Part shown: piece after piece, positions 1 to 64,000 of the stretch
Layout: every line of letters begins with the position of its first letter
Numbering within the stretch: position 1 is the first letter of the stretch
DNA from: Actinomycetes bacterium
GTDB taxonomy: Bacteria; Actinomycetota; Actinomycetes; S36-B12
Direction: 5' to 3'
Assembly: GCA_024639145.1 (NCBI GenBank)
Contig: JAHEIZ010000003.1
Span: 62,001-126,000 of the forward strand
DNA: 64,000 nucleotides
The notes under the pieces: generated by a model
Databases searched by the model: none
What the model was told of the DNA's origin: nothing
The model's input: only the letters and a program-made list of their open reading frames with translations
Program-made: the position numbers and the translations under genes

Positions 1-196
1 CTCCATCGTGGTGCAGGATCCCGCGAACCCGTACCTGTCGAAGTTCGCAATCCAGAAGCCTGACTCGAATGGCGGTGGAAACTCGCTGATCTACAGCATT
101 CCCGCAAGTTCTCTCATCAGTGCCTATTCGACGACCCATCTCAGCCTTCCGAGTAAAGGCGTAACCCTCGACGCGAATGGCATGGCGGTCGGATAG
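1..196 (+). CDS. C-terminal end of an unknown protein (5' truncated)
   Basis: The reading frame is open from the left edge to a TAG at 194-196, giving about 64 residues ending in DANGMAVG. The internal GTG at position 8 has no ribosome binding site, so the gene most likely begins outside the window. The segment is polar and rich in Ser, Gly and Asn with no recognisable motif. It could be the end of a secreted or substrate-binding protein, but nothing visible proves that. A strong hairpin follows. Confidence 0.45.
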   Translation, partial: SIVVQDPANPYLSKFAIQKPDSNGGGNSLIYSIPASSLISAYSTTHLSLPSKGVTLDANGMAVG

Positions 197-227
197 CAGT
201 CACGGGCCGAGTTCACCGACATGCAGA

Positions 228-256
228 GGGGCGGGCGGCCAATGGCCACCCGCCCC
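228..256. terminator. Hairpin between convergent genes
   Basis: GGGGCGGGCGGCC pairs with GGCCACCCGCCCC around an AAT loop, a 13-bp stem with one mismatch. It lies between the end of the partial gene and the stop of the permease, so it can serve both strands. Confidence 0.7.
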
Positions 257-275
257 TTCGCATACCGAGCGCCGT

Positions 276-1943
276 CTAGCTGTTAGGCGGCTGGTGGAAG
301 CCCTTGTGCTCGTGCTCGAGGGCGATCTCATCAGCGGAGCTGACGCCTGCAGGCAGGTCGATCGTCATCTTCGGGCCCGTGAACCACTTCTTGGCCGACA
401 GGTGCCAGCCGATCCACAGCAGGATGAGCGCACCGATCGTGAGGATGGGTGAGTAGTTCACGAACTTCCAGTCGAACGGCACCTCCTCCGCGCTCGGCGA
501 GCCGTTCAGCCAGCGCAGGAAGCCCGGCGTGCCGGCAGGGGTGAAGGGCAGGATGAAGTAGACCGAGACAACCGCGATCTCGATGATCGCGAGCGGTGCC
601 ATCCACTTCCACTTCTTGCCGAGGTTCCACGAACCCTGCGGGAACGAGTCGCCCATGCGCCAGCGGTACCAGATCGGGATCAGGAACGACAGGAACAGGC
701 CGATGACCGCCACCGAGACCACTGCGTAGAACGCGGTCGGCACGATGATCGGTGCTTCCTCGGTGCCAATGTTGACCTCGAGGAGTGCCGGCAGGGTGAT
801 GATGATTGCCACGATTGCTGCGAGCCACACGGCGTTTGCCGGGATGTGGTTCTTGTTCAGCTTCGCCCAGTACTTCGCTCCCGGCACTGCGCCGTCACGG
901 CTGAAGGCGTAAGTCATGCGCGAGGTGCTGGTCATGCACGCGGTCGAGCAGAAGAGCTGACCGAAGGCCGAGATGAGCAGCACGAAGCCGGCGACCTTGG
1001 CATCGAGTGCCTGGGTCAAGATCACGGCCACGCCACCGCCGCCTGCCGTCACGTCGCCGGCGTTCTGCACGGCGAAGAGGAAGGCGAGCAGCAGGAACCA
1101 GCCACCGATAGCGGAGTAGAAGATCGACTTCCACAAGCCCTTGGCTGCGGTCTGCGATGCACCCTGAGTCTCCTCGGAGAGGTGAGCAGAGGCGTCGAAG
1201 CCGGTGATCGTGTACTGCGTGAGCAGGAAGCCCAGGGGCAGCACGTAGAACCAGAAGCCCCAGCCATCGGTGCTACCGCCATGCAGACCACCGGAGTTGT
1301 TCACGCGCATCGAGAAGACGTCACTGAAGCTCATGTGGCTGTCGGGCAGGACGATCAGGATCAAGATCACGAGTGCGGCGCCGAATACGTGCCACCACAC
1401 AGAGACGTTGTTGATCTTCGCCATGACGGTGCCGCCCCAGATGTTGAGGACGAGCACGATTGCCAGCACGACGATGAACATGATGAACACGCGTGAGAGC
1501 GAGTAGCCAGCTGCCCATGAGTCACTGAGCGAGCAGAGCGCGAGATCGAAGAAGGTCGCACAGCCGTAGGCCACCGAGGCGATGACCGCGAGCAGGCCGA
1601 TCAAGTTCAGCCAGCCCGTGTAGTAACCGGCCTTGGCGCCACCGAGCTTCGATGCCCACCAGTAGATACCGCCGGAGGTCGGGTAGGCGGAGACCAGCTC
1701 GGACATGCAGAAGCCGATGACCAGGATGAAGGCAGCAATGAGCGGCCAGCCGATCGAGATGGCAATCGGGCCGCCGTTGTTCCAGGCCTGGCCGAAGGTG
1801 GTGAAGCAGCCCGCCAGGATCGAGATGATCGAGAACGAGATGGCGAAGTTCGAGAAGCCCGACCAGTTTCTGGTCAGCTCCTGCTTGTAGCCCAGTTCTG
1901 CAAGACGACGTTCGTCGTCACTCATGGTGGATAGATCAGCCAC
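276..1943 (-). CDS. APC-superfamily amino acid/amine permease
   Basis: A hydrophobic protein of 555 residues with about 12 membrane segments. It carries the N-terminal APC signature region (SGFSNFAISFSIISILAG, then SAYPTSGGIYWWASKLGG), closest to the amino acid/choline/GABA-type (ACT) permeases. I prefer the GTG at 1943 because GAGGAGG lies six bases upstream; the ORF track starts 16 codons earlier at a TTG without such a site. It imports a small amine or amino acid by cation symport. Its neighbours are a choline/ethanolamine-kinase-like gene and a gamma-glutamylation cluster, so an amine such as ethanolamine or a polyamine is the likely substrate. Substrate assignment is inference. Confidence 0.85.
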   Translation of the reverse strand: MADLSTMSDDERRLAELGYKQELTRNWSGFSNFAISFSIISILAGCFTTFGQAWNNGGPIAISIGWPLIAAFILVIGFCMSELVSAYPTSGGIYWWASKLGGAKAGYYTGWLNLIGLLAVIASVAYGCATFFDLALCSLSDSWAAGYSLSRVFIMFIVVLAIVLVLNIWGGTVMAKINNVSVWWHVFGAALVILILIVLPDSHMSFSDVFSMRVNNSGGLHGGSTDGWGFWFYVLPLGFLLTQYTITGFDASAHLSEETQGASQTAAKGLWKSIFYSAIGGWFLLLAFLFAVQNAGDVTAGGGGVAVILTQALDAKVAGFVLLISAFGQLFCSTACMTSTSRMTYAFSRDGAVPGAKYWAKLNKNHIPANAVWLAAIVAIIITLPALLEVNIGTEEAPIIVPTAFYAVVSVAVIGLFLSFLIPIWYRWRMGDSFPQGSWNLGKKWKWMAPLAIIEIAVVSVYFILPFTPAGTPGFLRWLNGSPSAEEVPFDWKFVNYSPILTIGALILLWIGWHLSAKKWFTGPKMTIDLPAGVSSADEIALEHEHKGFHQPPNS

Positions 1944-2113
1944 CGCTGCCCTCCTCAGTAGCGCGGATGAGTCCGAAACCCCCTCGGACAATGCGAGGCA
2001 TCGGACACTAATGGCCGCAGTCTGCTCCCGTCGTGACTTCGTGAAAGTGCGACACGCGGGGCATATGTGACGGGTGTTACAAGAAATTCCAACATAAAAG
2101 CCGCAATTCGGGC

Positions 2114-3055
2114 CTACTGCGTGAGTACTTTCAGCAGTCGCTCGACTTCGGGACCATCGAATTCCGCGACTGCCCGGTCGTATTTCTCCATCCCCCAGCC
2201 CCAGTAATCGAAGTCAATCGGGCTGATCGAGGCCGAGATCGAGGCCCACAGGGTCCAGCCGTATTTGCTCATCAGCCCCCAGAGCCGGGCTCGGGCGACC
2301 TTGGCGGCGAGCTCCTGCGGACTCAGGCCCACCCAGTAGGCATGGACGAGCGTCTCCAGCAGTTCATCGGCCAGGGTCGACTCGCTCCAGATGTTGCCGA
2401 GTTCGAAGCTCGCCTCGTTATTGCCGGAGTATTCATAGTCAATGAGGCGGATCCGCTCTCCTTCGTCGATGAAGTTGCCGGCGAGCAGGTCGTTATTGCA
2501 GGGCACCGTGGGCTCAGGGCTCGCGGCCATGGCCCGGCGAATGCGCTCCACCTGAGGCAGGAACTCCTCGTATCTCGGCGGGAGCCGGAATCCACGCTCT
2601 CGCACGAGCGCGAGGTAGCGAGCCTGGATCTCGAACATGTTGAATTCATTGACGAATCGTGGGCCCGCGTGCAGAACACGGCAGGCATCAGCGATGCGCG
2701 GGAGGTTCGCCGGGAGCCCTACATCGGCCTCACTGAACGTGCGGCCCTCGATCCAGCCGACGATCAGAAGGTTCTCGTCGGGCAGGTACTCGACAACGGG
2801 TGCCCCTGCGCCCGATGCCGCTGCAGCCACAGAATTGCGATGCTCGTTCTCCCTGTTGATCGCCAGGGCGGATGATTCGTGCTCATAGACCCGCACCACC
2901 ACTGGGCCGTTCGGCAAGATCACCTTGTAATTGCGGTTGGTGATGCCGCCGGAGAGTGGCGAGGCCTCTCGGGCCTCGGCAAGGATCGGCACCCGGCGCA
3001 GCCGATCGGCATCAGGGAGCCCCGCGAAGGGGTCGACTTCCGCTGCACTGGCCAC
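2114..3055 (-). CDS. Choline/ethanolamine kinase-like phosphotransferase
   Basis: A 313-residue protein of the aminoglycoside phosphotransferase/choline kinase fold. Visible motifs are a glycine-rich N-lobe loop (PLSGGITNRNYKV), the Brenner-type catalytic motif as CNNDLLAGNFI around residue 190, and LIDYEYSG, the metal-binding and choline-kinase signature. The usual His before the catalytic Asn-Asp is Asn here. It would phosphorylate an amino-alcohol such as ethanolamine or choline in the cytoplasm. The gene diverges from the glutamine-synthetase-like gene. The GTG start sits six bases after a TACTCT hexamer and has no Shine-Dalgarno sequence, which suggests a leaderless message. Confidence 0.8.
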   Translation of the reverse strand: MASAAEVDPFAGLPDADRLRRVPILAEAREASPLSGGITNRNYKVILPNGPVVVRVYEHESSALAINRENEHRNSVAAAASGAGAPVVEYLPDENLLIVGWIEGRTFSEADVGLPANLPRIADACRVLHAGPRFVNEFNMFEIQARYLALVRERGFRLPPRYEEFLPQVERIRRAMAASPEPTVPCNNDLLAGNFIDEGERIRLIDYEYSGNNEASFELGNIWSESTLADELLETLVHAYWVGLSPQELAAKVARARLWGLMSKYGWTLWASISASISPIDFDYWGWGMEKYDRAVAEFDGPEVERLLKVLTQ

Positions 3056-3061
3056 GGGCAG

Positions 3062-3067
3062 AGAGTA
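3062..3067 (-). promoter_or_regulatory. -10 hexamer TACTCT for the leaderless kinase gene
   Basis: TACTCT is followed by six bases and the GTG at 3055. No Shine-Dalgarno sequence is present. Confidence 0.5.
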
Positions 3068-3255
3068 GGCGAGCGGGGCCGGCCCCGCGTGTGAATGCGC
3101 TGGCGAGTGGCCCCATCCATATGGGCGCTTCAGGAAGCCCCCGATATCCGCATCGGGCTGCCTCGGCAGGGGCTAGTACGGCAGAGTTGGCCCAGCACCA
3201 TTCGGGCGCAATGCCCGATTCTCGGTGCTCGCACGCACCAGCAACGGAGGCATGG

Positions 3256-4620
3256 ATGAGCCGGCACGTTCCCCTCGACGTCGAGACCCTCAAGCGAGAG
3301 GTCGAGCTCGGGCAGATCGACACCGTCGCTGTCTCGATCACCGACATGCAGGGTCGCCTGGCGGGTAAGCGCATCCATGCTCAGTTCTTCGTCGATGAGG
3401 TTCTCGGCCACGGCACCGAAGGCTGCAACTACCTTCTCGCCGTCGATGTCGACATGAACACCGTCGACGGATACGCGATGAGCTCATGGGACACCGGCTA
3501 CGGCGACATGGTCATGCGCCCCGATCTGAGCACTCTGCACCGCATCCCGTGGCAGCCTGGCGCTGTCGGCGTACTGTGCGACGTCCTCTGGGAAGACGGC
3601 AGTCCCGTTGTCGCATCACCGCGCCAGGTTCTGAAGAAGCAACTTGATCGACTCGAGGCCGCGGGCCTAGGTGCCTTCGTAGGTACCGAGCTCGAGTTCA
3701 TCGTCTTCCTCGACACCTACGAGGAAGCCTGGATCAACGGCTACCGAAACCTGACTCCTGCGAATCTCTACAACGTCGACTACTCGATGCTTGGCGGCGC
3801 ACGAGTCGAACCGTTGCTGCGTCGCATCCGCAATGAGATGTACTCGGCCGGCATGACTGTCGAGAGTGCCAAGGGTGAGTGCAATCTCGGCCAGCACGAG
3901 ATTGCCTTCAAGTACCGCGACGCCCTCAATACCTGCGACAACCATGTGGTCTACAAGACCGGCGCCAAGGAGATCGCGTCGCAGGAGGACATGGCCCTCA
4001 CCTTCATGGCCAAGTACAACGAGCGCGAGGGAAATTCCTGCCATATTCACCTCTCCTTCCGCGGCACCGACGGCTCGATGGTGATGGCTGACGACAAGGG
4101 CGAGGAGGGCCTATCGGAACTCGGCAAGGCATTCATCGCCGGGCAGCTCGCTCACATGCGTGAGCTCACCCTCCTGTTCGCCCCGCAGATCAATAGCTAC
4201 AAGCGCTTCGTCGAGGGCTCATTCGCCCCGACTGCGATTCGATGGGGCCGCGATAACCGCACGTGCGCATTCCGCCTCGTCGGACACGGGCAGTCGCTTC
4301 GGCTGGAGAATCGCGTCCCCGGCGGAGACGTCAATCCGTACCTTGCGGTTGCCGGCATGATCGCCGCCGGTCTCGACGGCATCGACAACAAGACTCCCCT
4401 CGAGCCGATCTTCACCGGCAACGCCTATGGCAGCGACTCCGAGCGCGTGCCAACCTCGATGAACGAGGCACTCGCGCTTTGGGAGGGCTCGAACTGGATT
4501 CGTGAGACCTTCGGCGCAGAAGTACAGGCGCACTACGCCAACATGGCTCGCGTCGAGATCGCGGCATACGGAAGCGCCGTCACCGACTGGGAGCGCTACC
4601 GCAGCTTCGAGCGCCTGTAA
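3256..4620 (+). CDS. Glutamine synthetase-family gamma-glutamyl-amine ligase
   Basis: A 454-residue GS-fold ligase. Visible motifs are the metal-binding GTELEF, the GQHEIAF segment, NSCHIHLSF, NSYKRFVEGSFAP and the C-terminal LENRVPGGDVNPYLAVAGM region. The ATG at 3256 is chosen because GGAGG lies five bases upstream; the ORF track extends 100 codons too far. It resembles PuuA and the Streptomyces GlnA3/GlnA4 proteins, which glutamylate amines, more than GlnA for ammonia. Directly downstream are an aldehyde dehydrogenase and an SDR, and a C26 hydrolase follows. It probably couples glutamate to an imported amine with ATP. The substrate cannot be read from the sequence. Confidence 0.85.
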   Translation: MSRHVPLDVETLKREVELGQIDTVAVSITDMQGRLAGKRIHAQFFVDEVLGHGTEGCNYLLAVDVDMNTVDGYAMSSWDTGYGDMVMRPDLSTLHRIPWQPGAVGVLCDVLWEDGSPVVASPRQVLKKQLDRLEAAGLGAFVGTELEFIVFLDTYEEAWINGYRNLTPANLYNVDYSMLGGARVEPLLRRIRNEMYSAGMTVESAKGECNLGQHEIAFKYRDALNTCDNHVVYKTGAKEIASQEDMALTFMAKYNEREGNSCHIHLSFRGTDGSMVMADDKGEEGLSELGKAFIAGQLAHMRELTLLFAPQINSYKRFVEGSFAPTAIRWGRDNRTCAFRLVGHGQSLRLENRVPGGDVNPYLAVAGMIAAGLDGIDNKTPLEPIFTGNAYGSDSERVPTSMNEALALWEGSNWIRETFGAEVQAHYANMARVEIAAYGSAVTDWERYRSFERL

Positions 4621-4653
4621 TCTCATTTCTTCGTTCCCCGATCTAGGAGCACC

Positions 4654-6009
4654 ATGTTCAGCGTTATCAACCCGGCCACTGAAGAGGTCGTCACCACAGT
4701 TCCGTCGACTTCGCTCGAGCAGACCGACGAGGCCATCGCGCGCTCGCACGAAGCTCTCAAGACCTGGCGCGAGGTGACGCCCGGTGATCGCGCGAACCTG
4801 CTACGTCGCTTCTCCGACATCGTGCGCGCGCACGAGGATGAGCTCGCGCTTCTCGAGGTCGTGAACTCCGGTCACACGATCGGCAATGCCCGCTGGGAAG
4901 TCAACAACATCGCCAACGTGCTCCAGTACTACAGCGGCTCGCCCGAGCGACTCTTCGGTCGCCAGATCCCGGTTCCCGGCGGCATCGACATGACCTTCAA
5001 GGAGCCCGTGGGCGTCGTCGGCGTCATCGTGCCCTGGAATTTCCCGATGCCGATCGCCGGCTGGGGCCTTGCACCCGCACTCGCCGCGGGCTGCACCGTC
5101 GTTCTCAAGCCCGCCGAAGTCACTCCGCTCACTGCGATTCGCATCGGTGAGCTCGCGCTCGAGGCCGGTATCCCCGAAAACGTGCTCCAGGTGTTGCCCG
5201 GCAAGGGCTCGGTCGTCGGCCAGCGCTTCGTCGATCACGAACTCGTGCGCAAGGTCGTCTTCACCGGTTCGACTCAGGTCGGCCAGGGGATCATGGAGGG
5301 CTGCGCCAAGCAGATCAAGGCCGTGACCCTCGAGCTCGGCGGGAAGAGCGCGAACATCGTGTTCGCTGACTCAGATCTCGAGAAGGCCGCAGCAAGTGCA
5401 CCCGGTGGCGTCTTCGACAACGCAGGTCAGGACTGCTGCGCACGCTCGCGCATCCTCGTCGAGCGCAAGGCCTACGACCGCTTCATGGAGCTCCTCGAAC
5501 CAGCCGTGAAGAACTTCGTGTGCGGTGACCCCAATGACACCAAGACCGACATGGGCCCGCTGATCACCAAGGCTCAACTCGAGTCAGTGAAGTCCTTCGT
5601 TCCTGACGGCGCACCTATCGCCTTCCAGGGCACCGCGCCCACGGGCAAGGGCAACTGGTTCCCGCCGACCGTGCTCACCGGCACCGAGGCAGACCGCGCC
5701 TACCGCGAGGAGATCTTTGGCCCGGTCGTCGTTGTCGTCCCGTTCGAGGATGAGGCAGATGCGATTCGCATGGCCAATGACTCCGAGTACGGCCTGTCGG
5801 GCTCCATCTGGACCCGCGATATCGGCCGCGGCATTCGCGTCGCACGCGGCGTCGAAACAGGCAACCTTTCCGTGAACTCGCATAGCTCGGTTCGCTACTG
5901 GACCCCGTTCGGTGGCTACAAGAAGTCGGGCCTGGGCCGCGAGCTCGGCCCCGATGCCGTCGACGCGTTCACCGAGACCAAGAACGTCTTCATCAGCACC
6001 GAGGACTAA
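4654..6009 (+). CDS. NAD(P)-dependent aldehyde dehydrogenase
   Basis: A 451-residue ALDH with the expected order of motifs: PWNFPMP for cofactor binding, the FTGST loop, the catalytic glutamate in LELGGKSA, the catalytic cysteine in DNAGQDCCARSR, and EIFGPVVVV near the end. The C-terminal NSHSSVRYWTPFGGYK block is like that of PuuC-type enzymes acting on gamma-glutamylated aldehydes. AGGAG precedes the ATG. It is 33 bases after the ligase gene and 82 before the SDR, so the three probably form one operon. It should oxidise the aldehyde formed from the glutamylated amine. Confidence 0.88.
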   Translation: MFSVINPATEEVVTTVPSTSLEQTDEAIARSHEALKTWREVTPGDRANLLRRFSDIVRAHEDELALLEVVNSGHTIGNARWEVNNIANVLQYYSGSPERLFGRQIPVPGGIDMTFKEPVGVVGVIVPWNFPMPIAGWGLAPALAAGCTVVLKPAEVTPLTAIRIGELALEAGIPENVLQVLPGKGSVVGQRFVDHELVRKVVFTGSTQVGQGIMEGCAKQIKAVTLELGGKSANIVFADSDLEKAAASAPGGVFDNAGQDCCARSRILVERKAYDRFMELLEPAVKNFVCGDPNDTKTDMGPLITKAQLESVKSFVPDGAPIAFQGTAPTGKGNWFPPTVLTGTEADRAYREEIFGPVVVVVPFEDEADAIRMANDSEYGLSGSIWTRDIGRGIRVARGVETGNLSVNSHSSVRYWTPFGGYKKSGLGRELGPDAVDAFTETKNVFISTED

Positions 6010-6091
6010 TCTCATTCCTGCGGGGATGAAGCACTCGCACCACCTGCACGACACGAAATACCCCATCCGCATTGATCCCGGAAGAGGAATC

Positions 6092-6871
6092 ATGAGCAAC
6101 AGCAAGTGCAGCCGCCTCGAGGGCCGCGTAGCCGTCGTCACCGGTGGTGCCAGCGGCATCGGCCTCGCGTCGGTTCGTCGCTTCGCCGACGAGGGCGCGC
6201 ATGTCGTCATCGGCGATCTCGATCCCGTGTCGGGCGAGGCCGCGGCAGCCGAGGTCAACGGCACCTTCATTCGCACTGACGTCACGAATGCCGACGACGT
6301 CGCCGCGATGTTCAAGAAGGCCAAGGACACCTATGGCAGCGTCGACATCGCGTTCAACAACGCCGGCATCTCGCCGCCCGACGATGACTCGATTCTCGAG
6401 ACCGGGATCGATGCGTGGCGTCGAGTTCAGGAGGTGAACCTCACCAGCGTGTACCTGTGCTGCAAGGAGGTCATCCCGATCATGCTCGAGCAGGGCAAGG
6501 GCTCCATCATCAACACGGCGTCCTTCGTCGCCACCATGGCGGCGGCCACGAGCCAGATCAGCTACACCGCCTCCAAGGGTGGAGTGCTGGCCATGAGCCG
6601 CGAGCTCGGCGTGCAGTTCGCCCGCAGCGGCGTGCGCGTCAATGCACTCTCGCCTGGCCCGGTGAACACCCCGCTGCTCATCGAATTGTTCGCGAAGGAT
6701 CCCGAGCGCGCCGCTCGTCGACTCGTGCACATCCCCATGGGTCGCTTCGGCGAGGCCGACGAGCTCGCAGCAGCAGTCGCCTTCCTGGCCAGCGATGACT
6801 CCTCGTTCATCACCGCGTCGAACTTCCTGGTCGATGGCGGCATCTCGGGCGCATACGTCACCCCGCTGTAG
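6092..6871 (+). CDS. Short-chain dehydrogenase/reductase (SDR)
   Basis: A 259-residue classical SDR. It shows the cofactor motif TGGASGIG, the NNAG strand, a Ser followed by the active-site YTASK, and SPGPVNTPL after the catalytic helix. The ATG at 6092 has GGAAGAGG just upstream; the longer ORF in the track overlaps the ALDH gene in another frame and is rejected. In this operon an alcohol dehydrogenase step is needed if the substrate is ethanolamine, because gamma-glutamyl-ethanolamide carries a hydroxyl that must become an aldehyde before the ALDH can act. That assignment is inference; SDR substrates are hard to predict. Confidence 0.85.
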   Translation: MSNSKCSRLEGRVAVVTGGASGIGLASVRRFADEGAHVVIGDLDPVSGEAAAAEVNGTFIRTDVTNADDVAAMFKKAKDTYGSVDIAFNNAGISPPDDDSILETGIDAWRRVQEVNLTSVYLCCKEVIPIMLEQGKGSIINTASFVATMAAATSQISYTASKGGVLAMSRELGVQFARSGVRVNALSPGPVNTPLLIELFAKDPERAARRLVHIPMGRFGEADELAAAVAFLASDDSSFITASNFLVDGGISGAYVTPL

Positions 6872-6914
6872 ATCGACCACGCTCGCGCAATCGCCGTCGA
6901 GGGAGAGGATCCGC

Positions 6915-7277
6915 ATGTCGATCCTCCTCTTCGACGGCGATTGCGCGTTCTGCACCCGTTCAGCCGGTTTCATCACCGCGCGCATCAAGCCGAGCACTGT
7001 GGTTCACGCCTGGCAGACCCTCGATCTTGATGAGCTCGGGCTCACTCCTGAGCAGTGCTCAACTGCCGTGCAGTGGGTAGGCGATTCCGGCGAAATTCGC
7101 TCAGGGGCCGCCGCGATTACCGCAATGCTTCGTGAGGCAGGTACCGGTTGGGCCGAGCTTGGTGCATTCGGAGAACTACCCGGAATCCGAACCCTGGCTG
7201 CCGGCAGCTATCGAGTGATTGCCTCGAATAGGCACCGATTGCCCGGGGGAACTCCCGCGTGCGAGATGCCCGACTAG
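6915..7277 (+). CDS. DCC-family (DUF393) thiol-disulfide oxidoreductase-like protein
   Basis: A 120-residue protein beginning with the family signature DGDCAFCTR, a DxDCxxC motif, and ending in YRVIASNRHRLPGG, also typical of DUF393. GGAGAGG precedes the ATG at 6915. DCC proteins are predicted redox proteins whose reactions are mostly unknown. It follows the SDR in the same direction and its stop overlaps the converging hydrolase gene by four bases. A link with the catabolic cluster is positional only. Confidence 0.82.
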   Translation: MSILLFDGDCAFCTRSAGFITARIKPSTVVHAWQTLDLDELGLTPEQCSTAVQWVGDSGEIRSGAAAITAMLREAGTGWAELGAFGELPGIRTLAAGSYRVIASNRHRLPGGTPACEMPD

Positions 7278-7993
7278 TGCGCTGTGCGGTAAGCCGTTGC
7301 CGCATCGAGGAAATTGCGGATCAGGCCGACATCGCGCACGCGTCGATCGGGATGCTCCGGATGCCACTGCACGCCGATCACGTATGAGCCGCGAGGGTCC
7401 TCGCACACCTCGATCGTGCCGTCAGGTGCCACGCCGGTGATCTGAAGATCTCCCGGATCCTTGACTGCCTGGTGATGCGAGGAGTTGACGGTGGCCTCGG
7501 TGCCGCCCATCGCCTTGGCGACAAGGGAACCCTCGATGAACTCGGCCTCATGGTCGTTGAACTGACCCGGCTTCACTCGATGGGTGACGTCGGAGATATC
7601 GGGCATGTTCTGATGAAGTGAGCCACCGTGGGCGACGGCCATGATCTGCAGGCCTCGGCAGATGCCGAACACGGGCATGTCGCGCTCGCGCGCGCCGCGG
7701 TACAACGCAATCTCGGAGGTGTCTCGCGATACTCGAGGAGCATCTGTGGTCTCATGCGGCTTCTCGCCGTAGAGCGACGGATCGACGTCGGCACCGCCGA
7801 CGATGACGAGGCCATCGAGACGATCGAGTACCGAGACGTCCGGATCAGTATCAGGAGGCAGGAGAACGACGCGTGCGCCCGACTCCTGGAAGAGATCGAG
7901 GTACCAGTACGGAAGCGTGGATGCCGTGACATCCCAGGCACCCCACTTTGCGGGCTCGAGGTAGGTGCTGACGCCGATAACTGGACGCGACAC
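7274..7993 (-). CDS. Class I glutamine amidotransferase-like gamma-glutamyl hydrolase (peptidase C26)
   Basis: A 239-residue C26-family hydrolase like PuuD. The nucleophile is in GICRGLQ, the oxyanion strand is GLVIVGGADVDP, and the catalytic His-Glu pair is in GVQWHPEH near the end. AAGGAGA lies upstream of the GTG at 7993; the longer track ORF would overlap the lacI-type gene. The family cleaves gamma-glutamyl amide bonds, for example in gamma-glutamyl-GABA. Here it would release glutamate and the oxidised product after the ligase, SDR and ALDH steps. It lies 23 bases after the LacI regulator and is probably transcribed with it. Confidence 0.87.
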   Translation of the reverse strand: MSRPVIGVSTYLEPAKWGAWDVTASTLPYWYLDLFQESGARVVLLPPDTDPDVSVLDRLDGLVIVGGADVDPSLYGEKPHETTDAPRVSRDTSEIALYRGARERDMPVFGICRGLQIMAVAHGGSLHQNMPDISDVTHRVKPGQFNDHEAEFIEGSLVAKAMGGTEATVNSSHHQAVKDPGDLQITGVAPDGTIEVCEDPRGSYVIGVQWHPEHPDRRVRDVGLIRNFLDAATAYRTAH

Positions 7994-8016
7994 GTGCTCT
8001 CCTTGGTAATCGTTTC

Positions 8017-9051
8017 TCAATGCTGGGGCACAGCACCGGTCGAGTTTCTCACGATGAGCTCCGGGCGAAACATGAACTCATCGCGAGGGGCCGGCGTGCC
8101 GTTGATTTCATCCATCAAGGCCTGCACGGCTGCCGTTCCCATCGCATGCACCGACTGGCGCAAGGTGGTGAGGGGCGGATCGGTGAAGGCCATCAGCATC
8201 GAGTCGTCGTAGCCGATGACCGACACATCGCCGGGCACGCTCATTCCGCGCTGACGCACGGTGCGCACGACACCGAGAGCCATGAGATCCGAGCCGCACA
8301 CGATCGCCGTGCAACCAGCGGCCAGGAGATGGTGCGCGGCGGCCTGACCGCCTTCGACGGTGAAGAGGGAGTGATTGACGAGCGCTGCGGCCTCGTCGGC
8401 GCTGATGCCCGCATGTCGCTGCATTGCATCGAGGAATCCGGCGCGCTTGCGCACGACGGGCACGAAGCGGTCAGGACCAACGGCCAGGCCGATGCGCCGA
8501 TGGCCCATGGAGGCGAGGTGCGCGACGGCGAGATCCATCGCCGTGAAGTCGTCATCGGAGATGAACGGCGCATCGATGCCCTCGGCGTAGCCGTTGACGT
8601 AGACAACAGGGAGCCCGCGCTCAACGAGAGACCGGTAGCGCGACATGTCGGCGGAGATATCGGCATGACCGCCGCTGACGAAGATGATGCCCGCAACCCC
8701 GCGTTCGAGCAGGAGGTCGACGTACTCCTCCTCGCTCACTCCCCCGGGAGTCTGAGTGCACAGCACGGGCGTGTATCCGAGCTGGGCAAGCTGGGTCTCC
8801 ATGCCCTGCGCCAGCACCGGAAAGATCGGATTCTCGAGCTCGGGAACGATGAGCCCGACCAGGCCTGCGCGGGCACGTAACTTCGAGGGACGCTCGTAGC
8901 CGAGGACGTCGAGTGCGGTGAGAACCGACTGCCGCGTCGCATCGGAGGCCCCCGGCCGACCGTTCAGCACGCGCGAGACGGTGGCCTCGCTGACCCCCGC
9001 CTGCTCGGCAATCAAGGCCAGAGTTGCCTTGGGGGCCGGCGCATCGGACAT
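8017..9051 (-). CDS. LacI-family transcriptional regulator
   Basis: A 344-residue repressor-type protein with an N-terminal helix-turn-helix and hinge (IAEQAGVSEATVSRVLNGRPGASDATR) and a periplasmic-binding-protein-like sensor domain, including VIGYDDSMLMAFTDPPLTTLRQ. The ATG at 9051 is preferred over the GTG two codons upstream because TACAGT ends exactly six bases before it and no Shine-Dalgarno sequence is present. It probably controls the adjacent catabolic cluster in response to its substrate or an intermediate. LacI regulators usually sense sugars, so control by an amine-derived ligand would be slightly unusual. Confidence 0.88.
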   Translation of the reverse strand: MSDAPAPKATLALIAEQAGVSEATVSRVLNGRPGASDATRQSVLTALDVLGYERPSKLRARAGLVGLIVPELENPIFPVLAQGMETQLAQLGYTPVLCTQTPGGVSEEEYVDLLLERGVAGIIFVSGGHADISADMSRYRSLVERGLPVVYVNGYAEGIDAPFISDDDFTAMDLAVAHLASMGHRRIGLAVGPDRFVPVVRKRAGFLDAMQRHAGISADEAAALVNHSLFTVEGGQAAAHHLLAAGCTAIVCGSDLMALGVVRTVRQRGMSVPGDVSVIGYDDSMLMAFTDPPLTTLRQSVHAMGTAAVQALMDEINGTPAPRDEFMFRPELIVRNSTGAVPQH

Positions 9052-9057
9052 AACCAC

Positions 9058-9063
9058 ACTGTA
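9058..9063 (-). promoter_or_regulatory. -10 hexamer TACAGT for the leaderless lacI-type gene
   Basis: TACAGT lies six bases before the ATG at 9051. No ribosome binding site is seen. Confidence 0.5.
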
Positions 9064-9129
9064 CCGACATGTAACAACGGCAACATCGTGACATCGACCG
9101 AGAGGTCACCCGCATGGGAGGCTTCCTGC

Positions 9130-10398
9130 ATGCGCATGACCATGGCGATCAATGAGCCCGACTTCGCCTTCCTGCCCTGGGATCTCCCCCTCGAGGAATG
9201 GCCGGAGGATCTCGTCGTGGCACTCCCGCGGGGTATCTCGCGGCACATCGTGCGTTTCGTCCGCATCAACCATGTCGTGTACGCAGTGAAGGAAGTCGAG
9301 GAGCTCTTCGCTGATCGCGAGTACGGGCTCCTGTTCGATCTCCAGCGACTCGGGGTCCCCACAGTCGAGCCAATCGGCGTGGTCGCCGGACGCACGGACA
9401 AGGCAGGTGACGATCTGCCGGCGATCCTCATCACGAAGCACTTGGAGTTCTCACTCCCGTACCGGGCACTTTTCGGTTCGAGCCTCCGGCTCGATACGGC
9501 CGGCCGTCTGCTCGATGCGCTCGCCGTGCTGATCGTGCGCCTTCACCTCGTCGGCTTCAGCTGGAACGACTGCTCGCTGTCGAACACACTCTTTCGTCGC
9601 GATGCCGGTTCATTCGCTGCGTATCTCGTCGATGCCGAGACCGGTGAGCTGCACGACGTCCTCAGCGCAGGCCAGCGGGAATTCGATCTCGAGACCGCAT
9701 CCATCAACGTCGCCGGCGAACTTCTCGACCTGCAGATGGGCGGTCGGCTGCACGAGGGAATCGATCCACTCGTCACCGGCGTCAGCTTGCGTACCCGCTA
9801 CGACGCCCTCTGGCAGGAGATCACCGGCGAGCTCATCATCAGTCGAGAGGATCGCTACCAACTCGAGGCGCGCATGCGGCGTCTCAACGACCTCGGATTC
9901 GACGTCGCCGAGCTGCAGGTGAGCACCCAGCCCGACGGCGATCACGTGCGCGTGCAGCCGAAGGTCGTCGATGCCGGCCACCACTCCCGCAGGCTTCTCC
10001 TGCTCACCGGCCTAGACGTGGAGGAGAATCAGGCGCGCCGCTTGCTCAATGACCTCGACTCATTCCGGGTGAAGATCGGGCTTGATACTGACAGCGAGGA
10101 GGTGGCTGCCCACCGCTGGGTCAACGAACGCTTCGAGCGAGTGATGGCAGCCGTTCCGAAGAGCCTTCGGGGCAAACTCGAGCCGGCGGAGATCTTTCAC
10201 GAGGTTCTCGAGCATCGTTGGTTCATGTCCGAGCAGGCACTCGCCACCGTTCCTTTCGAGACAGCCATCGCGCACTACGTTATGACCGTGCTTCCGAACA
10301 AGCCTGATGAATCCGCCGTTCTCGGATCACGACTGGGCTCCCCCAGTGACGACACTGCCGAGCTGCGCATTGTGCTTCCGCCCGAGGCTGCCGAGTGA
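9130..10398 (+). CDS. DUF4032 protein, protein-kinase-like fold
   Basis: A 422-residue protein of the actinobacterial DUF4032 family, related to lipopolysaccharide kinases. The lysine strand VYAVKEVEE, the catalytic-loop-like GFSWNDCSLSNTLF and a following AYLVDAETGE (metal-binding position) are visible, with an extra C-terminal domain of about 200 residues. The ATG at 9130 has GGGAGG eight bases upstream. The function is unknown; a kinase-like activity is suggested by the motifs. Its stop codon overlaps the start of a cation/proton antiporter gene, so the two are translationally coupled. Confidence 0.75.
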   Translation: MRMTMAINEPDFAFLPWDLPLEEWPEDLVVALPRGISRHIVRFVRINHVVYAVKEVEELFADREYGLLFDLQRLGVPTVEPIGVVAGRTDKAGDDLPAILITKHLEFSLPYRALFGSSLRLDTAGRLLDALAVLIVRLHLVGFSWNDCSLSNTLFRRDAGSFAAYLVDAETGELHDVLSAGQREFDLETASINVAGELLDLQMGGRLHEGIDPLVTGVSLRTRYDALWQEITGELIISREDRYQLEARMRRLNDLGFDVAELQVSTQPDGDHVRVQPKVVDAGHHSRRLLLLTGLDVEENQARRLLNDLDSFRVKIGLDTDSEEVAAHRWVNERFERVMAAVPKSLRGKLEPAEIFHEVLEHRWFMSEQALATVPFETAIAHYVMTVLPNKPDESAVLGSRLGSPSDDTAELRIVLPPEAAE

Positions 10399-11585
10399 AG
10401 TCCGAGCTCAGTTCGCTTATCGTGATCGTCGCGATCGCGGCCATCGTCCCGATAATCGTGGGGCTGCTCCGGATCAAGGTCGCCCAGGTGGTTCTTCTCC
10501 TCGTCGGCGGCATTGTCTTCGGCCCCAGCATGCTCGGCTGGATCCGCATCGATGACCCCATCGCGCTTCTCTCGGAACTCGGCCTCGGACTCCTGTTCTT
10601 CCTCGCCGGCATGGAACTCGAAAGTCGTTCCATGCGCGGGAGGAGCGGAAAGCTTGCGGCTACCGGCTGGGTCACCTCGCTCGTGCTCGCGCTCGGGCTG
10701 AGCGCACTCCTGGCAACCAGCGGGGTGATCAAGGACTTTGCCGGCTTCGCCATTGCCCTCACCTCGACAGCCCTCGGCACTCTGCTGCCGATCCTGCGCG
10801 ACAACGGAAGTCTCGGTGGCCGGTTCGGTACTTACTTCATGGGCGCGGGTGCCTGGGGCGAGCTCGGCCCGATCATCGCGATTGCCGTCTTCCTCAGCAC
10901 TCGCTCCTCGTGGGCGGCACTGATCACCTTGCTGGTCTTCTTCGTTATCGCCCTGATCATCGGCGCACTCTCGCATGTGCTGAACACCGAGCGCGTTCGC
11001 ACTGTGGTTCTCGGCGGCTACCGCACGAGCTCGCAGACCGGCGTCCGACTGGCGATGCTCACCATCGTGCTCTTCCTCGGCTTGGCAATCGGCCTCGGAT
11101 TCGATGCCGTGCTCGGAGCCTTCATCGCCGGCATCCTGGCTCGGCGCATCGTTCCACGAGACGAGGAGTCCCCGCTGGAACTCCGACTCGAGGCAGTGGC
11201 CTTCGGGTTCTTCGTGCCCATCTTCTTCGTGGCCTCAGGCGCCAAGCTCGATGTCGACTCGATCATCGCGAACCCGGTTCCGATGCTGCTTGCCTTCGTT
11301 GCCCTGTTCCTGGTGCGCGCGGTTCCGCAGTTCGTGATCTATCGGAAGGCAATCCCGGACTGGGCCGAGCGAGCCTCGTTCTCGCTGCTCGTCGGCACGG
11401 CACTTCCGATCATCGTCGCACTGACGACCATCGAAGTCGATGCGGGTGCGATGAAGACCGCGAGCGCCGCTGCCCTCGTGGGTGCAGGCGCACTCACAGT
11501 GATGGTGTTCCCTCTCGCCTCATCGATTCTGAGCAAGCGCATCAAGCACTCAGTCGACGACATGCCTGCCGCAGTATCGGGTTAG
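10395..11585 (+). CDS. CPA2-family cation/proton antiporter (KefB-like membrane part)
   Basis: A 396-residue protein with about 12 membrane helices and no C-terminal TrkA domain. LGLGLLFFLAGMELE and the central IALTSTALGTLLPILRD are typical of the Kef/CPA2 fold. It starts with a GTG overlapping the stop of the DUF4032 gene by four bases. It would exchange K+ or Na+ for protons across the cytoplasmic membrane. The coupling to a kinase-like DUF4032 protein suggests shared regulation, but no direct role can be read from the sequence. Confidence 0.85.
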   Translation: MKSELSSLIVIVAIAAIVPIIVGLLRIKVAQVVLLLVGGIVFGPSMLGWIRIDDPIALLSELGLGLLFFLAGMELESRSMRGRSGKLAATGWVTSLVLALGLSALLATSGVIKDFAGFAIALTSTALGTLLPILRDNGSLGGRFGTYFMGAGAWGELGPIIAIAVFLSTRSSWAALITLLVFFVIALIIGALSHVLNTERVRTVVLGGYRTSSQTGVRLAMLTIVLFLGLAIGLGFDAVLGAFIAGILARRIVPRDEESPLELRLEAVAFGFFVPIFFVASGAKLDVDSIIANPVPMLLAFVALFLVRAVPQFVIYRKAIPDWAERASFSLLVGTALPIIVALTTIEVDAGAMKTASAAALVGAGALTVMVFPLASSILSKRIKHSVDDMPAAVSG

Positions 11586-11586
11586 C

Positions 11587-12579
11587 TCAGCGACGAGCGA
11601 GTGAGGCCGCGTGCAAGGCGATACTCGTGGCCACGGCGGCGTTCAGTGACTCGGTCTTGGAGTCCATGTCGATGCCGACCAGCCAGTCGCAGGTCTCGCT
11701 GACGAGGCGGCCGAGGCCTTGGCCTTCAGACCCGACCACGATCACGATGTTTCCGCCGATGACCGCAGGATCAAGATCCTGGAGCGAGGTGCCCGAGTTC
11801 GCGGCAAGACCGATGACCGCGTAACCGGCCTTCTGCAGGCCTTGAAGGGCGCGCGTGAGATTGGTGACCTGCGCGACGGGAACGCGTGAGAGTGCACCGG
11901 CCGAGGTCTTCCAGGCACCTGGGGTGACACCGGTCGAGCGACGGGACGGAATCACGATGCCGCCGGCGCCGAATGCAGCAGCCGAGCGCGCGATGGCACC
12001 AAGGTTGCGGGGGTCGGTGACACCGTCGAGGGCGACGAGAACGGTCGCGGTCTTGAGCTCATCGAGTTCGGTGTACTCATAGGCGGGCACCGACAGCACG
12101 AGACCCTGGTGCACGCCGGTATCGGTCATGCGATCGAGATCAGTGCGAGTGACCTCCATGATCGGGATGCGGTAGGCGGTGGCCAGCTTCAACGCCTCAC
12201 GCCAGCGATCATCGGCTTCCATCTTGGTCTGCACATAGAGCGCCTTCGCGGGGATCTTGGCGCGCAGCGCCTCGACAACCGAGTTACGACCCATCAGGAA
12301 TCCACCGCCATCAGCAGTCGGACGCTTGCGCGGGCCCGATGCACGACCGGTTGCGGCAACCCCGGTGCGCTTGTTGATCTTCTTGCCCGCTGCCTCCTCG
12401 GCACGGCGGGCAGCAGCGCGCTCGCGACGCGCAGCCGGGTGATGCGGACGTTCGGTGGCCTTGGGGGTCGGCCCCTTGGGCTGCAGGCCCTTGCGCCGTG
12501 CACCACCGGTGCCGACGGTCGGGCCCTTCTTGGTGCCCGGATTGCGCATGGCCCCCTTGCGCTGTGAATTGCCTGCCAT
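11587..12579 (-). CDS. rlmB: 23S rRNA (guanosine-2'-O-)-methyltransferase RlmB
   Basis: A 330-residue SpoU/TrmH-family methyltransferase. A basic N-terminal extension of about 90 residues precedes the substrate-binding domain (FLMGRNSVVEALRA) and the SPOUT domain with DGVTDPRNLGAIARSA, IVVGSEGQGL and SLNAAVATSIALHAA, the knotted SAM site. It methylates a guanosine of 23S rRNA. It directly follows cysS with overlapping TAATG, a pairing known in actinobacteria. Confidence 0.92.
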   Translation of the reverse strand: MAGNSQRKGAMRNPGTKKGPTVGTGGARRKGLQPKGPTPKATERPHHPAARRERAAARRAEEAAGKKINKRTGVAATGRASGPRKRPTADGGGFLMGRNSVVEALRAKIPAKALYVQTKMEADDRWREALKLATAYRIPIMEVTRTDLDRMTDTGVHQGLVLSVPAYEYTELDELKTATVLVALDGVTDPRNLGAIARSAAAFGAGGIVIPSRRSTGVTPGAWKTSAGALSRVPVAQVTNLTRALQGLQKAGYAVIGLAANSGTSLQDLDPAVIGGNIVIVVGSEGQGLGRLVSETCDWLVGIDMDSKTESLNAAVATSIALHAASLARR

Positions 12580-14003
12580 TACGCCTCCAGATTCCAGCGG
12601 ACACCAGTGGCGGTGTCCTCGATCTTGATACCGATGGCATCAAGGCCGTCGCGAATGGCATCCGCTGCGGCAAAGTCCTTGCGAGCTCGCGCCTCCTGGC
12701 GCTGATCGAGTGCGACGCGCACGAGTGCGTCGATGGTAGAGCGCGAAGTATCGGCATCGGTAGATGTCGAAGCCCACACCCAGGGGTTCACGCCGAGGAC
12801 GTCAACCATCGCCAGCACGGCAACGAATGCGCCGCGGATGGCCGCGGCGTCGCCTGCAGTCAGAGCGGCATTGCCCTCGCGCACGCCCTCGTGCAGCACG
12901 GCCATGGCCGCCGGCGCCGAGAGGTCGTCATCCATCGCAGCGTCGAAATCGGCCGGGCGAAGTGAGGGGCCCGAGCCATTCGAGGAGGCGGTGACATCGA
13001 GAAGTGATGCATCGGAGCCCAGTGCCTCGAAGGCACGCTGAAGGAAGCCCTCGATGCGGCGGTAGCCCTGCCCGGCTTCCTTCACTGACTCATCGGAGTA
13101 CTCGAGCATCGAGCGGTAGTGAGCCCCGACCAAGTAGTAGCGGAGCTCGACGGGGCGCACGCGCTGGACGATCTCGTCAACGAGCAGTGAGTTGCCCAGT
13201 GACTTGCTCATCTTCTCGCCGGCGGTGGTGACCCAGGCGTTATGCAGCCAGAAGTTCGCGAACGGATCGCCTGCGGCATTCGACTGTGCGATCTCGTTCT
13301 CGTGATGGGGGAACACGAGATCAAGACCGCCGCCGTGAATATCAAACTGTGCACCGAGGTACTTGTTCGCCATGGCCGAGCACTCGATGTGCCATCCCGG
13401 GCGACCCGGGCCCCACGGGGTGTCCCAGTACGGCTCGTCGGGCTTGGCGCCCTTCCACATCGCGAAGTCGCGAGGGTCGCGCTTGATCTGCGCCTCGGAG
13501 TCGGGCGAAGCAAGCATGTCGTCGATCTTCTGGCCGCTGAGCGAGCCGTAGCCGGCGAACTTGCGCACGTCGAAATAGACATCGCCATTGATCGCGTAGC
13601 CGTAGCCGGCATCGATCAGGCGCTGCATCATCTCGATCATCTCGGGAATGTGACCGGTGGCGCGCGGCTCGTAGGTCGGTGGGATACAGCCGAGCGTGTC
13701 GTAGGCGCGGGTGAAGTTGCGCTCATTGCGCATCGCCACGACCCAGTAGGGAACGTCCTCGTGCCCAGCGTTGTGGATGATCTTGTCGTCGATATCGGTG
13801 ACGTTGCGGATGAACGTGACGTCGTAACCCCTGGCGATCAGCCAGCGCCGCAGGACGTCGAAGGCAACCGATGAACGGATGTGCCCCACGTGCGGCGGTG
13901 CCTGCACAGTGGCTCCGCAGAGGTATATGCCGACCTTGCCCGGCACGATCGGGACGAATTCCCGGCTCGAGCGCGTGGCTGTGTCATAGAAGGAAAGAGG
14001 CAC
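12579..14003 (-). CDS. cysS: Cysteinyl-tRNA synthetase
   Basis: A 474-residue class I synthetase. Motifs are [14 protein letters not shown] (zinc cysteine plus the HIGH box as HVGH), WHIECSAM and HHENEIAQS (remaining zinc ligands) and KMSKSLGN. The full length, with an anticodon-binding C-terminal domain ending in [13 protein letters not shown], separates it from the shorter mycothiol ligase MshC. The GTG start lies seven bases after TACCCT without a Shine-Dalgarno sequence, so the message is probably leaderless. Confidence 0.95.
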
Positions 14004-14010
14004 GGGCCCA

Positions 14011-14016
14011 AGGGTA
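14011..14016 (-). promoter_or_regulatory. -10 hexamer TACCCT for leaderless cysS
   Basis: TACCCT lies seven bases before the GTG start of cysS on the minus strand. Confidence 0.5.
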
Positions 14017-14067
14017 CCGACTCCTGGAGGCCCCTCACGCCACGTGCCCGAGCCCCGAATGCCGAGA

Positions 14068-14095
14068 TCCCCGACAGGCCGGAGCCGATCGGGGA
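14068..14095 (-). terminator. Possible terminator after the PPOX gene
   Basis: TCCCCGA and TCGGGGA form a 7-bp stem with a GC-rich loop, 17 bases beyond the stop of the pyridoxamine-oxidase-like gene and before the cysS promoter. Confidence 0.4.
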
Positions 14096-14111
14096 CCTCA
14101 GGACGCTGTGG

Positions 14112-14504
14112 CTACTGGAAGTTGACCTTGGTCGGGCTGAGGCGGACGACCACGCGGACGTTGTCGGTGCCGTCATCCCACGTGTAGCGCGGGGTGCCCA
14201 TGTACTTCTGGTTGAGGCGGTCGATGAGCTCGCGTCCGCCTTCCTCTGTCATGGTGACGTTGCCGCGCACCTCGACATACGAGTACGGGTTGTCCTTTGC
14301 ATAGAGCAGGACGCTTGCGCGCGGATCGCGCTGGAGATTGCGGTGCTTCTGACGATTCGTGGTGGTCGACATGAGCAGGTCGTCGCCTTCGCGCTCGACC
14401 CAGACGACGGAGAGCTGCGGCTGGCCATCGGGCTGCACGGTCGCGAGGGTGACGAACTCAGCGGCATCGAAGAGTGCCTGTGCAGCTTCGGGCAGTGTGG
14501 CCAT
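14112..14504 (-). CDS. PPOX-class (pyridoxamine 5'-phosphate oxidase-like) flavin/F420 protein
   Basis: A 130-residue split-barrel protein. FVTLATVQPDGQPQLSVVWVEREGDDLL followed by TNRQKHRNLQRDPRASVLL is the typical N-terminal part of the small PPOX-class F420-dependent enzymes of actinobacteria. AAGGAG lies seven bases before the ATG at 14504; the extra 55 codons in the track overlap ispF. It would bind FMN or F420 and reduce a small molecule. The exact substrate is unknown. Confidence 0.85.
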   Translation of the reverse strand: MATLPEAAQALFDAAEFVTLATVQPDGQPQLSVVWVEREGDDLLMSTTTNRQKHRNLQRDPRASVLLYAKDNPYSYVEVRGNVTMTEEGGRELIDRLNQKYMGTPRYTWDDGTDNVRVVVRLSPTKVNFQ

Positions 14505-14544
14505 GATGATCTCCTTGGATAAGTCGAGGTGGATGGAATGTGGA

Positions 14545-15033
14545 TTAGGAAGGAAGAACTCCGGCAATAGCGATGGCCGCAACGCCCTCGCCCCGGCCGG
14601 TGAGACCGAGACCGTCAGTGGTCGTGCCGGATACTCGCACCGGCGCACCGATGGCGGCCGAGAGAACATCCTGCGCTTCCTCGCGCCGGGTGCCGACGCG
14701 AGGTGAGTTGCCGATCACCTGCACGCTGCCATTGACGATCGAGTACCCCGCTGCGCGTACGAGTGATGCGACATGCGAGAGCAGCGTGACACCGGAGGCC
14801 GAGGCCCACTGCGGATCAGAGGTGCCGAAGACCGAACCGAGATCGCCCAGGCCTGCAGCGGAGAGCAGCGCATCGCAAAGTGCGTGCGACGCAGCATCGG
14901 CATCGGAATGACCGGCGAGACCTGTCTCGCCCGGCCACAGCAGGCCTGCCATCCACATCGGGCGCCCCGCCTCGAATGCATGCACGTCGGTGCCGATGCC
15001 GGTGAGCACGGCGTAGGAGGAACTAGCTGACAT
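14545..15033 (-). CDS. ispF: 2-C-methyl-D-erythritol 2,4-cyclodiphosphate synthase
   Basis: A 162-residue IspF. Metal ligands are in GIGTDVHAF and [11 protein letters not shown]; the C-terminal [14 protein letters not shown] is the CDP-binding loop, with Asp where Glu is common. It catalyses the fifth step of the MEP isoprenoid pathway. It overlaps ispD by 11 bases and is translated after it. Confidence 0.93.
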
Positions 15034-15730
15034 TGCCGCTCGCCCTTCGCTTGGCGAGCACGGCCTCGGCGAGGATCAGGTCGATGGGGCGGGTGACCTT
15101 GAAGGCCTCTTCGTGCCCGGGGATCACGTGCACGGTGACGCCCTCGCGCTCGACGAGGCCTGCGTCATCAGTAGCGATCGGAGCCGACGGATCGACTCCG
15201 GCATGCGCCGCCTGGAGAACTGAGCGCACAAAGCCCTGCGGAGTCTGGACGGCGCGCAGTGACGCCCGATCAGGAGTGGCAATGACGTTCGCCGCTGCAT
15301 CGACCTGCTTGAGAGTGTCGGCGACAGCCAGACCGGGAACGACTGCCGCGTGACCGGCGGTCACTGCAGCGACAACAGAAGCAATGAGCTCCGGCGGAGT
15401 GAGTGCGCGTGCCGCGTCGTGCACGAGCACGATGTCGACGCCTGCGGGTAGCGCGATCAGTGCGCGCGCCACGGACTCCTGGCGACTCTCGCCGCCGGCC
15501 AGCACCTCGATATCGCACGTGACATCGAGTTCGCCGAGCAGTGCCCGCACGTCATCGACGAAGTCGACAGGTGCCGCGACGACGATGAGATCGATGACCC
15601 GTGATGCGGCCAGACCACGCACGGCATGCACGAGAAGCGGGATACCGCCTACTTCGCGCAGGGCCTTGGGAGTGCCGGCGCCGAGGCGCTCGCCCTTGCC
15701 CGCAGCGGGCACGAGTGCCGCAGTGGTCAC
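15023..15730 (-). CDS. ispD: 2-C-methyl-D-erythritol 4-phosphate cytidylyltransferase
   Basis: A 235-residue nucleotidyltransferase. [19 protein letters not shown] is the CTP-binding loop, [14 protein letters not shown] the metal site, and RAVQTPQGF and TDDAGLVE are family blocks. It makes CDP-methylerythritol for isoprenoid synthesis. GAGGGGAG precedes the GTG. It lies downstream of carD, as in many actinobacteria. Confidence 0.93.
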
Positions 15731-15795
15731 GGGTGCTCCCCTCGGGTCGAGATCAGGGCGATCACGCGATCAACGCAAGATGCCCGGGGAACGAA

Positions 15796-16278
15796 CTAGG
15801 AAGCGAGTACCTCGTCGAGGATCGACTCGGCCTTGACCTCGTCGGTCTTCTCGGCAAGTGCGAGCTCGCTGACGAGAATCTGGCGTGCCTTGGCCAGCAT
15901 GCGCTTCTCGCCGGCCGACAGGCCGCGCTCGCGCTCACGACGCCACAGGTCACGCACGACCTCGGCCACCTTGATGACATCGCCCGAGGCGAGCTTCTCG
16001 AGGTTGGCCTTGTAGCGACGGGACCAGTTGGTGGGCTCCTCGGTGTACGGCTGGCGCAGAACGTTGAAGACGCGCTCAAGGCCGTCGGCGTTCACGACAT
16101 CACGAACGCCGACGAGATCGACGTTGTCGGAGGGCACGCGGACGGTCAGGTCGCCCTGAGCCACGCGAAGTACCAGGTACTCGCGATCCTCGCCCTTGAC
16201 CTTGCGAATCTCGACGGATTCGATGACTGCTGCCCCGTGATGCGGGTAGACGACCGTGTCGCCCACGCTGAATGCCAT
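15796..16278 (-). CDS. carD: CarD-family RNA polymerase-binding regulator
   Basis: A 160-residue CarD/CdnL protein. The N-terminal RNA-polymerase interaction domain is recognisable in [21 protein letters not shown], and the C-terminal helical DNA-binding part in [31 protein letters not shown], with the tryptophan that supports open-complex formation. It stabilises promoter open complexes, notably at rRNA promoters. GGAAAGGGG lies before the ATG, so unlike many neighbours this gene is leadered. Confidence 0.93.
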
Positions 16279-16375
16279 GAAGATGGACCCCTTTCCAGGA
16301 GGGCCAACTTTACCACGTGATCAACGCCCCAATTCCCGATCGAGTGCCGCCGAGAATCCCCCTAGGGTTCCCCTA

Positions 16376-16381
16376 TAGCCT
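16376..16381 (+). promoter_or_regulatory. -10 hexamer TAGCCT for a leaderless lipoprotein gene
   Basis: TAGCCT is followed by six bases and then the GTG at 16388. This favours that GTG over the one at 16382. Confidence 0.5.
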
Positions 16382-16387
16382 GTGCCC

Positions 16388-16966
16388 GTGAAGCGATCAG
16401 CACTTACCTCAGCAGCCCTGGCCGTGGCCCTCGTGGCCGTCTCCCCCCTCCTGGGCGGGTGCTTCCAGGGCCAGCAGGCCACGACCACTGCCCAGGCCTC
16501 CATGAACAGCGGCGACGGAGTCCAGGTCCAGGTCGGCAACCTCAAGGCCCAGGGCCTGACCCTGGTACTTGGCACCGAGGCGGGCACGGCCTCCCTGATT
16601 GGTCGGTTCACCAACGTCGGCACCGAGACCGAGTTCCTGCGCAGCGTCACGATCGGCGACAAGACCATGGCCAACGGCGATGTCGCCGTGACCTCGGGCC
16701 TGGCCCAGGTGCTACCCGGTCAGTCGCTGGGATTCGGCTACCAATCCGACCAGTCCATCTCGGTCAAGAACCTCGATGCCGCCGTCAGCACCTACGTGCC
16801 GATCAGCATCGCGTTCGAGGTCAACGGCACCGTCGAGACAAAGGTTCTGACAGTCCCCGCAGCGGGCATCTACGAAGGCATCACGCCGAGCTTCCCGCCT
16901 GCCCCGGTCGCGAGCCCCGTAGCCTCCGCTGTCGCCAGCGCCGAGGCGAGCCCCGCGGCCAGCTAG
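16388..16966 (+). CDS. Secreted lipoprotein of unknown function
   Basis: A 192-residue protein with a lipoprotein signal peptide: basic start, hydrophobic stretch, then the lipobox LLGGC near residue 23. The mature part is a beta-rich domain of about 135 residues followed by an Ala/Ser/Pro tail ending in EASPAAS. The GTG at 16388 is taken because it lies six bases after TAGCCT. It would be anchored in the outer face of the membrane. It converges on regX3 with a shared terminator and has no recognised family. Confidence 0.75.
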   Translation: MKRSALTSAALAVALVAVSPLLGGCFQGQQATTTAQASMNSGDGVQVQVGNLKAQGLTLVLGTEAGTASLIGRFTNVGTETEFLRSVTIGDKTMANGDVAVTSGLAQVLPGQSLGFGYQSDQSISVKNLDAAVSTYVPISIAFEVNGTVETKVLTVPAAGIYEGITPSFPPAPVASPVASAVASAEASPAAS

Positions 16967-16986
16967 CGTCGCTATCCCGAACATCG

Positions 16987-17015
16987 CGAAGGCCCCGCAC
17001 ACTGCGGGGCCTTCG
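16987..17015. terminator. Bidirectional terminator hairpin
   Basis: CGAAGGCCCCGCA and TGCGGGGCCTTCG form a perfect 13-bp stem around CAC, between the lipoprotein gene and regX3, which converge. Confidence 0.8.
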
Positions 17016-17036
17016 TTGTCGCAGGGGGTCGAGTCG

Positions 17037-17717
17037 CTACGCCTCGTACTTGTAGCCGAGACCGCGCACCGTGACGAGGTGCACGGGGTTCGCCGGGTCC
17101 TCCTCGATCTTCGCGCGAAGACGCTTGACGTGAACGTCAAGTGTCTTCGTGTCACCGACGTAGTCAGCACCCCAGACTCGATCGATGAGCTGGCCGCGTG
17201 TCATCACACGACCGGAATTGCGTACCAGCATCTCGAGAAGATCGAATTCCTTCAGCGGCATCGGTACCGCAGTGCCACGCACGGTCACCACGTGACGATC
17301 GACATCCATGCGTACGGGGCCTGCTTCGACTACCAGCGGCATCAGCTCGTCCACTTCGCCATGACGGCGAAGAACAGCGCGTACGCGCGCGAGTAACTCA
17401 CGTGAGCTGAACGGCTTCGTGACGTAGTCGTCAGCACCGAGTTCGAGTCCGAGAACCTTGTCGATCTCGCCGTCCTTCGCCGACACCATGATGATCGGAA
17501 CGTTGGACTTCCCCCGGATGTTCTTGCACACCTCGGTGCCGGAGATGCCGGGCAGCATGAGATCAAGGAGCACGAGATCAGCGCCATTCGCGTCGAACTC
17601 ACTCACGGCCGTGTTTCCATCGGCGGCCACGGTCACCTCAAAGCCCTCGCGCTTGAGCATGAAGGACAGTGCGTCGGAGAAGGACTCCTCGTCCTCCACC
17701 ACCAGGATTCGGGTCAC
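17037..17717 (-). CDS. regX3: Response regulator RegX3 (phosphate control)
   Basis: A 226-residue OmpR/PhoB-type regulator. The receiver domain starts with ILVVEDEESF, has the phospho-acceptor region LVLLDLMLPGISG, and the conserved Lys in YVTKPFSSREL. The C-terminal winged helix ends in HVKRLRAKIEEDPANPVHL and VRGLGYKYEA. It overlaps senX3 by four bases. In actinobacteria RegX3 with SenX3 and PhoU controls the response to low phosphate. Confidence 0.92.
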   Translation of the reverse strand: MTRILVVEDEESFSDALSFMLKREGFEVTVAADGNTAVSEFDANGADLVLLDLMLPGISGTEVCKNIRGKSNVPIIMVSAKDGEIDKVLGLELGADDYVTKPFSSRELLARVRAVLRRHGEVDELMPLVVEAGPVRMDVDRHVVTVRGTAVPMPLKEFDLLEMLVRNSGRVMTRGQLIDRVWGADYVGDTKTLDVHVKRLRAKIEEDPANPVHLVTVRGLGYKYEA

Positions 17718-18967
17718 TGATCTTCCTCTGCGTGGTTGAAGTTCTCGATGGGGTGAAGATCTTGGCTGTCATCGGGAACGATGACCGAGTCCATGATCTG
17801 GCTGTCATCGGGAACGATGACCGAGTCCATGATCTGGCTGTCATCGGGAACGATGACCGAGTCCACCATGAACTCGTGCGAGTGGCCGGCACCGGCCACT
17901 GTCTCCAGGTAGGCAGGCAGCCGGAGCGTGAACGTGGACCCGACGCCGACCTCCGACCACACCGTGCATTCGCCGCCATGGTTCTGGCAGACGTGCTTGA
18001 CGATCGCGAGCCCGAGACCTGTGCCGCCCGTGACACGCGAGCGTGCCGGATCGACTCGGTAGAAGCGCTCGAAGATGCGCTCGAGCTCGGATGCCGGGAT
18101 GCCTACGCCCTGATCAGTGACCGTGATCTCCACGATGTCATTCGTCAGTCGGCAGTCGATGGCGATGCGAGTGCTCACGGGCGAGTAGGCAACGGCGTTG
18201 GCGAGGAGATTGCGCAGCGCGGTGAGCAGCTGATTGCGATCGCCGTAGATCAGCGAGTCACACGGCTCGCCTCGCACGAACTCGATCGATGCCGCATTCG
18301 CCGCGGTGCGAAGTTCGTCGATCGCGCGCACGATGATCTCCTCGACCGGGACGATCTCGGCGCGCAGCACGGGGTCGTCTCCCTGCAGTCGCGACAAGTC
18401 GATGACGTCCTGAATCAGATGACCGAGTCGTGATGCCTCAAGCTGCATGCGCTCGGCGAAATGACGCACCTGCTCGACGTCGTCAGGCGAGGTCGCGATC
18501 GCCTCAGCGAGCAGCGACAGCGCACCGACCGGAGTCTTGAGCTCATGCGAGACGTTGGCGACGAAGTCGCGGCGGACGGCATCGACGCGACGATCCTCGG
18601 AGAGGTCGTCGACCAGGATCAAGATCGTGCCCGGTCCTATCAAGGCAGCCCGCGCACGCACTTCAAGGAGCTCTCGGCCGAGCGGGGGGCGGCGCACCAT
18701 GAGTTCCTGCTCACGTGGTTCTGCTCCGGCGGCCACCTCGACCGCGAGGTCGACGAGTTCGGGGATGGTCACCTGCGAGCGATTCACCAGGCCGAGGGCC
18801 ACGGCACGGGACGAGGAGCGAAGCACGGTGCCGTCGGATGTCACCACCATCGAGGCGGAGGGCAGGACGGCCAGGACGCGGGCGACCTCCTCGGGAACGC
18901 CTGGGAGGCCGTCGAATTCATGGTCGACGAAAGCGGGGATCGCGTCGACCTGCCGATGGGGAGCCAC
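17714..18967 (-). CDS. senX3: Histidine kinase SenX3, without membrane segments and with a triplicated tail
   Basis: A 417-residue kinase. A PAS-like region (residues about 20-130) is followed by the dimerisation box FVANVSHELKTPVGALSLL with the phospho-His, then the ATPase motifs NLLANAVAYS, DQGVGIP, FERFYR and GGTGLGLAIVKHV. The GTG at 18967 lies six bases after TATCCT, which removes the 40 extra residues of the track ORF. With this start there is no hydrophobic segment at the N-terminus, whereas the Mycobacterium protein is described as membrane-anchored. The last 60 residues hold three exact copies of MDSVIVPDDSQI or near-copies. It diverges from phoU. Confidence 0.88.
   Translation of the reverse strand: MAPHRQVDAIPAFVDHEFDGLPGVPEEVARVLAVLPSASMVVTSDGTVLRSSSRAVALGLVNRSQVTIPELVDLAVEVAAGAEPREQELMVRRPPLGRELLEVRARAALIGPGTILILVDDLSEDRRVDAVRRDFVANVSHELKTPVGALSLLAEAIATSPDDVEQVRHFAERMQLEASRLGHLIQDVIDLSRLQGDDPVLRAEIVPVEEIIVRAIDELRTAANAASIEFVRGEPCDSLIYGDRNQLLTALRNLLANAVAYSPVSTRIAIDCRLTNDIVEITVTDQGVGIPASELERIFERFYRVDPARSRVTGGTGLGLAIVKHVCQNHGGECTVWSEVGVGSTFTLRLPAYLETVAGAGHSHEFMVDSVIVPDDSQIMDSVIVPDDSQIMDSVIVPDDSQDLHPIENFNHAEEDQ
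17764..17865 (-). repeat. 36-bp tandem repeat, three copies, in the senX3 tail
   Basis: The 36-bp unit starts at 17764, 17800 and 17836; two copies are complete and the third matches over its first 30 bases. It is in frame and encodes VIVPDDSQIMDS repeats. Confidence 0.9.
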
Positions 18968-18973
18968 GTGAAA

Positions 18974-18979
18974 AGGATA
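18974..18979 (-). promoter_or_regulatory. -10 hexamer TATCCT for leaderless senX3
   Basis: TATCCT is followed by six bases and the GTG at 18967, with no Shine-Dalgarno sequence. Confidence 0.55.
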
Positions 18980-19181
18980 TGGGCGCGAAAAGCACCCGTT
19001 GGGCCCGAAAGGGGCCGATGCGCCGAGAGTTGGACAAGGGTTCACCTTCGACACCTGTTGTTCACCTACGAGGGGAATTTCGGTCACGCCGATGCCCGCG
19101 GCCGCGGTTGTGCCCGTTACCCTGGGATCCGTACACCTGCTGTTTACCCTGAGCTCCCCCTCCGGGAGTGCGGCGGGCAGA

Positions 19182-19187
19182 TAGCCT
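19182..19187 (+). promoter_or_regulatory. -10 hexamer TAGCCT for leaderless phoU
   Basis: TAGCCT is followed by seven bases and the ATG at 19195. Confidence 0.5.
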
Positions 19188-19194
19188 GGAACGG

Positions 19195-19863
19195 ATGACC
19201 TACATGCGCGAAGCCCCCCATGACGAGCTCCTGGCTGTCAACGATGAGCTCGTCGAGGTCGCGAAGCTGGTCGGCGCCGCGATGAACCTGGCCACCTCCG
19301 CCCTCCTGAATGCCGATCTGGGCATTGCCCAGCAGGTGATCCAGAACGACGACGAGATCGATGTGCGCACCTCAGCCATCGAGGAGCGCTGCTTCGAGAT
19401 CATCGCGAACCAGGCCCCGGCCGGCCGCGACCTCCGCATCGCGATCGGAGCCTTGCGCATCGCCGCCAGCCTCGAGCGCATGGGTGATCTCGCCCGCCAC
19501 GTGGCCAAGCAGGCCCGACTGCGCTTCCCCAATACCGCGGTTCCCGAGGAGCTCGCCCCGACCTTTGCCCACATGGGCCGCCTGGCCGAGGGAATCATCA
19601 ACAAGACCGCAGCCGTCATCACCAGTCAGGACGTCACCCTCGCCACCGATATCGCCGACGAGGATTCGGAGATGGATCGCGTCCATCGTGAGCTCTTCAC
19701 CATCGTTCTCTCCCCTGACTGGCAGCACGGGGTCGAGGCGGCCATCGACGTCACGCTTCTCTCGCGCTACTACGAGCGTTATGCCGATCACGCCGTCAGC
19801 GTCACCAAGCGCGTGGTCAATGTCGTGACCGGTGAGCCCTATGCAGGAGTCCTGCTCGACTGA
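19195..19863 (+). CDS. phoU: Phosphate signalling protein PhoU
   Basis: A 222-residue all-helical protein with the two PhoU repeats; ERCFEIIANQAPAGRDLRIAIGALRIAASLERMGDLARHVAKQ and RYYERYADHAVSVTKRVVNVVTG are the metal-binding helices of each repeat. It modulates SenX3/RegX3 signalling and phosphate uptake. It starts at ATG 19195, nine codons inside the track ORF, because of the preceding TAGCCT. It is divergent from senX3, and no pst transporter genes are in the window. Confidence 0.92.
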   Translation: MTYMREAPHDELLAVNDELVEVAKLVGAAMNLATSALLNADLGIAQQVIQNDDEIDVRTSAIEERCFEIIANQAPAGRDLRIAIGALRIAASLERMGDLARHVAKQARLRFPNTAVPEELAPTFAHMGRLAEGIINKTAAVITSQDVTLATDIADEDSEMDRVHRELFTIVLSPDWQHGVEAAIDVTLLSRYYERYADHAVSVTKRVVNVVTGEPYAGVLLD

Positions 19864-19914
19864 TTCCCTCACGATGGGACCCCGCCTCCGCTGGCTCACG
19901 TGCGCCACATGCGC

Positions 19915-19920
19915 CACACT
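19915..19920 (+). promoter_or_regulatory. -10-like hexamer CACACT for leaderless mshA
   Basis: CACACT lies six bases before the GTG at 19927. It keeps A at position 2 and T at position 6 of the -10 consensus. Confidence 0.35.
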
Positions 19921-19926
19921 TGAGGG

Positions 19927-21297
19927 GTGACACTCGGCACCTTCCCCCTCGCCCACGCGAACGGCCTGTCGGCCCATCCGCGTCGTGTGGCGCTGCTGTC
20001 GATCCACACCAGCCCTCTTGACCAGCCCGGCACGGGTGATGCCGGCGGCATGAACGTCTACGTCGTCGAGACCGCCAAGCGCCTTGCCCTGGCCGGCACC
20101 GAGGTCGAGATCTTCACCCGTGCCACCAGCAGCGAGCACGCAGGCGTGGTCGATCTGGCCCCCGGCGTGAAAGTCCGTCACCTCACAGCCGGCCCTTTCG
20201 AGGGACTGCGCAAGGAGGATCTCCCCGGTCAGCTGTGCGCCGTCACTGCGGGCCTGCTGCGCGTGGAGGCATCGCATCCCGAGGGCTGGTTCGATCTCAT
20301 TCACTCGCACTACTGGCTCTCCGGCCAGGTCGGCTGGCTCGCGTCCGAGCGCTGGAACGTTCCGCTCGTCCACACGATGCACACCATGGCGAAGGTGAAG
20401 AATCTCGAACTTGCCGATGGCGATACCCCTGAGCCGCAGTTGCGGGTGATCGGCGAGGAGCAGGTCGTGGCCGCAAGCACGCGACTGATCGCGAATACCG
20501 GCATCGAGGCACAGCAGCTGATCGACCTGTACGGCGCCAACCCCGCTCATGTCGACACTGTTCATCCCGGTGTTGACCTCGAGATGTTCACTCCAGGCGA
20601 CAAGCAGGAAGCACGTGCGCGGCTCATGCAGCGCACGGCCGAGCGCAATCTCACCAGCCTTGCGGGCTTCGGCACCCGAGCGAATGAGCTTGCCGATAAG
20701 CGCATCCTGCTGTTCGTCGGCCGGATCCAGCCTCTGAAAGCACCCGACATCCTCGTACGCGCTGCGGCGCGCATGGTGGCCGATGATCCGTCGCTCCGCG
20801 ATGAGCTGCTCGTAGTGATCTGCGGCGGACCCTCGGGCAACGGCCTCGAGCATCCGACAAGCCTGATCGAGCTCGCGCATGATCTCGGTATCGCCGACAT
20901 CGTGCGCTTCGAACCGCCGAATGATCGCGCCACTCTCGTCGACTGGTTCCGCGCGGCCGACATCACTGTCGTTCCCAGCTACAGCGAGTCCTTCGGTCTC
21001 GTGGCCGTGGAATCACAGGCGTGCGGTACTCCGGTGGTGGCCTCCGCCGTCGGAGGGCTGCGCACTGCCGTGGATCACGACGTGTCGGGCGTGCTCATCG
21101 ACGGGCATTCGGTGAGCGCTTACGCGCACACTCTCGCGAGCCTGTTGCGCAATCCCGAGCGTCTTGCGAATCTCGCCGGGGGGGCTCGCATGCACGCGGC
21201 GACTTTCGGCTGGGAATCCACCACGGTGGGCCTACTCGACTCCTATCGCGCCGCGGTCACCAACTTCCGCAAGAGCGAGATGGCCGCCCGCGCATGA
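19927..21297 (+). CDS. mshA: D-inositol-3-phosphate glycosyltransferase MshA
   Basis: A 456-residue GT-B enzyme. The N-terminal [22 protein letters not shown] loop, [25 protein letters not shown] and the C-terminal [23 protein letters not shown] (EX7E-type nucleotide-sugar site) are diagnostic of MshA. It transfers GlcNAc to inositol phosphate, the first step in mycothiol synthesis, a marker of actinobacteria. It overlaps the ybjN-like gene by ATGA, and gpmA follows, the same order as in mycobacteria. Confidence 0.94.
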
Positions 21298-21833
21298 CCG
21301 ACAGTACGAGCACTTCGAGCGGCAGCAGCCACACAGCGGCCGTGATCGAGGCCTACTGCATCAAGAACGACCTTCCCTGCGAGAAGACCATCACGCCAGA
21401 CACCAATAACACGACGTACGTGGTCGAGCTGCCTGGCACTCACAAGCTCAAGACCAACGTCGCTCTCAGTATCGGCAAGCACTCGCTCACGATCAACGCC
21501 TTCGTGGCACGCAATCCCGACGAGAATCACAAGGGTGTCTACGAGTGGCTACTCGAGCGCAATCGCCGCATGTACGCAGTCGCCTTCAGCATCGACCAGT
21601 ACGGCGATATCTACCTCACCGGCAAGGTGCCGAACGAGAATCTCAGCGAAGACGAACTCGACAGAATTCTCGGAGCCGTGCTCGAGTACTCGGATAACTC
21701 CTTCAACATCATTCTCGAGCTCGGCTTCGAGACGGCCATTCGCAAGGAGTGGGCGTGGCGCATAAAGTCCGGGGAATCCACGGCGAACCTGGCCGCTTTC
21801 TCTCACCTGGCCGCACCCCGCGACGCCGACTGA
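21294..21833 (+). CDS. YbjN-domain protein
   Basis: A 179-residue protein of the YbjN family, which shares a fold with type III secretion chaperones. The domain lies around residues 18-165 and includes [23 protein letters not shown] and [24 protein letters not shown]. The ATG at 21294 overlaps the mshA stop by four bases; the track start is 91 codons too early. It is the conserved companion of mshA in actinobacteria and its function is unknown. Confidence 0.88.
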
Positions 21834-21854
21834 CATTCAAGAATGTCGGTCGGG

Positions 21855-21860
21855 CAGAAT
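21855..21860 (+). promoter_or_regulatory. -10-like hexamer CAGAAT for leaderless gpmA
   Basis: CAGAAT lies six bases before the ATG at 21867 and decides that start over the ATG at 21843. Confidence 0.45.
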
Positions 21861-21866
21861 CAGGCC

Positions 21867-22628
21867 ATGACCAATGCGCCGTACACCCTCATCCTGCTCC
21901 GTCATGGCGAGAGCGAATGGAATGCCAAGAATCTCTTTACCGGCTGGGTCGATGTCGACCTCAATGAGAAGGGCCTGGCCGAGGCCAAGCGCGGCGGTGA
22001 GCTGCTCAAGGAGGCCGGCATCCTTCCCGATGTCGTCCATACCTCCCTGCTCAAGCGCGCGATCAAGACCAGCCAGATCGCCCTCGAGGCCGCTGATCGT
22101 CACTGGATCCCGGTCGTGCGCAACTGGCGTCTGAACGAGCGTCACTACGGAGCACTCCAGGGCAAGAACAAGAAGGAGACCCTCGAGCAGTACGGCGATG
22201 AGCAGTTCATGCTCTGGCGTCGCTCCTACGACACTCCCCCGCCGGCGATCGAGCCGAACGACGAATGGGCGCAGACCCACGACGCTCGTTACAGCGCACT
22301 GCCGCCCGAGGCCGTTCCTGCGACCGAGTGTCTCAAGGATGTCGTCACTCGCCTGATTCCCTATTGGGAGGACGTCATCGTCGCCGAGGAACTTCGCGCC
22401 GGGAAGACCGTGCTGATTGCGGCTCACGGCAATTCACTGCGTGCACTCGTCAAGCACCTCGATGGCATCAGCGATGCTGACATCGCCGAACTGAACATCC
22501 CGACCGGCATCCCACTGGTCTACAAGCTCGACGAGAACCTGAAGCCGATCATCAAGGGCGGCCAGTACCTCGACCCCGCCGCCGCCGCTGAGGCAGCTGC
22601 GGCCGTGGCGAATCAGGGTAAGAAGTAG
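21867..22628 (+). CDS. gpmA: 2,3-bisphosphoglycerate-dependent phosphoglycerate mutase
   Basis: A 253-residue glycolytic mutase. [18 protein letters not shown] carries the phospho-histidine, [14 protein letters not shown] the substrate loop, and [16 protein letters not shown] the second catalytic His. It interconverts 3- and 2-phosphoglycerate. The ATG at 21867 is preferred because CAGAAT ends six bases before it. A long perfect terminator follows. Confidence 0.95.
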
Positions 22629-22644
22629 CGGTCGTCATCCGCTC

Positions 22645-22684
22645 ATGAGTGTGGCCCGCCTCCCTCGAGGCGGGCCACACTCAT
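22645..22684. terminator. Perfect 18-bp bidirectional terminator
   Basis: The arms ATGAGTGTGGCCCGCCTC and GAGGCGGGCCACACTCAT enclose CCTC. It separates gpmA from the converging DUF2516 gene. Confidence 0.88.
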
Positions 22685-22701
22685 GTCGAAGGCTGGTGCT
22701 G

Positions 22702-22989
22702 CTACCAGCGCGGCTTCATGATGTCGATGATCTTTGGGCGCACGTCGAAGAGATAGACCAAGGTCACCACGGCTCCGGCGATACCGAAGATTCCGAAGGG
22801 ATTTCGGAACAGCAGCCCGGTAGCGAGCGCCGCACCCGTGAGCGCGAGCCAGAGGGTCTTGGACTTACGGTCAATCGCCGGGAAGGCCTGAGCAGGGCGG
22901 CGTGCGCAATCGATCAGAGCCCAGATCTGAAGACCTGTCAGAGCAAGCCACAAACCGAGGATCACGATGTTCTGAACGGAACCGAGCAT
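22702..22989 (-). CDS. DUF2516 membrane protein
   Basis: A 95-residue protein with three hydrophobic segments and the family end DVRPKIIDIMKPRW. DUF2516 is found in actinobacteria and has no known role. The ATG lies six bases after TAGGGT without a Shine-Dalgarno sequence. It diverges from the DUF429 gene, and both promoters are packed into less than 90 bases. Confidence 0.82.
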   Translation of the reverse strand: MLGSVQNIVILGLWLALTGLQIWALIDCARRPAQAFPAIDRKSKTLWLALTGAALATGLLFRNPFGIFGIAGAVVTLVYLFDVRPKIIDIMKPRW

Positions 22990-22995
22990 GCCTTG

Positions 22996-23001
22996 ACCCT
23001 A
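22996..23001 (-). promoter_or_regulatory. -10 hexamer TAGGGT for the leaderless DUF2516 gene
   Basis: TAGGGT lies six bases before the ATG at 22989. Confidence 0.5.
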
Positions 23002-23064
23002 CGTGAGCAAGTCGGGACCGACCTTCCGAGGCACACTCCGCAAGCCTGGTGATCCCCATCGTCG

Positions 23065-23070
23065 TAGATT
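23065..23070 (+). promoter_or_regulatory. -10 hexamer TAGATT for the leaderless DUF429 gene
   Basis: TAGATT is followed by six cytosines and the ATG at 23077. Confidence 0.55.
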
Positions 23071-23076
23071 CCCCCC

Positions 23077-23823
23077 ATGCAAGTAGCCGGTATCGATCTC
23101 GCCTGGGGAAGCAGGGCGCGCACGGGCGTCGCTCTCACTGACGAGCACGGAGCGCTGCTTCGATCCGCCTCGGTGACATCAGATGAGGAGATAGCGGACT
23201 TCTTCCTTGGCAGCACGCTGAGCGTTGTCGCTATCGACGCACCGATCATCGTCACGAACCCGACGGGTATGCGCGAGTGCGAACGCGACCTCTCGAAGGA
23301 TTTCCGGAGATTTCACGCAGGCGCTCACCCGACGAACATGAACCAGCCGAGCATGCAGCCCGAACCGCGCGCGGGGCGCCTGGCCGTGGCCCACGGCTGG
23401 AATGCCGATCTTGAGAGCGTTCCGCATGCGCGTGCACCGATCGTGCTCGAGGTCTACCCCCACAGTTCCATGGTCGGCCTCTTCGGCCTCGATCGGATAC
23501 TCGCGTACAAGGCCAAGTCCGGGCGCACACCGCAGATGCGCAAGTCGCAGTTCTCCCGACTCGTCACACTCATGGAAGCAAATTGCGACCACTCGCTGCG
23601 GCTCCTGGGGAACCCCCGCTGGCAGCAGCTCGTGTATTCGGCGAGCACCGCAACACGGCAGTCAGACTTGAACGTCATCGAGGACGAGATCGACGCGATC
23701 TTCTGCGCCTACGTGGCCTGGATCTACGCCATGTCGCCTGATTCGCTCGTGAAATACGGAAGCGCGGCGACGGGCGTCATCGTGACCTTCCCGCCGCCGA
23801 GCTTCGCAGGCACTACTTCTTGA
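23077..23823 (+). CDS. DUF429 family protein (RNase H-like fold)
   Basis: A 248-residue protein of the DUF429 family. VAGIDLAWG at the start and VVAIDAPIIVTN carry the acidic residues expected of an RNase H-like core, and ECERDLSKDFRRFHAGAHPTN and LEVYPHSSMVGLFGL are further family blocks. The family is predicted to be nuclease-like but has no established substrate. Its end overlaps a gene remnant on the other strand by about ten bases. Confidence 0.8.
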   Translation: MQVAGIDLAWGSRARTGVALTDEHGALLRSASVTSDEEIADFFLGSTLSVVAIDAPIIVTNPTGMRECERDLSKDFRRFHAGAHPTNMNQPSMQPEPRAGRLAVAHGWNADLESVPHARAPIVLEVYPHSSMVGLFGLDRILAYKAKSGRTPQMRKSQFSRLVTLMEANCDHSLRLLGNPRWQQLVYSASTATRQSDLNVIEDEIDAIFCAYVAWIYAMSPDSLVKYGSAATGVIVTFPPPSFAGTTS

Positions 23824-23960
23824 CGACCACCGAGTAGGTCGCGACAGTCTTGCCGCCGCGCGTCACGGTCACGGTGGCCTTCCCGGCCTTCCCGCATAAC
23901 CACCGGCTGTGGCGGTGATAGTGATCGGTTGTCGGGCGGAGAATGACACCCAGGTCTACC
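23813..23960 (-). pseudogene. Frameshifted remnant of an Ig-like or cell-wall protein C-terminus
   Basis: On the minus strand one frame reads FSARQPITITATAGGYAG, and the next frame continues GKAGKATVTVTRGGKTVA up to a stop at 23813. Joined by a single frameshift near 23900 they make a plausible beta-rich domain end of a secreted protein. No start or upstream part remains; a stop closes the frame just before. The 131-residue ORF in the track is a chance extension of the second half. Confidence 0.45.
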
Positions 23961-23990
23961 CACGAGAACGGCTCGCCACACACGCGTGAG

Positions 23991-24227
23991 TCAGCAGGAA
24001 CCGAGCCCTTTGTAGAAGCGCTCCGGAACCTGGAGTGGCCAGGAATCCGGGGTGCCGAGCTCACCGTGTGCCTGTTGCCAGGCTTCGTGCCAGCCACAGG
24101 GCAGGCACACCCAGATCTGCTCAGCATCCGCCGGCACTGACATGGAGGACACACCAGGGCCCTCTCCGGGTTCTGAGTCATTGGGCACATAGTGGCCGCA
24201 ACGAGCACAGATCGGCAGCCCCGTCAC
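23991..24227 (-). CDS. Small zinc-ribbon protein
   Basis: A 78-residue protein with two CxxC knuckles, CARC at residues 7-10 and CLPC at 41-44, separated by an acidic, Gly/Pro-rich loop. It probably binds one zinc ion. GGAAGG lies before the GTG at 24227, and the GTG overlaps the stop of the SIGS-repeat gene by four bases, so the two are translationally coupled. The 50 extra residues in the track ORF lie inside the upstream gene. No family was recognised. Confidence 0.65.
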   Translation of the reverse strand: MTGLPICARCGHYVPNDSEPGEGPGVSSMSVPADAEQIWVCLPCGWHEAWQQAHGELGTPDSWPLQVPERFYKGLGSC

Positions 24228-24457
24228 CAGCCCTTCCGCCACGACATCACTGCGAACTTCGACGCACCGGAGAGCACACTCACGACTGAGGCAAAGCTGC
24301 CGATCGAGCCGATCGAGAATGCCGAGCCAACGGAACCAATGGACATGAACGAGCCGTAGGAGCCGATCGACAGGCATGAGTTTCGCGAGTAGGCACTCAA
24401 TACCGACTGCCGAGACCGAATCGATCGGAGAGACTCTGCTGAAGCGTTCTTGTTCAT
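24224..24457 (-). CDS. Small SIGS-repeat protein
   Basis: A 77-residue protein. After a polar start rich in Ser and Arg come three 9-residue repeats, SIGSYGSFM, SIGSVGSAF and SIGSIGSFA (residues 30-56), then a hydrophobic end and a basic tail. It is hydrophobic enough to touch membranes or to form a small beta-solenoid. The ATG lies six bases after GATACT and only four bases after the stop of the SOUL gene, so it may be both cotranscribed with it and separately transcribed. Its stop overlaps the zinc-ribbon start. The function is unknown. Confidence 0.65.
   Translation of the reverse strand: MNKNASAESLRSIRSRQSVLSAYSRNSCLSIGSYGSFMSIGSVGSAFSIGSIGSFASVVSVLSGASKFAVMSWRKGW
24290..24370 (-). repeat. 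27-bp repeats encoding SIGS units
   Basis: Three imperfect 27-bp units encode SIGSxGSxx inside the small repeat gene. Confidence 0.75.
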
Positions 24458-24461
24458 AGAC

Positions 24462-24998
24462 TCAGTATCCGTTCTGATCAGTGGCCAATGCAGAGGTTTG
24501 CGCCATCACGTCAATGAGGACTTCGTTTCGACGAAGGAACCATGGCTTCCACGGCGGGTCATATCTCGCCCAAACCGGCGGACCGACCGCGGTCAATCCC
24601 ACGCTCGCCATCACCGTGCGCAACTCGGCTGCGTGACGCTCCACACTTCCGTATGTCCAGCGGCCTGACCAACGCGACGCCACTGCGAGATGCTCCGGGA
24701 TCTCGCGCAGGATGATGTTTCCGTCATCAGGCATGGGGTAGTCACTCAACGCCATGCCTCCCGGCAGCACGAAACTGACGGTCCACTGACTCGTGCGATC
24801 TGACTCCTTCTGCAGCACGGGAGCGGTCATTGCTAGTTGCTTGGCCGAGATGTATCGGACTAGCGGTCCGAAAGCGCGATTACCGGCGCGCTCAGCCGTA
24901 CCGGTGACCGTGAGGTCCGCGACGGTGCAACGGGAGTACCTCCGCAATTCAGCGGTCGAATACCGCGCGATTACCTCGTAGTGCTGCTGCTCAGTCAC
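24462..24998 (-). CDS. SOUL-family heme-binding protein
   Basis: A 178-residue SOUL/HBP-like protein. YEVIARYSTAELRRYSRCTVADLTVTGT, FGPLVRYISAKQLAMTAPVLQ, VSFVLPGGMALSDYPMPDD and ARYDPPWKPWFLRRNEVLI are the typical blocks in order. SOUL proteins bind heme loosely and the bacterial role is unclear. The GTG at 24998 has AAGGAGG just upstream and replaces the track start 19 codons earlier. It leads a compact trio with the SIGS and zinc-ribbon genes. Confidence 0.87.
   Translation of the reverse strand: MTEQQHYEVIARYSTAELRRYSRCTVADLTVTGTAERAGNRAFGPLVRYISAKQLAMTAPVLQKESDRTSQWTVSFVLPGGMALSDYPMPDDGNIILREIPEHLAVASRWSGRWTYGSVERHAAELRTVMASVGLTAVGPPVWARYDPPWKPWFLRRNEVLIDVMAQTSALATDQNGY
24464..24469 (-). 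promoter_or_regulatory. -10-like hexamer GATACT before the SIGS gene
   Basis: GATACT lies six bases before the ATG at 24457, inside the last codons of the SOUL gene. No Shine-Dalgarno sequence is present. Confidence 0.4.
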
Positions 24999-25106
24999 CG
25001 CTCCTCCTTGTGCTGTTATTCCAGTATGCGCCTGCTCCGACAAGCTCTCGACCACGCATCGAGTTCCTGCAGGCTCCTGGACATGCGGACGACGCAGCGG
25101 GAGTCG

Positions 25107-25736
25107 TCAGGCGCTGAATTCAGCCACGAATTCCGCCCAGGGCTTCATGGCATCCCAGCCGCCGGTCACCGCAGTGAGGCACTCCTTCGTGCTGAGCCAC
25201 CTGCCCGGAGCTCGATGACTCGTCATTACGAGTGAGGTAAGTGCAAGAAGATCAGCAGCGGAGTCATCCTTCTTGTAACCGCGCGGAACTGTGGCAAGCC
25301 GCCAATCGGTGTTGAGATGCGGACCCTTCTTCTCGACAGCGGCAATGAGCTTCCGCACACGCGCCTCGCCGGCAGGAGTCGCGACCAGCTCACGAAAACG
25401 CCGCAGTATGGTCTTGTCGGGCTGATAGGCACCTGCGCCCAGCAGCATGCCGTCAGCAGAGAACTGCACGTAATAACCCGCACCCCCGAAGTCGACCCAC
25501 ATCGAGGCAGTCTCCTTGATCGGCGTCTTGTCATTGCCGAAGCGAGTGTCGCGGTACGGGCGGAAGATCTTCGGCGTGCCGTATTTCGCGGTGACGGTCT
25601 CGGCGAGTGACTCGAGCGGGCCTCTCACGTGTTCGACGTAGCGCTGCTTATTCGCCTTGAACCATTCACGAGTGTTGTTCTCCTCGAGCTCGAGATAGAA
25701 GTCCACGAGGCCGGGGCCGAATCCTTCGAATTCCAT
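25107..25736 (-). CDS. DUF2461 family protein
   Basis: A 209-residue protein with the family blocks FYLELEENNTREWFKANKQRY, IFRPYRDTRFGNDKTPIKE and GAGAYQPDKTILRRFRELV. DUF2461 proteins are widespread with unknown function. A GACAAT hexamer lies five bases before the ATG, so the message may be leaderless. Confidence 0.85.
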   Translation of the reverse strand: MEFEGFGPGLVDFYLELEENNTREWFKANKQRYVEHVRGPLESLAETVTAKYGTPKIFRPYRDTRFGNDKTPIKETASMWVDFGGAGYYVQFSADGMLLGAGAYQPDKTILRRFRELVATPAGEARVRKLIAAVEKKGPHLNTDWRLATVPRGYKKDDSAADLLALTSLVMTSHRAPGRWLSTKECLTAVTGGWDAMKPWAEFVAEFSA

Positions 25737-25785
25737 GTCTCATTGTCCCATTCGCAATGGCGCCTGACGGAAACCTCGCGTCGGA

Positions 25786-26445
25786 CTATTGCTGACGCGG
25801 TGGCTGGCGGGCGAGCCACTCCTTGAACTCGGCATCCTGCTGATCACGCCATTCGACAACCTTGTCGGCGAGCTCCTGCGGAGTCAGCTCGGTGATCTTC
25901 GGGAAACGAATGCCTTGCGCGATCAGAATCCGACCCGTGACAAGAGAGTCAGCCTCGGCCCCGTGCCAGTCATCCTCACTGAGTTCGAGTCCGTACCGCT
26001 CGGCAGTCGGCTTGAGGCGACGCTGATTCTTGCCCTTCACGTACTTGTCGAACTGCCTGTCTATGACATGCGGGCAGATGGTGACCGAGGTCTTCAGCTC
26101 ACCGAGACCGTGGCGCTGGAGATTGGAATTGAGGATCGGGATGTCAAAGCCAGTGTTGAAGCAGACGATCGGCAGACCGGAGCTGTCGAGATAGTCGCCG
26201 ATCTCGGCAAGCGCCTCGGCTTGATCTTGGCCCTGGCTCTGGCTGATCTCATTGGTGATTCCGTGTACCTCGCTCGCGCGCTCGGGAATGTCGACGTCGA
26301 CCTTGATGAGCCATGACCGAGTCTCGTGGGGCTCGCCGTTGCGGAAGGTGACCGCCGCTGCGGTCACGATGCGATCCTCGTCGGTGTTGACGCCGGTGGT
26401 CTCAGTGTCGAAGGCGATGAACCCTTCGTCGATCCAGGTGCTCAT
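25786..26445 (-). CDS. DnaQ-like 3'-5' exonuclease
   Basis: A 219-residue DEDDh exonuclease. The ExoI motif is FDTETTGV, ExoII lies around FNTGFDIPIL, and ExoIII is HGAEADSLVTGRIL. There is no BRCT or other domain, so it is a stand-alone epsilon-like exonuclease of the type common in actinobacteria, possibly acting in repair or RNA turnover. GGAGAGGG precedes the ATG. Confidence 0.88.
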   Translation of the reverse strand: MSTWIDEGFIAFDTETTGVNTDEDRIVTAAAVTFRNGEPHETRSWLIKVDVDIPERASEVHGITNEISQSQGQDQAEALAEIGDYLDSSGLPIVCFNTGFDIPILNSNLQRHGLGELKTSVTICPHVIDRQFDKYVKGKNQRRLKPTAERYGLELSEDDWHGAEADSLVTGRILIAQGIRFPKITELTPQELADKVVEWRDQQDAEFKEWLARQPPRQQ

Positions 26446-26613
26446 GGTGCCCTCTCCGTCGTCCGACGATGCGAACCTACCCGCTAGGGACCATTCCCAC
26501 GCGAATGTCCACAGGCACCTCCGCTATCGATTGTGTCCAGAACTCTCATGCCCTTGGGCCCCAACGAGATCCAGCCCACACAGCAGGGTGGTCGATTCGG
26601 TCAATCAACCGTG

Positions 26614-26619
26614 CGTACG
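26614..26619. promoter_or_regulatory. CGTACG palindrome upstream of the RHH gene
   Basis: CGTACG occurs here, 27 bases before the RHH start, and again at 26876 and inside TCACGTACGTGA at 26923-26934. The spacing around an RHH gene suggests a possible operator, but the palindrome is short. Confidence 0.25.
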
Positions 26620-26646
26620 TCACACTTATCGGCAAGGGGGAAATAC

Positions 26647-26820
26647 GTGGGGACTAAGGATCAACGAACATCGCGGCTCAACATGCGGCTCACGTCGGGT
26701 GAGTTGAGCACCATTCGCGAAGCGGCTGCTGCCGCACAGATGAGCGTGTCAGCCTTCATGCTGTCTGCCGCTCTCGAGAAGGCCGAGGCCCAGCGCCTCA
26801 CTCCCACGTCGACGAGCTAG
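26647..26820 (+). CDS. Small ribbon-helix-helix-like protein
   Basis: A 57-residue protein. RLNMRLTSGELSTIREAAAAAQMSVSAFMLSAALEKAE has the strand-helix-helix layout of RHH/DUF1778-type antitoxins, with the strand LNMRLT followed by two amphipathic helices. AAGGGGG lies seven bases before the GTG at 26647. No toxin partner (for example a GNAT acetyltransferase) is adjacent, so it could be an orphan antitoxin or a stand-alone regulator. Confidence 0.6.
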   Translation: MGTKDQRTSRLNMRLTSGELSTIREAAAAAQMSVSAFMLSAALEKAEAQRLTPTSTS

Positions 26821-26963
26821 AACATAGGCCGGCGCCCGCCCCACGGGGGTGAGGAGCGAACGCCGGTGGCTCATCGTACGTACACCGGGTGATGTGCGTG
26901 GCCGGACACGAGTGACCCGCGTCACGTACGTGATCGCTGCCCTCACTGTGCATTCGAGCTGAC

Positions 26964-26993
26964 GAAGGGGTCGAGCTGGAGCCCGACCCCTTC
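26964..26993. terminator. Terminator hairpin
   Basis: GAAGGGGTCG pairs with CGACCCCTTC across a 10-base loop, between the RHH gene and the converging lipoprotein gene. Confidence 0.65.
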
Positions 26994-27007
26994 ATTAAGC
27001 GCGTGAG

Positions 27008-27514
27008 CTAGCCGGCGAGACAGCCCGCAGTGAACAGCGCCTCGGGGATCTGCGCATCGGCCGGGTAGGTCGTGCCATCGATCGTTCCGCATACGTCAGC
27101 AGCGGCCTTCGGGATCCAGAACTGGCCCTCGGCCTGGAAGATGAACGAGGTCGGTGCGCCCTGCGGCGAGTCGCCCTCGGAGCTGGACTCGGCGTCGGTC
27201 TCGGCACCTTCCTCGCCCGCACTGCCACCGAGAATGCCGGTCGCCACGGCCCAGCCGTTGTCGCACGCGACATCCTGGGTCTCGAATGTGTTGTTGGCGT
27301 TGATGGCCTGGGCTGCCTTGACGGCCTCGGGGCCGACCGTGGCCGCATCGCACGTGGTCATTCCGCCAACGGCGGCGGAGCTCGAAGGCGCTGAGCTCGC
27401 AGGAGCCGAACTGGCTGCCGCGGTGGAACTGCTGCTCGACGAGCAGGCGCTCAGGCCGGCGATGGACAGAGCCGCGGTGGCCGCGACTGCAGCAAACTTG
27501 ATGGAGTTACGCAT
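27008..27514 (-). CDS. Secreted lipoprotein with a Ser/Ala linker
   Basis: A 168-residue protein with signal peptide and lipobox LSAC at residues 21-24, then a low-complexity Ser/Ala/Pro linker to about residue 48. The mature domain has four more cysteines (TTCDAA, DVACDNG, DVCGT, AGCLAG) and the block NGWAVATGIL, similar in layout to small actinobacterial surface lipoproteins. AAGGGA precedes the ATG. The function is unknown. Confidence 0.8.
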   Translation of the reverse strand: MRNSIKFAAVAATAALSIAGLSACSSSSSSTAAASSAPASSAPSSSAAVGGMTTCDAATVGPEAVKAAQAINANNTFETQDVACDNGWAVATGILGGSAGEEGAETDAESSSEGDSPQGAPTSFIFQAEGQFWIPKAAADVCGTIDGTTYPADAQIPEALFTAGCLAG

Positions 27515-27683
27515 GTGAAATCCCTTGTTAGTGAGGAAGCAGACTCCTCATTCTCAGGCTCGCAGGGGTGCCCATGCGCGTTGAACACGCCCGGATCGCC
27601 GTGATCTGGGCCTCGTACGGGTGGTGCCGGCTTACGCGGGGCCGTAGTCGGAAAAGCGGCCTCCGTGCACTTACCCTGGAGGG

Positions 27684-27719
27684 GTGGGGCCGATCGGCCA
27701 CATCCGTGCAGAGAAGTGA
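27684..27719 (+). other. Possible 11-codon leaderless upstream ORF
   Basis: TACCCT at 27672-27677 is followed by six bases and a GTG that opens an 11-codon frame ending in TGA at 27717-27719. The main ATG of the Ig-like protein lies 11 bases beyond. Either this is a real leader peptide or the TSS simply lies at the GTG and the 47 bases form a normal 5' leader. Confidence 0.25.
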
Positions 27720-27730
27720 GTGGGACAGCC

Positions 27731-29203
27731 ATGAAGCGGGTTATCGGGGTCATCGCAGCGCTAGTGGTCGGAGCATCGGGGCTTGCCCTCGCCGCACCGG
27801 CATCCGCCGACGGAGTCGTGAACCTGACGGTGCGTGACGGCATTGTCGGGGTCCAGCAGACCATCGATGCCCAGATCTCGACCAGTGGCGTGGGAGGCAC
27901 CGGCACCGTGACCTTCGCTGCCAACGGCCAGACCATCGGCACCGACGATGTCGGCCCCACCCTCGGCTACGACGCGCAGGTGTACTGGACTCCCACGACC
28001 GGGGGTGGCCGGGTGAATATCACCGCCTCCTTCTCCGGCGGCGGCAACGACTCGACCTCGGTCTACATCGCCACGGTCTCGACCCAGACCACGATCAGCT
28101 CCCCCGGCTCCGCCGCCTCGAGTTCGACCATCACGCTCACTGCGCAGGTGTTCGCGAAGTCCGGTTCGTACATGCCCACCGGCAACGTGACCTTCTTCCG
28201 GAGCTCAGGCGGAAGCATTGGCAACGGCAACCTCAATGGGCAGGGAATCGCGACGCTCGCGTACCCGCTGGGCAATGCCTCGGGCAACGTCTCGTTCTAC
28301 GCAAAGTACAACGGCGATGCGAACGCCAAGGCATCGAACAACTCTGCGACCACCACGACTCGGGTGTCCTCGCAAGGCTCGTCGGTGACATTGTCCGTCC
28401 CTCAGACCAATTACCTGAACACTGCCGTGCCGCTCACTGCTGTCATCAATCCGAACACAGGCACGGGAACCGTGACCTTCACCGTCTCGGGCAAGACCGT
28501 CGGCACTGCGAACGTCTCCGGTGGTTCCGCCTCCGTCACCTGGGTGCCCACGTCGACCGGCAATCCGAAGGTCACCGCGACCTACTCGGGCGGCAACGGA
28601 GTCAGTGGGTCATCGGACTCGAAGACCGTCGCCGTTGCGCAGTCGCTCAAGGCCGACAGCATTTCCATTGATCCGGTCGGAACTCAGGGCCCGGTGCTCA
28701 ACGGACAGACCTTCGTTCTCGCGAACGGAGCGTCGGTGCAGACGCAGAACTCCTCGGCTTCCGGACTTCCGGTGTCGATCGCCGTGGTCGGCCCCTGCGC
28801 CTACAACGCCGGCAACTCAACGTTCAGCGTGCAGGGCGTGGGCGGCAAGTGCACCGTTGCGGCATCGACCGCGGGCGGAAACGGATTCGCTCCGGGCAAG
28901 CTCACCTTCTACATCTCCACCACGACCGGCTCGCAGACCGCGAACGTTGCCGCACCCAAGTCAGGCACATACAAGTCTGGCAAGACCCTGACCCTGGCCA
29001 AGCCCGGCACGGTGACCAACCTCAACCAGGCCATTTCCTGGAAGGTGAAGTCAGGCGGTGCTTACTGCAAGATCACCCGTGCAGGCGGAGCCGTGAAGCT
29101 GAAGCTGGTCAAGAAGGGCACGTGCACCGTCTGGGGTACCGCGCCCGCGATAGGCACGCAGTGGGCGGCCTATCAGACCACGCGCAAGTACACGGTGAAG
29201 TAA
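27731..29203 (+). CDS. Secreted protein with repeated Ig-like domains
   Basis: A 490-residue exported protein. A signal peptide (MKRVIGVIAALVV...APASADG) is followed by four or five bacterial Ig-like modules, seen as recurring GTGTVTFAANGQTIGT, PTGNVTFFRSSGGSIG and GTGTVTFTVSGKTVGT strands with TATYSGG ends. The last 150 residues, with cysteine pairs, form a different beta-rich domain. No LPXTG motif or membrane anchor is visible. It is a likely surface or adhesion protein. The ATG at 27731 fits the signal peptide; the ribosome binding site is weak. Confidence 0.82.
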   Translation: MKRVIGVIAALVVGASGLALAAPASADGVVNLTVRDGIVGVQQTIDAQISTSGVGGTGTVTFAANGQTIGTDDVGPTLGYDAQVYWTPTTGGGRVNITASFSGGGNDSTSVYIATVSTQTTISSPGSAASSSTITLTAQVFAKSGSYMPTGNVTFFRSSGGSIGNGNLNGQGIATLAYPLGNASGNVSFYAKYNGDANAKASNNSATTTTRVSSQGSSVTLSVPQTNYLNTAVPLTAVINPNTGTGTVTFTVSGKTVGTANVSGGSASVTWVPTSTGNPKVTATYSGGNGVSGSSDSKTVAVAQSLKADSISIDPVGTQGPVLNGQTFVLANGASVQTQNSSASGLPVSIAVVGPCAYNAGNSTFSVQGVGGKCTVAASTAGGNGFAPGKLTFYISTTTGSQTANVAAPKSGTYKSGKTLTLAKPGTVTNLNQAISWKVKSGGAYCKITRAGGAVKLKLVKKGTCTVWGTAPAIGTQWAAYQTTRKYTVK

Positions 29204-29333
29204 TTCGCTGGTCGTAGCCGACCCTCGGCACCATCCGTGCCGGAAGTCATCACGCGGTAACACTCGGTCCTGCCGCCAGCACTCCTGCAGCCGCCCGATG
29301 GCCTAGCCTGCTCGAAGGAGCAGGGGGAGCCAG

Positions 29334-30278
29334 ATGAACAGCAGGAGCAATGGGTGTCGCGCGCGCACTGAAGGCGATCGCGGCCGAGGCAGGTGGCGGG
29401 TACTTGCGCCGCTGCCCTTCCTGATCACACTCCTCCTCGCCGTCGCGATCGGCGGAGCATCACCGTCATTCGCAGGCAGCATCTGCCGCGATGGCACCTG
29501 GACCGCATCCGAGGGATCCGGCACCTGCTCACACCATGGCGGTGTCGCCCAGAAGGGCGTGGCCAAGCCCGCAGGCTCCACGGTCATCGGATCGGGATCC
29601 GCATCAGGTATCAGCAGCACGTCAGGGACCTCGACTAGTACACCGGATCCGCTCGAGAGCAGCGGCAGCGGCAGCCAGGCCATTGATCCCGCGTCGAAGA
29701 GTCTCGGCTCCGGCGGGCGGGATGCCGCACTCGCCGTGCTGGCAGCGCTCCCCACGCGACCTTCGACAGCACCCGGATACGCGCGATCGAAATTCAGGCA
29801 CTGGATCACCCAGCCGGACGGCTGCTCGACCCGCGAGGCCGTGCTCATCAGGGATGCGATCACCGTGAATGCGAAAGGCTGCCGAGTGGTCTCCGGAACC
29901 TGGCTCTCGCCCTATGACAACACCACGTGGACCTCGGCCAGTCGTCTCGACATCGATCACATGGTGCCCCTGAAAGAGGCCTGGGTCTCGGGCGCCTCCA
30001 CGTGGACGGCGGCGCGACGGCAGGCCTTCGCCAATGACCTCGGCTGGCCCGGCTCCTTGCTGGCCGTGTCAGCTTCCTCGAACCGGTCGAAGGGCGACAA
30101 GGATCCGGCTCGGTGGATGCCGCCGAATACCGGGTACTGGTGCACGTACCTCTTCGACTGGGTCGACGTGAAGTACCGCTGGTCGCTGGCAGTCGATTCG
30201 GCGGAGAGATCCGCGATCACTGACGACCTGGCGAGTTGCCCGGATGACGGCTTCACCCTGGCACCACTGGCTCAGTAG
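29334..30278 (+). CDS. Secreted DUF3761-HNH nuclease
   Basis: A 314-residue exported protein. After a signal segment (residues about 20-45) the short DUF3761 motif CRDGTWTASEGSGTCSHHGGV is visible, then a Gly/Ser linker. The C-terminal HNH-family (DUF1524-like) nuclease domain has LDIDHMVPLKEAWVSGA, then SASSNRSKGDKDPARWMPP. It would degrade nucleic acid outside the cell. AGGGGGAG precedes the ATG and TAGCCT lies about 25 bases upstream, so this gene has a short leader. Confidence 0.85.
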   Translation: MNSRSNGCRARTEGDRGRGRWRVLAPLPFLITLLLAVAIGGASPSFAGSICRDGTWTASEGSGTCSHHGGVAQKGVAKPAGSTVIGSGSASGISSTSGTSTSTPDPLESSGSGSQAIDPASKSLGSGGRDAALAVLAALPTRPSTAPGYARSKFRHWITQPDGCSTREAVLIRDAITVNAKGCRVVSGTWLSPYDNTTWTSASRLDIDHMVPLKEAWVSGASTWTAARRQAFANDLGWPGSLLAVSASSNRSKGDKDPARWMPPNTGYWCTYLFDWVDVKYRWSLAVDSAERSAITDDLASCPDDGFTLAPLAQ

Positions 30279-30316
30279 TCTTCGGGGCCCGATGTGCGGC
30301 CGGCGATGACGTGTTG

Positions 30317-30322
30317 CATCAT
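30317..30322 (+). promoter_or_regulatory. -10-like hexamer CATCAT before terC
   Basis: CATCAT lies six bases before the GTG at 30329. It matches the spacing of the other leaderless genes but is a weaker hexamer. Confidence 0.3.
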
Positions 30323-30328
30323 CAGTAG

Positions 30329-31327
30329 GTGGATGTATCCCTCGCGCTCTGGCTCGGCACCCTGGCCGGCATCATCGCCCTGATCTCACTCGACTTCATC
30401 GCCGTCTCGCGCAAGCCCCACGAGGTGCAGTTCCGCGAGGCCCTCCTGTGGTCCGTGTTCTACATCGGTATTGCCGTGGCATTCGGTATCGCGTTGCTGA
30501 CTTGGCAGGGATCAACTGCCGGCAGCGAGTACTTCGCCGCGTACCTGGTCGAGAAATCGCTCTCCGTCGACAACCTCTTCATCTTCATCATCATCTTGAC
30601 GCAGTTCGCCGTACCCGCGAATCTTCATCAACGAGTCCTGCTCATTGGCGTCGTGCTCGCGCTCGTCTTCCGCGCGATCTTCATCGCCATCGGGGCTGCG
30701 GCACTCGATGCGTTCAGCTTCACGTTCGTGCTCTTCGGCGCACTTCTGATCTACACCGGAATTCAGCTAGCCAGGCATCGCAACGAGGACCCCGACCCCG
30801 GCGACAATTTCGTGGTGCGCAAGGTTCGTCAGCGCTACTCCTTCACTGACGACTACCACGGAACGAAATCGTTCATCAAGGTCAATGGCAAGCGGATGGC
30901 GACGCCCCTGCTCCTGGTTATGATCGCGATCGGCTCCACCGACTTGCTCTTCGCGCTGGACTCGATCCCCGCAACTTTCGGAGTGACGTCAGAGCCGTAC
31001 ATCGTGTTCACCGCCAACGCATTCGCCCTTCTCGGCCTGCGCGCGCTCTACTTCCTGCTCCAGGGCTTGCTCGACAAGCTCATCTACCTGTCCTTGGGCC
31101 TGGCCATCATTCTCGTATTCATCGGCGTGAAGTTGGTTCTCACCTTCGCGCACGGAATGAACCCCTCGATTCCGCACATCCCGACCAATGTCAGCCTGAT
31201 CGTGATCGGGTCGATTCTGATCATCACCGGCGTCGCCTCATGGATAGGCGTGCGCAGAAACCCCGATGCCATCGCCCATGCCGGGCGCGTGACCGAGCCT
31301 CGACATCGCGATGAGCCGCAGCCCTGA
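30329..31327 (+). CDS. TerC-family integral membrane protein
   Basis: A 332-residue protein with about nine membrane helices. EKSLSVDNLFIFIIILTQF, HQRVLLIGVVLALVFRAIFI, DLLFALDSIPATFGVT and FLLQGLLDKLIYLSLGLAII are the TerC/Alx blocks with the conserved acidic residues. Members export manganese or act in metal insertion into secreted proteins. The start seems leaderless, so no Mn riboswitch precedes it. Confidence 0.9.
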   Translation: MDVSLALWLGTLAGIIALISLDFIAVSRKPHEVQFREALLWSVFYIGIAVAFGIALLTWQGSTAGSEYFAAYLVEKSLSVDNLFIFIIILTQFAVPANLHQRVLLIGVVLALVFRAIFIAIGAAALDAFSFTFVLFGALLIYTGIQLARHRNEDPDPGDNFVVRKVRQRYSFTDDYHGTKSFIKVNGKRMATPLLLVMIAIGSTDLLFALDSIPATFGVTSEPYIVFTANAFALLGLRALYFLLQGLLDKLIYLSLGLAIILVFIGVKLVLTFAHGMNPSIPHIPTNVSLIVIGSILIITGVASWIGVRRNPDAIAHAGRVTEPRHRDEPQP

Positions 31328-31359
31328 GCTTCTCTCAGGACACGTCAGCAACGCGAACT

Positions 31360-31812
31360 TCAGGGATCCAGCGCATCAAGTTCACGGAGCAGGCCCATCT
31401 GCACTGATGTACGAGGGGAGTTCGTCTCGACGACCACCTGGGGCTCTGGCTCAACCTCAGTGATCACTGGTGGCTTCGCCGAGTCCAGCCGAAGCCTGTC
31501 GCGAAGTGCGCGCGGTGAGTTGGGCGCATAGATTCCGATGATGTCCGAATCACGCGGAACAACGGGATCGTCATCAGTGCTCGACATTGCGAGCAGCTCG
31601 GGCGCGGTCTGCAGCAGGCTTGCCTCGTCATCCGCCGCAGCCGCGAACCATTCCGGGGATTGACGTCGCGTCGACCGCATGGTGATACCGGCTGACTCCG
31701 GGTGAAGTTCCGAGAGCGGAAGCTGCTGCTGGAGGGCGAACATCGCATAGGCGACGGTGCTCAGCGAGGCAGCGGGATCCAGGTCGGTCGGGGGTGCCCC
31801 CTGATCAGACAC
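31360..31812 (-). CDS. Unknown acidic protein at the end of a pilus operon
   Basis: A 150-residue soluble protein, acidic and rich in Pro, Ser and Asp toward its C-terminus. The GTG at 31812 overlaps the stop of the CpaE-like gene by eight bases; the longer track ORF is rejected. It is the last of four overlapping genes in pilus operon E. No family was recognised. It may be an adaptor or localisation partner of the ATPase, which is inference from position. Confidence 0.6.
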   Translation of the reverse strand: MSDQGAPPTDLDPAASLSTVAYAMFALQQQLPLSELHPESAGITMRSTRRQSPEWFAAAADDEASLLQTAPELLAMSSTDDDPVVPRDSDIIGIYAPNSPRALRDRLRLDSAKPPVITEVEPEPQVVVETNSPRTSVQMGLLRELDALDP

Positions 31813-33484
31813 GGCGGAACAGCCCCTTCTTTCGCGATCCCGAGACAAGTTCGAGCTCACCTTGTTCCTCGACTTCAACGGAGAGGGGCAACTCGACAGG
31901 CTCCGGCGCGTTTGCGTGGACACCGCCGGCCATTCCACTGCCGGCTGGTTTCGGACTGCTCACCTCGAACTCGACGAGCCCACGCCCGGGAAGGCAGGTG
32001 CGCGCGAGCTCGTTGTAGGCAGGACCGATGAGGGGATGGTCGAGAAGTGTCTGCATTCGGTGGAGATTGGTGGCCGTCAGAACATCCTTGGTGGCAAGCG
32101 GGATCACGCCGACGACAGGAACCCCGAGCCCGGCGGCCAGGATCTGCTCGCGCTGCATGCCGACACCGGCGACGCTCTGGTTGACGATGATGCCGATCTT
32201 GTCGCGGCTGATTCCCAGGCCGGACTCCTCGGCCGGTGCGGTGATCTCGCGAAGCGCGCGCGCCATGCCCTGAACGGCAGTGCTGGCGAGCGTGGTGATG
32301 AACAGCACCTCGGTTGCCTCCGGAAGGCAGACCTTCGCGATCAGAGGATCCAGGTACTGCACGGAGGTATCCATGACGACAACATCGAACATCCGCTGCA
32401 GGCTTCGAATGATCGTTCGGTAGAACTCAGGCCCGACAGTGTCTGCCGTGCGCGGACGAATCGGCGCAAGAAGCGCGTGAACTCCGAGTGCCTCCTCGAA
32501 CACCAGGTGACGGCGAATCGTGAGCTCATCCCACACCGGCTGGACGCGAATGTTGAGGGCAGTCGGCATGTACTTGCCGATCAGCGAGGCAACCTGACCA
32601 TCACGGGTGTCCATGTCGACGACGCAGACACTCAGCGGCTTGCCGCCCTCCTTCGATGCTCGAGCAATCGAGGCGGCAAGAAGCAGCGCTGCCGTCGATT
32701 TGCCCGAGCCGCCCTTGCTCGACGTCACAGTGATAGTCACCTGGCCGGGAAGCGGCGGTCGGGCGAGCAACTCCTGCGAAGCACCCGAAGTACTGCTCCC
32801 CATGGGTGCGTCAACCGCCGGCTGCTGCCCGATTCCTAGATGGGGCATCGCGGGTGAGGACGGAGACGGGTCCGCGGTGGCGGCGGGAGCGCCGGCCGAC
32901 GGGGGCGCGGTGGAGGCAGAGGCGTGCGCGGCCTCGCTGAGTCCGGGAATACCGGCAAGATCGGGATCGATGCTTGCAGGCACGGCGTCCATCTGGGCCT
33001 CGGCAGCGACCAGAGGGTCCTCAGGCCATTCGATCTCGGAGTCGAGCACCGCGCGCATGCACTCCAGCGCTTCGCGCTCACCTTTTTCCATCGGCATGAA
33101 GTGGACCTTGATCGACTCGGGTGCCACGCCGATCGCGAGAGCTTCGCGATCAATTTGTGCTCTCAGCGCCTCGAGCTCGGTCGAGTGCCAGATCGCCACG
33201 AAGACGTGCGCCTTCGCATTCGCCATCGCGACGATGGCTCGTGCTGTCTGCTCACGTTCGTCATGCGAGGTCGCGTCGCCACGATGAAGGGAATCCGAGA
33301 AGACCAGGATGCGCGAGTGCGCATCCAGGATGCCGCCCGAGAGCGAGGACCACATCTGCGCGACGCTGCCTTGGCGCTCTTGTACGCGCCAGACAACACC
33401 GGAGGCGTTGAGCAGCGCGCTCACCTCGGGTTCGGCCACGACGATGACGCCCGGCCCGTCTGACATTGTCATGTGATCACTCAT
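31805..33484 (-). CDS. CpaE/TadZ-like P-loop ATPase
   Basis: A 559-residue protein. A receiver-like N-terminal domain (residues 1-160) and a Pro/Ala linker precede a ParA/MinD-type ATPase with the deviant Walker A SSKGGSGKST near residue 265, CVVDMDTRDG and MFDVVVMDTSVQ. A C-terminal tail of about 90 residues ends in GLFRRV. CpaE/TadZ proteins place pilus machines at the pole or membrane. It is embedded in an operon of overlapping genes in the pilus locus, where it may position the machine. Confidence 0.82.
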   Translation of the reverse strand: MSDHMTMSDGPGVIVVAEPEVSALLNASGVVWRVQERQGSVAQMWSSLSGGILDAHSRILVFSDSLHRGDATSHDEREQTARAIVAMANAKAHVFVAIWHSTELEALRAQIDREALAIGVAPESIKVHFMPMEKGEREALECMRAVLDSEIEWPEDPLVAAEAQMDAVPASIDPDLAGIPGLSEAAHASASTAPPSAGAPAATADPSPSSPAMPHLGIGQQPAVDAPMGSSTSGASQELLARPPLPGQVTITVTSSKGGSGKSTAALLLAASIARASKEGGKPLSVCVVDMDTRDGQVASLIGKYMPTALNIRVQPVWDELTIRRHLVFEEALGVHALLAPIRPRTADTVGPEFYRTIIRSLQRMFDVVVMDTSVQYLDPLIAKVCLPEATEVLFITTLASTAVQGMARALREITAPAEESGLGISRDKIGIIVNQSVAGVGMQREQILAAGLGVPVVGVIPLATKDVLTATNLHRMQTLLDHPLIGPAYNELARTCLPGRGLVEFEVSSPKPAGSGMAGGVHANAPEPVELPLSVEVEEQGELELVSGSRKKGLFRRV

Positions 33485-33930
33485 CGCACACCCTCGGAGG
33501 AAGTAGCCGTGCTCTTGCGCCCAAAACGTCGAGTGGCCTTCGCCTCGAGGCGTGGGCCGTTCAGGATGAAGTCGGTCTTCGGGTCGAGCATGCGCACCGG
33601 CACGACAGCCTCGGCAAGAGCCGCGACCTGTTCGAAAGTCGAGCGTGCGACGATGCGCGGCGCCGCGGCATGCTCGGCTAGAGCACTATTGATGTCGGCA
33701 TGCATTTCCGCCACCACCTCGGGTGCATCAGCCATGACTTCGGGGATGGCACTCACGTCATCCGGAAGCGATGACGAACCGACTTCGTCAAGACCGTCGA
33801 CTGTGAACAACTGATCGAGGCGATCGAAGGCGGTGGCGCCGAACACCGAGTTGGTCGGCTTGCCCTGCTCGGGGTGATCGCCGTCGACGAAGAAGGCAAT
33901 TCCGTCAGGATCCTTCACCACCTCACTCAC
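33481..33930 (-). CDS. Unknown protein, pilus operon E
   Basis: A 149-residue soluble protein with a basic tail (GPRLEAKATRRFGRK). The GTG at 33930 has GAAGG upstream and overlaps the stop of the preceding gene by eight bases; the first 94 residues of the track ORF are a shadow of that gene. Its stop overlaps the ATPase start by four bases. No family was recognised. Confidence 0.6.
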   Translation of the reverse strand: MSEVVKDPDGIAFFVDGDHPEQGKPTNSVFGATAFDRLDQLFTVDGLDEVGSSSLPDDVSAIPEVMADAPEVVAEMHADINSALAEHAAAPRIVARSTFEQVAALAEAVVPVRMLDPKTDFILNGPRLEAKATRRFGRKSTATSSEGVR

Positions 33931-34396
33931 CGCCTTCGAGTGACCACTGGGCAGGAATGAGATCCGGAATGGCATTCGCATGCTCGCGCATCGAGACCAG
34001 TTCGACGAGGATGCCCCGGGTGTCGAGGGCCAGGTCGAGCGCTTCGATCGGCAGGTCTGCGGGCACGTAGTCATGGCGATGCCATTCGATGGTGAAGCTG
34101 TATGACTCCTCGTCACGAATGGCTTCCATCGCGATCGCGAACATGGGGTCGTCCGTCGCGATGATCGCACTGGCCTGGAACCGAATCGCGGAACTGGCAC
34201 CCACCGCGCCATCGATCAAGATCGCGATGCGATGGAAGGGCGCAGAGGACAGCGTCAGGGAGTCATCAGTGAGCGAATCGGCCCACGGGTGCACCGGGCC
34301 GAGGTCGCCGATCGGGGTTACCGAGAGCACCAGGCCACTGCCGACCCGGCTCAGGTACTGACGGCCCGAGCCGTCGATGTCGATCCACGCCCTCAT
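33923..34396 (-). CDS. Unknown protein, first gene of pilus operon E
   Basis: A 157-residue beta-rich protein starting MRAWIDIDGSGRQYLSRVG. No signal peptide, membrane segment or known motif is visible. GGGGG lies before the ATG. A GCCGATAC box 20 bases upstream and an array of four 30-bp repeats behind it mark a regulated promoter. It begins a four-gene overlapping operon with the CpaE-like ATPase. Confidence 0.65.
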   Translation of the reverse strand: MRAWIDIDGSGRQYLSRVGSGLVLSVTPIGDLGPVHPWADSLTDDSLTLSSAPFHRIAILIDGAVGASSAIRFQASAIIATDDPMFAIAMEAIRDEESYSFTIEWHRHDYVPADLPIEALDLALDTRGILVELVSMREHANAIPDLIPAQWSLEGGE

Positions 34397-34416
34397 GACG
34401 CCCCCTCTCCGAAGGG

Positions 34417-34424
34417 GTATCGGC
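34417..34424 (-). promoter_or_regulatory. FliA/WhiG-like -10 box GCCGATAC, operon E
   Basis: GCCGATACCCC lies 20 bases before the first ATG of the operon and directly follows the tandem repeat array. Confidence 0.45.
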
Positions 34425-34540
34425 TCGATTGGAGCCGAAGGGTGGGAACGCGGCTCGATTGGAGCCGAAGGGTGGGAACGCGGCTCGATTGGAGCCGAAA
34501 GGTGGGAACGCGGCTCGATTGGAGCCGAAAGGTGGGAAGC
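34421..34540. repeat. Four tandem 30-bp repeats with dyad symmetry
   Basis: Units begin at 34421, 34451, 34481 and 34511 and differ at few positions. Each contains GGCTCGATTGGAGCC, an inverted repeat with 5-bp arms around ATTG-like centres, followed by GAARGGTGGGAA. The array fills the space between pilD and operon E, and its last unit overlaps the putative -10 box. It is open in several frames only because the unit is a multiple of three. Confidence 0.9.
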
Positions 34541-34555
34541 TCGTTCGAATCGCGG

Positions 34556-35356
34556 CTAGAACCCCATGGACCCGAGGTAGGCGTCGGTCATGGGAGCCCC
34601 GGCGAGGACGCCGATAGCGAATCCGCCGATGAGAAAGGGGCCGAAGGGGATGGCGGTGCCCGATCGAGCTCGGCGGGCGAGGAGCAGCCCGATAGCGACC
34701 GCGCCGCCGAGGAGCCACGCGGTCATGAGGCCCACCACTGCCGGACCGACTCCGATCCATCCGAGGATCAGGCCGAGGGAGGGTGCCAGTTTCACGTCCC
34801 CCATGCCCATGCCCCGGCCGCCGGAGAGGAACCAGATTCCGCCAATGGCCAGCAGCCAGCAGCCCGCACCCGCGAGCGCAGGGACACAAGGCCATTCCCC
34901 CGTCACGAGCCCGTCGATGGCCAGGCCCACCACTGCTACGGGGTAAAGGAGGAAGGTGAGTGGATCCGGCAGACGCTTGTGGTCGAGATCGATGACGAAC
35001 AGGGCCACGAGGATCGCTGAGGAAGCGAGAAGCAGCGGGAGAAGCCCGAGAGAGCCTGAGGCGATCGAGTAGGCAGTGAGCCCGCCCCAGATGATTGCCG
35101 TGACGAGTTCGACGATCGGGTATCTCGGAGATATCGGCGCGGAGCATCCTCGACACCTGCCACGGAGCAGCAGCCAGCTGATGAGCGGAATGTTGTCGCG
35201 ATTGGCCAGTTCACCCTCGCAGCGAGGGCACTTCGATCGGGGCGAGATCACGGATTCACCAAGGGGAACGCGGGCAATCACTACGTTCAAGAAAGATCCG
35301 ACCGCTAACCCGAGGAGGGTGAGCAGGCCAACGATGAGGATGCCCGAGGAGTTCAT
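34556..35356 (-). CDS. pilD: Type IV prepilin peptidase PilD
   Basis: A 266-residue membrane peptidase with about eight helices. The zinc-binding CPRC and CRGC pairs lie at residues about 43-72, and the two catalytic aspartates are in FVIDLDHKRLPD and GGRGMGMGDVKLAP. It cleaves prepilin leader peptides and methylates the new N-terminus. It is the last gene of the operon that carries the sigma-like gene. Confidence 0.93.
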   Translation of the reverse strand: MNSSGILIVGLLTLLGLAVGSFLNVVIARVPLGESVISPRSKCPRCEGELANRDNIPLISWLLLRGRCRGCSAPISPRYPIVELVTAIIWGGLTAYSIASGSLGLLPLLLASSAILVALFVIDLDHKRLPDPLTFLLYPVAVVGLAIDGLVTGEWPCVPALAGAGCWLLAIGGIWFLSGGRGMGMGDVKLAPSLGLILGWIGVGPAVVGLMTAWLLGGAVAIGLLLARRARSGTAIPFGPFLIGGFAIGVLAGAPMTDAYLGSMGF

Positions 35357-35374
35357 GTCGGTTAACTCCGTTCG

Positions 35375-36130
35375 CTAGAGCGACGGCGAGGCGAAGTCCT
35401 CGGGAACGTGCACTCCGTTGACCGACTTTCGCCCGGCAATGCCCACTGCTCCACCGGCGATCAGAGCAGCGGTGATGACGATAGCCTCCGCGCGAGTGAA
35501 GCCACAGGCGCCGGCGATCTCATCAACCGTGTTAATGCCGTCGACGGCGCGCATGAATGCTGCAACCTCTGACGATGCAACGCAAATCTCGGCCTCGGCA
35601 TTGACCTGGCGCAGAACGGTCTCCTTGGTCGTGGATCCAGGAGCAACTCCGTTCCAGATGCGCTGAGATCGCTCCTCGCGTAGATCGATGGCCGAGATGA
35701 GATCCTCGACGGAGGCGGGCATGGTGCAGAGCTGATCGGTCGTCTCATTCGCCTCGGCCTGGACCTTGGACTTCGGGAGCGCGAGCGCCGCCCCGAGGCC
35801 CGCGAGTAAGTACTCGGCATGCAAGGCGGCGAGGGTGTCGACCGGCAGCCAGTCGCGATTGATGGCGAAGCGTCCGACTTCGTGATCTCGCTGCGTGTGC
35901 TCGACGCTCGCACTGAGCTCGCGGATCCGTGACTCGTCGAGGATTCCGGCCGCAATCATGCGGTTGGTGAGGTGCGGGGTGAAATCTTCCACCTGCACGG
36001 AGTACACCCCACCCTCGTACATGTAGATGGCGGCACTCGTGCCGGTCGCCGGATCGGTCGCGACCAGACGGCCTGTCCAGCCCTTCTTCGACTCCGATCT
36101 CATGGCCTTGGCCAACTGTGCGTTCTCCAT
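35375..36130 (-). CDS. DUF4388-like protein of the pilus locus
   Basis: A 251-residue soluble protein. The N-terminal part, GWTGRLVATDPATGTSAAIYMYEGGVYSVQV, resembles DUF4388/PATAN-type modules, and the C-terminal 70 residues look like a winged helix (INTVDEIAGACGFTRAEAIVITAALI). DUF4388 proteins are often linked to gliding and pilus control. The ATG at 36130 lies seven bases after the upstream stop; the track start lies in the previous gene. The domain call is tentative. Confidence 0.55.
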   Translation of the reverse strand: MENAQLAKAMRSESKKGWTGRLVATDPATGTSAAIYMYEGGVYSVQVEDFTPHLTNRMIAAGILDESRIRELSASVEHTQRDHEVGRFAINRDWLPVDTLAALHAEYLLAGLGAALALPKSKVQAEANETTDQLCTMPASVEDLISAIDLREERSQRIWNGVAPGSTTKETVLRQVNAEAEICVASSEVAAFMRAVDGINTVDEIAGACGFTRAEAIVITAALIAGGAVGIAGRKSVNGVHVPEDFASPSL

Positions 36131-36137
36131 GAGTTGT

Positions 36138-36890
36138 TTATCGGATGAGATCGTCGGGCAGGGACACCTCGTGAACCGGGCATCTGGGAGCACCCGCATG
36201 GTCGACAGTGCCCACCATGAAGCCCGGGGTACCCGTGCAGCCGGTCTTGCGCTCGTCCCGGTAGATGCGCGCTATGCCGGAATAGGTGTCGAGATGCACG
36301 ACCTTTGCAGCACGACTTGCCGCCTCGGACTTGTTCACGACTGACGACACGTGCTCAGGAGTGATCTCGAGGATCTGATCACCATCACGAACGCGCCATT
36401 TGTAGTGTTCGAGGCTGAGATCACCCTGCACCTGCTGACTTCCGCCACCCGGCAGCAGCACGGTGATCGTGCATCGCGTACCCAGCAGCGGGGTCGTGTC
36501 GAGGGTCTCACCGGTTGCCAGGATGAAGGTGTTCGCCAGAGTGCCGGCGAATCGGCCGTAGCCCAGACGCACGTCGTAGCACTTACCCACATGCTCGCGA
36601 ATCAAGGCGTCCGCATCTTCGAAACTTGCCGCCATTCCCTCGATGAGCACTCGAGGCATGTCCTGATGGGTCCGCATCAAATCAGCGAGTTCCCACGAAT
36701 AGGAACGGATGGTGCGCTGCCCGGCTGTCCCCTCGTGATCCGAGCCGTGTACCTCGGCACCGGTGATCTTCGCGATGAAGTGCTCGGTAAGCCAGGTCCA
36801 CATCAGGATGCCCGGCGTATCGGAGTAGATCCAGGGAACCGGTTCGAGTGCCTCGGCAGTCATTGAGCGTCTGCTTTCTATCGCGGTCAC
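36138..36890 (-). CDS. Unknown protein, pilus operon D
   Basis: A 250-residue soluble protein without recognised domains. The GTG at 36890 overlaps the stop of the sigma-like gene by four bases; an ATG nine codons later is an alternative start. A central segment, LTEHFIAKITGAEVHGSDHEGT, and a C-terminal part with two cysteines (TGCTGTPGF, RCPVHE) are visible. Coupling to the sigma-like gene makes a regulatory partner such as an anti-sigma or sensor worth testing, but there is no direct evidence. Confidence 0.6.
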   Translation of the reverse strand: MTAIESRRSMTAEALEPVPWIYSDTPGILMWTWLTEHFIAKITGAEVHGSDHEGTAGQRTIRSYSWELADLMRTHQDMPRVLIEGMAASFEDADALIREHVGKCYDVRLGYGRFAGTLANTFILATGETLDTTPLLGTRCTITVLLPGGGSQQVQGDLSLEHYKWRVRDGDQILEITPEHVSSVVNKSEAASRAAKVVHLDTYSGIARIYRDERKTGCTGTPGFMVGTVDHAGAPRCPVHEVSLPDDLIR

Positions 36891-38047
36891 AGGATTCCCG
36901 CTGCACCGACCTGGGTCACTACGCGCTGGACAGCAGCGGCGGCCGTCTTGGGGAGTACGCCCAGCTCGGCAGCGAGCTCCTGCCGGCTCAGTTCACCCCA
37001 GAAGCTCAGGTAGACGGCTGCCAGTGCCATCGGATCGGCTGGTGACGTGCCGCGCGTTGAGGCGGGGCTCATGACCGAGTCGATGATGGCCTTGGTGAGC
37101 ATCGCATCAAGCTGAAAGCTCGTGCTGTCATCCGCCACGTCAATGGTGTCGGCAGCGTCGACGCCCTCCGACTCCTCCCCCATGCTCCCGCTGACTATCG
37201 AGTCGTAGTTGCGCATACCGGCGACCTCGGCCACCGCGATCTCGCGCTTGCGCAGGTCACCGACCGTGGTCTTCATACGATCAGCGAGTTCAGACTCAGT
37301 CGGACGACGATGCAGCGTGGCCATGGACTCATCAATGGCATGGTTGAGATGCATGTGATCGTCGATCAGCGTGCGACCCCAGGCGGCACGGGCAGCATCC
37401 TGTGGCCACTTGCGCAGTTTCCCGAGCATGAACGAGGCGAAGTTGAGCGTGCCATTGCGACCGATGCGATCTGCATCGAAGCGATCGGCATGATCCGAGA
37501 TGAAGAGGTACATCATCGACCTGGTGTCATCGTCATCGATCAATTCGAGATCGGCGACGAGCTTGCGGCGAATCGCGTATGTGCGTGGATAGAGCCAGTC
37601 AGTGGTGACAAGCAGGAGCTGCCCGAGGAGATCGCCGGGAATCGAGTCGACATCACGGAAGGGAACCGATGCCTCGACACGCATGTTCATGACCTCGAGG
37701 CCGTGATCATCACACCACTGGCGAATCAGCTTGCGCGCCTGCTGACCTTCGCCCTCATTCACCCAGATACGGCTCTGGCCGTCACTCCATGCACGGGTGC
37801 GCGTCTCGAGCGGAAGGTCGGCCATCAGGGCCGAAAGATTCATCTGCCCGGTCGTGCTCCAGTGAACCCGATCGCACACCATGGCCGGTGCCATCGCAAG
37901 AATGTCGCGTTCCGTGAGATCACCGACCACCATGTCAGGGATGCGGCGGCCCAGACGATGGGTTGCCGTGACGATGGAATCCTCGCCGAGCGCAATCGAC
38001 TCGGAGAGATCGTGCTCGGTGTCGAGGCCGACCGTGATGGCGGACAT
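36887..38047 (-). CDS. Divergent sigma-70-like factor in the pilus locus
   Basis: A 386-residue protein. Residues about 165-215 resemble sigma region 2 (SDHADRFDADRIGRNGTL, then FASFMLGKLRKW), residues 230-280 region 3 (HRRPTESELADRMKTTVGDL) and residues 340-380 region 4 (LSFWGELSRQELAAELGVLP, a helix-turn-helix). The first 160 residues are an extra domain not seen in standard sigma factors. The ATG at 38047 lies one base after the upstream stop; the track start is 43 codons too early. The layout is nearest to FliA/WhiG-type factors, and FliA-like -10 boxes precede the pilus operons. The call is from pattern, not alignment. Confidence 0.6.
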   Translation of the reverse strand: MSAITVGLDTEHDLSESIALGEDSIVTATHRLGRRIPDMVVGDLTERDILAMAPAMVCDRVHWSTTGQMNLSALMADLPLETRTRAWSDGQSRIWVNEGEGQQARKLIRQWCDDHGLEVMNMRVEASVPFRDVDSIPGDLLGQLLLVTTDWLYPRTYAIRRKLVADLELIDDDDTRSMMYLFISDHADRFDADRIGRNGTLNFASFMLGKLRKWPQDAARAAWGRTLIDDHMHLNHAIDESMATLHRRPTESELADRMKTTVGDLRKREIAVAEVAGMRNYDSIVSGSMGEESEGVDAADTIDVADDSTSFQLDAMLTKAIIDSVMSPASTRGTSPADPMALAAVYLSFWGELSRQELAAELGVLPKTAAAAVQRVVTQVGAAGIL

Positions 38048-38048
38048 A

Positions 38049-38459
38049 TCAGGCGTGTCCGGCCAGGACGCACATGGCGCGTGCGAGGGTGTCGGGCTCC
38101 TGCTCGACCCGTGTGCCAATACGTGCGTCGACAGAGTCAGGATCAGGAAGTGACGTGAAGGCGGGGTCGTAGGCACTTAGCTCATCGATCAGGCGTGCGA
38201 CCATTCCCACGGCGAGGCGGGCGGCCGGAGCCCCGGCAGTGATGTCGCTGGTCGTGCCGACGGTCACCGCGAGGGTGACGACGACGCGATTCGCCTCGGA
38301 CCCGACCCCGACAATGCGCACGGGGGCCTCATGGGAGAGCGCGATGACCCCGGCAATCGCAGCAGCAGCAGCGGGAACGCAGGCCCGAGTGGGAGCGACC
38401 CGAAGGCCCACCTCCACGACCCGCTGCAGACCAGCGGTGCCCTCAACCCACTCACGCAT
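38049..38459 (-). CDS. Unknown protein, first gene of pilus operon D
   Basis: A 136-residue protein, Ala/Val-rich, with the pattern of an Asp23/Gls24-like or ACT-like small alpha-beta domain (GLQRVVEVGLRVAPTRA, then NRVVVTLAVTVGTTSD), but I do not recognise a family. AAGGAG precedes the ATG. It starts the operon encoding the sigma-like factor, two unknown proteins and PilD. Confidence 0.6.
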   Translation of the reverse strand: MREWVEGTAGLQRVVEVGLRVAPTRACVPAAAAAIAGVIALSHEAPVRIVGVGSEANRVVVTLAVTVGTTSDITAGAPAARLAVGMVARLIDELSAYDPAFTSLPDPDSVDARIGTRVEQEPDTLARAMCVLAGHA

Positions 38460-38512
38460 TACTACTCCTTGACCCGATGCCTTGTGTACGTGCTCCCCTA
38501 TGACGTAGGTGG

Positions 38513-38520
38513 GTATCGGA
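38513..38520 (-). promoter_or_regulatory. FliA/WhiG-like -10 box TCCGATAC, operon D
   Basis: TCCGATACCCACC lies 53 bases before the first ATG of the operon that encodes the sigma-like protein itself, which suggests autoregulation. Confidence 0.4.
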
Positions 38521-38596
38521 TCGGTTCCGCTGTGGAGTAGACCAAATTTCTAGTTTTTTGTCCCCAGTTACCTGGGCGGGACGTCCCCTCCCACGC

Positions 38597-38627
38597 AGAA
38601 CGGCCCGGGCAGGGCCCGGGCCGTTCT
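38597..38627. terminator. Strong terminator after the major pilin
   Basis: AGAACGGCCCGGGC and GCCCGGGCCGTTCT form a perfect 14-bp stem around AGG, 18 bases beyond the pilin stop. Confidence 0.85.
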
Positions 38628-38645
38628 GGTCGCGCGTGGTCCTGA

Positions 38646-39077
38646 CTAGTTCAGGGTCAGGCCGGTGGCGCACGTGGTGACAGGGGTCGCGGTCGAGGAG
38701 AGACCGCCTGCGCCCGAGTCGTAGGTGTACGACTGCAGGGATTCCACGTTGCACCCGGTGATCGTGTAAGCCGATGCGCCGTTCATGGTGATCGAGACGC
38801 CATTGCCCGGTGAGAGCTTGAGCGAGATCGGCAGGCTCGTCAGGTCAGTGGCAATGGTGGGGTACGCATTGTTCTGCGTGTAGAAGGTCTCCATCTGCTT
38901 GGCCGTGGTGTCGATATCCGACTTCACGCCTGCATCACGTGCGCTGTTGCGCTGGTTGAGGAAGACCGGGATGGCGATAGCGGCAAGGATGCCGATGATT
39001 GCCACGACGACCAGAAGTTCGATGAGGGTGAACCCGGCGTCGCGCTTCTCCTTGAGTTCTTGGAAGCGAACCAACAT
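38646..39077 (-). CDS. pilA: Major type IV pilin (PilA-like)
   Basis: A 143-residue prepilin. The leader ends in RDAG and the mature protein starts FTLIELLVVVAIIGILAAIAIPVF, with the Glu at position 5. The helix is followed by a short beta domain with two cysteines (GCNVES and TTCATG) that may form the C-terminal loop disulphide. AGGAGA precedes the ATG. It stands alone between pilC and a strong terminator, which suits high independent expression. Confidence 0.93.
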   Translation of the reverse strand: MLVRFQELKEKRDAGFTLIELLVVVAIIGILAAIAIPVFLNQRNSARDAGVKSDIDTTAKQMETFYTQNNAYPTIATDLTSLPISLKLSPGNGVSITMNGASAYTITGCNVESLQSYTYDSGAGGLSSTATPVTTCATGLTLN

Positions 39078-39139
39078 TGTGTTCTCCTGTAACTAGGACC
39101 CCGGTGGGGTGCACCCTCAGTGCGGGGGTTGCACTATGT

Positions 39140-39147
39140 GTTTCGGA
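39140..39147 (-). promoter_or_regulatory. FliA-like box TCCGAAAC upstream of pilA
   Basis: TCCGAAACAC lies 62 bases before the pilin start and is close to the GCCGAAACAC upstream of pilT2. Confidence 0.3.
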
Positions 39148-39187
39148 CCGTTTCGGGTTTCGTGCCCGTCCGATCGCACTTTTTTCG

Positions 39188-40391
39188 CTACTTCACCAAG
39201 TCGAAGATCTTGAAGATCGGCAGGTAGAGGGCGATGATCATGCCACCGACAAGCGAACCCAGGATGACGATCATGATCGGCTCGATCAGTGCCATCAACT
39301 GCTCAGTCGTCGCGGTGACCTCCTGGTCGTAGAACTCCGCGATTTTCTTGAGCATGGAATCCAGTGCGCCGGTGTCCTCGCCCACGGAGATCATCTGCAC
39401 GACCATCTCCGGGAATACCTCGTGTTCCGATAGTGGCGCAGCCATTCCCGCACCCTGCCGCACGCTCTCCTTCACCGAGTTCACCGCTCGGGCAATGATG
39501 ACGTTCCCTGAAGTGTCGCCGACGATGTCGAGTGAAGTGAGAACGGGAACACCCGCCGCGAGCAGGGTCGAGAAGTTTCGGGTGAAGCGCGACAGAGCGA
39601 TCTTCTGGAAGAGCTGCCCGAAGACCGGAAGCCTGAACTTCAGCGGGTCGACGATGTTGCGGACCTTGAGATCTGTCTTGTGATTGCGGTACCAGATCAC
39701 CCCGAAGATCACTGCCGCGACAACAGGAACCGAGAAGATCGGGTTCTTGATGAGATTCGAGAGATTCACCAGGAATTGCGTCGGGGCGGGTAGCTCTCCG
39801 CCGAGCTGGGCGAACATCGAATCGAAGACAGGTACGACAAAGATCAGCATGCCGATGACGATCACGACCGCAATGACACCGACTGCGATTGGGTAAGTGA
39901 GCGCCGCCTTGATCTTGCCACGAAGGAGTACATCAGCCTCGAAGGAGGATGCGATCTCGAGCATGGTGGTATCGAGGAATCCACCTACCTCGCCCGCACG
40001 GATCATGCTCACCATCAGGGGCGGGAACTCCTTGTGTCGAGCCATGGCGATCGAGAGCGAGTCACCTCGCTCGACGTCAGATGTGATCGATCGAAGGAGA
40101 TCCTGCAATGCGGGATTCGTCGACTGATCGCTCAGGATTCGAAGGCAGCGAAGGATGGGAAGGCCCGAGGAGAGCATCGTGGCGAACTGCCGCGAGAAGA
40201 TCGCCAGATCCTTGAGCTTCACGCGTGGCTTAGTGAGCTGGATCGACCGGTTCAGGCCCTTGTTGGTGACCTCCACCGCGATAGGGGTCATGCCCGTAGC
40301 TCGCACCCGTGCGATCGCATCGGCCTCACTCGTAGCCGTGATCTTCGACTCGACGAGCCGGCCCGTGCGCGCACGGGACTTCACCAGGTAC

Positions 40392-40405
<14 letters not shown>
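39188..40405 (-). CDS. pilC: Inner-membrane platform protein PilC
   Basis: A 405-residue GspF/PilC protein with two copies of the F domain (FSRQFATMLSSGLPILRCLRILS and FTRNFSTLLAAGVPVLTSLDIVG) and three membrane segments. It couples the motors to the growing pilus. The ATG at 40405 overlaps the pilT stop by 14 bases. Confidence 0.93.
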
Positions 40406-41774
<1,369 letters not shown>

Positions 41775-41788
41775 TCGTGCTCCCTTTC

Positions 41789-43471
41789 CTACGCGGTGAC
41801 GCGCAGTACCTCGGTGATCGTGGTCGCACCGAGTGCGACATTGAGCCAGCCGTCCTGGCGAAGGGTGCGCATTCCTTGCTCGATCGCCATCCGGCGAATC
41901 TCGTCCGATGATGCTCGCGAGGTCGCCAGCCGTTCGATTTCCTCGGTCATCGGCATGACCTCGTGCATGGCAAGTCGGCCTCGATAGCCGGTGTGCGCGC
42001 AGCTTGAGCAGCCGACAGCGTCGAAGATCGTCGGGGTGATGCCGTTCGGAGCTTCGAACTTGATGACTTCGAGCTGGGAGGAGGTCACTTCACTCGGCCG
42101 CTTGCACTTGTCGCACAGGCGACGGGCAAGACGCTGCCCGGTGGCGCACTGAAGTGCCGAGCCCAGGAGAAATGGCTCAATGCCCATCTCCGAGAGACGG
42201 GTGAGGACACTCGGTGCATCATTCGTGTGCAAAGTGGTGAGCACGAGGTGGCCGGTGAGTGCGGCCTCAACGGCAATCTGCGCAGTCTCGTGATCGCGAA
42301 TCTCACCGATCAGCACGATGTCCGGGTCGGCACGAAGGATCGCGCGAAGGCTCGAGGCAAAGGTCAGGCCCGCCTTCGCGTTCGTCTGCACCTGATTGAT
42401 ACCGGGGATCCGGTATTCGACAGGATCCTCGACCGTGACGATGTTGACCTCAGGACGTATGACAGCGTTCAGCGTGGCGTACAGCGTGGTCGACTTACCC
42501 GATCCCGTCGGGCCGCTGACGATGAGCATGCCGTAAGGCCGGTCGTACGAGGTCTTCCACTTCTGCAGGTTGGCCGGCGAGAATCCGAGTTGAGGCAGGC
42601 TCATCATGACCGCGGAATTATCGAGAATTCGCATGACGATCTTCTCGCCCCAGACCGTGGGCAGGCAGTTCACGCGGAGATCGATCTTGCGACCACCGGC
42701 TACCACCGAGAGTCGACCGTCCTGCGGGCGTCGCCGCTCGGCGATATCCATGTCAGCCATGATCTTCAGGCGCGAGATCACCGCGGACTGGATCTCCTTG
42801 GGCGCAGGAGCCATTTCCTTGAGTACGCCATCAATGCGATAGCGAATGCGGATGCTGTCCTCGGCGGGCTCCACGTGAATATCCGACGCCTGATCGGCGA
42901 TGGCCTGACTGAGCAACAGGTTCACGTAACGCACCAATGGGGCGTCCTTGGTCGACACCACCGGGGTGGAGAGATCGACTGCCGCTTCGTCCTGCAGAAG
43001 ATCCTTGACGAGTTCGCCCAGCTCCGCCTCGGCGCGATAGAGAAGATTGAGACGAGTCTGGATCTCCCCGCGCAGGCTGACTGCGAAGCGCACAGGCTGG
43101 CGGGTGATCGCCTGCAAATCCTCACGCACCTGCCAGTCCATCGCGGTCTGACTATCGGCAGCAATGGTCACACCGCGCTCATCGAGCGAAATAGGAATCA
43201 CGGAGTACTTGCGGGCCTGCTCACCCGTGAGCAGTGCGATCGCACGCGGATCGACCACGTAGTCGAGGATCTCGCAGTAGTCGAGGCCCGCCGCCTGCAC
43301 GGTAACCCGCACGACATCCTTCTTCGACACGGCGCCCTGACGCACGAGCACCGTCAGGACAGGCTCGGCAGTCGCGTGCGCGCTTGCCTCCGCGGCGATG
43401 AGCTGATCTGCCGTGATGAGTCCTTCGTCAACGAGAAGCTCAGCGGCACTGCGTGTTGCCTGCTCGGTCAT
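41789..43471 (-). CDS. pilB: Pilus extension ATPase PilB
   Basis: A 560-residue GspE/PilB ATPase. The N-terminal MshEN-type domain (residues 1-150) is followed by Walker A GPTGSGKSTTLYA, Asp box EDPVEYRIPGINQ, Walker B GEIRDHETA and the zinc-binding pairs CDKCKRP and CSSCAHTGYRGR that distinguish PilB from PilT. It drives pilus assembly. Its ATG overlaps the stop of pilT2 by four bases. Confidence 0.94.
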   Translation of the reverse strand: MTEQATRSAAELLVDEGLITADQLIAAEASAHATAEPVLTVLVRQGAVSKKDVVRVTVQAAGLDYCEILDYVVDPRAIALLTGEQARKYSVIPISLDERGVTIAADSQTAMDWQVREDLQAITRQPVRFAVSLRGEIQTRLNLLYRAEAELGELVKDLLQDEAAVDLSTPVVSTKDAPLVRYVNLLLSQAIADQASDIHVEPAEDSIRIRYRIDGVLKEMAPAPKEIQSAVISRLKIMADMDIAERRRPQDGRLSVVAGGRKIDLRVNCLPTVWGEKIVMRILDNSAVMMSLPQLGFSPANLQKWKTSYDRPYGMLIVSGPTGSGKSTTLYATLNAVIRPEVNIVTVEDPVEYRIPGINQVQTNAKAGLTFASSLRAILRADPDIVLIGEIRDHETAQIAVEAALTGHLVLTTLHTNDAPSVLTRLSEMGIEPFLLGSALQCATGQRLARRLCDKCKRPSEVTSSQLEVIKFEAPNGITPTIFDAVGCSSCAHTGYRGRLAMHEVMPMTEEIERLATSRASSDEIRRMAIEQGMRTLRQDGWLNVALGATTITEVLRVTA

Positions 43472-44601
43472 CGTGTCCTCCCGGCGGTATACCCGGCGCG
43501 CTTGAGTGCCACGTGCAGATCGGAGACCTGCCCAATGACTCCCTCGGCGTCGGCAAGGCTGATCTCGCCACCGAGCACGAGCCGCACGAGGTCTTGTTCC
43601 AGGGTGCGCATCCCGTAGTACTCACCCTCGGCGATGATCTCGCTGAGCATGATGGTCTTCTCGGGATCACTGATCGCATCGCGCACTCGGCCATTGCTGG
43701 CGAGGACTTCCACCACCGGCAGACGCCCCTCATGTCGTTGCGCCGCAACGAGTCTTTGGCAGACGACTCCCATGAGCGACTCAGCCAGGGCGGCTCGCGC
43801 CTGGCGCTGCTCGCCGGCCGGGAACATGTCAATCATTCGATTGACGGCATCCACGGCGCTCTTGGCATGCAGGCTGGCAAGCACGAGGTGGCCCGTCTCC
43901 GAGGCCTGCAGTGCCGTACGCAGGGTTTCGAGATCGCGAATCTCGCCCACGAGTATGACGTCAGGATCCTGCCGCATACCCGAGCGCAGAGCGGTGGCGA
44001 AATCCTCGGTGTCGGTGTGAATCTCGCGCTGGCTCACTGTCGAGAGTTGATCTCGATGCAGGAACTCGATCGGATCCTCGATAGTGAGGATGTGGCACCG
44101 ACGGCTGCGGTTGACCAGGTCAATGAGCGAGGCAAGTGTCGTGGTCTTGCCCGAGCCGGTGGGACCGGCCACGACGACCAGCCCGGCCTGAAGGCTCGCG
44201 AATTCGGTGACAATCGAGGGAAGCCCGAGTTCCTCGATCGTGGGAACGTGCTCACGCACGTGACGCAGCACCATGCTCGCAGTTCCGCGCGTGCGATAGG
44301 CATTTCCGCGGAAGCGGCCGATGCCATCGACCTGCAGGGCGAAATCGCATTCCTGGTGCTCGAGGAATTCCTCGCGGTCCCGAGGAAGAGTCAGGGCATC
44401 GAGCACGAGCGCCTCGGCGTCGTCATTGGTCAGGGCCGGATGATCGACAGGATGCAGGCGCCCCGAGATGCGCAGGAGCGGAGGTCCGCCGACCCGGATG
44501 TGCAGGTCGGATGCCCCCTGGTCGACCGCAAGTCGCAGCAGGGCAACGAGGGCCTGCGGACCGATCACCGCGGTCGCCTCCTGAAGGCCTGACTGACTCA
44601 T
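43468..44601 (-). CDS. Second PilT-type ATPase (PilT2/PilU-like)
   Basis: A 377-residue PilT paralogue of standard length. GASDLHIRVG, Walker A GPTGSGKTTTLAS, EDPIEFLHRDQLSTVSQRE, GEIRDLETLRTAL and HLVLASLHAKSAV are visible. It differs clearly from the other PilT in the window. It heads the pilT2-pilB-pilT-pilC operon. There is no Shine-Dalgarno sequence; the ATG lies seven bases after GCCGAAAC. Confidence 0.9.
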   Translation of the reverse strand: MSQSGLQEATAVIGPQALVALLRLAVDQGASDLHIRVGGPPLLRISGRLHPVDHPALTNDDAEALVLDALTLPRDREEFLEHQECDFALQVDGIGRFRGNAYRTRGTASMVLRHVREHVPTIEELGLPSIVTEFASLQAGLVVVAGPTGSGKTTTLASLIDLVNRSRRCHILTIEDPIEFLHRDQLSTVSQREIHTDTEDFATALRSGMRQDPDVILVGEIRDLETLRTALQASETGHLVLASLHAKSAVDAVNRMIDMFPAGEQRQARAALAESLMGVVCQRLVAAQRHEGRLPVVEVLASNGRVRDAISDPEKTIMLSEIIAEGEYYGMRTLEQDLVRLVLGGEISLADAEGVIGQVSDLHVALKRAGYTAGRTR

Positions 44602-44608
44602 ATGAGGT

Positions 44609-44616
44609 GTTTCGGC
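44609..44616 (-). promoter_or_regulatory. FliA-like -10 box GCCGAAAC, operon B
   Basis: GCCGAAAC-ACCTCAT-ATG. The seven-base distance to the start mirrors the pilM promoter and suggests a leaderless message. Confidence 0.4.
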
Positions 44617-44643
44617 TCAAGGCGGCCCGCCGGGCACGGATGA

Positions 44644-44651
44644 GCCGATAA
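44644..44651 (+). promoter_or_regulatory. FliA-like -10 box GCCGATAA, pilMNO
   Basis: GCCGATAA is identical to the FliA/WhiG -10 consensus and lies seven bases before the GTG of pilM. I see no TAAA -35 at the usual distance. Confidence 0.5.
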
Positions 44652-44658
44652 ACCTGAT

Positions 44659-45786
44659 GTGAAGAACACCGCCGCCCCGCGACTGGTGGGCCTGGACCTG
44701 GGCTCCTCCGGGCTACGTGCGGTCGAGGCCCGTCATGGTCGTGACGGCTGGCGCATCGTGAAGGTCGCCGAGACCGAGCTTCCGGTCGGTGCCATCCACG
44801 CCGGACTCATCGTGGATCAGCCAGCAGTAAGCAAGGCCCTGAAGCGCCTGTGGCGCGCGGGCAGGTTCAGTACCCGCAAGGTGGCCGCTGCCATGAGTGA
44901 TGCGGGAGTGATCACGCGCCAGGTGGACCTTCCCTGGATGCCGGCCGAGGACTTCCGGTCAGCATTGAAGTACCAGGTGGTCGATGCCCTGCCGGTGGAT
45001 CTCGCGACAGTGGAGCTCGACTACCAGCCACTTTCCGAGTTCTCGGTCCCCGACGGACACGGGCACTCCACCGACATGCTCCAGGTGCTGCTCGTAGCGA
45101 CGCCTACGGAAGCCGTGACCGACCTATGCGCGGCCCTCATCGCCGCACGTCTTGAACCCGTCCAGGCCGACACCTCGGCATTCGCCCTGATCCGGTCAGC
45201 GTGCGGCGGACGCTTGCAGGATTCGGATGAGTGCACGGCACTCATCGACATCGGGGCCGATGTGGTCACCGTTATCGTGCAGCAGGCCGGTCGCCCTCTC
45301 TTCATCCGTTCCATTCCCGGGCAAGGCGGCGAGATGGCTACGCTGACCGTCGCCTCAGCCATGGGGATGGATCTGGATCAGGCCCGCGACCTGGTGATCG
45401 CGACAGGGCTCAATGGCCCACCGCCCGTGATCACTCCCGTCGCGGAGTCCAATGTCTTCGGCCTGCTCGCCAGCGCTGGGGAGACTCCTATCGACGTAAC
45501 CACCTCCCGCGCGATGGCACTCATCAACCCGTGGGCCACAACTCTCGTCGGAGCAATTCGCGATTCGCTCGACTACTTCCACGCCGCGGGCGGAGCACGC
45601 GTATCCCGGCTCGTCCTGACCGGTCGCACCGCCGAGCTCAACGGCCTGTCCGAGCGCATCACCACCGAACTGCGCATACCGGTCTCACTGCTCGATCCCT
45701 TTGACGGCCTTGTGCGCGCTCGCCGTGTCACGGATGTCAACTCGCGGCCCTACGCCGTCGCCACCGGCCTGGCCATGGGGGCCTGA
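44659..45786 (+). CDS. pilM: Pilus assembly ATPase-like protein PilM
   Basis: A 375-residue actin-like protein. VGLDLGSSGLRAVEA is the phosphate-1 motif, LIDIGADVVTVIV phosphate-2, and RLVLTGRTAELNGL the adenosine region. PilM binds PilN inside the cell and forms the inner alignment complex. Without PilP and PilQ this fits a Gram-positive machine. It diverges from pilT2. Confidence 0.92.
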   Translation: MKNTAAPRLVGLDLGSSGLRAVEARHGRDGWRIVKVAETELPVGAIHAGLIVDQPAVSKALKRLWRAGRFSTRKVAAAMSDAGVITRQVDLPWMPAEDFRSALKYQVVDALPVDLATVELDYQPLSEFSVPDGHGHSTDMLQVLLVATPTEAVTDLCAALIAARLEPVQADTSAFALIRSACGGRLQDSDECTALIDIGADVVTVIVQQAGRPLFIRSIPGQGGEMATLTVASAMGMDLDQARDLVIATGLNGPPPVITPVAESNVFGLLASAGETPIDVTTSRAMALINPWATTLVGAIRDSLDYFHAAGGARVSRLVLTGRTAELNGLSERITTELRIPVSLLDPFDGLVRARRVTDVNSRPYAVATGLAMGA

Positions 45787-45787
45787 C

Positions 45788-46624
45788 ATGGCGAAGAGCA
45801 AAAGGTCAGAGTCGACGCCGTTCTGGAAGATGGAACTCGGGAAGAAGAAGGCCGCCTCCATCGAGGTCGAGCATCCGGAGTTCGAACGAGCACTGCCTCG
45901 TGTGAACCTCATTCCGGTCAGCGTGCGCGAGTCGATTTCCGTGCGCAAGATCAGGCGCGGCTACGTCTTCGGTTTCCTCGGAATCCTGGTGGCAGTCACG
46001 CTCATCTGGCTCATGCAAAATGGCTCGATTCTCGAGCAGGAAGCACGTCTGACCTCGGCGCAGAACGAGAGCAATGCGATCAGCAATCAGGTCAAGGCGC
46101 TGGCGCCTGTCGAGCAGCTCTATCAGCAGATCACCACGCAGGAAGCCTTCATCACCGACGCCGTGGCCTCGGAGGCACTCACCTCGAGCCTGCTCGAGCA
46201 GTTGCGCGCAGTCGCCGGCCCCAGCGTCGACTACTCAAGCATCTCGGTGAGCTTCACCGGAATTCCGAAGCCGGAGCTCAGTGCACACCCCGAAACCGCC
46301 CTCAACGAATGCCCCAATGCCGACCCCTTCGGCAAGGACATCACGGTCGGATGTCTCACCTTCAGCGCGCAGGCTCCGACACGGGCCGACGTGTCCAAGT
46401 TCTTGGTTCGTGCCGAGAGGAATACCTTCCTCGTCGGGCCATATGTCACGGCGAGCACGATCACCCAGGATGCCGATGGGAACAACAAGCTGAACTTCAG
46501 CGGATCGGCGGGAATTTCGCTCGATGCCCTGCGCACCTCCTTAACCACCGAGCAGATCGCCGCCCTGCGCGAAGCCGCGCTGGCAAAGACGGGCGAAGCG
46601 GTCGCGGATCCGACGGCGAAGTGA
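45788..46624 (+). CDS. pilN: Pilus assembly protein PilN
   Basis: A 278-residue bitopic protein. The N-terminal PilM-binding motif is LPRVNLIPVSV near residue 37, one membrane segment follows (YVFGFLGILVAVTLIWLM), then a coiled coil and an extracellular ferredoxin-like domain. The ATG at 45788 lies one base after the pilM stop; the track start is 29 codons too early. Confidence 0.9.
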   Translation: MAKSKRSESTPFWKMELGKKKAASIEVEHPEFERALPRVNLIPVSVRESISVRKIRRGYVFGFLGILVAVTLIWLMQNGSILEQEARLTSAQNESNAISNQVKALAPVEQLYQQITTQEAFITDAVASEALTSSLLEQLRAVAGPSVDYSSISVSFTGIPKPELSAHPETALNECPNADPFGKDITVGCLTFSAQAPTRADVSKFLVRAERNTFLVGPYVTASTITQDADGNNKLNFSGSAGISLDALRTSLTTEQIAALREAALAKTGEAVADPTAK

Positions 46625-46628
46625 CGAC

Positions 46629-47330
46629 ATGAGCGAACATCGCAAGCGGAACAATCTCCTCGCCGGCGGAGCGATCCTGGCCGTTGCCACCGGGGCAACG
46701 TGGTTATTCGTGCTGTCGCCGAGACTCTCGACAACTTCGGATCTCGAGGCGCAGACGTCCACCGTCGAGGCATCGATCATCGCCCAGCAGCATCACCTTC
46801 GCGAGCTCAACACCATGGTCAAGGATGCGCCGGAGGCTGCCCGCCGAGTGCAGAGCCTGCTCTCGCGCATGCCTCAGCAGGCCGACCTGCCCTCGCTGTT
46901 CACGCAGATCACGTCCGTCGCGAAGAAGGCGGGAATCTCGGCCCAGGATGTCTCGGCGATCACCCCATCAGTGCCGGTGCCGATCGACGCCGCGAAACAG
47001 GGCCAAGGGCTCGTCTCGGATGCGCAGCAGTCCCCCGAGCGCACTCGAGTCCAGGTTGCGAAGCTCGACCTCAGCATGACCGTCGTCGCGAATGCCGATC
47101 AGCTACAGCGCTTCCTGCGCGGCCTGGAACAGCTCGACCGTGATTTCCTGGTGACCGGGGTAAATGTCGCCGCTGATCCATCCGACCCGCAGGGCCAGAA
47201 GCAGTCAGCCACGGTCACTGCCACGACTTTTGTCTTGCAGTCGCAACTGCCAAACCTTGAGAAGAACGTGAATGACCTGCTCGCGCAGGTGAAGGCAGAC
47301 TCGACTGCCGCAGTCACCTCTACGCCGTAG
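46629..47330 (+). CDS. pilO: Pilus assembly protein PilO
   Basis: A 233-residue bitopic protein with a membrane segment at residues 10-30, a coiled coil (residues 38-75) and the PilO core with LPSLFTQITSVAKKAGI and LQRFLRGLEQLDRDFLVTGV. It pairs with PilN outside the membrane. Its end overlaps the converging 267-residue gene by 11 bases. Confidence 0.88.
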   Translation: MSEHRKRNNLLAGGAILAVATGATWLFVLSPRLSTTSDLEAQTSTVEASIIAQQHHLRELNTMVKDAPEAARRVQSLLSRMPQQADLPSLFTQITSVAKKAGISAQDVSAITPSVPVPIDAAKQGQGLVSDAQQSPERTRVQVAKLDLSMTVVANADQLQRFLRGLEQLDRDFLVTGVNVAADPSDPQGQKQSATVTATTFVLQSQLPNLEKNVNDLLAQVKADSTAAVTSTP

Positions 47331-48123
47331 GTATCCACGTGCGAGCAAGCCGCGCGCCATCACCTGAGCCCACGCTTGCCACGAGCGTCTGACGCACGAG
47401 TGAGACAGCCTGGCCGAAGTCATCGGGTACGCCGGCGAGTCGTGTCAACGCCGCAACGGCGAGATCCCAGCGCACCTGAACCGTGAGAAGTGCGGTGTCG
47501 CCGATGGCCAGGGCTGACTCGACCAAATAGGCCTCCAGGGTGAGCATGTCGGCCTCGTAGGCGGCGGAGATCGCGCCGTTGATATCGCCGCGCACGCGAT
47601 CTGCCAGTGCATCGCGCATGCGTTCCTCGGCGTCTGCCCGTCGCTGGGCGATGAAAATCCCCGCGCGCAATCCGCCGAGTCGAGCCTGACAGGCCTCGCG
47701 TAGCCGATCGGGAGTCGGTGCCTCGAACGATGCCAGGTGATCGAGGCTGCTGAATCTCGCACCGATGTCGTCGGCGAGATCCTCGTCGACCGCCTCGAGC
47801 ATGCGTGAGCGCATGCTCTCGATGAGATCGCGCGCCGAGGCGAATGCACCTGCACCGCGCTCCAGGCTCTCACGCAATGCTCGGGCTAGTCGATCACCGA
47901 GTGCAAAGAAGGGGGTCTGCGGCGAGTGGGTGACGACAACGATTCGTTCCCACGCCACGGCCTGGACAGTGGCAACATCCCCGGCCCAGGTGCAGAGGAC
48001 CGCGTTCGAGATATCCCCCTGTTCCGCATAGGTCACGGACATCGGAGTGAGAACGTGCACTCGTTGGAGGAGATCGGCGTAGATCTCCTCGGCCGAGATG
48101 TCGTCGTCATGCACACCGTTCAC
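47320..48123 (-). CDS. Unknown protein of the pilus locus
   Basis: A 267-residue, mainly helical soluble protein. The first part (residues 10-100) has mixed strands; the rest is long helices rich in Arg and Ala. GGAGG precedes the GTG. It follows the pilX-like gene by 51 bases on the same strand, so it may be part of the minor-pilin operon. No family was recognised. Confidence 0.6.
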   Translation of the reverse strand: MNGVHDDDISAEEIYADLLQRVHVLTPMSVTYAEQGDISNAVLCTWAGDVATVQAVAWERIVVVTHSPQTPFFALGDRLARALRESLERGAGAFASARDLIESMRSRMLEAVDEDLADDIGARFSSLDHLASFEAPTPDRLREACQARLGGLRAGIFIAQRRADAEERMRDALADRVRGDINGAISAAYEADMLTLEAYLVESALAIGDTALLTVQVRWDLAVAALTRLAGVPDDFGQAVSLVRQTLVASVGSGDGARLARTWIPTA

Positions 48124-48174
48124 CCTTGCCTCCGGCGCACAGTCTACGAAGGGGCTGAATGCCGCTAGCCCGCA

Positions 48175-50391
48175 TCAGGTGATCGTGATCGTGAGGTTCT
48201 GCGCCGCACGACTACCGTCGGGCTTGGTGACGATGTATTCGATGACTGTCTGCCCGACCGTCGAGGGCGCGAGGAATGAGATCTGGTTACCCACCACGGA
48301 CGCCGTACCGACACCTGCCTTGATTGCGGCACCCGTCAACTTGTTTCCGGCGATGTCATTAGCGAGCACGTTGTAGGTGCGCGTAGTCGAGCGCGCCTGC
48401 GTTCCCGAGTCAGCGACGAGCCCTGCGAGGGCAACCGGATCACGACGAATGCTCGTCTCGGAATACGCCTTCACCTTCCAAGGCTCATTGGAGAGCTCGA
48501 GCATGTACGGAGGAGGATCCTCCACCATGTATCGCTGGTCGTACTGATAGAACTTCTGGTACGCCGCTCCTCCGCCGCTGACGCCGACGGGGCACCGATA
48601 CTTCTGCCCGAGTGAGCCTCGCAGGTAAATGCCGCCCATATTCGACCCGTGCGTGGCGTCCTGCGAACCGAAGCACTGCGTGAGCACCACCGCCGCGAAG
48701 TTGTAGATCACGTTCTTGTTCTTCTGCCAGTTCCAGTCGGCGGTCTCGTTCGCAGAAGTGGTGTTCGCGTCAAGCGGGCGATACGCATACAGGAAGCGGT
48801 AGGGCACGAGACCAAGCATGTTGTTCGAGGTGAGCGGCGGCACCCCGTAATCCGCCGCTGCGGTGTTCGTCTTATTCGTATCGCTGGAGTCGATGACCGG
48901 ACCGGTAAGGGCGATGTCGTGCTCGGTCGCGATCGTGACTGCACCAGTGAACTCGCCCTGGACGAACACGTCACCCGCATCGCAGTCGTACCACCCCGGA
49001 TCGCTGCCGAACTTTTCTGAGGGGAATCCCTTCTTGCCCGTATACGAGGAGTTGAAGAGTTCCGTCTGCTCGGCGGCGGCCGGAATGATGAATGGGTAGC
49101 TATTCACGTTGGTCGCGTTCTTCTTCAGGCACGCCGCCGAGGTGCCGGCGACCCAACGGTTGGCGTCACCCACGGGCGGACTGAGGGTGCCCTGCACGTA
49201 GACGACTCCGTTGAAGCCAGCCGCCTTCATCGCACCGAGATCCAAGGTGATAGTCGGCTGCACGGCAGGTGTCGCGGGATTCGCATACAAGGACGTACCG
49301 CCGCACATGCTCGTGGTGGCGCGAGTCGACGGACTCGTCACGGCCATCGTGCCGTCAGCACGGAATCGAATTCGGGTGGGCCCGGTGAAGACGCAGCCCT
49401 TATCCATCGCGAGTTCGCGCATGCGGCTGTTCGATGCGGGAATCTCGAGCACGGTGTCATAGGTCGGATTCCAGAGCTTGCCGGTCTGGCTTCCGCTGAG
49501 TTCGGTGGCCTTGTAGGTGGTTCCGGACCCCCAGGCACCGCTCGTGTTCGAGCTCACGTCACTCGTATTGATCCATCGCATGCCCTCCGGGCAGCCGGCC
49601 ACGCCTGTCGTCACCGGTGGGCACGATGTCGTGATGGCACCGTCGAATACGGCCGTGGAGTTTCCGCCGGTCGACAGCGGATCAATATTCGGGATTGCGC
49701 TCGACAGGTACCAGACGTCATTGGTGTGAATTCGACCCTTGATGCGCTCGGTGTTGTAGATGCCCGCCCACCGGCAGAAGTTTGAGTTTCGGTGAATGCC
49801 ATTGAGCGGGCTGGTGCCGGTCTTGCTCACCTGCCCGGCGGCAGCCCACCGTCGATTCGTGCACAGTTCGGCCGCGACTGTCGGATCGGCATAGGCACCC
49901 GGAAGGCTGGGAGCCATCGACTCGATGTCGCTGATATAGACGTAGTCGAGGGTCGAGCGCTTGGTCAGCACGGCCTCGACCGTGCGCGTGACACCGTCAA
50001 CTTTGCCGGTCGAGGAGATCCGAAGCTCACCCGCGACAAGGGCGCGACTCGTGTCGATCGAGTACGTGAACTGCCCCTGACCTGCTCCGCCCGGAACATC
50101 AGCCCAGCCGGTCAATGCGGGATTCGACGAGTCAGGCGCGCGCAGGAAGTAGCGATTGTCGACGAGCAGCCGGGCGCGATAGTCATCAACGCCCGCCTCT
50201 GCGGCGGCCTGCGCGGCAAAGGATTTCTCGCTCCTGTCGGACGGACGCACAGCATTGATCGTGGCCTGCGCCAGAACCAGCGAGAGTGCCACGAGAGCCA
50301 TGCACCCGATGATCACGATGATCAGGGCCGAGCCATCATCCGGACTCGCAGCGGTGCGGTGGCGCATTCGCCCGAGGACACGACTCATCAT
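48175..50391 (-). CDS. Large PilX-like minor pilin / tip adhesin
   Basis: A 738-residue protein, several times the length of usual PilX. A short leader (SPDDG) is followed by a pilin-like helix SALIIVIIGCMALVALSLVL that lacks the usual Glu at position 5. A long cysteine-containing beta-rich region of about 580 residues follows. The last 80 residues, RTYNVLANDIAGNKLTG to the end, look like a cadherin-like/Ig-like domain. The first ATG of ATGATG at 50391 overlaps the pilW stop. It probably sits at the pilus tip. Confidence 0.75.
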   Translation of the reverse strand: MMSRVLGRMRHRTAASPDDGSALIIVIIGCMALVALSLVLAQATINAVRPSDRSEKSFAAQAAAEAGVDDYRARLLVDNRYFLRAPDSSNPALTGWADVPGGAGQGQFTYSIDTSRALVAGELRISSTGKVDGVTRTVEAVLTKRSTLDYVYISDIESMAPSLPGAYADPTVAAELCTNRRWAAAGQVSKTGTSPLNGIHRNSNFCRWAGIYNTERIKGRIHTNDVWYLSSAIPNIDPLSTGGNSTAVFDGAITTSCPPVTTGVAGCPEGMRWINTSDVSSNTSGAWGSGTTYKATELSGSQTGKLWNPTYDTVLEIPASNSRMRELAMDKGCVFTGPTRIRFRADGTMAVTSPSTRATTSMCGGTSLYANPATPAVQPTITLDLGAMKAAGFNGVVYVQGTLSPPVGDANRWVAGTSAACLKKNATNVNSYPFIIPAAAEQTELFNSSYTGKKGFPSEKFGSDPGWYDCDAGDVFVQGEFTGAVTIATEHDIALTGPVIDSSDTNKTNTAAADYGVPPLTSNNMLGLVPYRFLYAYRPLDANTTSANETADWNWQKNKNVIYNFAAVVLTQCFGSQDATHGSNMGGIYLRGSLGQKYRCPVGVSGGGAAYQKFYQYDQRYMVEDPPPYMLELSNEPWKVKAYSETSIRRDPVALAGLVADSGTQARSTTRTYNVLANDIAGNKLTGAAIKAGVGTASVVGNQISFLAPSTVGQTVIEYIVTKPDGSRAAQNLTITIT

Positions 50392-51098
50392 GACTGTCCG
50401 TTCGCGAGGATGACCTTCTGCGCCACGGACTGTGTCGCGGAAGTACCCCCGATGGTGAACTGCACGGCACGAAGCGTGGCAATCTGCGCTGCCGTGAGGG
50501 TGCCGTTGACGGGGGGGACGAGCTCGACCATCGGCGGGGAAGGAATACCTGCCGTGGGCGTTCCGGCCTTGAAGTACCTCACGCTCAGAGTCGGCGTATT
50601 GGTCGTGCTCACCGGCACGAGCAGTCGCGTCGTGCACGTGGTATCCGCCGGCAGAGCGCGGCAGCCGTTGTTCACCGCCGCCGTGTAGATCGGGCGTCCG
50701 GTCGTCATGTCAGGTGCCCACGTCGACGTGACGATGCCCTTCGCCGTCTTGGTCAGGGTGACCTTGTACGGAACTCGATCGGCCTTGCCGGCACCCGCGA
50801 AGGTGTAGAAGGTCACCACGGGCTGACCAGCCACGGTGCCTGCGTAGTCGAATGAGGGCACGATCGGCGAGTTCGCATAGGGGTTGTCGGCATACCGAAT
50901 GAGGCGGGATATCCATTCGGATGCGTTCTGCTGCTCCTGCTGCACGGAATTGCGGCCAGTGGTGTCACGAATACTGCGCACGCCACTGATCATGAAGATC
51001 GACGTGAGGATCATCAGCAGGCTGAAAATGCCCATCGCCACGATCAATTCGATCAGCGTGATTCCGTCGTCCTTGCCGTTCATGACGTCATGGCTCAT
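50388..51098 (-). CDS. PilW-like minor prepilin
   Basis: A 236-residue prepilin with the leader end KDDG, mature ITLIELIVAMGIFSLLMILTSIF with Glu5, and a beta-rich C-terminal domain with a cysteine pair (NGCRALPADTTC). It overlaps pilV and pilX-like genes by four bases each. Minor pilins of this kind prime pilus assembly. Confidence 0.85.
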   Translation of the reverse strand: MSHDVMNGKDDGITLIELIVAMGIFSLLMILTSIFMISGVRSIRDTTGRNSVQQEQQNASEWISRLIRYADNPYANSPIVPSFDYAGTVAGQPVVTFYTFAGAGKADRVPYKVTLTKTAKGIVTSTWAPDMTTGRPIYTAAVNNGCRALPADTTCTTRLLVPVSTTNTPTLSVRYFKAGTPTAGIPSPPMVELVPPVNGTLTAAQIATLRAVQFTIGGTSATQSVAQKVILANGQS

Positions 51099-52501
51099 GG
51101 CGTGCCACTTCCCGAGGGCGTAGCGGTCGGCGTCGGCGAGGGAGTCGGGATATCAAGGTTTGCAATCGGGAAACTCACCGTCACGCGAGCGCCCTTGGGA
51201 TCAGTCGGAATTCCCGTAGGAGTCGGAGTAGGAGTGGGAGTCGGTGATGCCGACGGGCTCGCCGAAGCGACAGGGGCGGGTTCAAGCGTGACGACCTGGT
51301 TGGCCCCGGGCGCGGCAGCGGAAGTCAGAGTCCACTTGCCGTAGGGAAGCTCGACCCGAAGGACGCCCGTGGAATCCGTCGAGCCAAGGTCATACGTCGG
51401 TGGCGTCTTGCAGGGGCCCGTGGCTTCGGCGGCCGGCGTGGCGCGCACGAGTGCGTTCGCCGGCAACCCGCGCACGCGCACCGTCACTGCGTTCACAGGC
51501 GCAACGGTCTTGGCTCCCGGCGTCACCGCGTACCAGGTGCGATTGATCGCCGTGGTTCGCGGAGCCGCGAAGCTCGCTGGGTCAGCGGCGATGCACGTAC
51601 CGAGCCACGCCTGGTAGCCGCCGACCGATGGCCACAGGCTGCTGACGGTCTTGGGATATGCCGTGACCGCGACCGGGGAAATTGCCAGGGGGTCGAGTCC
51701 CATCGAGAGTGGAATCCCGGCCGGAATCGGGAAGTCGGTCGTGGAAGACGTGAATTCCATCGATGACGCGGCGGCGTACTCGAATGACATGCGCGTTGTC
51801 TGCGCGGCCACGACGGCGCTCGTGATGGTGGTGCCGTTCACGATTCGCGGAACGTATCCGCCGCGATTGACCGTGACCTGCCAGGACGCACTCGGAGCGA
51901 GCTTCGGAACGAAGACGCAGCCATCAGGGCCGGTGATGAATGTCGACGTGGCACCGGCCGCCGCCACATCACGCACCTGCAGTGTCACGCCGCTGACGGG
52001 GTTCGCGCGCTCATCTGCGACCTTGATCGCGAGCTGTCCGGTGTCGATGAGCGAGGAGTCATCACCCGGCGCAATGATCGTGTCGCTCACCTGCGGGTCG
52101 GAGATCGTCGCGCCGGAGACTTCCACGTGCACGCGCATGTAAGCCTGGCCTGGTGCGGCAGCCTCGCACGCGTCGGTTGCCTGATTCAGTCCGACCCAAT
52201 TGCTCGTGGTCGAGATCGTGAACACACCCTCGGGTGTCGTAGTCGTGCTCGTCGTGTTTCCGATGGTGATGAAGTCCGTCCCGAGCTCTCGCTGCCGCTC
52301 GATCTCCGAGCGGGCCAGGTTCGAGGCGTAGACCCGATCGGAGTTCTCGCGCACGGTGCGAATCGCGGTGATGAGGATGCCGACTGTCGCCGTGGCCGTG
52401 AGGGCAAAGACCAAGGTCGCGACAAGGATCTCGACGAGTGTGAATCCCTCGTCACCTGACGGCGCGCCCTGCCGCTCGAGGTCGGCCCTGCTCCCGTTCA
52501 C
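51095..52501 (-). CDS. PilV-like minor prepilin with a carboxypeptidase-regulatory-like domain
   Basis: A 468-residue prepilin. The leader ends GDEG and the mature part starts FTLVEILVATLVFALTATAT. Around residues 160-250 a CarboxypepD-reg-like domain is seen (IKVADERANPVSGVTLQVRD). The C-terminus has a PTPTPTPT stretch and a second Pro/Ser-rich tail. The GTG at 52501 with GGAGGG six bases upstream is the start, 87 codons inside the track ORF. It leads the pilV-W-X operon. Confidence 0.82.
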   Translation of the reverse strand: MNGSRADLERQGAPSGDEGFTLVEILVATLVFALTATATVGILITAIRTVRENSDRVYASNLARSEIERQRELGTDFITIGNTTSTTTTPEGVFTISTTSNWVGLNQATDACEAAAPGQAYMRVHVEVSGATISDPQVSDTIIAPGDDSSLIDTGQLAIKVADERANPVSGVTLQVRDVAAAGATSTFITGPDGCVFVPKLAPSASWQVTVNRGGYVPRIVNGTTITSAVVAAQTTRMSFEYAAASSMEFTSSTTDFPIPAGIPLSMGLDPLAISPVAVTAYPKTVSSLWPSVGGYQAWLGTCIAADPASFAAPRTTAINRTWYAVTPGAKTVAPVNAVTVRVRGLPANALVRATPAAEATGPCKTPPTYDLGSTDSTGVLRVELPYGKWTLTSAAAPGANQVVTLEPAPVASASPSASPTPTPTPTPTGIPTDPKGARVTVSFPIANLDIPTPSPTPTATPSGSGTP

Positions 52502-52547
52502 CGAACTCCCTCCGCGCACGCAGATATCGGGGAATCTCCCCAGAGGG

Positions 52548-52555
52548 GTATCGGC
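52548..52555 (-). promoter_or_regulatory. FliA/WhiG-like -10 box GCCGATAC, pilV operon
   Basis: GCCGATACCCCT lies 46 bases before the pilV GTG. Its core is identical to the box of operon E. Confidence 0.45.
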
Positions 52556-52666
52556 TGAGGCCCGCGTGGAAGGTCGGCTGCCGGGCTGCAATTCCGACCC
52601 ATATGTCGCATTTATCCGACACGGGTGTGGCGGGTGGGGTGATGGCCAGGGACAGCACAGGCGAGG

Positions 52667-52672
52667 TACCGT
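52667..52672 (+). promoter_or_regulatory. -10 hexamer TACCGT for a leaderless gene
   Basis: TACCGT is followed by six bases and the ATG at 52679. This is a housekeeping-type element, unlike the FliA-like boxes of the pilus operons. Confidence 0.5.
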
Positions 52673-52678
52673 CAGTCC

Positions 52679-55285
52679 ATGGCTTCCCCTGCCGGCCCGC
52701 TTCGGGCTGCCGGTCGCTGGCTCGCGCCCGCCACCAGCGGCTCCGACCAGGCCACCTGTCACCTGCGCATCGGCGTGGTCGGCGTGGTCTTCGCCGGACT
52801 CTGGGCAGCCGCGATCATCGCCGCCTTTGGCTTCATGTACTCCGATATCGGCAACGAGATTCCCGGTCCGGATGTCCTGCTCGCCGGCATCGTCCTCGTG
52901 GCGATCAGCGTGTTCACCCCGCAGGCTCTGTTCCGCACCGGCACTGAGTCATCGACCAAGCGCATCCTGGCTTCGCCCACGCGTCCCATCGCACCGTGGA
53001 GTACGAGCACGATCTCGTTCAACGCGATCCTGGTCGGCGCCATGCTGGCGGGACTGTATGCGGAGCCTGTCATCGCCTTCCTGCTATTCAGCCTCGCCTA
53101 CGTGATCCGCATGGCCGTGCTCACTCGACGCGACGCGGTGCGGGATCCCAATTCGCGTTTCCACCAGCTCACCTCGGCATTCAGCGCGATGCTCATCGCT
53201 TCCATCGCGTACTCGATCGTGCGCCCCCTCGCTTCCGCGGTCACGCTGAACTTCTCCGTCATTCCCTTGCTACTCGCCGGGATCGTGGCCTTGTATCTCG
53301 GTCTCATCCTCAACGCGGTGGATCGCTGGGCGCGGTGCGAACGACACGGATGGGCCGCAGCACGCGACCTCATTGACGTACGACGGCTGCTCGTCGCCGC
53401 GGTCAGTGCCGCAATCGCCTGGATCGTCGCAATGACAGGGGAAATCCTGCCTCGCATCGACGGCGACCCCACCGGCACGGCGCTTCCTGCTCTCGCTGCT
53501 CTCGGCGTATTTCTCGCGTGCTGGCTGCTCCTCTGGGCTCTCTCGATCAGCATCTGGCGCACTGAGGCCAAGCGCACTCTCTCACTCTGGCGCAGCCAGC
53601 AATCCGTGATTCTCACTCGACTCTCCGAAGGCTCGCTCGATCCTGATCTCGCCGCGAAGGCGGCACTGAACATCACGAGTCGGATGGCTGCAGTTGTCTT
53701 CGGCGCGACTCGAGTGCTGACCATTCACGACGACGGAGATGGCTCGATCAGTCAAAGCCTGGTGCGCACTGATATCTACCCGGGCTCCCCCGAGACCCTC
53801 CCTGTCACCCCCGCCGGACGTTCAGGAATGCGCATCCCACTGAGCGTGGACAATCGCACGACAAGCAGCGTGACGATCAGCGACTGCCTGCTGCCCGGAC
53901 GCTTCCTCATGCGCTCGCGGTCACTGGTCGATGAGTTCAGCGAACTTGCGACCATTGGCCTGCTGTCACCGGAGCTGAGCCGGGGCGCGGACCGAAATGC
54001 GATTGCCTTTGCTTCCATGTTCGAGGGCAGCTGGCCGAACATGAACGCGCTGGATCAGGCCATGCTGAGCATGCGCGAGCGATTCGATCGCGCCCCGCAC
54101 CTTTCCTCTCTCATTGTCGGCGTCTACGCGATCAATGAGATCGCCGCACTGGCCGGCGGGCGACATGAGCATGCGGCCGTGTCGCACGTCATGCGCTCGA
54201 CCCTCTCTTCCCCCCTGTTCAACGGAACCGACGTCTTCGTGGCGTACGAGAGCCCCGGTCGCGTCTGGGTGGCGGTGAGCGGCGGTCCGATCATCCGCAA
54301 CACGATTCAGCTGCTTCGCGACCTGCAGGATTCCCTCAACTCCTTCGGCCGCGCAGCTTCGAGCGCAACCGATCTCGAGGTGTTCGTGAGCGTCTCATTT
54401 GGCTACGCGGCACACCAGGTCGACGACCTGTCGCCCGAAGGCTTGATCCAGACCGCTCGAGATCGCCTCGCCGCCGACCAGTCCGCGCGCAATCCGCTCT
54501 CCGACCCCGACTTCAGCACCCTGGAGCTCACACCGGAACTCTTCACTCGTACCGAGCCGACTCCCGTGACCGTCGACAGCCTGCTGGATGGCATGACGCG
54601 GGATCGGGGCACCGATGCCTTCATCACTGAGTCGCTACCTCTGCTCTCCACGGCCACTGGCGCGCACGAGGGGACACTGATCAGCGTCGGATGGGTGCGG
54701 GAATTTCGCTACTTCGACATGCGTGCGCCCGAGAACCTGCTGAAAGCAGTAAACCGCCAGCCGCATCTCGCTGCGCTGGCCGCCGAGATCTCGCTCGATG
54801 CCCTCGTATCCGAGCTTGACACGTCACCCATGTGCATGATTCGCATGCCCTCGGTGCTGCTGCACCCTGAAGCCGGCGAGCTGGCCCTGCCCAACCTGAT
54901 CGTGCCCAAGCTCGATCGCATCCAGTGCCAGCGAACGGTGCTGCTCTTTGACGAAATCCCGGCCGGCGGCGGACAGACCCTGCGCATGCTCGCAGACAGA
55001 GGACTCAATATCGCCGTCACTGCGGCGGCTGCTGCATCCGCGAACTCCGGCGACCTGGCCGGTTGGTCGCGGTGGGCAATCGTGTTCCCGAGTCACGTCA
55101 TGCAAGGCTCGCACGGCGTCGATGCGCTCACGATCTCGCAGACCGCGAGTGCAGGCGCGTCGGCCGGCACACGCCTCATCGGAATGGTGATTGGCTCGAT
55201 TGATGTACGAGCAGCGCAGGCCCAAGGCATCTCAGCCGTGATTGCCACACACGCCCACTCCGCAGAACGAGTAGAGCACTCCTGA
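52679..55285 (+). CDS. Membrane protein with degenerate GGDEF and EAL regions
   Basis: An 868-residue protein. About seven membrane helices occupy residues 28-300, then a linker domain. Residues about 470-600 have the strand order of GGDEF domains (SLIVGVYAINEIAALAGG, FVSVSFGYAAHQ), but the GG(D/E)EF position reads SPGRVWVAVSG. Residues about 640-865 follow an EAL-like order (TVLLFDEIPAGGGQTLRMLA), without the EAL catalytic residues. It is probably a non-catalytic c-di-GMP-type receptor or pseudo-enzyme regulating the adjacent pilus. The fold call is by pattern only. Confidence 0.6.
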   Translation: MASPAGPLRAAGRWLAPATSGSDQATCHLRIGVVGVVFAGLWAAAIIAAFGFMYSDIGNEIPGPDVLLAGIVLVAISVFTPQALFRTGTESSTKRILASPTRPIAPWSTSTISFNAILVGAMLAGLYAEPVIAFLLFSLAYVIRMAVLTRRDAVRDPNSRFHQLTSAFSAMLIASIAYSIVRPLASAVTLNFSVIPLLLAGIVALYLGLILNAVDRWARCERHGWAAARDLIDVRRLLVAAVSAAIAWIVAMTGEILPRIDGDPTGTALPALAALGVFLACWLLLWALSISIWRTEAKRTLSLWRSQQSVILTRLSEGSLDPDLAAKAALNITSRMAAVVFGATRVLTIHDDGDGSISQSLVRTDIYPGSPETLPVTPAGRSGMRIPLSVDNRTTSSVTISDCLLPGRFLMRSRSLVDEFSELATIGLLSPELSRGADRNAIAFASMFEGSWPNMNALDQAMLSMRERFDRAPHLSSLIVGVYAINEIAALAGGRHEHAAVSHVMRSTLSSPLFNGTDVFVAYESPGRVWVAVSGGPIIRNTIQLLRDLQDSLNSFGRAASSATDLEVFVSVSFGYAAHQVDDLSPEGLIQTARDRLAADQSARNPLSDPDFSTLELTPELFTRTEPTPVTVDSLLDGMTRDRGTDAFITESLPLLSTATGAHEGTLISVGWVREFRYFDMRAPENLLKAVNRQPHLAALAAEISLDALVSELDTSPMCMIRMPSVLLHPEAGELALPNLIVPKLDRIQCQRTVLLFDEIPAGGGQTLRMLADRGLNIAVTAAAAASANSGDLAGWSRWAIVFPSHVMQGSHGVDALTISQTASAGASAGTRLIGMVIGSIDVRAAQAQGISAVIATHAHSAERVEHS

Positions 55286-55297
55286 GACACGAAAAGA

Positions 55298-55322
55298 CCC
55301 TGATACGCATGGCGTATCAGGG
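55298..55322. terminator. Bidirectional terminator
   Basis: CCCTGATACGC and GCGTATCAGGG form a perfect 11-bp stem with an ATG loop, flanked by AAAAG and CCTTT. It lies between convergent genes. Confidence 0.9.
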
Positions 55323-55339
55323 CCTTTCCACGTTCAGTG

Positions 55340-55825
55340 CTAGATACCTACGGCCTCGCGTACGAGCGTGACGGCACTGGCAGCCTTGCCGCGCACATCG
55401 TGCGCAACCTTGCTCATCTCTGCCTTTACCTCGTTCACCGACGAGAAGCTCGGCATCTCGACCTTCGGCAGGCTGACCTTGGGAAGATCGAACTTCGGGA
55501 TGTCGAACTTGGGCATGTCGACCTTCGGCATCGAGAACTTGGGCATCTCGACCTTGGGGAGTTCGAGATTGAGCAGGTCGATCTTCGACACCTTGGTCTT
55601 GGCCGAGTCGGCGATCATCGTCGCGCCATCGGTCACGGCCTGCGTGGTCTCCTTGGCCTTCACGACCGACTTGCGCGCGTGATGCTTGACGGTCTCGGTG
55701 GTGCCGACGGGCAGCTTCTTCTTCGCCACCGTGACTGCCTCGGGTGCGTCGCTGAACTCGGTCACGACATCGTCGATGACGATCTCCTCGTTGACCGGCA
55801 TGTCGAATTCGCTATTCGGTTCCAT
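55340..55825 (-). CDS. AHNAK-like pentapeptide-repeat protein
   Basis: A 161-residue protein. An acidic start (to residue 33) is followed by a basic amphipathic helix (residues 36-80) and eight pentapeptides of type [LMI]PK[VF][EDS] at residues 89-128, such as MPKFSMPKVDMPKFD, then a final helix. It has no signal peptide. It overlaps the XRE regulator gene by 14 bases. In mycobacteria and rhodococci a similar XRE gene sits beside HbhA or the lipid-droplet protein MLDS, which also have amphipathic helices. A role on lipid surfaces is inference. Confidence 0.7.
   Translation of the reverse strand: MEPNSEFDMPVNEEIVIDDVVTEFSDAPEAVTVAKKKLPVGTTETVKHHARKSVVKAKETTQAVTDGATMIADSAKTKVSKIDLLNLELPKVEMPKFSMPKVDMPKFDIPKFDLPKVSLPKVEMPSFSSVNEVKAEMSKVAHDVRGKAASAVTLVREAVGI
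55442..55561 (-). repeat. 15-bp tandem repeats encoding PKV/PKF pentapeptides
   Basis: Eight degenerate 15-bp units encode xPKVx or xPKFx. The codon pattern repeats closely enough to produce an open shadow ORF on the other strand. Confidence 0.85.
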
Positions 55826-56237
55826 GAGTGTCCTCCGTTGTGATTTCTGGATTCAATGTCTCGTCATCCGAGGGGTCGGATGCGGCGGTCGCGGCTGCGG
55901 CCTGGTTCTCGGCTTGGAATGCTGCGTAGATCTGCAACAGCGTGGTGCGCTGGCGCTCGGTGATCGTGCGATCAGAGGCGATCGCTGTCGTGACGGTGTC
56001 ATCGCCCGCACGCTGCGCGAGGATGCCGGCCTGCACGTAGAGCGTCTCGGCGGAAATGCGCAGGCCCTGGGCGATCCGGCCGAGAATTTCGGCACTGGGC
56101 TTACGCAGGCCACGCTCCACCTGGCTCAGATATGGGTTGGAGACATCGGCAGCCTTGGCGAGCTGGCGCAGTGACATCTGCGCCTGGTCGCGTTGGTCGC
56201 GGATGAAGTCTCCGAGCCCGCTTACGTCGATTCCCAT
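55812..56237 (-). CDS. XRE-family regulator (Rv0474/MLDSR-like)
   Basis: A 141-residue protein with an N-terminal helix-turn-helix, FIRDQRDQAQMSLRQLAKAA followed by DVSNPYLSQVERGLRKPSAE, and a Glu/Ala-rich tail. The HTH is very like that of the mycobacterial protein encoded next to hbhA. The ATG at 56237 lies six bases after AATACT, and a 20-bp near-palindrome covers the -35 region, so autorepression is likely. The track ORF extends 95 codons too far. Confidence 0.85.
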   Translation of the reverse strand: MGIDVSGLGDFIRDQRDQAQMSLRQLAKAADVSNPYLSQVERGLRKPSAEILGRIAQGLRISAETLYVQAGILAQRAGDDTVTTAIASDRTITERQRTTLLQIYAAFQAENQAAAATAASDPSDDETLNPEITTEDTHGTE

Positions 56238-56243
56238 GCCTCC

Positions 56244-56249
56244 AGTATT
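56244..56249 (-). promoter_or_regulatory. -10-like hexamer AATACT for the XRE gene
   Basis: AATACT is followed by six bases and the ATG at 56237. A GGAGG in the spacer is too close to the ATG to act as a ribosome binding site. Confidence 0.45.
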
Positions 56250-56255
56250 ACCCAT

Positions 56256-56275
56256 GTGCTTGCATTTGCAAACAC
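56256..56275. promoter_or_regulatory. 20-bp near-palindrome, probable XRE operator
   Basis: GTGTTTGCAAATGCAAGCAC matches its reverse complement at 16 of 20 positions. It starts seven bases upstream of the -10 box and therefore covers the -35 region. Confidence 0.55.
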
Positions 56276-56330
56276 AAGCGCTTACTCCCGCTAGCAGACA
56301 GGGTGATTCCCTCATGGAATTTCGGTGTGG

Positions 56331-56336
56331 GAGCCT
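56331..56336 (+). promoter_or_regulatory. -10-like hexamer GAGCCT before dtd
   Basis: GAGCCT lies six bases before the ATG at 56343, matching the spacing of other leaderless genes but lacking the first T. Confidence 0.3.
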
Positions 56337-56342
56337 TCGGGC

Positions 56343-56831
56343 ATGCGGATTGTCATCCAGCGAGCTTCCGGCGCCCAGGTCATCGTCGACGGTCAGGTCA
56401 CCGGGGCCTTCACCGGCCCGGGCCTGGTGATCCTCGTCGGGGTCACCCATGCCGACACCCCCGAGACCGCCGCCAAGCTGGCCGACAAGGCATACGACAT
56501 GCGCCTGTTCGATGCCACCCATGCCGAGGCGGCGCAGGCCTGCCTGCCTCCTGGCACCGGAAAGGAACTCTCCGCGGCCGACCTCGGGCTCCCGGTTCTC
56601 GTCATCAGTCAGTTCACCCTGTACGCGAACACCCGCAAGGGTCGGCGTCCCACCTGGGACACGGCTGCTTCAGGTGATGTCGCGTCACCGATCATCGATG
56701 CGTTCGCCGAGCGGTTGATAGCTCGCGGCGTGGATGTTCAGCGTGGAGTATTCGGCGCCGATATGCAGGTGTCGCTCACCAATGACGGGCCGATGACGAT
56801 CATCGTTGATTCCTCCGACGGCGCGAGCTAG
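56343..56831 (+). CDS. dtd: D-aminoacyl-tRNA deacylase
   Basis: A 162-residue DTD. MRIVIQRASGAQVIVDG starts the protein, VISQFTLYAN carries the SQFTL motif, and TNDGPMTIIVDS the cross-subunit GP motif. It removes D-amino acids from tRNA. The ATG at 56343 is the family start. It overlaps the stop of ygfZ on the other strand by four bases. Confidence 0.92.
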   Translation: MRIVIQRASGAQVIVDGQVTGAFTGPGLVILVGVTHADTPETAAKLADKAYDMRLFDATHAEAAQACLPPGTGKELSAADLGLPVLVISQFTLYANTRKGRRPTWDTAASGDVASPIIDAFAERLIARGVDVQRGVFGADMQVSLTNDGPMTIIVDSSDGAS

Positions 56832-57808
56832 TCAGCCGAGACCACAACTTCCTGCGATGCGCTCACATCGCCTTCCGCCGTGCGAATGATGAGTTCAGCA
56901 TCGACGGGAACGTTGCGCTTGAGGATCGCCGTAGCGACTGGGCCCAGTTCAAAGTGACGGGCACCGGTGCCCACCCAGCCGATCTCCTTGTCGTTCCAGT
57001 AGACGCGATCACAGTGCTGGGGCGCGATCTCCGCACTTCCGTCGACATGCAGGATCACCAGACGTCGCGGGGGCTTGCCGAGATTCTGCACGCGCGCCAC
57101 GGTCTCCTGGCCGCGATAGCACCCCTTCTGCAGGTGCACAGCCGGACCGATCCATCCGACCTCATGCGGGATCGTGCGGTGATCGGTCTCGAAGCGGAGT
57201 CGAGGGACGCCCGCCGAGGCGCGAATTGCCTCGAGTGCCCACGTGCCCGACAGGGTCTCGGCGGCATCAAGCCACGGATCGAGCTCAGTGCGAGGGATGA
57301 TGACCTCACGGCCTGAAAACCCCCGTGCAGCAAAAACTTCAGGGATCACATAGGTCGGGTGATCGGGGTCCGTGTCTCTGCAGGGCTCCCACACGACCGC
57401 GAAATCGTCGGTCACATCTGCAACCTCAACACGAAGCATGAACTGCATTCTGCGCAAGTACTCGACGAGTTCGTCTTGGGTACCGGGCTCGACGATCAGC
57501 CAGGCCGTCACTCCATCATCAACGATGTGCAACTCGTGCTCGACGTGGCCATTGGGGCTGAGGATCAGCGCGAGTGCACTCTCACCCTGCCGGAGATTCT
57601 CGAGATGCTGCGAGGTCAGGGTGTGAAGCCAGCTGATGCGGTCTGCACCGGTGACCGTCACCACGCCGCGATTCGAGATGTCAACCGAGGTGCGGCCCTC
57701 CATGAGGGTACGTTGCTCGCGATGCGGGTCGCCGTAATGCCAGGCAACACCCTGGTCAGGGATGCCCTCAGGCGGGCGGATCGCATCACTGCGATCGAGC
57801 GAGCTCAC
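56828..57808 (-). CDS. ygfZ: Folate-binding YgfZ/GcvT-like protein
   Basis: A 326-residue protein with the signature KGCYRGQETVAR near residue 245 and the GcvT-like start GVVTVTGADRISWLHTLTSQ. YgfZ (IBA57-type) proteins support iron-sulphur protein maturation with folate. Its GTG overlaps the stop of the Fur-family gene, which joins Fe-S maturation and metal control in one operon. Confidence 0.9.
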   Translation of the reverse strand: MSSLDRSDAIRPPEGIPDQGVAWHYGDPHREQRTLMEGRTSVDISNRGVVTVTGADRISWLHTLTSQHLENLRQGESALALILSPNGHVEHELHIVDDGVTAWLIVEPGTQDELVEYLRRMQFMLRVEVADVTDDFAVVWEPCRDTDPDHPTYVIPEVFAARGFSGREVIIPRTELDPWLDAAETLSGTWALEAIRASAGVPRLRFETDHRTIPHEVGWIGPAVHLQKGCYRGQETVARVQNLGKPPRRLVILHVDGSAEIAPQHCDRVYWNDKEIGWVGTGARHFELGPVATAILKRNVPVDAELIIRTAEGDVSASQEVVVSAD

Positions 57809-58254
57809 AGCTCGTCGTCTCCTTCGAGGTAATCCTTGGGCTTACCGGCGCAGTCTGCGCAAAGCCCGTGAATCGACACGTGCGCGATATCGGTCTCGAA
57901 ACCGTGATCAGAGTGCAGACGCGCGACGAAGGGCTCGGCAATCTCGGAGTCGACGCTGCTGACCTTCGCGCAACGATCGCAGACAAGGTGAATGTGCACG
58001 TGCTCATCAACCGCATGGTAGGTCGGCGCTCCGTGTCCGATGTGCGCGTGGGTAACAAGCCCGACATCCTCGAGTACTTCGAGAGTGCGGTAGACGGTTG
58101 ACAGATTGACGCCGGTGGCAGTGCGCTGCACCTCGATCAGGATCGCCTCGGGGGTACCGTGACGAAGGGTCTCCACCGCTTCGAGCACCAGCTGACGCTG
58201 CGGCGTGATGCGGTAGCCGTGATCGCGAAGTCGGCGATCCCAGTCGTCAGTCAT
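57805..58254 (-). CDS. Fur-family metal regulator
   Basis: A 149-residue regulator. GYRITPQRQLVLEAVETL and NLSTVYRTLEVLEDVGLV form the winged helix; VHIHLVCDRCAKV and HGLCADC are metal-binding pieces. Whether it senses iron, zinc or peroxide cannot be told. It lies between the nitrobindin-like gene and ygfZ with overlaps on both sides. Confidence 0.9.
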   Translation of the reverse strand: MTDDWDRRLRDHGYRITPQRQLVLEAVETLRHGTPEAILIEVQRTATGVNLSTVYRTLEVLEDVGLVTHAHIGHGAPTYHAVDEHVHIHLVCDRCAKVSSVDSEIAEPFVARLHSDHGFETDIAHVSIHGLCADCAGKPKDYLEGDDEL

Positions 58255-58804
58255 CTGCGGCTCCCGTTGATAGCTCCATGACCTTCTGCAGGCTGGCCGC
58301 GAGGTGATTACCCATCGGCTTGCCCATAGCCATCATGTCGAAGGTCCAGAGAAGTTTCTCGCCGACGAGGCCGTAGAGGCGTTCGCCCTCCGAGTACTCC
58401 TTCGCACTCGAGGTTGCCCCGACGCTGGTGGTCTTGAGCACTGCCTTGGCTCCGGTGATGCGCGCATTCTCCAGGCCGGTGATGGTGACCTCGCCCTCCC
58501 AGACCTCGGCGTAGCCGGTCGGATGAGCCAAGGTGAGTTCGATCCTGTTCTCCGGACGCGGACGCCAGAATCCGGTCTCAGTGGCCAGGGGCTTCACGCG
58601 CTCGCCGTCATCATCGAGCAGCCAGCTGCGGGAGATGTAGGCCATGAAGGGGCGACCATCGGTCGCGAATGAGATCTCCTGACCAAAGCGGAAGTCCTCG
58701 ATACCCGGGTACTGGCCGGTGCCCACGCCGACCCAAGTGCCCAGCAGCCATGACAACGGAAGCAACTCCTCCGGAAGCTCGCTGGGAAGAGGTGCGGTGC
58801 TCAT
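58247..58804 (-). CDS. Nitrobindin-like heme protein (DUF1794/FABP fold)
   Basis: A 185-residue beta-barrel protein. The signature GTWVGVGTGQYPGI appears at residues 22-36, and MAMGKPMGNHLAASLQKV near the C-terminus has the candidate heme His. Nitrobindins bind ferric heme and isomerise peroxynitrite. It overlaps the Fur-family gene by eight bases and the small membrane gene by four. Confidence 0.88.
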   Translation of the reverse strand: MSTAPLPSELPEELLPLSWLLGTWVGVGTGQYPGIEDFRFGQEISFATDGRPFMAYISRSWLLDDDGERVKPLATETGFWRPRPENRIELTLAHPTGYAEVWEGEVTITGLENARITGAKAVLKTTSVGATSSAKEYSEGERLYGLVGEKLLWTFDMMAMGKPMGNHLAASLQKVMELSTGAADD

Positions 58805-58905
58805 GAGTTGCTCCCCCGAAAGAGTCGGATGACGATCACGATCGACACGACTGAGATTGCCGCGACCGCGACCACGAGCAGGCCCGTGTAGACGTTGTCG
58901 ACCAT
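58801..58905 (-). CDS. 34-residue single-span membrane protein
   Basis: After MVDNVYTG comes one hydrophobic helix of about 20 residues and a basic end IRLFRGSNS. The ATG at 58905 lies seven bases after TAGGCT and is preferred over upstream starts in the longer track ORF. Its stop overlaps the nitrobindin start by four bases, so it is the first gene of the nitrobindin-fur-ygfZ operon. The function is unknown. Confidence 0.6.
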   Translation of the reverse strand: MVDNVYTGLLVVAVAAISVVSIVIVIRLFRGSNS

Positions 58906-58912
58906 GTACGGC

Positions 58913-58918
58913 AGCCTA
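58913..58918 (-). promoter_or_regulatory. -10 hexamer TAGGCT for the nitrobindin-fur operon
   Basis: TAGGCT lies seven bases before the ATG at 58905. Confidence 0.5.
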
Positions 58919-58924
58919 CCGTTC

Positions 58925-59299
58925 ATGACGTCCGCGCCTCGAAGCCAACTGCTCATCAAGGTAACCGCAGGAAGCGACGCTCCCGAGCGCTGCTCGCAGG
59001 CCTTCACGGTGGCCGCGACCGCGGCGGCGAGCGGTGTTCAGGTGTCGCTGTGGCTCACAGGTGACGCGGCATGGTTTGCCCTGCCCGGTAAGGCCGCCGA
59101 ATTCGAGCTCGAGCACTCGGCATCTCTCAGCGAGCTCCTCGATCAAGTACTGGAGTTCGGCACGGTCACCTTGTGCACCCAGTGCGCAATGCGCCGCTCG
59201 ATCAATGTCGACGACGTGCTCAACGGCGTGCGTATTGCCGGTGCAGCGGTCTTCGTGGAGGAAGCCATCGCGCCCAATACGCAGGCGCTCGTGTACTGA
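58925..59299 (+). CDS. DsrE-like small protein
   Basis: A 124-residue protein of the DsrE/DsrF-like fold. LLIKVTAGSDAPERCSQAFTVA, SLWLTGDAAWFALPG and TLCTQCAMRR with two cysteines (sulphur-carrier-like) are visible. The family is common in actinobacteria and its role is unknown. The ATG at 58925 is the family start. It diverges from the small membrane gene with almost no space between. Confidence 0.8.
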   Translation: MTSAPRSQLLIKVTAGSDAPERCSQAFTVAATAAASGVQVSLWLTGDAAWFALPGKAAEFELEHSASLSELLDQVLEFGTVTLCTQCAMRRSINVDDVLNGVRIAGAAVFVEEAIAPNTQALVY

Positions 59300-59305
59300 G
59301 AGCCG

Positions 59306-59968
59306 TTACGACCCAGCGGGCGAGGGCGTCATCGACGGCACGGGTGCGGGCAGCGATTCTGCCGGTGAGGCGACCGCAGGCTGACTCGGGCAGCCGGGAC
59401 CGGAGAGCGACGGTGAAGGTGACGCCATCGCTGCAGCGATCTGCGCCTCGCCTGCGATCTCGGTGAATGCGTTGCCCAGTGCGATGTCGACGACCTTCTT
59501 CGGGCGATCGTCTTGCACGAGAATCGCACCCGGGAAGTAGAACGCCAGCAGTTCGGCATTCGCGCGGCCGTTCACTCCATAGCGAATCTGGCCGACGCCC
59601 TCGAGCACCTTGCCCTGCGGATCGTTATCGACCTGCTTGATGGTGAAGCTGCGCGCCTTGAGAACCTTTGCGACATCACTGGCCAGACCGACGCGATCAG
59701 TCGCATTCCAGACGTTGAGCTTGACCTTCCCGCTGCGCGGGAGTACCTCGGCAGCGGTGACCATCGTGGTCTCGCAGGGAAGCGGTGCCGCCGATGCCGA
59801 TGCGAGGGATTCGGCCTCGGGAGCCGACGAGCCATTGAGCAGGCGCGAGAGCCCGAAGCCGACGGCGAAGAGCACGGCGATACCGGCGAGAACGATGAGG
59901 ATCGGAACCCAGATAGGGCGGCGGCGACGTGAGCGACCGCCGGTGGGGCGTCGGAACTCCGCGCTCAT
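59306..59968 (-). CDS. Membrane-anchored LytR_C domain protein
   Basis: A 220-residue protein. A basic start (RSRRRRPIW) precedes one membrane helix (residues 19-43), then an extracellular LytR_C domain, VKLNVWNATDRVGLASDVAKVLKARSF with AELLAFYFPGAILVQDD, and a Pro/Ser-rich tail. LytR_C domains occur on cell-wall glycopolymer ligases and on small companions such as this. It overlaps tadA by four bases. Confidence 0.85.
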   Translation of the reverse strand: MSAEFRRPTGGRSRRRRPIWVPILIVLAGIAVLFAVGFGLSRLLNGSSAPEAESLASASAAPLPCETTMVTAAEVLPRSGKVKLNVWNATDRVGLASDVAKVLKARSFTIKQVDNDPQGKVLEGVGQIRYGVNGRANAELLAFYFPGAILVQDDRPKKVVDIALGNAFTEIAGEAQIAAAMASPSPSLSGPGCPSQPAVASPAESLPAPVPSMTPSPAGS

Positions 59969-60447
59969 GCTCTCTCCTCCCGTCGCTCAGCCATGAAATC
60001 GAGGACCAGCCTGCCACATTCATTCTCGAGCACTCCCGCGACCACTTCCGGCCGATGGGCCATCCGGCGGTCGCGAAGGAGATCCCAGTGAGAGCCCGCG
60101 GCGCCGTACTCCTCATTCCAGGCGCCGAACACGACTCGGTCGACCCGAGCCATGGCAGCCGCACCGGCGCACATCGGGCATGGCTCGAGGGTCACGATGA
60201 GGGTGCAGCCCGTCAGACGCCATTCACCTGTGGCCTGGGCTGCCTGTCGAAGTGCGAGCACCTCGGCATGGGCAGTCGGGTCACCGGTCGCCTCGCGCTG
60301 GTTTCGAGCCCGGCCGATCACCTCACCGGTCGGGCTCAGCACGATGGCACCGATCGGGAGATCAGGAGTCACGCCCGCGGGTGTCGGGCACATGGCCTCG
60401 TCGAGTGCGATGCGCATCGCGGCGACATCGGCGGGTGAGTGCTGCAC
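59965..60447 (-). CDS. tadA: tRNA adenosine(34) deaminase TadA
   Basis: A 160-residue zinc deaminase. HAEVLALRQAA gives the zinc His and catalytic Glu; LEPCPMCAGAA gives the two zinc cysteines. It converts A34 to inosine in tRNA-Arg. The GTG at 60447 lies two bases after the stop of the associated gene. Confidence 0.92.
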   Translation of the reverse strand: MQHSPADVAAMRIALDEAMCPTPAGVTPDLPIGAIVLSPTGEVIGRARNQREATGDPTAHAEVLALRQAAQATGEWRLTGCTLIVTLEPCPMCAGAAAMARVDRVVFGAWNEEYGAAGSHWDLLRDRRMAHRPEVVAGVLENECGRLVLDFMAERREERA

Positions 60448-60449
60448 GA

Positions 60450-60941
60450 CTAGCGCGCCCGAAGGGCCTTATCGAACTGCTCGCCAAGGCCGAGGCGCTT
60501 GGCGATGGCCTTGACCTGGTCGTCGGGGTACATATCGGACTCGTCGACGAGCAAGGAGATCTCATCGGCATCGATGCCGAGGTCGGTGAGTATGGCGATG
60601 TCGCCGATCGGGATGAACTCCTCGAGATCGTCTTCTTCCCATTCAAGACCGATGAGATCGGCGGCCTCCTCGGCCAGTGACCAGTCGAGGACGGCCACTC
60701 CATCGCTGATGAAGACACGGGTGCCGATGGCATCGACACGGAAGATCAGGAAGAACTCGTCACCGACACCTACGAAGCCGAAGACGCCGTTCTCACCGGG
60801 CAGCTGACGAAGGGCCGAGACCAGGGAATCGACGGTGGTGGCGATGCGCGCCGGCATCGCAGAGGACACCCAGCGGCCTTCTTCGCGCCACGCTGCGGCA
60901 GCGAAGTCAATCGCCTTGAGGTCGACCTCCTGGACAGTCAC
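60450..60941 (-). CDS. tRNA adenosine deaminase-associated protein
   Basis: A 163-residue acidic protein of a family found directly upstream of tadA in actinobacteria. FGFVGVGDEFFLIFRVDAIGTRVFISDG and the acidic GLEWEEDDLEEFIPIGD segment are typical. The GTG at 60941 lies six bases after CACGAT; the track start is 29 codons early. Its role is unknown. Confidence 0.85.
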   Translation of the reverse strand: MTVQEVDLKAIDFAAAAWREEGRWVSSAMPARIATTVDSLVSALRQLPGENGVFGFVGVGDEFFLIFRVDAIGTRVFISDGVAVLDWSLAEEAADLIGLEWEEDDLEEFIPIGDIAILTDLGIDADEISLLVDESDMYPDDQVKAIAKRLGLGEQFDKALRAR

Positions 60942-60947
60942 GAGCCC

Positions 60948-60953
60948 ATCGTG
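60948..60953 (-). promoter_or_regulatory. -10-like hexamer CACGAT for the tadA operon
   Basis: CACGAT lies six bases before the GTG at 60941. Confidence 0.4.
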
Positions 60954-61006
60954 GCACGCGCCGGGCCGATCCGTCACCACGAGGTACATGAGTGAGGCCG
61001 AACGGT

Positions 61007-61012
61007 TACCCT
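61007..61012 (+). promoter_or_regulatory. -10 hexamer TACCCT for leaderless upp
   Basis: TACCCT is followed by six bases and the ATG at 61019. Confidence 0.55.
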
Positions 61013-61018
61013 CGCCCC

Positions 61019-61660
61019 ATGCGCACACTCGTGATCGATCATCCCCTCGTTGCCCACAAGCTCGGCAAGCTCCGCAAGACCGACACCTCGTCGGCGACCT
61101 TCCGGTTGCTCGCCGAGGAGCTCGTGACGCTGCTTGCCTACGAGGCCACCGATGATCTCGAGGTGCAACCGGTCAGGATCTCGACTCCTGTCGCCGACTG
61201 CACTGTCGTCGAGCTCATCGACCCCAAGCCGCTGATCGTCCCGATCCTGCGGGCAGGCCTGGGGATGCTCAACGGCATGGTCAAGCTGATGCCCACCGCC
61301 GAGGTCGGCTTCCTGGGCATGGTGCGCGATCACGATTCGCTTCTCGCGACCACCTATGCCGACCGTCTCCCGCACGACCTTTCCGATCGCACGGTCTTCG
61401 TGCTCGATCCGATGCTGGCTACCGGCGGAACGCTCGTCGCGGCAATCGATCTCATGCTCGAGCGCGGTGCCCGCAACATCACGGCGATCTGCCTTCTCGC
61501 TGCACCGGAGGGCGTGAAGATGGTGGAGGATGCCTACGGCGACCGCGATGTGAATGTCACTGTCGTGACTGCCGCCATCGACGATCACCTGAACGAGAAG
61601 GGCTACATCGTCCCCGGCCTCGGTGACGCGGGCGATCGCCTCTTCGGCCTGGCCGAATAG
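61019..61660 (+). CDS. upp: Uracil phosphoribosyltransferase
   Basis: A 213-residue [37 protein letters not shown] and the PRPP site [15 protein letters not shown] are diagnostic, and the C-terminal [18 protein letters not shown] binds uracil. It makes UMP from uracil. The ATG at 61019 is fixed by the -10 hexamer. Confidence 0.95.
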
Positions 61661-61662
61661 TC

Positions 61663-62136
61663 GTGTCGACGTTGACGGCGGCCCAGGTCGCAGAGCAGGA
61701 AGCCTCTCTTGTCCTGAGCTCCTTCACCCTTGCCGACGCAGTCGGCTTGGGCGCGATCGCGCAGTCGCGTGCCGAGAGCGAGGATCTCCCACTCATCATC
61801 CAGGTGCGTCACGGTCGTCGTATTGCCTTCATGGTGTCCTTGCCAGGCTCTCAGTACGACTCTGAGAACTGGATCAACCGCAAGGCCGCAGTGGTCGAGA
61901 AGTTCGATACCTCCACGCTCTATCAGAAGCTTCGCTACACCGAGCGCGGCACGAACTTCGCCGATGCCACGGGTCTGAGCACCACTGAATTCGCGGCCTA
62001 CGGCGGAGGCATGCCGATCGCAGTAGGCAACGTCGGAATCGTCGGCAGCATTTACGCCTCCGGGCTTCCTGACGTCGAGGATCACGCGTTTCTCGTCGAG
62101 TGCCTTCGCGAGCTTCAAGCAGCGCAATCCCTGTAG
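61663..62136 (+). CDS. UPF0303 / heme-degrading-domain protein
   Basis: A 157-residue protein of the UPF0303 group (HbpS/GlcG-like fold). ENWINRKAAVVEKFDTSTL, YAAYGGGMP-like FAAYGGGMPIAVGNVGIVGSIYASGLPDVEDHAFLVECL are the family blocks. The GTG start lies two bases after the upp stop, so they form an operon. The role is unproven. Confidence 0.85.
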   Translation: MSTLTAAQVAEQEASLVLSSFTLADAVGLGAIAQSRAESEDLPLIIQVRHGRRIAFMVSLPGSQYDSENWINRKAAVVEKFDTSTLYQKLRYTERGTNFADATGLSTTEFAAYGGGMPIAVGNVGIVGSIYASGLPDVEDHAFLVECLRELQAAQSL

Positions 62137-62172
62137 TCGCGTCACCTGCACGCATCGGCGCCCATCTCGCAC

Positions 62173-62178
62173 TAGCGT
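62173..62178 (+). promoter_or_regulatory. -10 hexamer TAGCGT for a leaderless small gene
   Basis: TAGCGT is followed by six bases and the GTG at 62185. Confidence 0.5.
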
Positions 62179-62184
62179 GTGCCT

Positions 62185-62334
62185 GTGCTCTGGATATTTC
62201 TGCTGTGGATCATCGTGTTCGTCGGCATCTTCTGGCGTCAGCGCTGGACCCTGCCCCTGGGCCTTGTCGGCCTCATCGCCACCGTCGTGTTCTTGAAGAT
62301 GAACATGGACTCGACCATTCCGCTGAACTTCTGA
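62185..62334 (+). CDS. 49-residue two-span membrane protein (not in the ORF track)
   Basis: The GTG at 62185 opens a 49-residue frame to TGA at 62332-62334. It encodes two hydrophobic helices (LWIFLLWIIVFVGIF and LGLVGLIATVVFL) joined by a basic WRQRW turn, and ends in STIPLNF. The precise TAGCGT spacing and the seven-base gap to the DsbB-like ATG support it. The function is unknown; it may assist the downstream membrane protein. Confidence 0.6.
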   Translation: MLWIFLLWIIVFVGIFWRQRWTLPLGLVGLIATVVFLKMNMDSTIPLNF

Positions 62335-62341
62335 GGCCGTG

Positions 62342-62995
62342 ATGACGACACAGGTGAAACTCGCGCGCGTTCTCAATCTGCTTGCCCTGCTGGCATTGCT
62401 CGGGGTGCTCAGCGGCTCCCTGCACCTTCAGTTCGGCCAGGGCGAGCCGCCATGCCCGCTCTGCCTGGTGCAGCGCTCCGGCATGATCGCACTCGCCGTG
62501 GGCCCGCTGCTGAACCTGTTCACCGGCATCAAGGTGCGTAACTACGCCTTCGCGATCCTGGCCGCCTGCGTCGGCGGCGCCGGAAGCGTGCGGCAGATCC
62601 TGTTGCACATCGCCACTCCGGGTGACCCCGGCTACGGCCCCAAGGTCCTCGGCTTTCACCTCTACACCTGGGCTGACATCACCTTCCTGATCGCGATCAT
62701 CGGCATCGCGATCCTGCTGATGTGGCCCGGCCAGTTCGCCGCGAATGACCGCGGGATCCTGGGCTCCCCCGGCGTGATGCGGGTACTCACCATCACCGTC
62801 GCCGCCTGGTACTCGATCTACCTGATTGCCATGACGATATTCATCATCCCGATGTGCGGCATCGGCATGTGCCCGGCGGATCCGCCGGAGACCACCTATC
62901 TGCCGAGCAATGGCGCCTGGCTGGCCATCGGCGGTGCTGGAATCCTCTCCTTGCTCATTGGCATCATCAGTAACTCGCGTATGCGTCGTCGCTGA
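62342..62995 (+). CDS. DsbB-like disulphide bond formation protein
   Basis: A 217-residue membrane protein with about five helices. CPLCLVQRSGM near residue 38 is the DsbB active-site CxxC with QR, and IIPMCGIGMCPADPP is the second cysteine pair. It would reoxidise a DsbA-like partner with quinone. A GTG one codon earlier is an alternative start. No dsbA gene is in the window. Confidence 0.85.
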   Translation: MTTQVKLARVLNLLALLALLGVLSGSLHLQFGQGEPPCPLCLVQRSGMIALAVGPLLNLFTGIKVRNYAFAILAACVGGAGSVRQILLHIATPGDPGYGPKVLGFHLYTWADITFLIAIIGIAILLMWPGQFAANDRGILGSPGVMRVLTITVAAWYSIYLIAMTIFIIPMCGIGMCPADPPETTYLPSNGAWLAIGGAGILSLLIGIISNSRMRRR

Positions 62996-63057
62996 CTATC
63001 ACCCCTCTTCGGATCCCCAGCAGGGGGATCGAGGGTGACCTGGCCGTCGTACATGGG

Positions 63058-63063
63058 CAGAAT
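63058..63063 (+). promoter_or_regulatory. -10-like hexamer CAGAAT for leaderless parA-like gene
   Basis: CAGAAT is followed by six bases and the GTG at 63070. Confidence 0.45.
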
Positions 63064-63069
63064 GCTCCC

Positions 63070-63858
63070 GTGAAGACAATCGCAGTGATGGCCAATAAGG
63101 GCGGCGTAGGCAAGACCGGAATCACCCTCGGGCTGGCCGGTGCGGCCGCCCATCGGGGCTTGGCGGTGCTGGTGATCGATCTTGATCCCCAGGGCAATGC
63201 CACCAGCCACTTGAAGACCCGCAAGGGCCGCATGTCCCTCGCTGACGTCCTCGCCTCTCCGATCCCCGAGACCTTCGTCGATGCGATCAGCATCTGCGAC
63301 TGGGACGCCAGCATTGGCGAGGTCGACGTCCTGCCCTCGCACCCCGACATCATCCGCTTCGACGCCTGGAGCCCCGGTCGCAGCACGACCAAGCTTCGCC
63401 GTGCCATGAAGGATGTCGAGGGCTACGACCTCGTGCTGATCGACTGCCCGCCGTCCCTCGGTGCGCTCACCCGTGAGGCACTCACGGCAGCCAATAAGGC
63501 CCTCATCGTCACCACGCCGTCGTACTTCGGTGCCCAGGGCGTCGAGAAGTCCCTTGCCGAGATCACCGAGATCCAGAAGACCACCAACCCCGATCTCGAA
63601 TTCGCCGGCGTGGTCATGAACCGCTTCCGTCCGACCGCCGAGGAGCACAACTACCGCCTCAGCGAACTCAACGACATCGTCGGTGCTCGCACCATCCTCA
63701 AGCCACTTCTTCCCGAGCGCATGGTGTTCCAGCAGGCGGAGGGCTCCGGTGCACCCGTGCAGGCCATTCCTGGCGTTGCCGCACGCGAGGTCGGAGAGAT
63801 TCTCAACTCGTACTTGACCAAGTTGTTGCGCGAACCGCGCAGCACGGAAGGCGTCTGA
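63070..63858 (+). CDS. ParA/Soj-family ATPase
   Basis: A 262-residue ATPase with the deviant Walker A NKGGVGKTGITLG, switch I VIDLDPQGNATSHL and Walker B YDLVLIDCPPSLG. There is no N-terminal helix-turn-helix and no parB gene beside it, so it is probably one of the actinobacterial ParA-like proteins with unclear cargo rather than the chromosome partition ParA. Confidence 0.85.
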   Translation: MKTIAVMANKGGVGKTGITLGLAGAAAHRGLAVLVIDLDPQGNATSHLKTRKGRMSLADVLASPIPETFVDAISICDWDASIGEVDVLPSHPDIIRFDAWSPGRSTTKLRRAMKDVEGYDLVLIDCPPSLGALTREALTAANKALIVTTPSYFGAQGVEKSLAEITEIQKTTNPDLEFAGVVMNRFRPTAEEHNYRLSELNDIVGARTILKPLLPERMVFQQAEGSGAPVQAIPGVAAREVGEILNSYLTKLLREPRSTEGV

Positions 63859-63919
63859 CCTAGCCCGAAAGCGATACACGGGCGAAACACTGCGCCGCCT
63901 GCTCGAAACACTGCATTCG

Positions 63920-63925
63920 TAACGT
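63920..63925 (+). promoter_or_regulatory. -10 hexamer TAACGT for the last gene
   Basis: TAACGT is followed by seven bases and the ATG at 63933. Two copies of CGAAACACTGC lie 21 bases apart just upstream. Confidence 0.4.
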
Positions 63926-63932
63926 CGGCCTC

Positions 63933-64000
63933 ATGACGGGGGCCAAGCAGACCGCGGTGATCACGCCGTTCGACGAGATGTCGGGCGAAGGCGGACCACG
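63933..64000 (+). CDS. Start of a protein truncated by the window (possibly circularly permuted ATP-grasp)
   Basis: Twenty-two codons are visible from the ATG at 63933. The segment TPFDEMSGEGGPR resembles the N-terminal DEM-x-DG-xPR motif of circularly permuted type 2 ATP-grasp proteins (DUF404/407), but this is too little sequence to be firm. Confidence 0.4.
   Translation, partial: MTGAKQTAVITPFDEMSGEGGP

Follow-up and report, generated by a model that had tools for sequence, protein, structure and literature searches.

Is the sigma-like protein encoded inside a type IV pilus operon of this actinobacterium a working sigma factor, and if so, which genes would it serve? The gene was studied within the window, which is the whole stretch of DNA that was analyzed (64,000 nucleotides). 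The genes of the pilus cluster are given below; apart from pilD and the pilins, the gene names are labels from reading of the sequences.

36887..38047, minus strand: divergent sigma factor gene (386 aa plus stop, ATG start, from the ORF call)
38049..38459, minus strand: small partner gene, 136 aa
36138..36890, minus strand: down1, coupled protein without assigned function, 250 aa, GTG start
35375..36199, minus strand: ORF of down2, protein without assigned function, probable ATG start at 36130
34556..35356, minus strand: pilD prepilin peptidase (Peptidase_A24 1.6e-11, A24_N_bact 2.5e-33)
38646..39077, minus strand: major pilin (N_methyl 6.2e-10)
33923..34396, minus strand: 157-aa gene (d157)
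Start at 33484, minus strand: CpaE/ParA-like ATPase
Starts at 44601, 43471, 41774 and 40471, minus strand: pilT1, pilB, pilT2 and pilC, in that order before the pilin
Start at 44659, plus strand: pilM, with pilN also on the plus strand
48175-52762, minus strand: minor-pilin operon (genes from about 52.5 kb down to 48 kb)

The initial annotation had placed the gene between a small gene and a coupled gene in an operon that ends in pilD, and the ORFs of the window bear this out. The stop of the small partner gene lies 1 nt ahead of the sigma gene ATG, the sigma gene stop overlaps the GTG of down1 (36890..36138), and the coupled run continues through down1 and down2 to pilD. Orthologues are 41–80% identical over the full length, so the sigma gene is considered a real gene. 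Elsewhere in the cluster, the minor-pilin operon encodes a carboxypeptidase-regulatory-like and an Ig-like domain and is possibly a pilus-tip adhesin set.

Homology of the window protein to the sigma70 superfamily is established, based on matches in NCBIfam, among the orthologues, with a family profile and in the PDB. The window protein matched SigF (2.2e-5) and FliA_WhiG (5.6e-5) in NCBIfam, and the Pfam scores of this single sequence were under the cut-off. Among 23 orthologues, 18 were matched by FliA_WhiG (best 4.5e-7), 19 by Sigma70_r4_2 (best 7.9e-6) and 12 by Sigma70_r3 (best 3.5e-8). The family profile detected genuine sigma factors in whole genomes across the phylum over positions 157–370, with E-values down to 3e-10, and matched the solved WhiG at 2.6e-4. 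Sigma regions 2, 3 and 4, which had been read in this order by eye, are above chance by the NCBIfam, Pfam and family-profile searches. The protein is also as far from standard sigma factors as had been proposed: no curated cut-off was passed, and the curated FliA/WhiG model TIGR02479, with a cut-off of 189.6 bits, gave 23 bits here and at most 30 in the related proteins of flagellar loci. The layout comprises a ferredoxin-like domain (about residues 33–135), sigma2 (about 140–225), sigma3 (about 227–277) and sigma4 (about 310–382). The N-terminal extension, originally put at 160 residues, measures about 140 aa to helices like those of region 1.2/2.1 and about 157 aa to the region-2.2 match. 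An ECF (group 4) sigma was considered and rejected, since region 3 is present in the protein and ECF sigmas are without it. An AlphaFold model from a 10-sequence input had a mean pLDDT of 58, and the PDB search with this low-confidence full-length model returned only sigma factors among the top 50 matches (best E 1.6e-5). The structural matches thus did not speak against the sigma fold looked for at the outset, although the sigma2 part was modelled at a pLDDT of only about 40.

Orthologues were found in 26 of the 166 genomes of the order, every one from the window's own family. The sigma gene was present in 24/26 genomes with the family-type pilB, and the two exceptions are just 61–65% complete. 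Its pilus operon context is maintained in 12 loci, and the small partner gene lies immediately 5' of the sigma gene in every orthologous locus read. The gene down1 is conserved at the same place in Nanopelagicales-type loci and absent from the nearest relative (L031:1789-1866), which is also without down2 and has pilD directly after the sigma gene. Within the class, a second family has a more distant orthologue (E 2.9e-31), present in 91 of its 99 genomes. All nine loci read in that family show a flagellar operon with the order FlgN-FlgK-FlgL-CsrA-small gene-sigma gene. In a tree of the sigma parts, which has a small outgroup set and long branches, the pilus and flagellar lineages form one clade (support 100/100, branch of 2.16 changes per site) that stands apart from FliA, WhiG, SigB and RpoD. 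This separate, fully supported clade, together with the conserved element with a FliA-like −10 described below, supports the earlier suggestion of a new branch of sigma factors. No relative of the divergent sigma was found in viral contigs, plasmids or PHROGs, so there is no sign of a phage origin.

The residues expected to contact promoter and core polymerase gave a divided answer. Equivalents of FliA D81, R84 and R91 (E. coli FliA numbering), which we take to be the −10 contact residues, are invariant in 61/61 sequences, and regions 2.3–2.4 have W-x2-D-x2-R-x3-G-R in common in both branches. In the flagellar branch, region 2.2 (DLGQQ, with D and Q partly kept) is near-canonical; it is strongly altered in the pilus branch (DV.SMMYLF), where S and M occupy the core-contact positions Q406 and E407 of E. 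coli sigma70; the canonical Q is missing from real WhiG proteins too. In the proposed contact check, the −10 contacts are thus kept, and the core contacts depart from the canonical ones in the pilus branch. In region 4, the LPERE segment at the start is absent, and PKTAAA or RNMNVY stands in place of the recognition helix, which is ESRVSQ in FliA. Kept −10 residues and a replaced −35 helix would fit a promoter whose −10 resembles that of FliA and whose −35 has changed.

The N-terminal domain was modelled separately (residues 33–135, pLDDT 87) as a ferredoxin-like beta-alpha-beta-beta-alpha-beta fold. It comes closest in fold to ACT domains, PII-like proteins and microcompartment shell proteins, with no significant match among them. 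As the PDB gave weak ferredoxin-like matches (best E 0.017), no functional name was assigned to the domain. Comparison of this domain with the small partner by hhalign gave no homology, and the small partner had no match in Pfam, NCBIfam or PHROG. The small genes of the pilus and flagellar loci are homologous to each other (hhalign probability 97, E 8e-11), so the small gene and the sigma gene form a two-gene cassette common to both lineages. The N-terminal domain and the small partner are probably a control device of the sigma, either a gate or an anti-sigma pair. The anti-sigma factor RsiG carries the c-di-GMP motif E(X)3S(X)2R(X)3Q(X)3D on a coiled coil. More tentatively, the protein may represent a new class of gated sigma that is turned on or off when its N-terminal domain detects either a small ligand or the small protein encoded next to it, with a cassette that serves a pilus regulon in one family of actinobacteria and a flagellar locus in another while its promoter code is kept; we would give this specific version somewhat less than an even chance.

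A promoter-like element precedes the pilus transcription units, with the consensus GG(G/T)YC-N~15-GNCCGAWAC, 7 nt and then a purine start. The sites of the window are as follows.

39140..39148, minus strand: −10-like site GTCCGAAAC, major pilin operon; a conserved leader hairpin has its base at the predicted start, 16 nt further on
44609..44617, minus strand: −10-like site AGCCGAAAC, pilT1, 7 nt before the ATG
44643..44651, plus strand: −10-like site AGCCGATAA, pilM, 7 nt before the GTG
52548..52556, minus strand: −10-like site AGCCGATAC, minor-pilin operon
34417..34425, minus strand: −10-like site AGCCGATAC, before the 157-aa gene (34396..33923)
38513..38521, minus strand: −10-like site ATCCGATAC, before the small partner and sigma genes
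36138..36146, minus strand: −10-like site ATCCGATAA, down2, 7 nt before the probable start

The upstream regions of pilin genes have GGTCCGAAAC in common, and 20 pilin or minor-pilin promoters follow GGTTCA-N15-GTCCGAAAC-N7-G, with an invariant CCGA(A/T)AC core and, at position 16 (the predicted start), an invariant G. The −35 GGTTCA at fixed distance scored 81 versus 56 in shuffled sequences (0/1000 shuffles), and the bias was also seen in promoters outside the discovery set (0/2000). The FliA/WhiG-type −35 TAAA was not enriched in this comparison (26 versus 32 shuffled). The core pattern RKCCGAWAM, which was widened once the first sites had been seen, is matched at 9/9 positions in 12/12 pilin promoters and at 8–9 of 9 positions at 29/33 heads of pilT1, pilM and d157; operon-internal genes score 6–7, rarely 8. 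Only ten RKCCGAWAM sites occur on both strands of the window, seven of them at pilus gene heads. A 30-bp tandem repeat (34421-34538, 3.9 copies, 98% matches) lies between pilD and the 157-aa gene, and its last copy extends into the −10-like site before that gene.

The distance to the gene starts is also fixed. The gap between element and ATG of pilT1 is exactly 7 nt in 10/10 loci with the site, and the same 7-nt gap was found for pilM and down2 of the window. Because of this gap, the pilT1, pilM and down2 messages would be leaderless, and their start base corresponds to the G that is invariant in pilin promoters. The major pilin message has a conserved 5' leader with two hairpins (39077-39133 of the window, and homologous pilin leaders), which begins at the predicted start base in most genomes; a search of Rfam with this leader gave no known RNA family. 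The ATCCGATAC-type site ahead of the small partner and sigma genes was present in the window and L039 only, and autoregulation of the sigma gene through it is possible.

Where the sigma gene is absent from a pilus cluster, so is the element: pilus loci of relatives without the gene contained 6 core sites in 149 kb, with no consistent position, compared with 75 in 323 kb. Across whole genomes, the longer pattern is found just a few times per genome whether the sigma gene is present or absent; a large fraction of the matches falls on the pilus contig in genomes that carry the gene. In a window scan with a held-out matrix, pilus sites ranked 1, 2, 4, 6 and 7, with scores of window sites from 8.3 to 16.5, and random 64-kb sequences reached 18.3. 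As random sequences score like the window sites on this matrix, weight was given to the position across genomes. The pilin of one pilus locus without the sigma gene (L159, G019) is preceded by a −10 that fits the FliA/WhiG type perfectly, GGCCGATAA.

In the flagellar lineage, an element of the form GGGTC-N16-TGCCGATA lies downstream of the sigma gene, ahead of orfX-dA, two genes without known function behind this single conserved element (L050:10508-11715 and homologues). Among 91 pattern matches in the 99 genomes, 68 are found on the strand of the sigma gene no more than 5 kb downstream of it, with a single match per genome and identical spacing throughout. The remaining 23 lie elsewhere, mostly with other spacing. 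The orfX-dA genes are presumably a target of the flagellar-lineage sigma. Thus the pilus and flagellar lineages have in common the gene, its partner and promoter codes that resemble each other; the −10 is like that of FliA, and the −35 has changed.

The best reading, and the most economical account, is a dedicated pilus sigma. We infer from the sequence comparisons that the divergent sigma binds core polymerase and reads the element. It is likely, in our judgment, that the protein is a working alternative sigma of a new branch beside FliA/WhiG that directs the type IV pilus regulon with core polymerase. The holoenzyme would read GG(G/T)YC, about 15 nt, GNCCGAWAC and 7 nt up to a purine start, and the sigma would probably reinforce its own synthesis, as its own operon lies in the regulon.

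The main competitor to a dedicated pilus sigma is a sigma mimic or relic without core binding, acting as an anti-sigma decoy or a DNA-binding regulator, while another sigma reads the pilus promoters. The decoy version has a model in PhyR, an ECF-like pseudo-sigma with a receiver domain; the analogy would be possible if core binding was lost, but the window protein has region 3 and no receiver domain was found in it. The strongly changed region 2.2 of the Nanopelagicales-type branch, the missing LPERE segment and the long branch would suit a relic, as would the fact that genus g10 and the flagellar lineage have a real FliA/WhiG gene in the same locus. In g10, a genuine FliA/WhiG-type sigma gene (L051:3166-4054, plus strand) lies in the pilus cluster between the CpaE-like and 157-aa genes, with a weak element copy, AGCCAATAC, upstream. 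FliA/WhiG, which occurs in g10 and flagellar-lineage genomes alongside the divergent sigma gene, could be an alternative reader of such a −10. However, a FliA/WhiG-type sigma is missing from most genomes that have both the sigma gene and the element; in the window genome, the search with the FliA/WhiG model gave SigB- and RpoD-type matches only. The −35 of the element is unlike TAAA, and the flagellar-lineage element adjoins the divergent sigma gene without the spread expected of a FliA regulon. An inert relic is disfavored, as it would not account for the promoter set, the invariant −10 residues and the second lineage, and we regard this explanation as unlikely.

Two further explanations appear very improbable. 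The element could be the operator of an unrelated activator, with another role for the sigma-like protein; consensus matches alone do not prove promoter use, and the start sites here are predicted. Yet the element has two boxes at sigma-like spacing, a fixed 7-nt distance to the start codons of leaderless genes, an invariant start base and a conserved hairpin from the predicted start onward. An ordinary FliA/WhiG orthologue that has drifted would agree with FliA/WhiG as the best profile and with the FliA-like −10, but it is hardly credible given at most 30 bits against a cut-off of 189.6, real WhiG and FliA in the same genomes, the separate clade, the extra domain and the changed −35.

Among known systems, ComX/SigX of streptococci is an alternative sigma that drives a type-IV-pilus-like competence apparatus; it belongs to another sigma lineage, its gene is unlinked, and its promoter differs from that of the window sigma. 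WhiG/FliA (group 3) is similar in its sigma regions 2-3-4, a GCCGATAA-like −10 and control of type IV pilus genes, the last being a predicted assignment for the window sigma. The −10 of the TAAA - GCCGATAA promoter type is close to GNCCGAWAC, whereas its −35 differs from GG(G/T)YC; the targets of the window sigma compared here are likewise predicted. Unlike WhiG/FliA, the window protein has an extra N-terminal domain, a shortened 2.4/3.0 junction and a new region-4 helix, and it is not recovered by curated models. WhiG-RsiG controls type IV pili in Rubrobacter, and in Actinoplanes, WhiG-like sigmas transcribe both pilus and flagella genes (PMC8325347). In contrast to WhiG-RsiG, the small partner gene of the window sigma has no family match. 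SigSsdA of Actinoplanes missouriensis is a SigB/F/G-type sigma with a C-terminal STAS domain and a regulatory partner protein (PMC10733313). The window protein resembles it in having an extra domain and a partner protein, but the domain is ferredoxin-like and N-terminal, on a FliA/WhiG-related sigma. What is new about the window sigma is its branch, N-terminal domain, partner gene and −35 code, as well as its link to the pilus cluster of the Nanopelagicales type.

In genomes that have the sigma gene, the presence of the element before nearly every type IV pilus operon suggests that the sigma is a switch dedicated to turning on pilus production in these aquatic actinobacteria. The whole group would thereby have a candidate for the master switch of its type IV pili. 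The readable promoter code predicts start sites gene by gene, and the sigma70 tree would gain a branch in which the −10 code was kept and the −35 code and the N-terminus were changed. As the two-gene cassette is found in both pilus and flagellar loci, it becomes testable how two surface machines came to recruit a single regulator.
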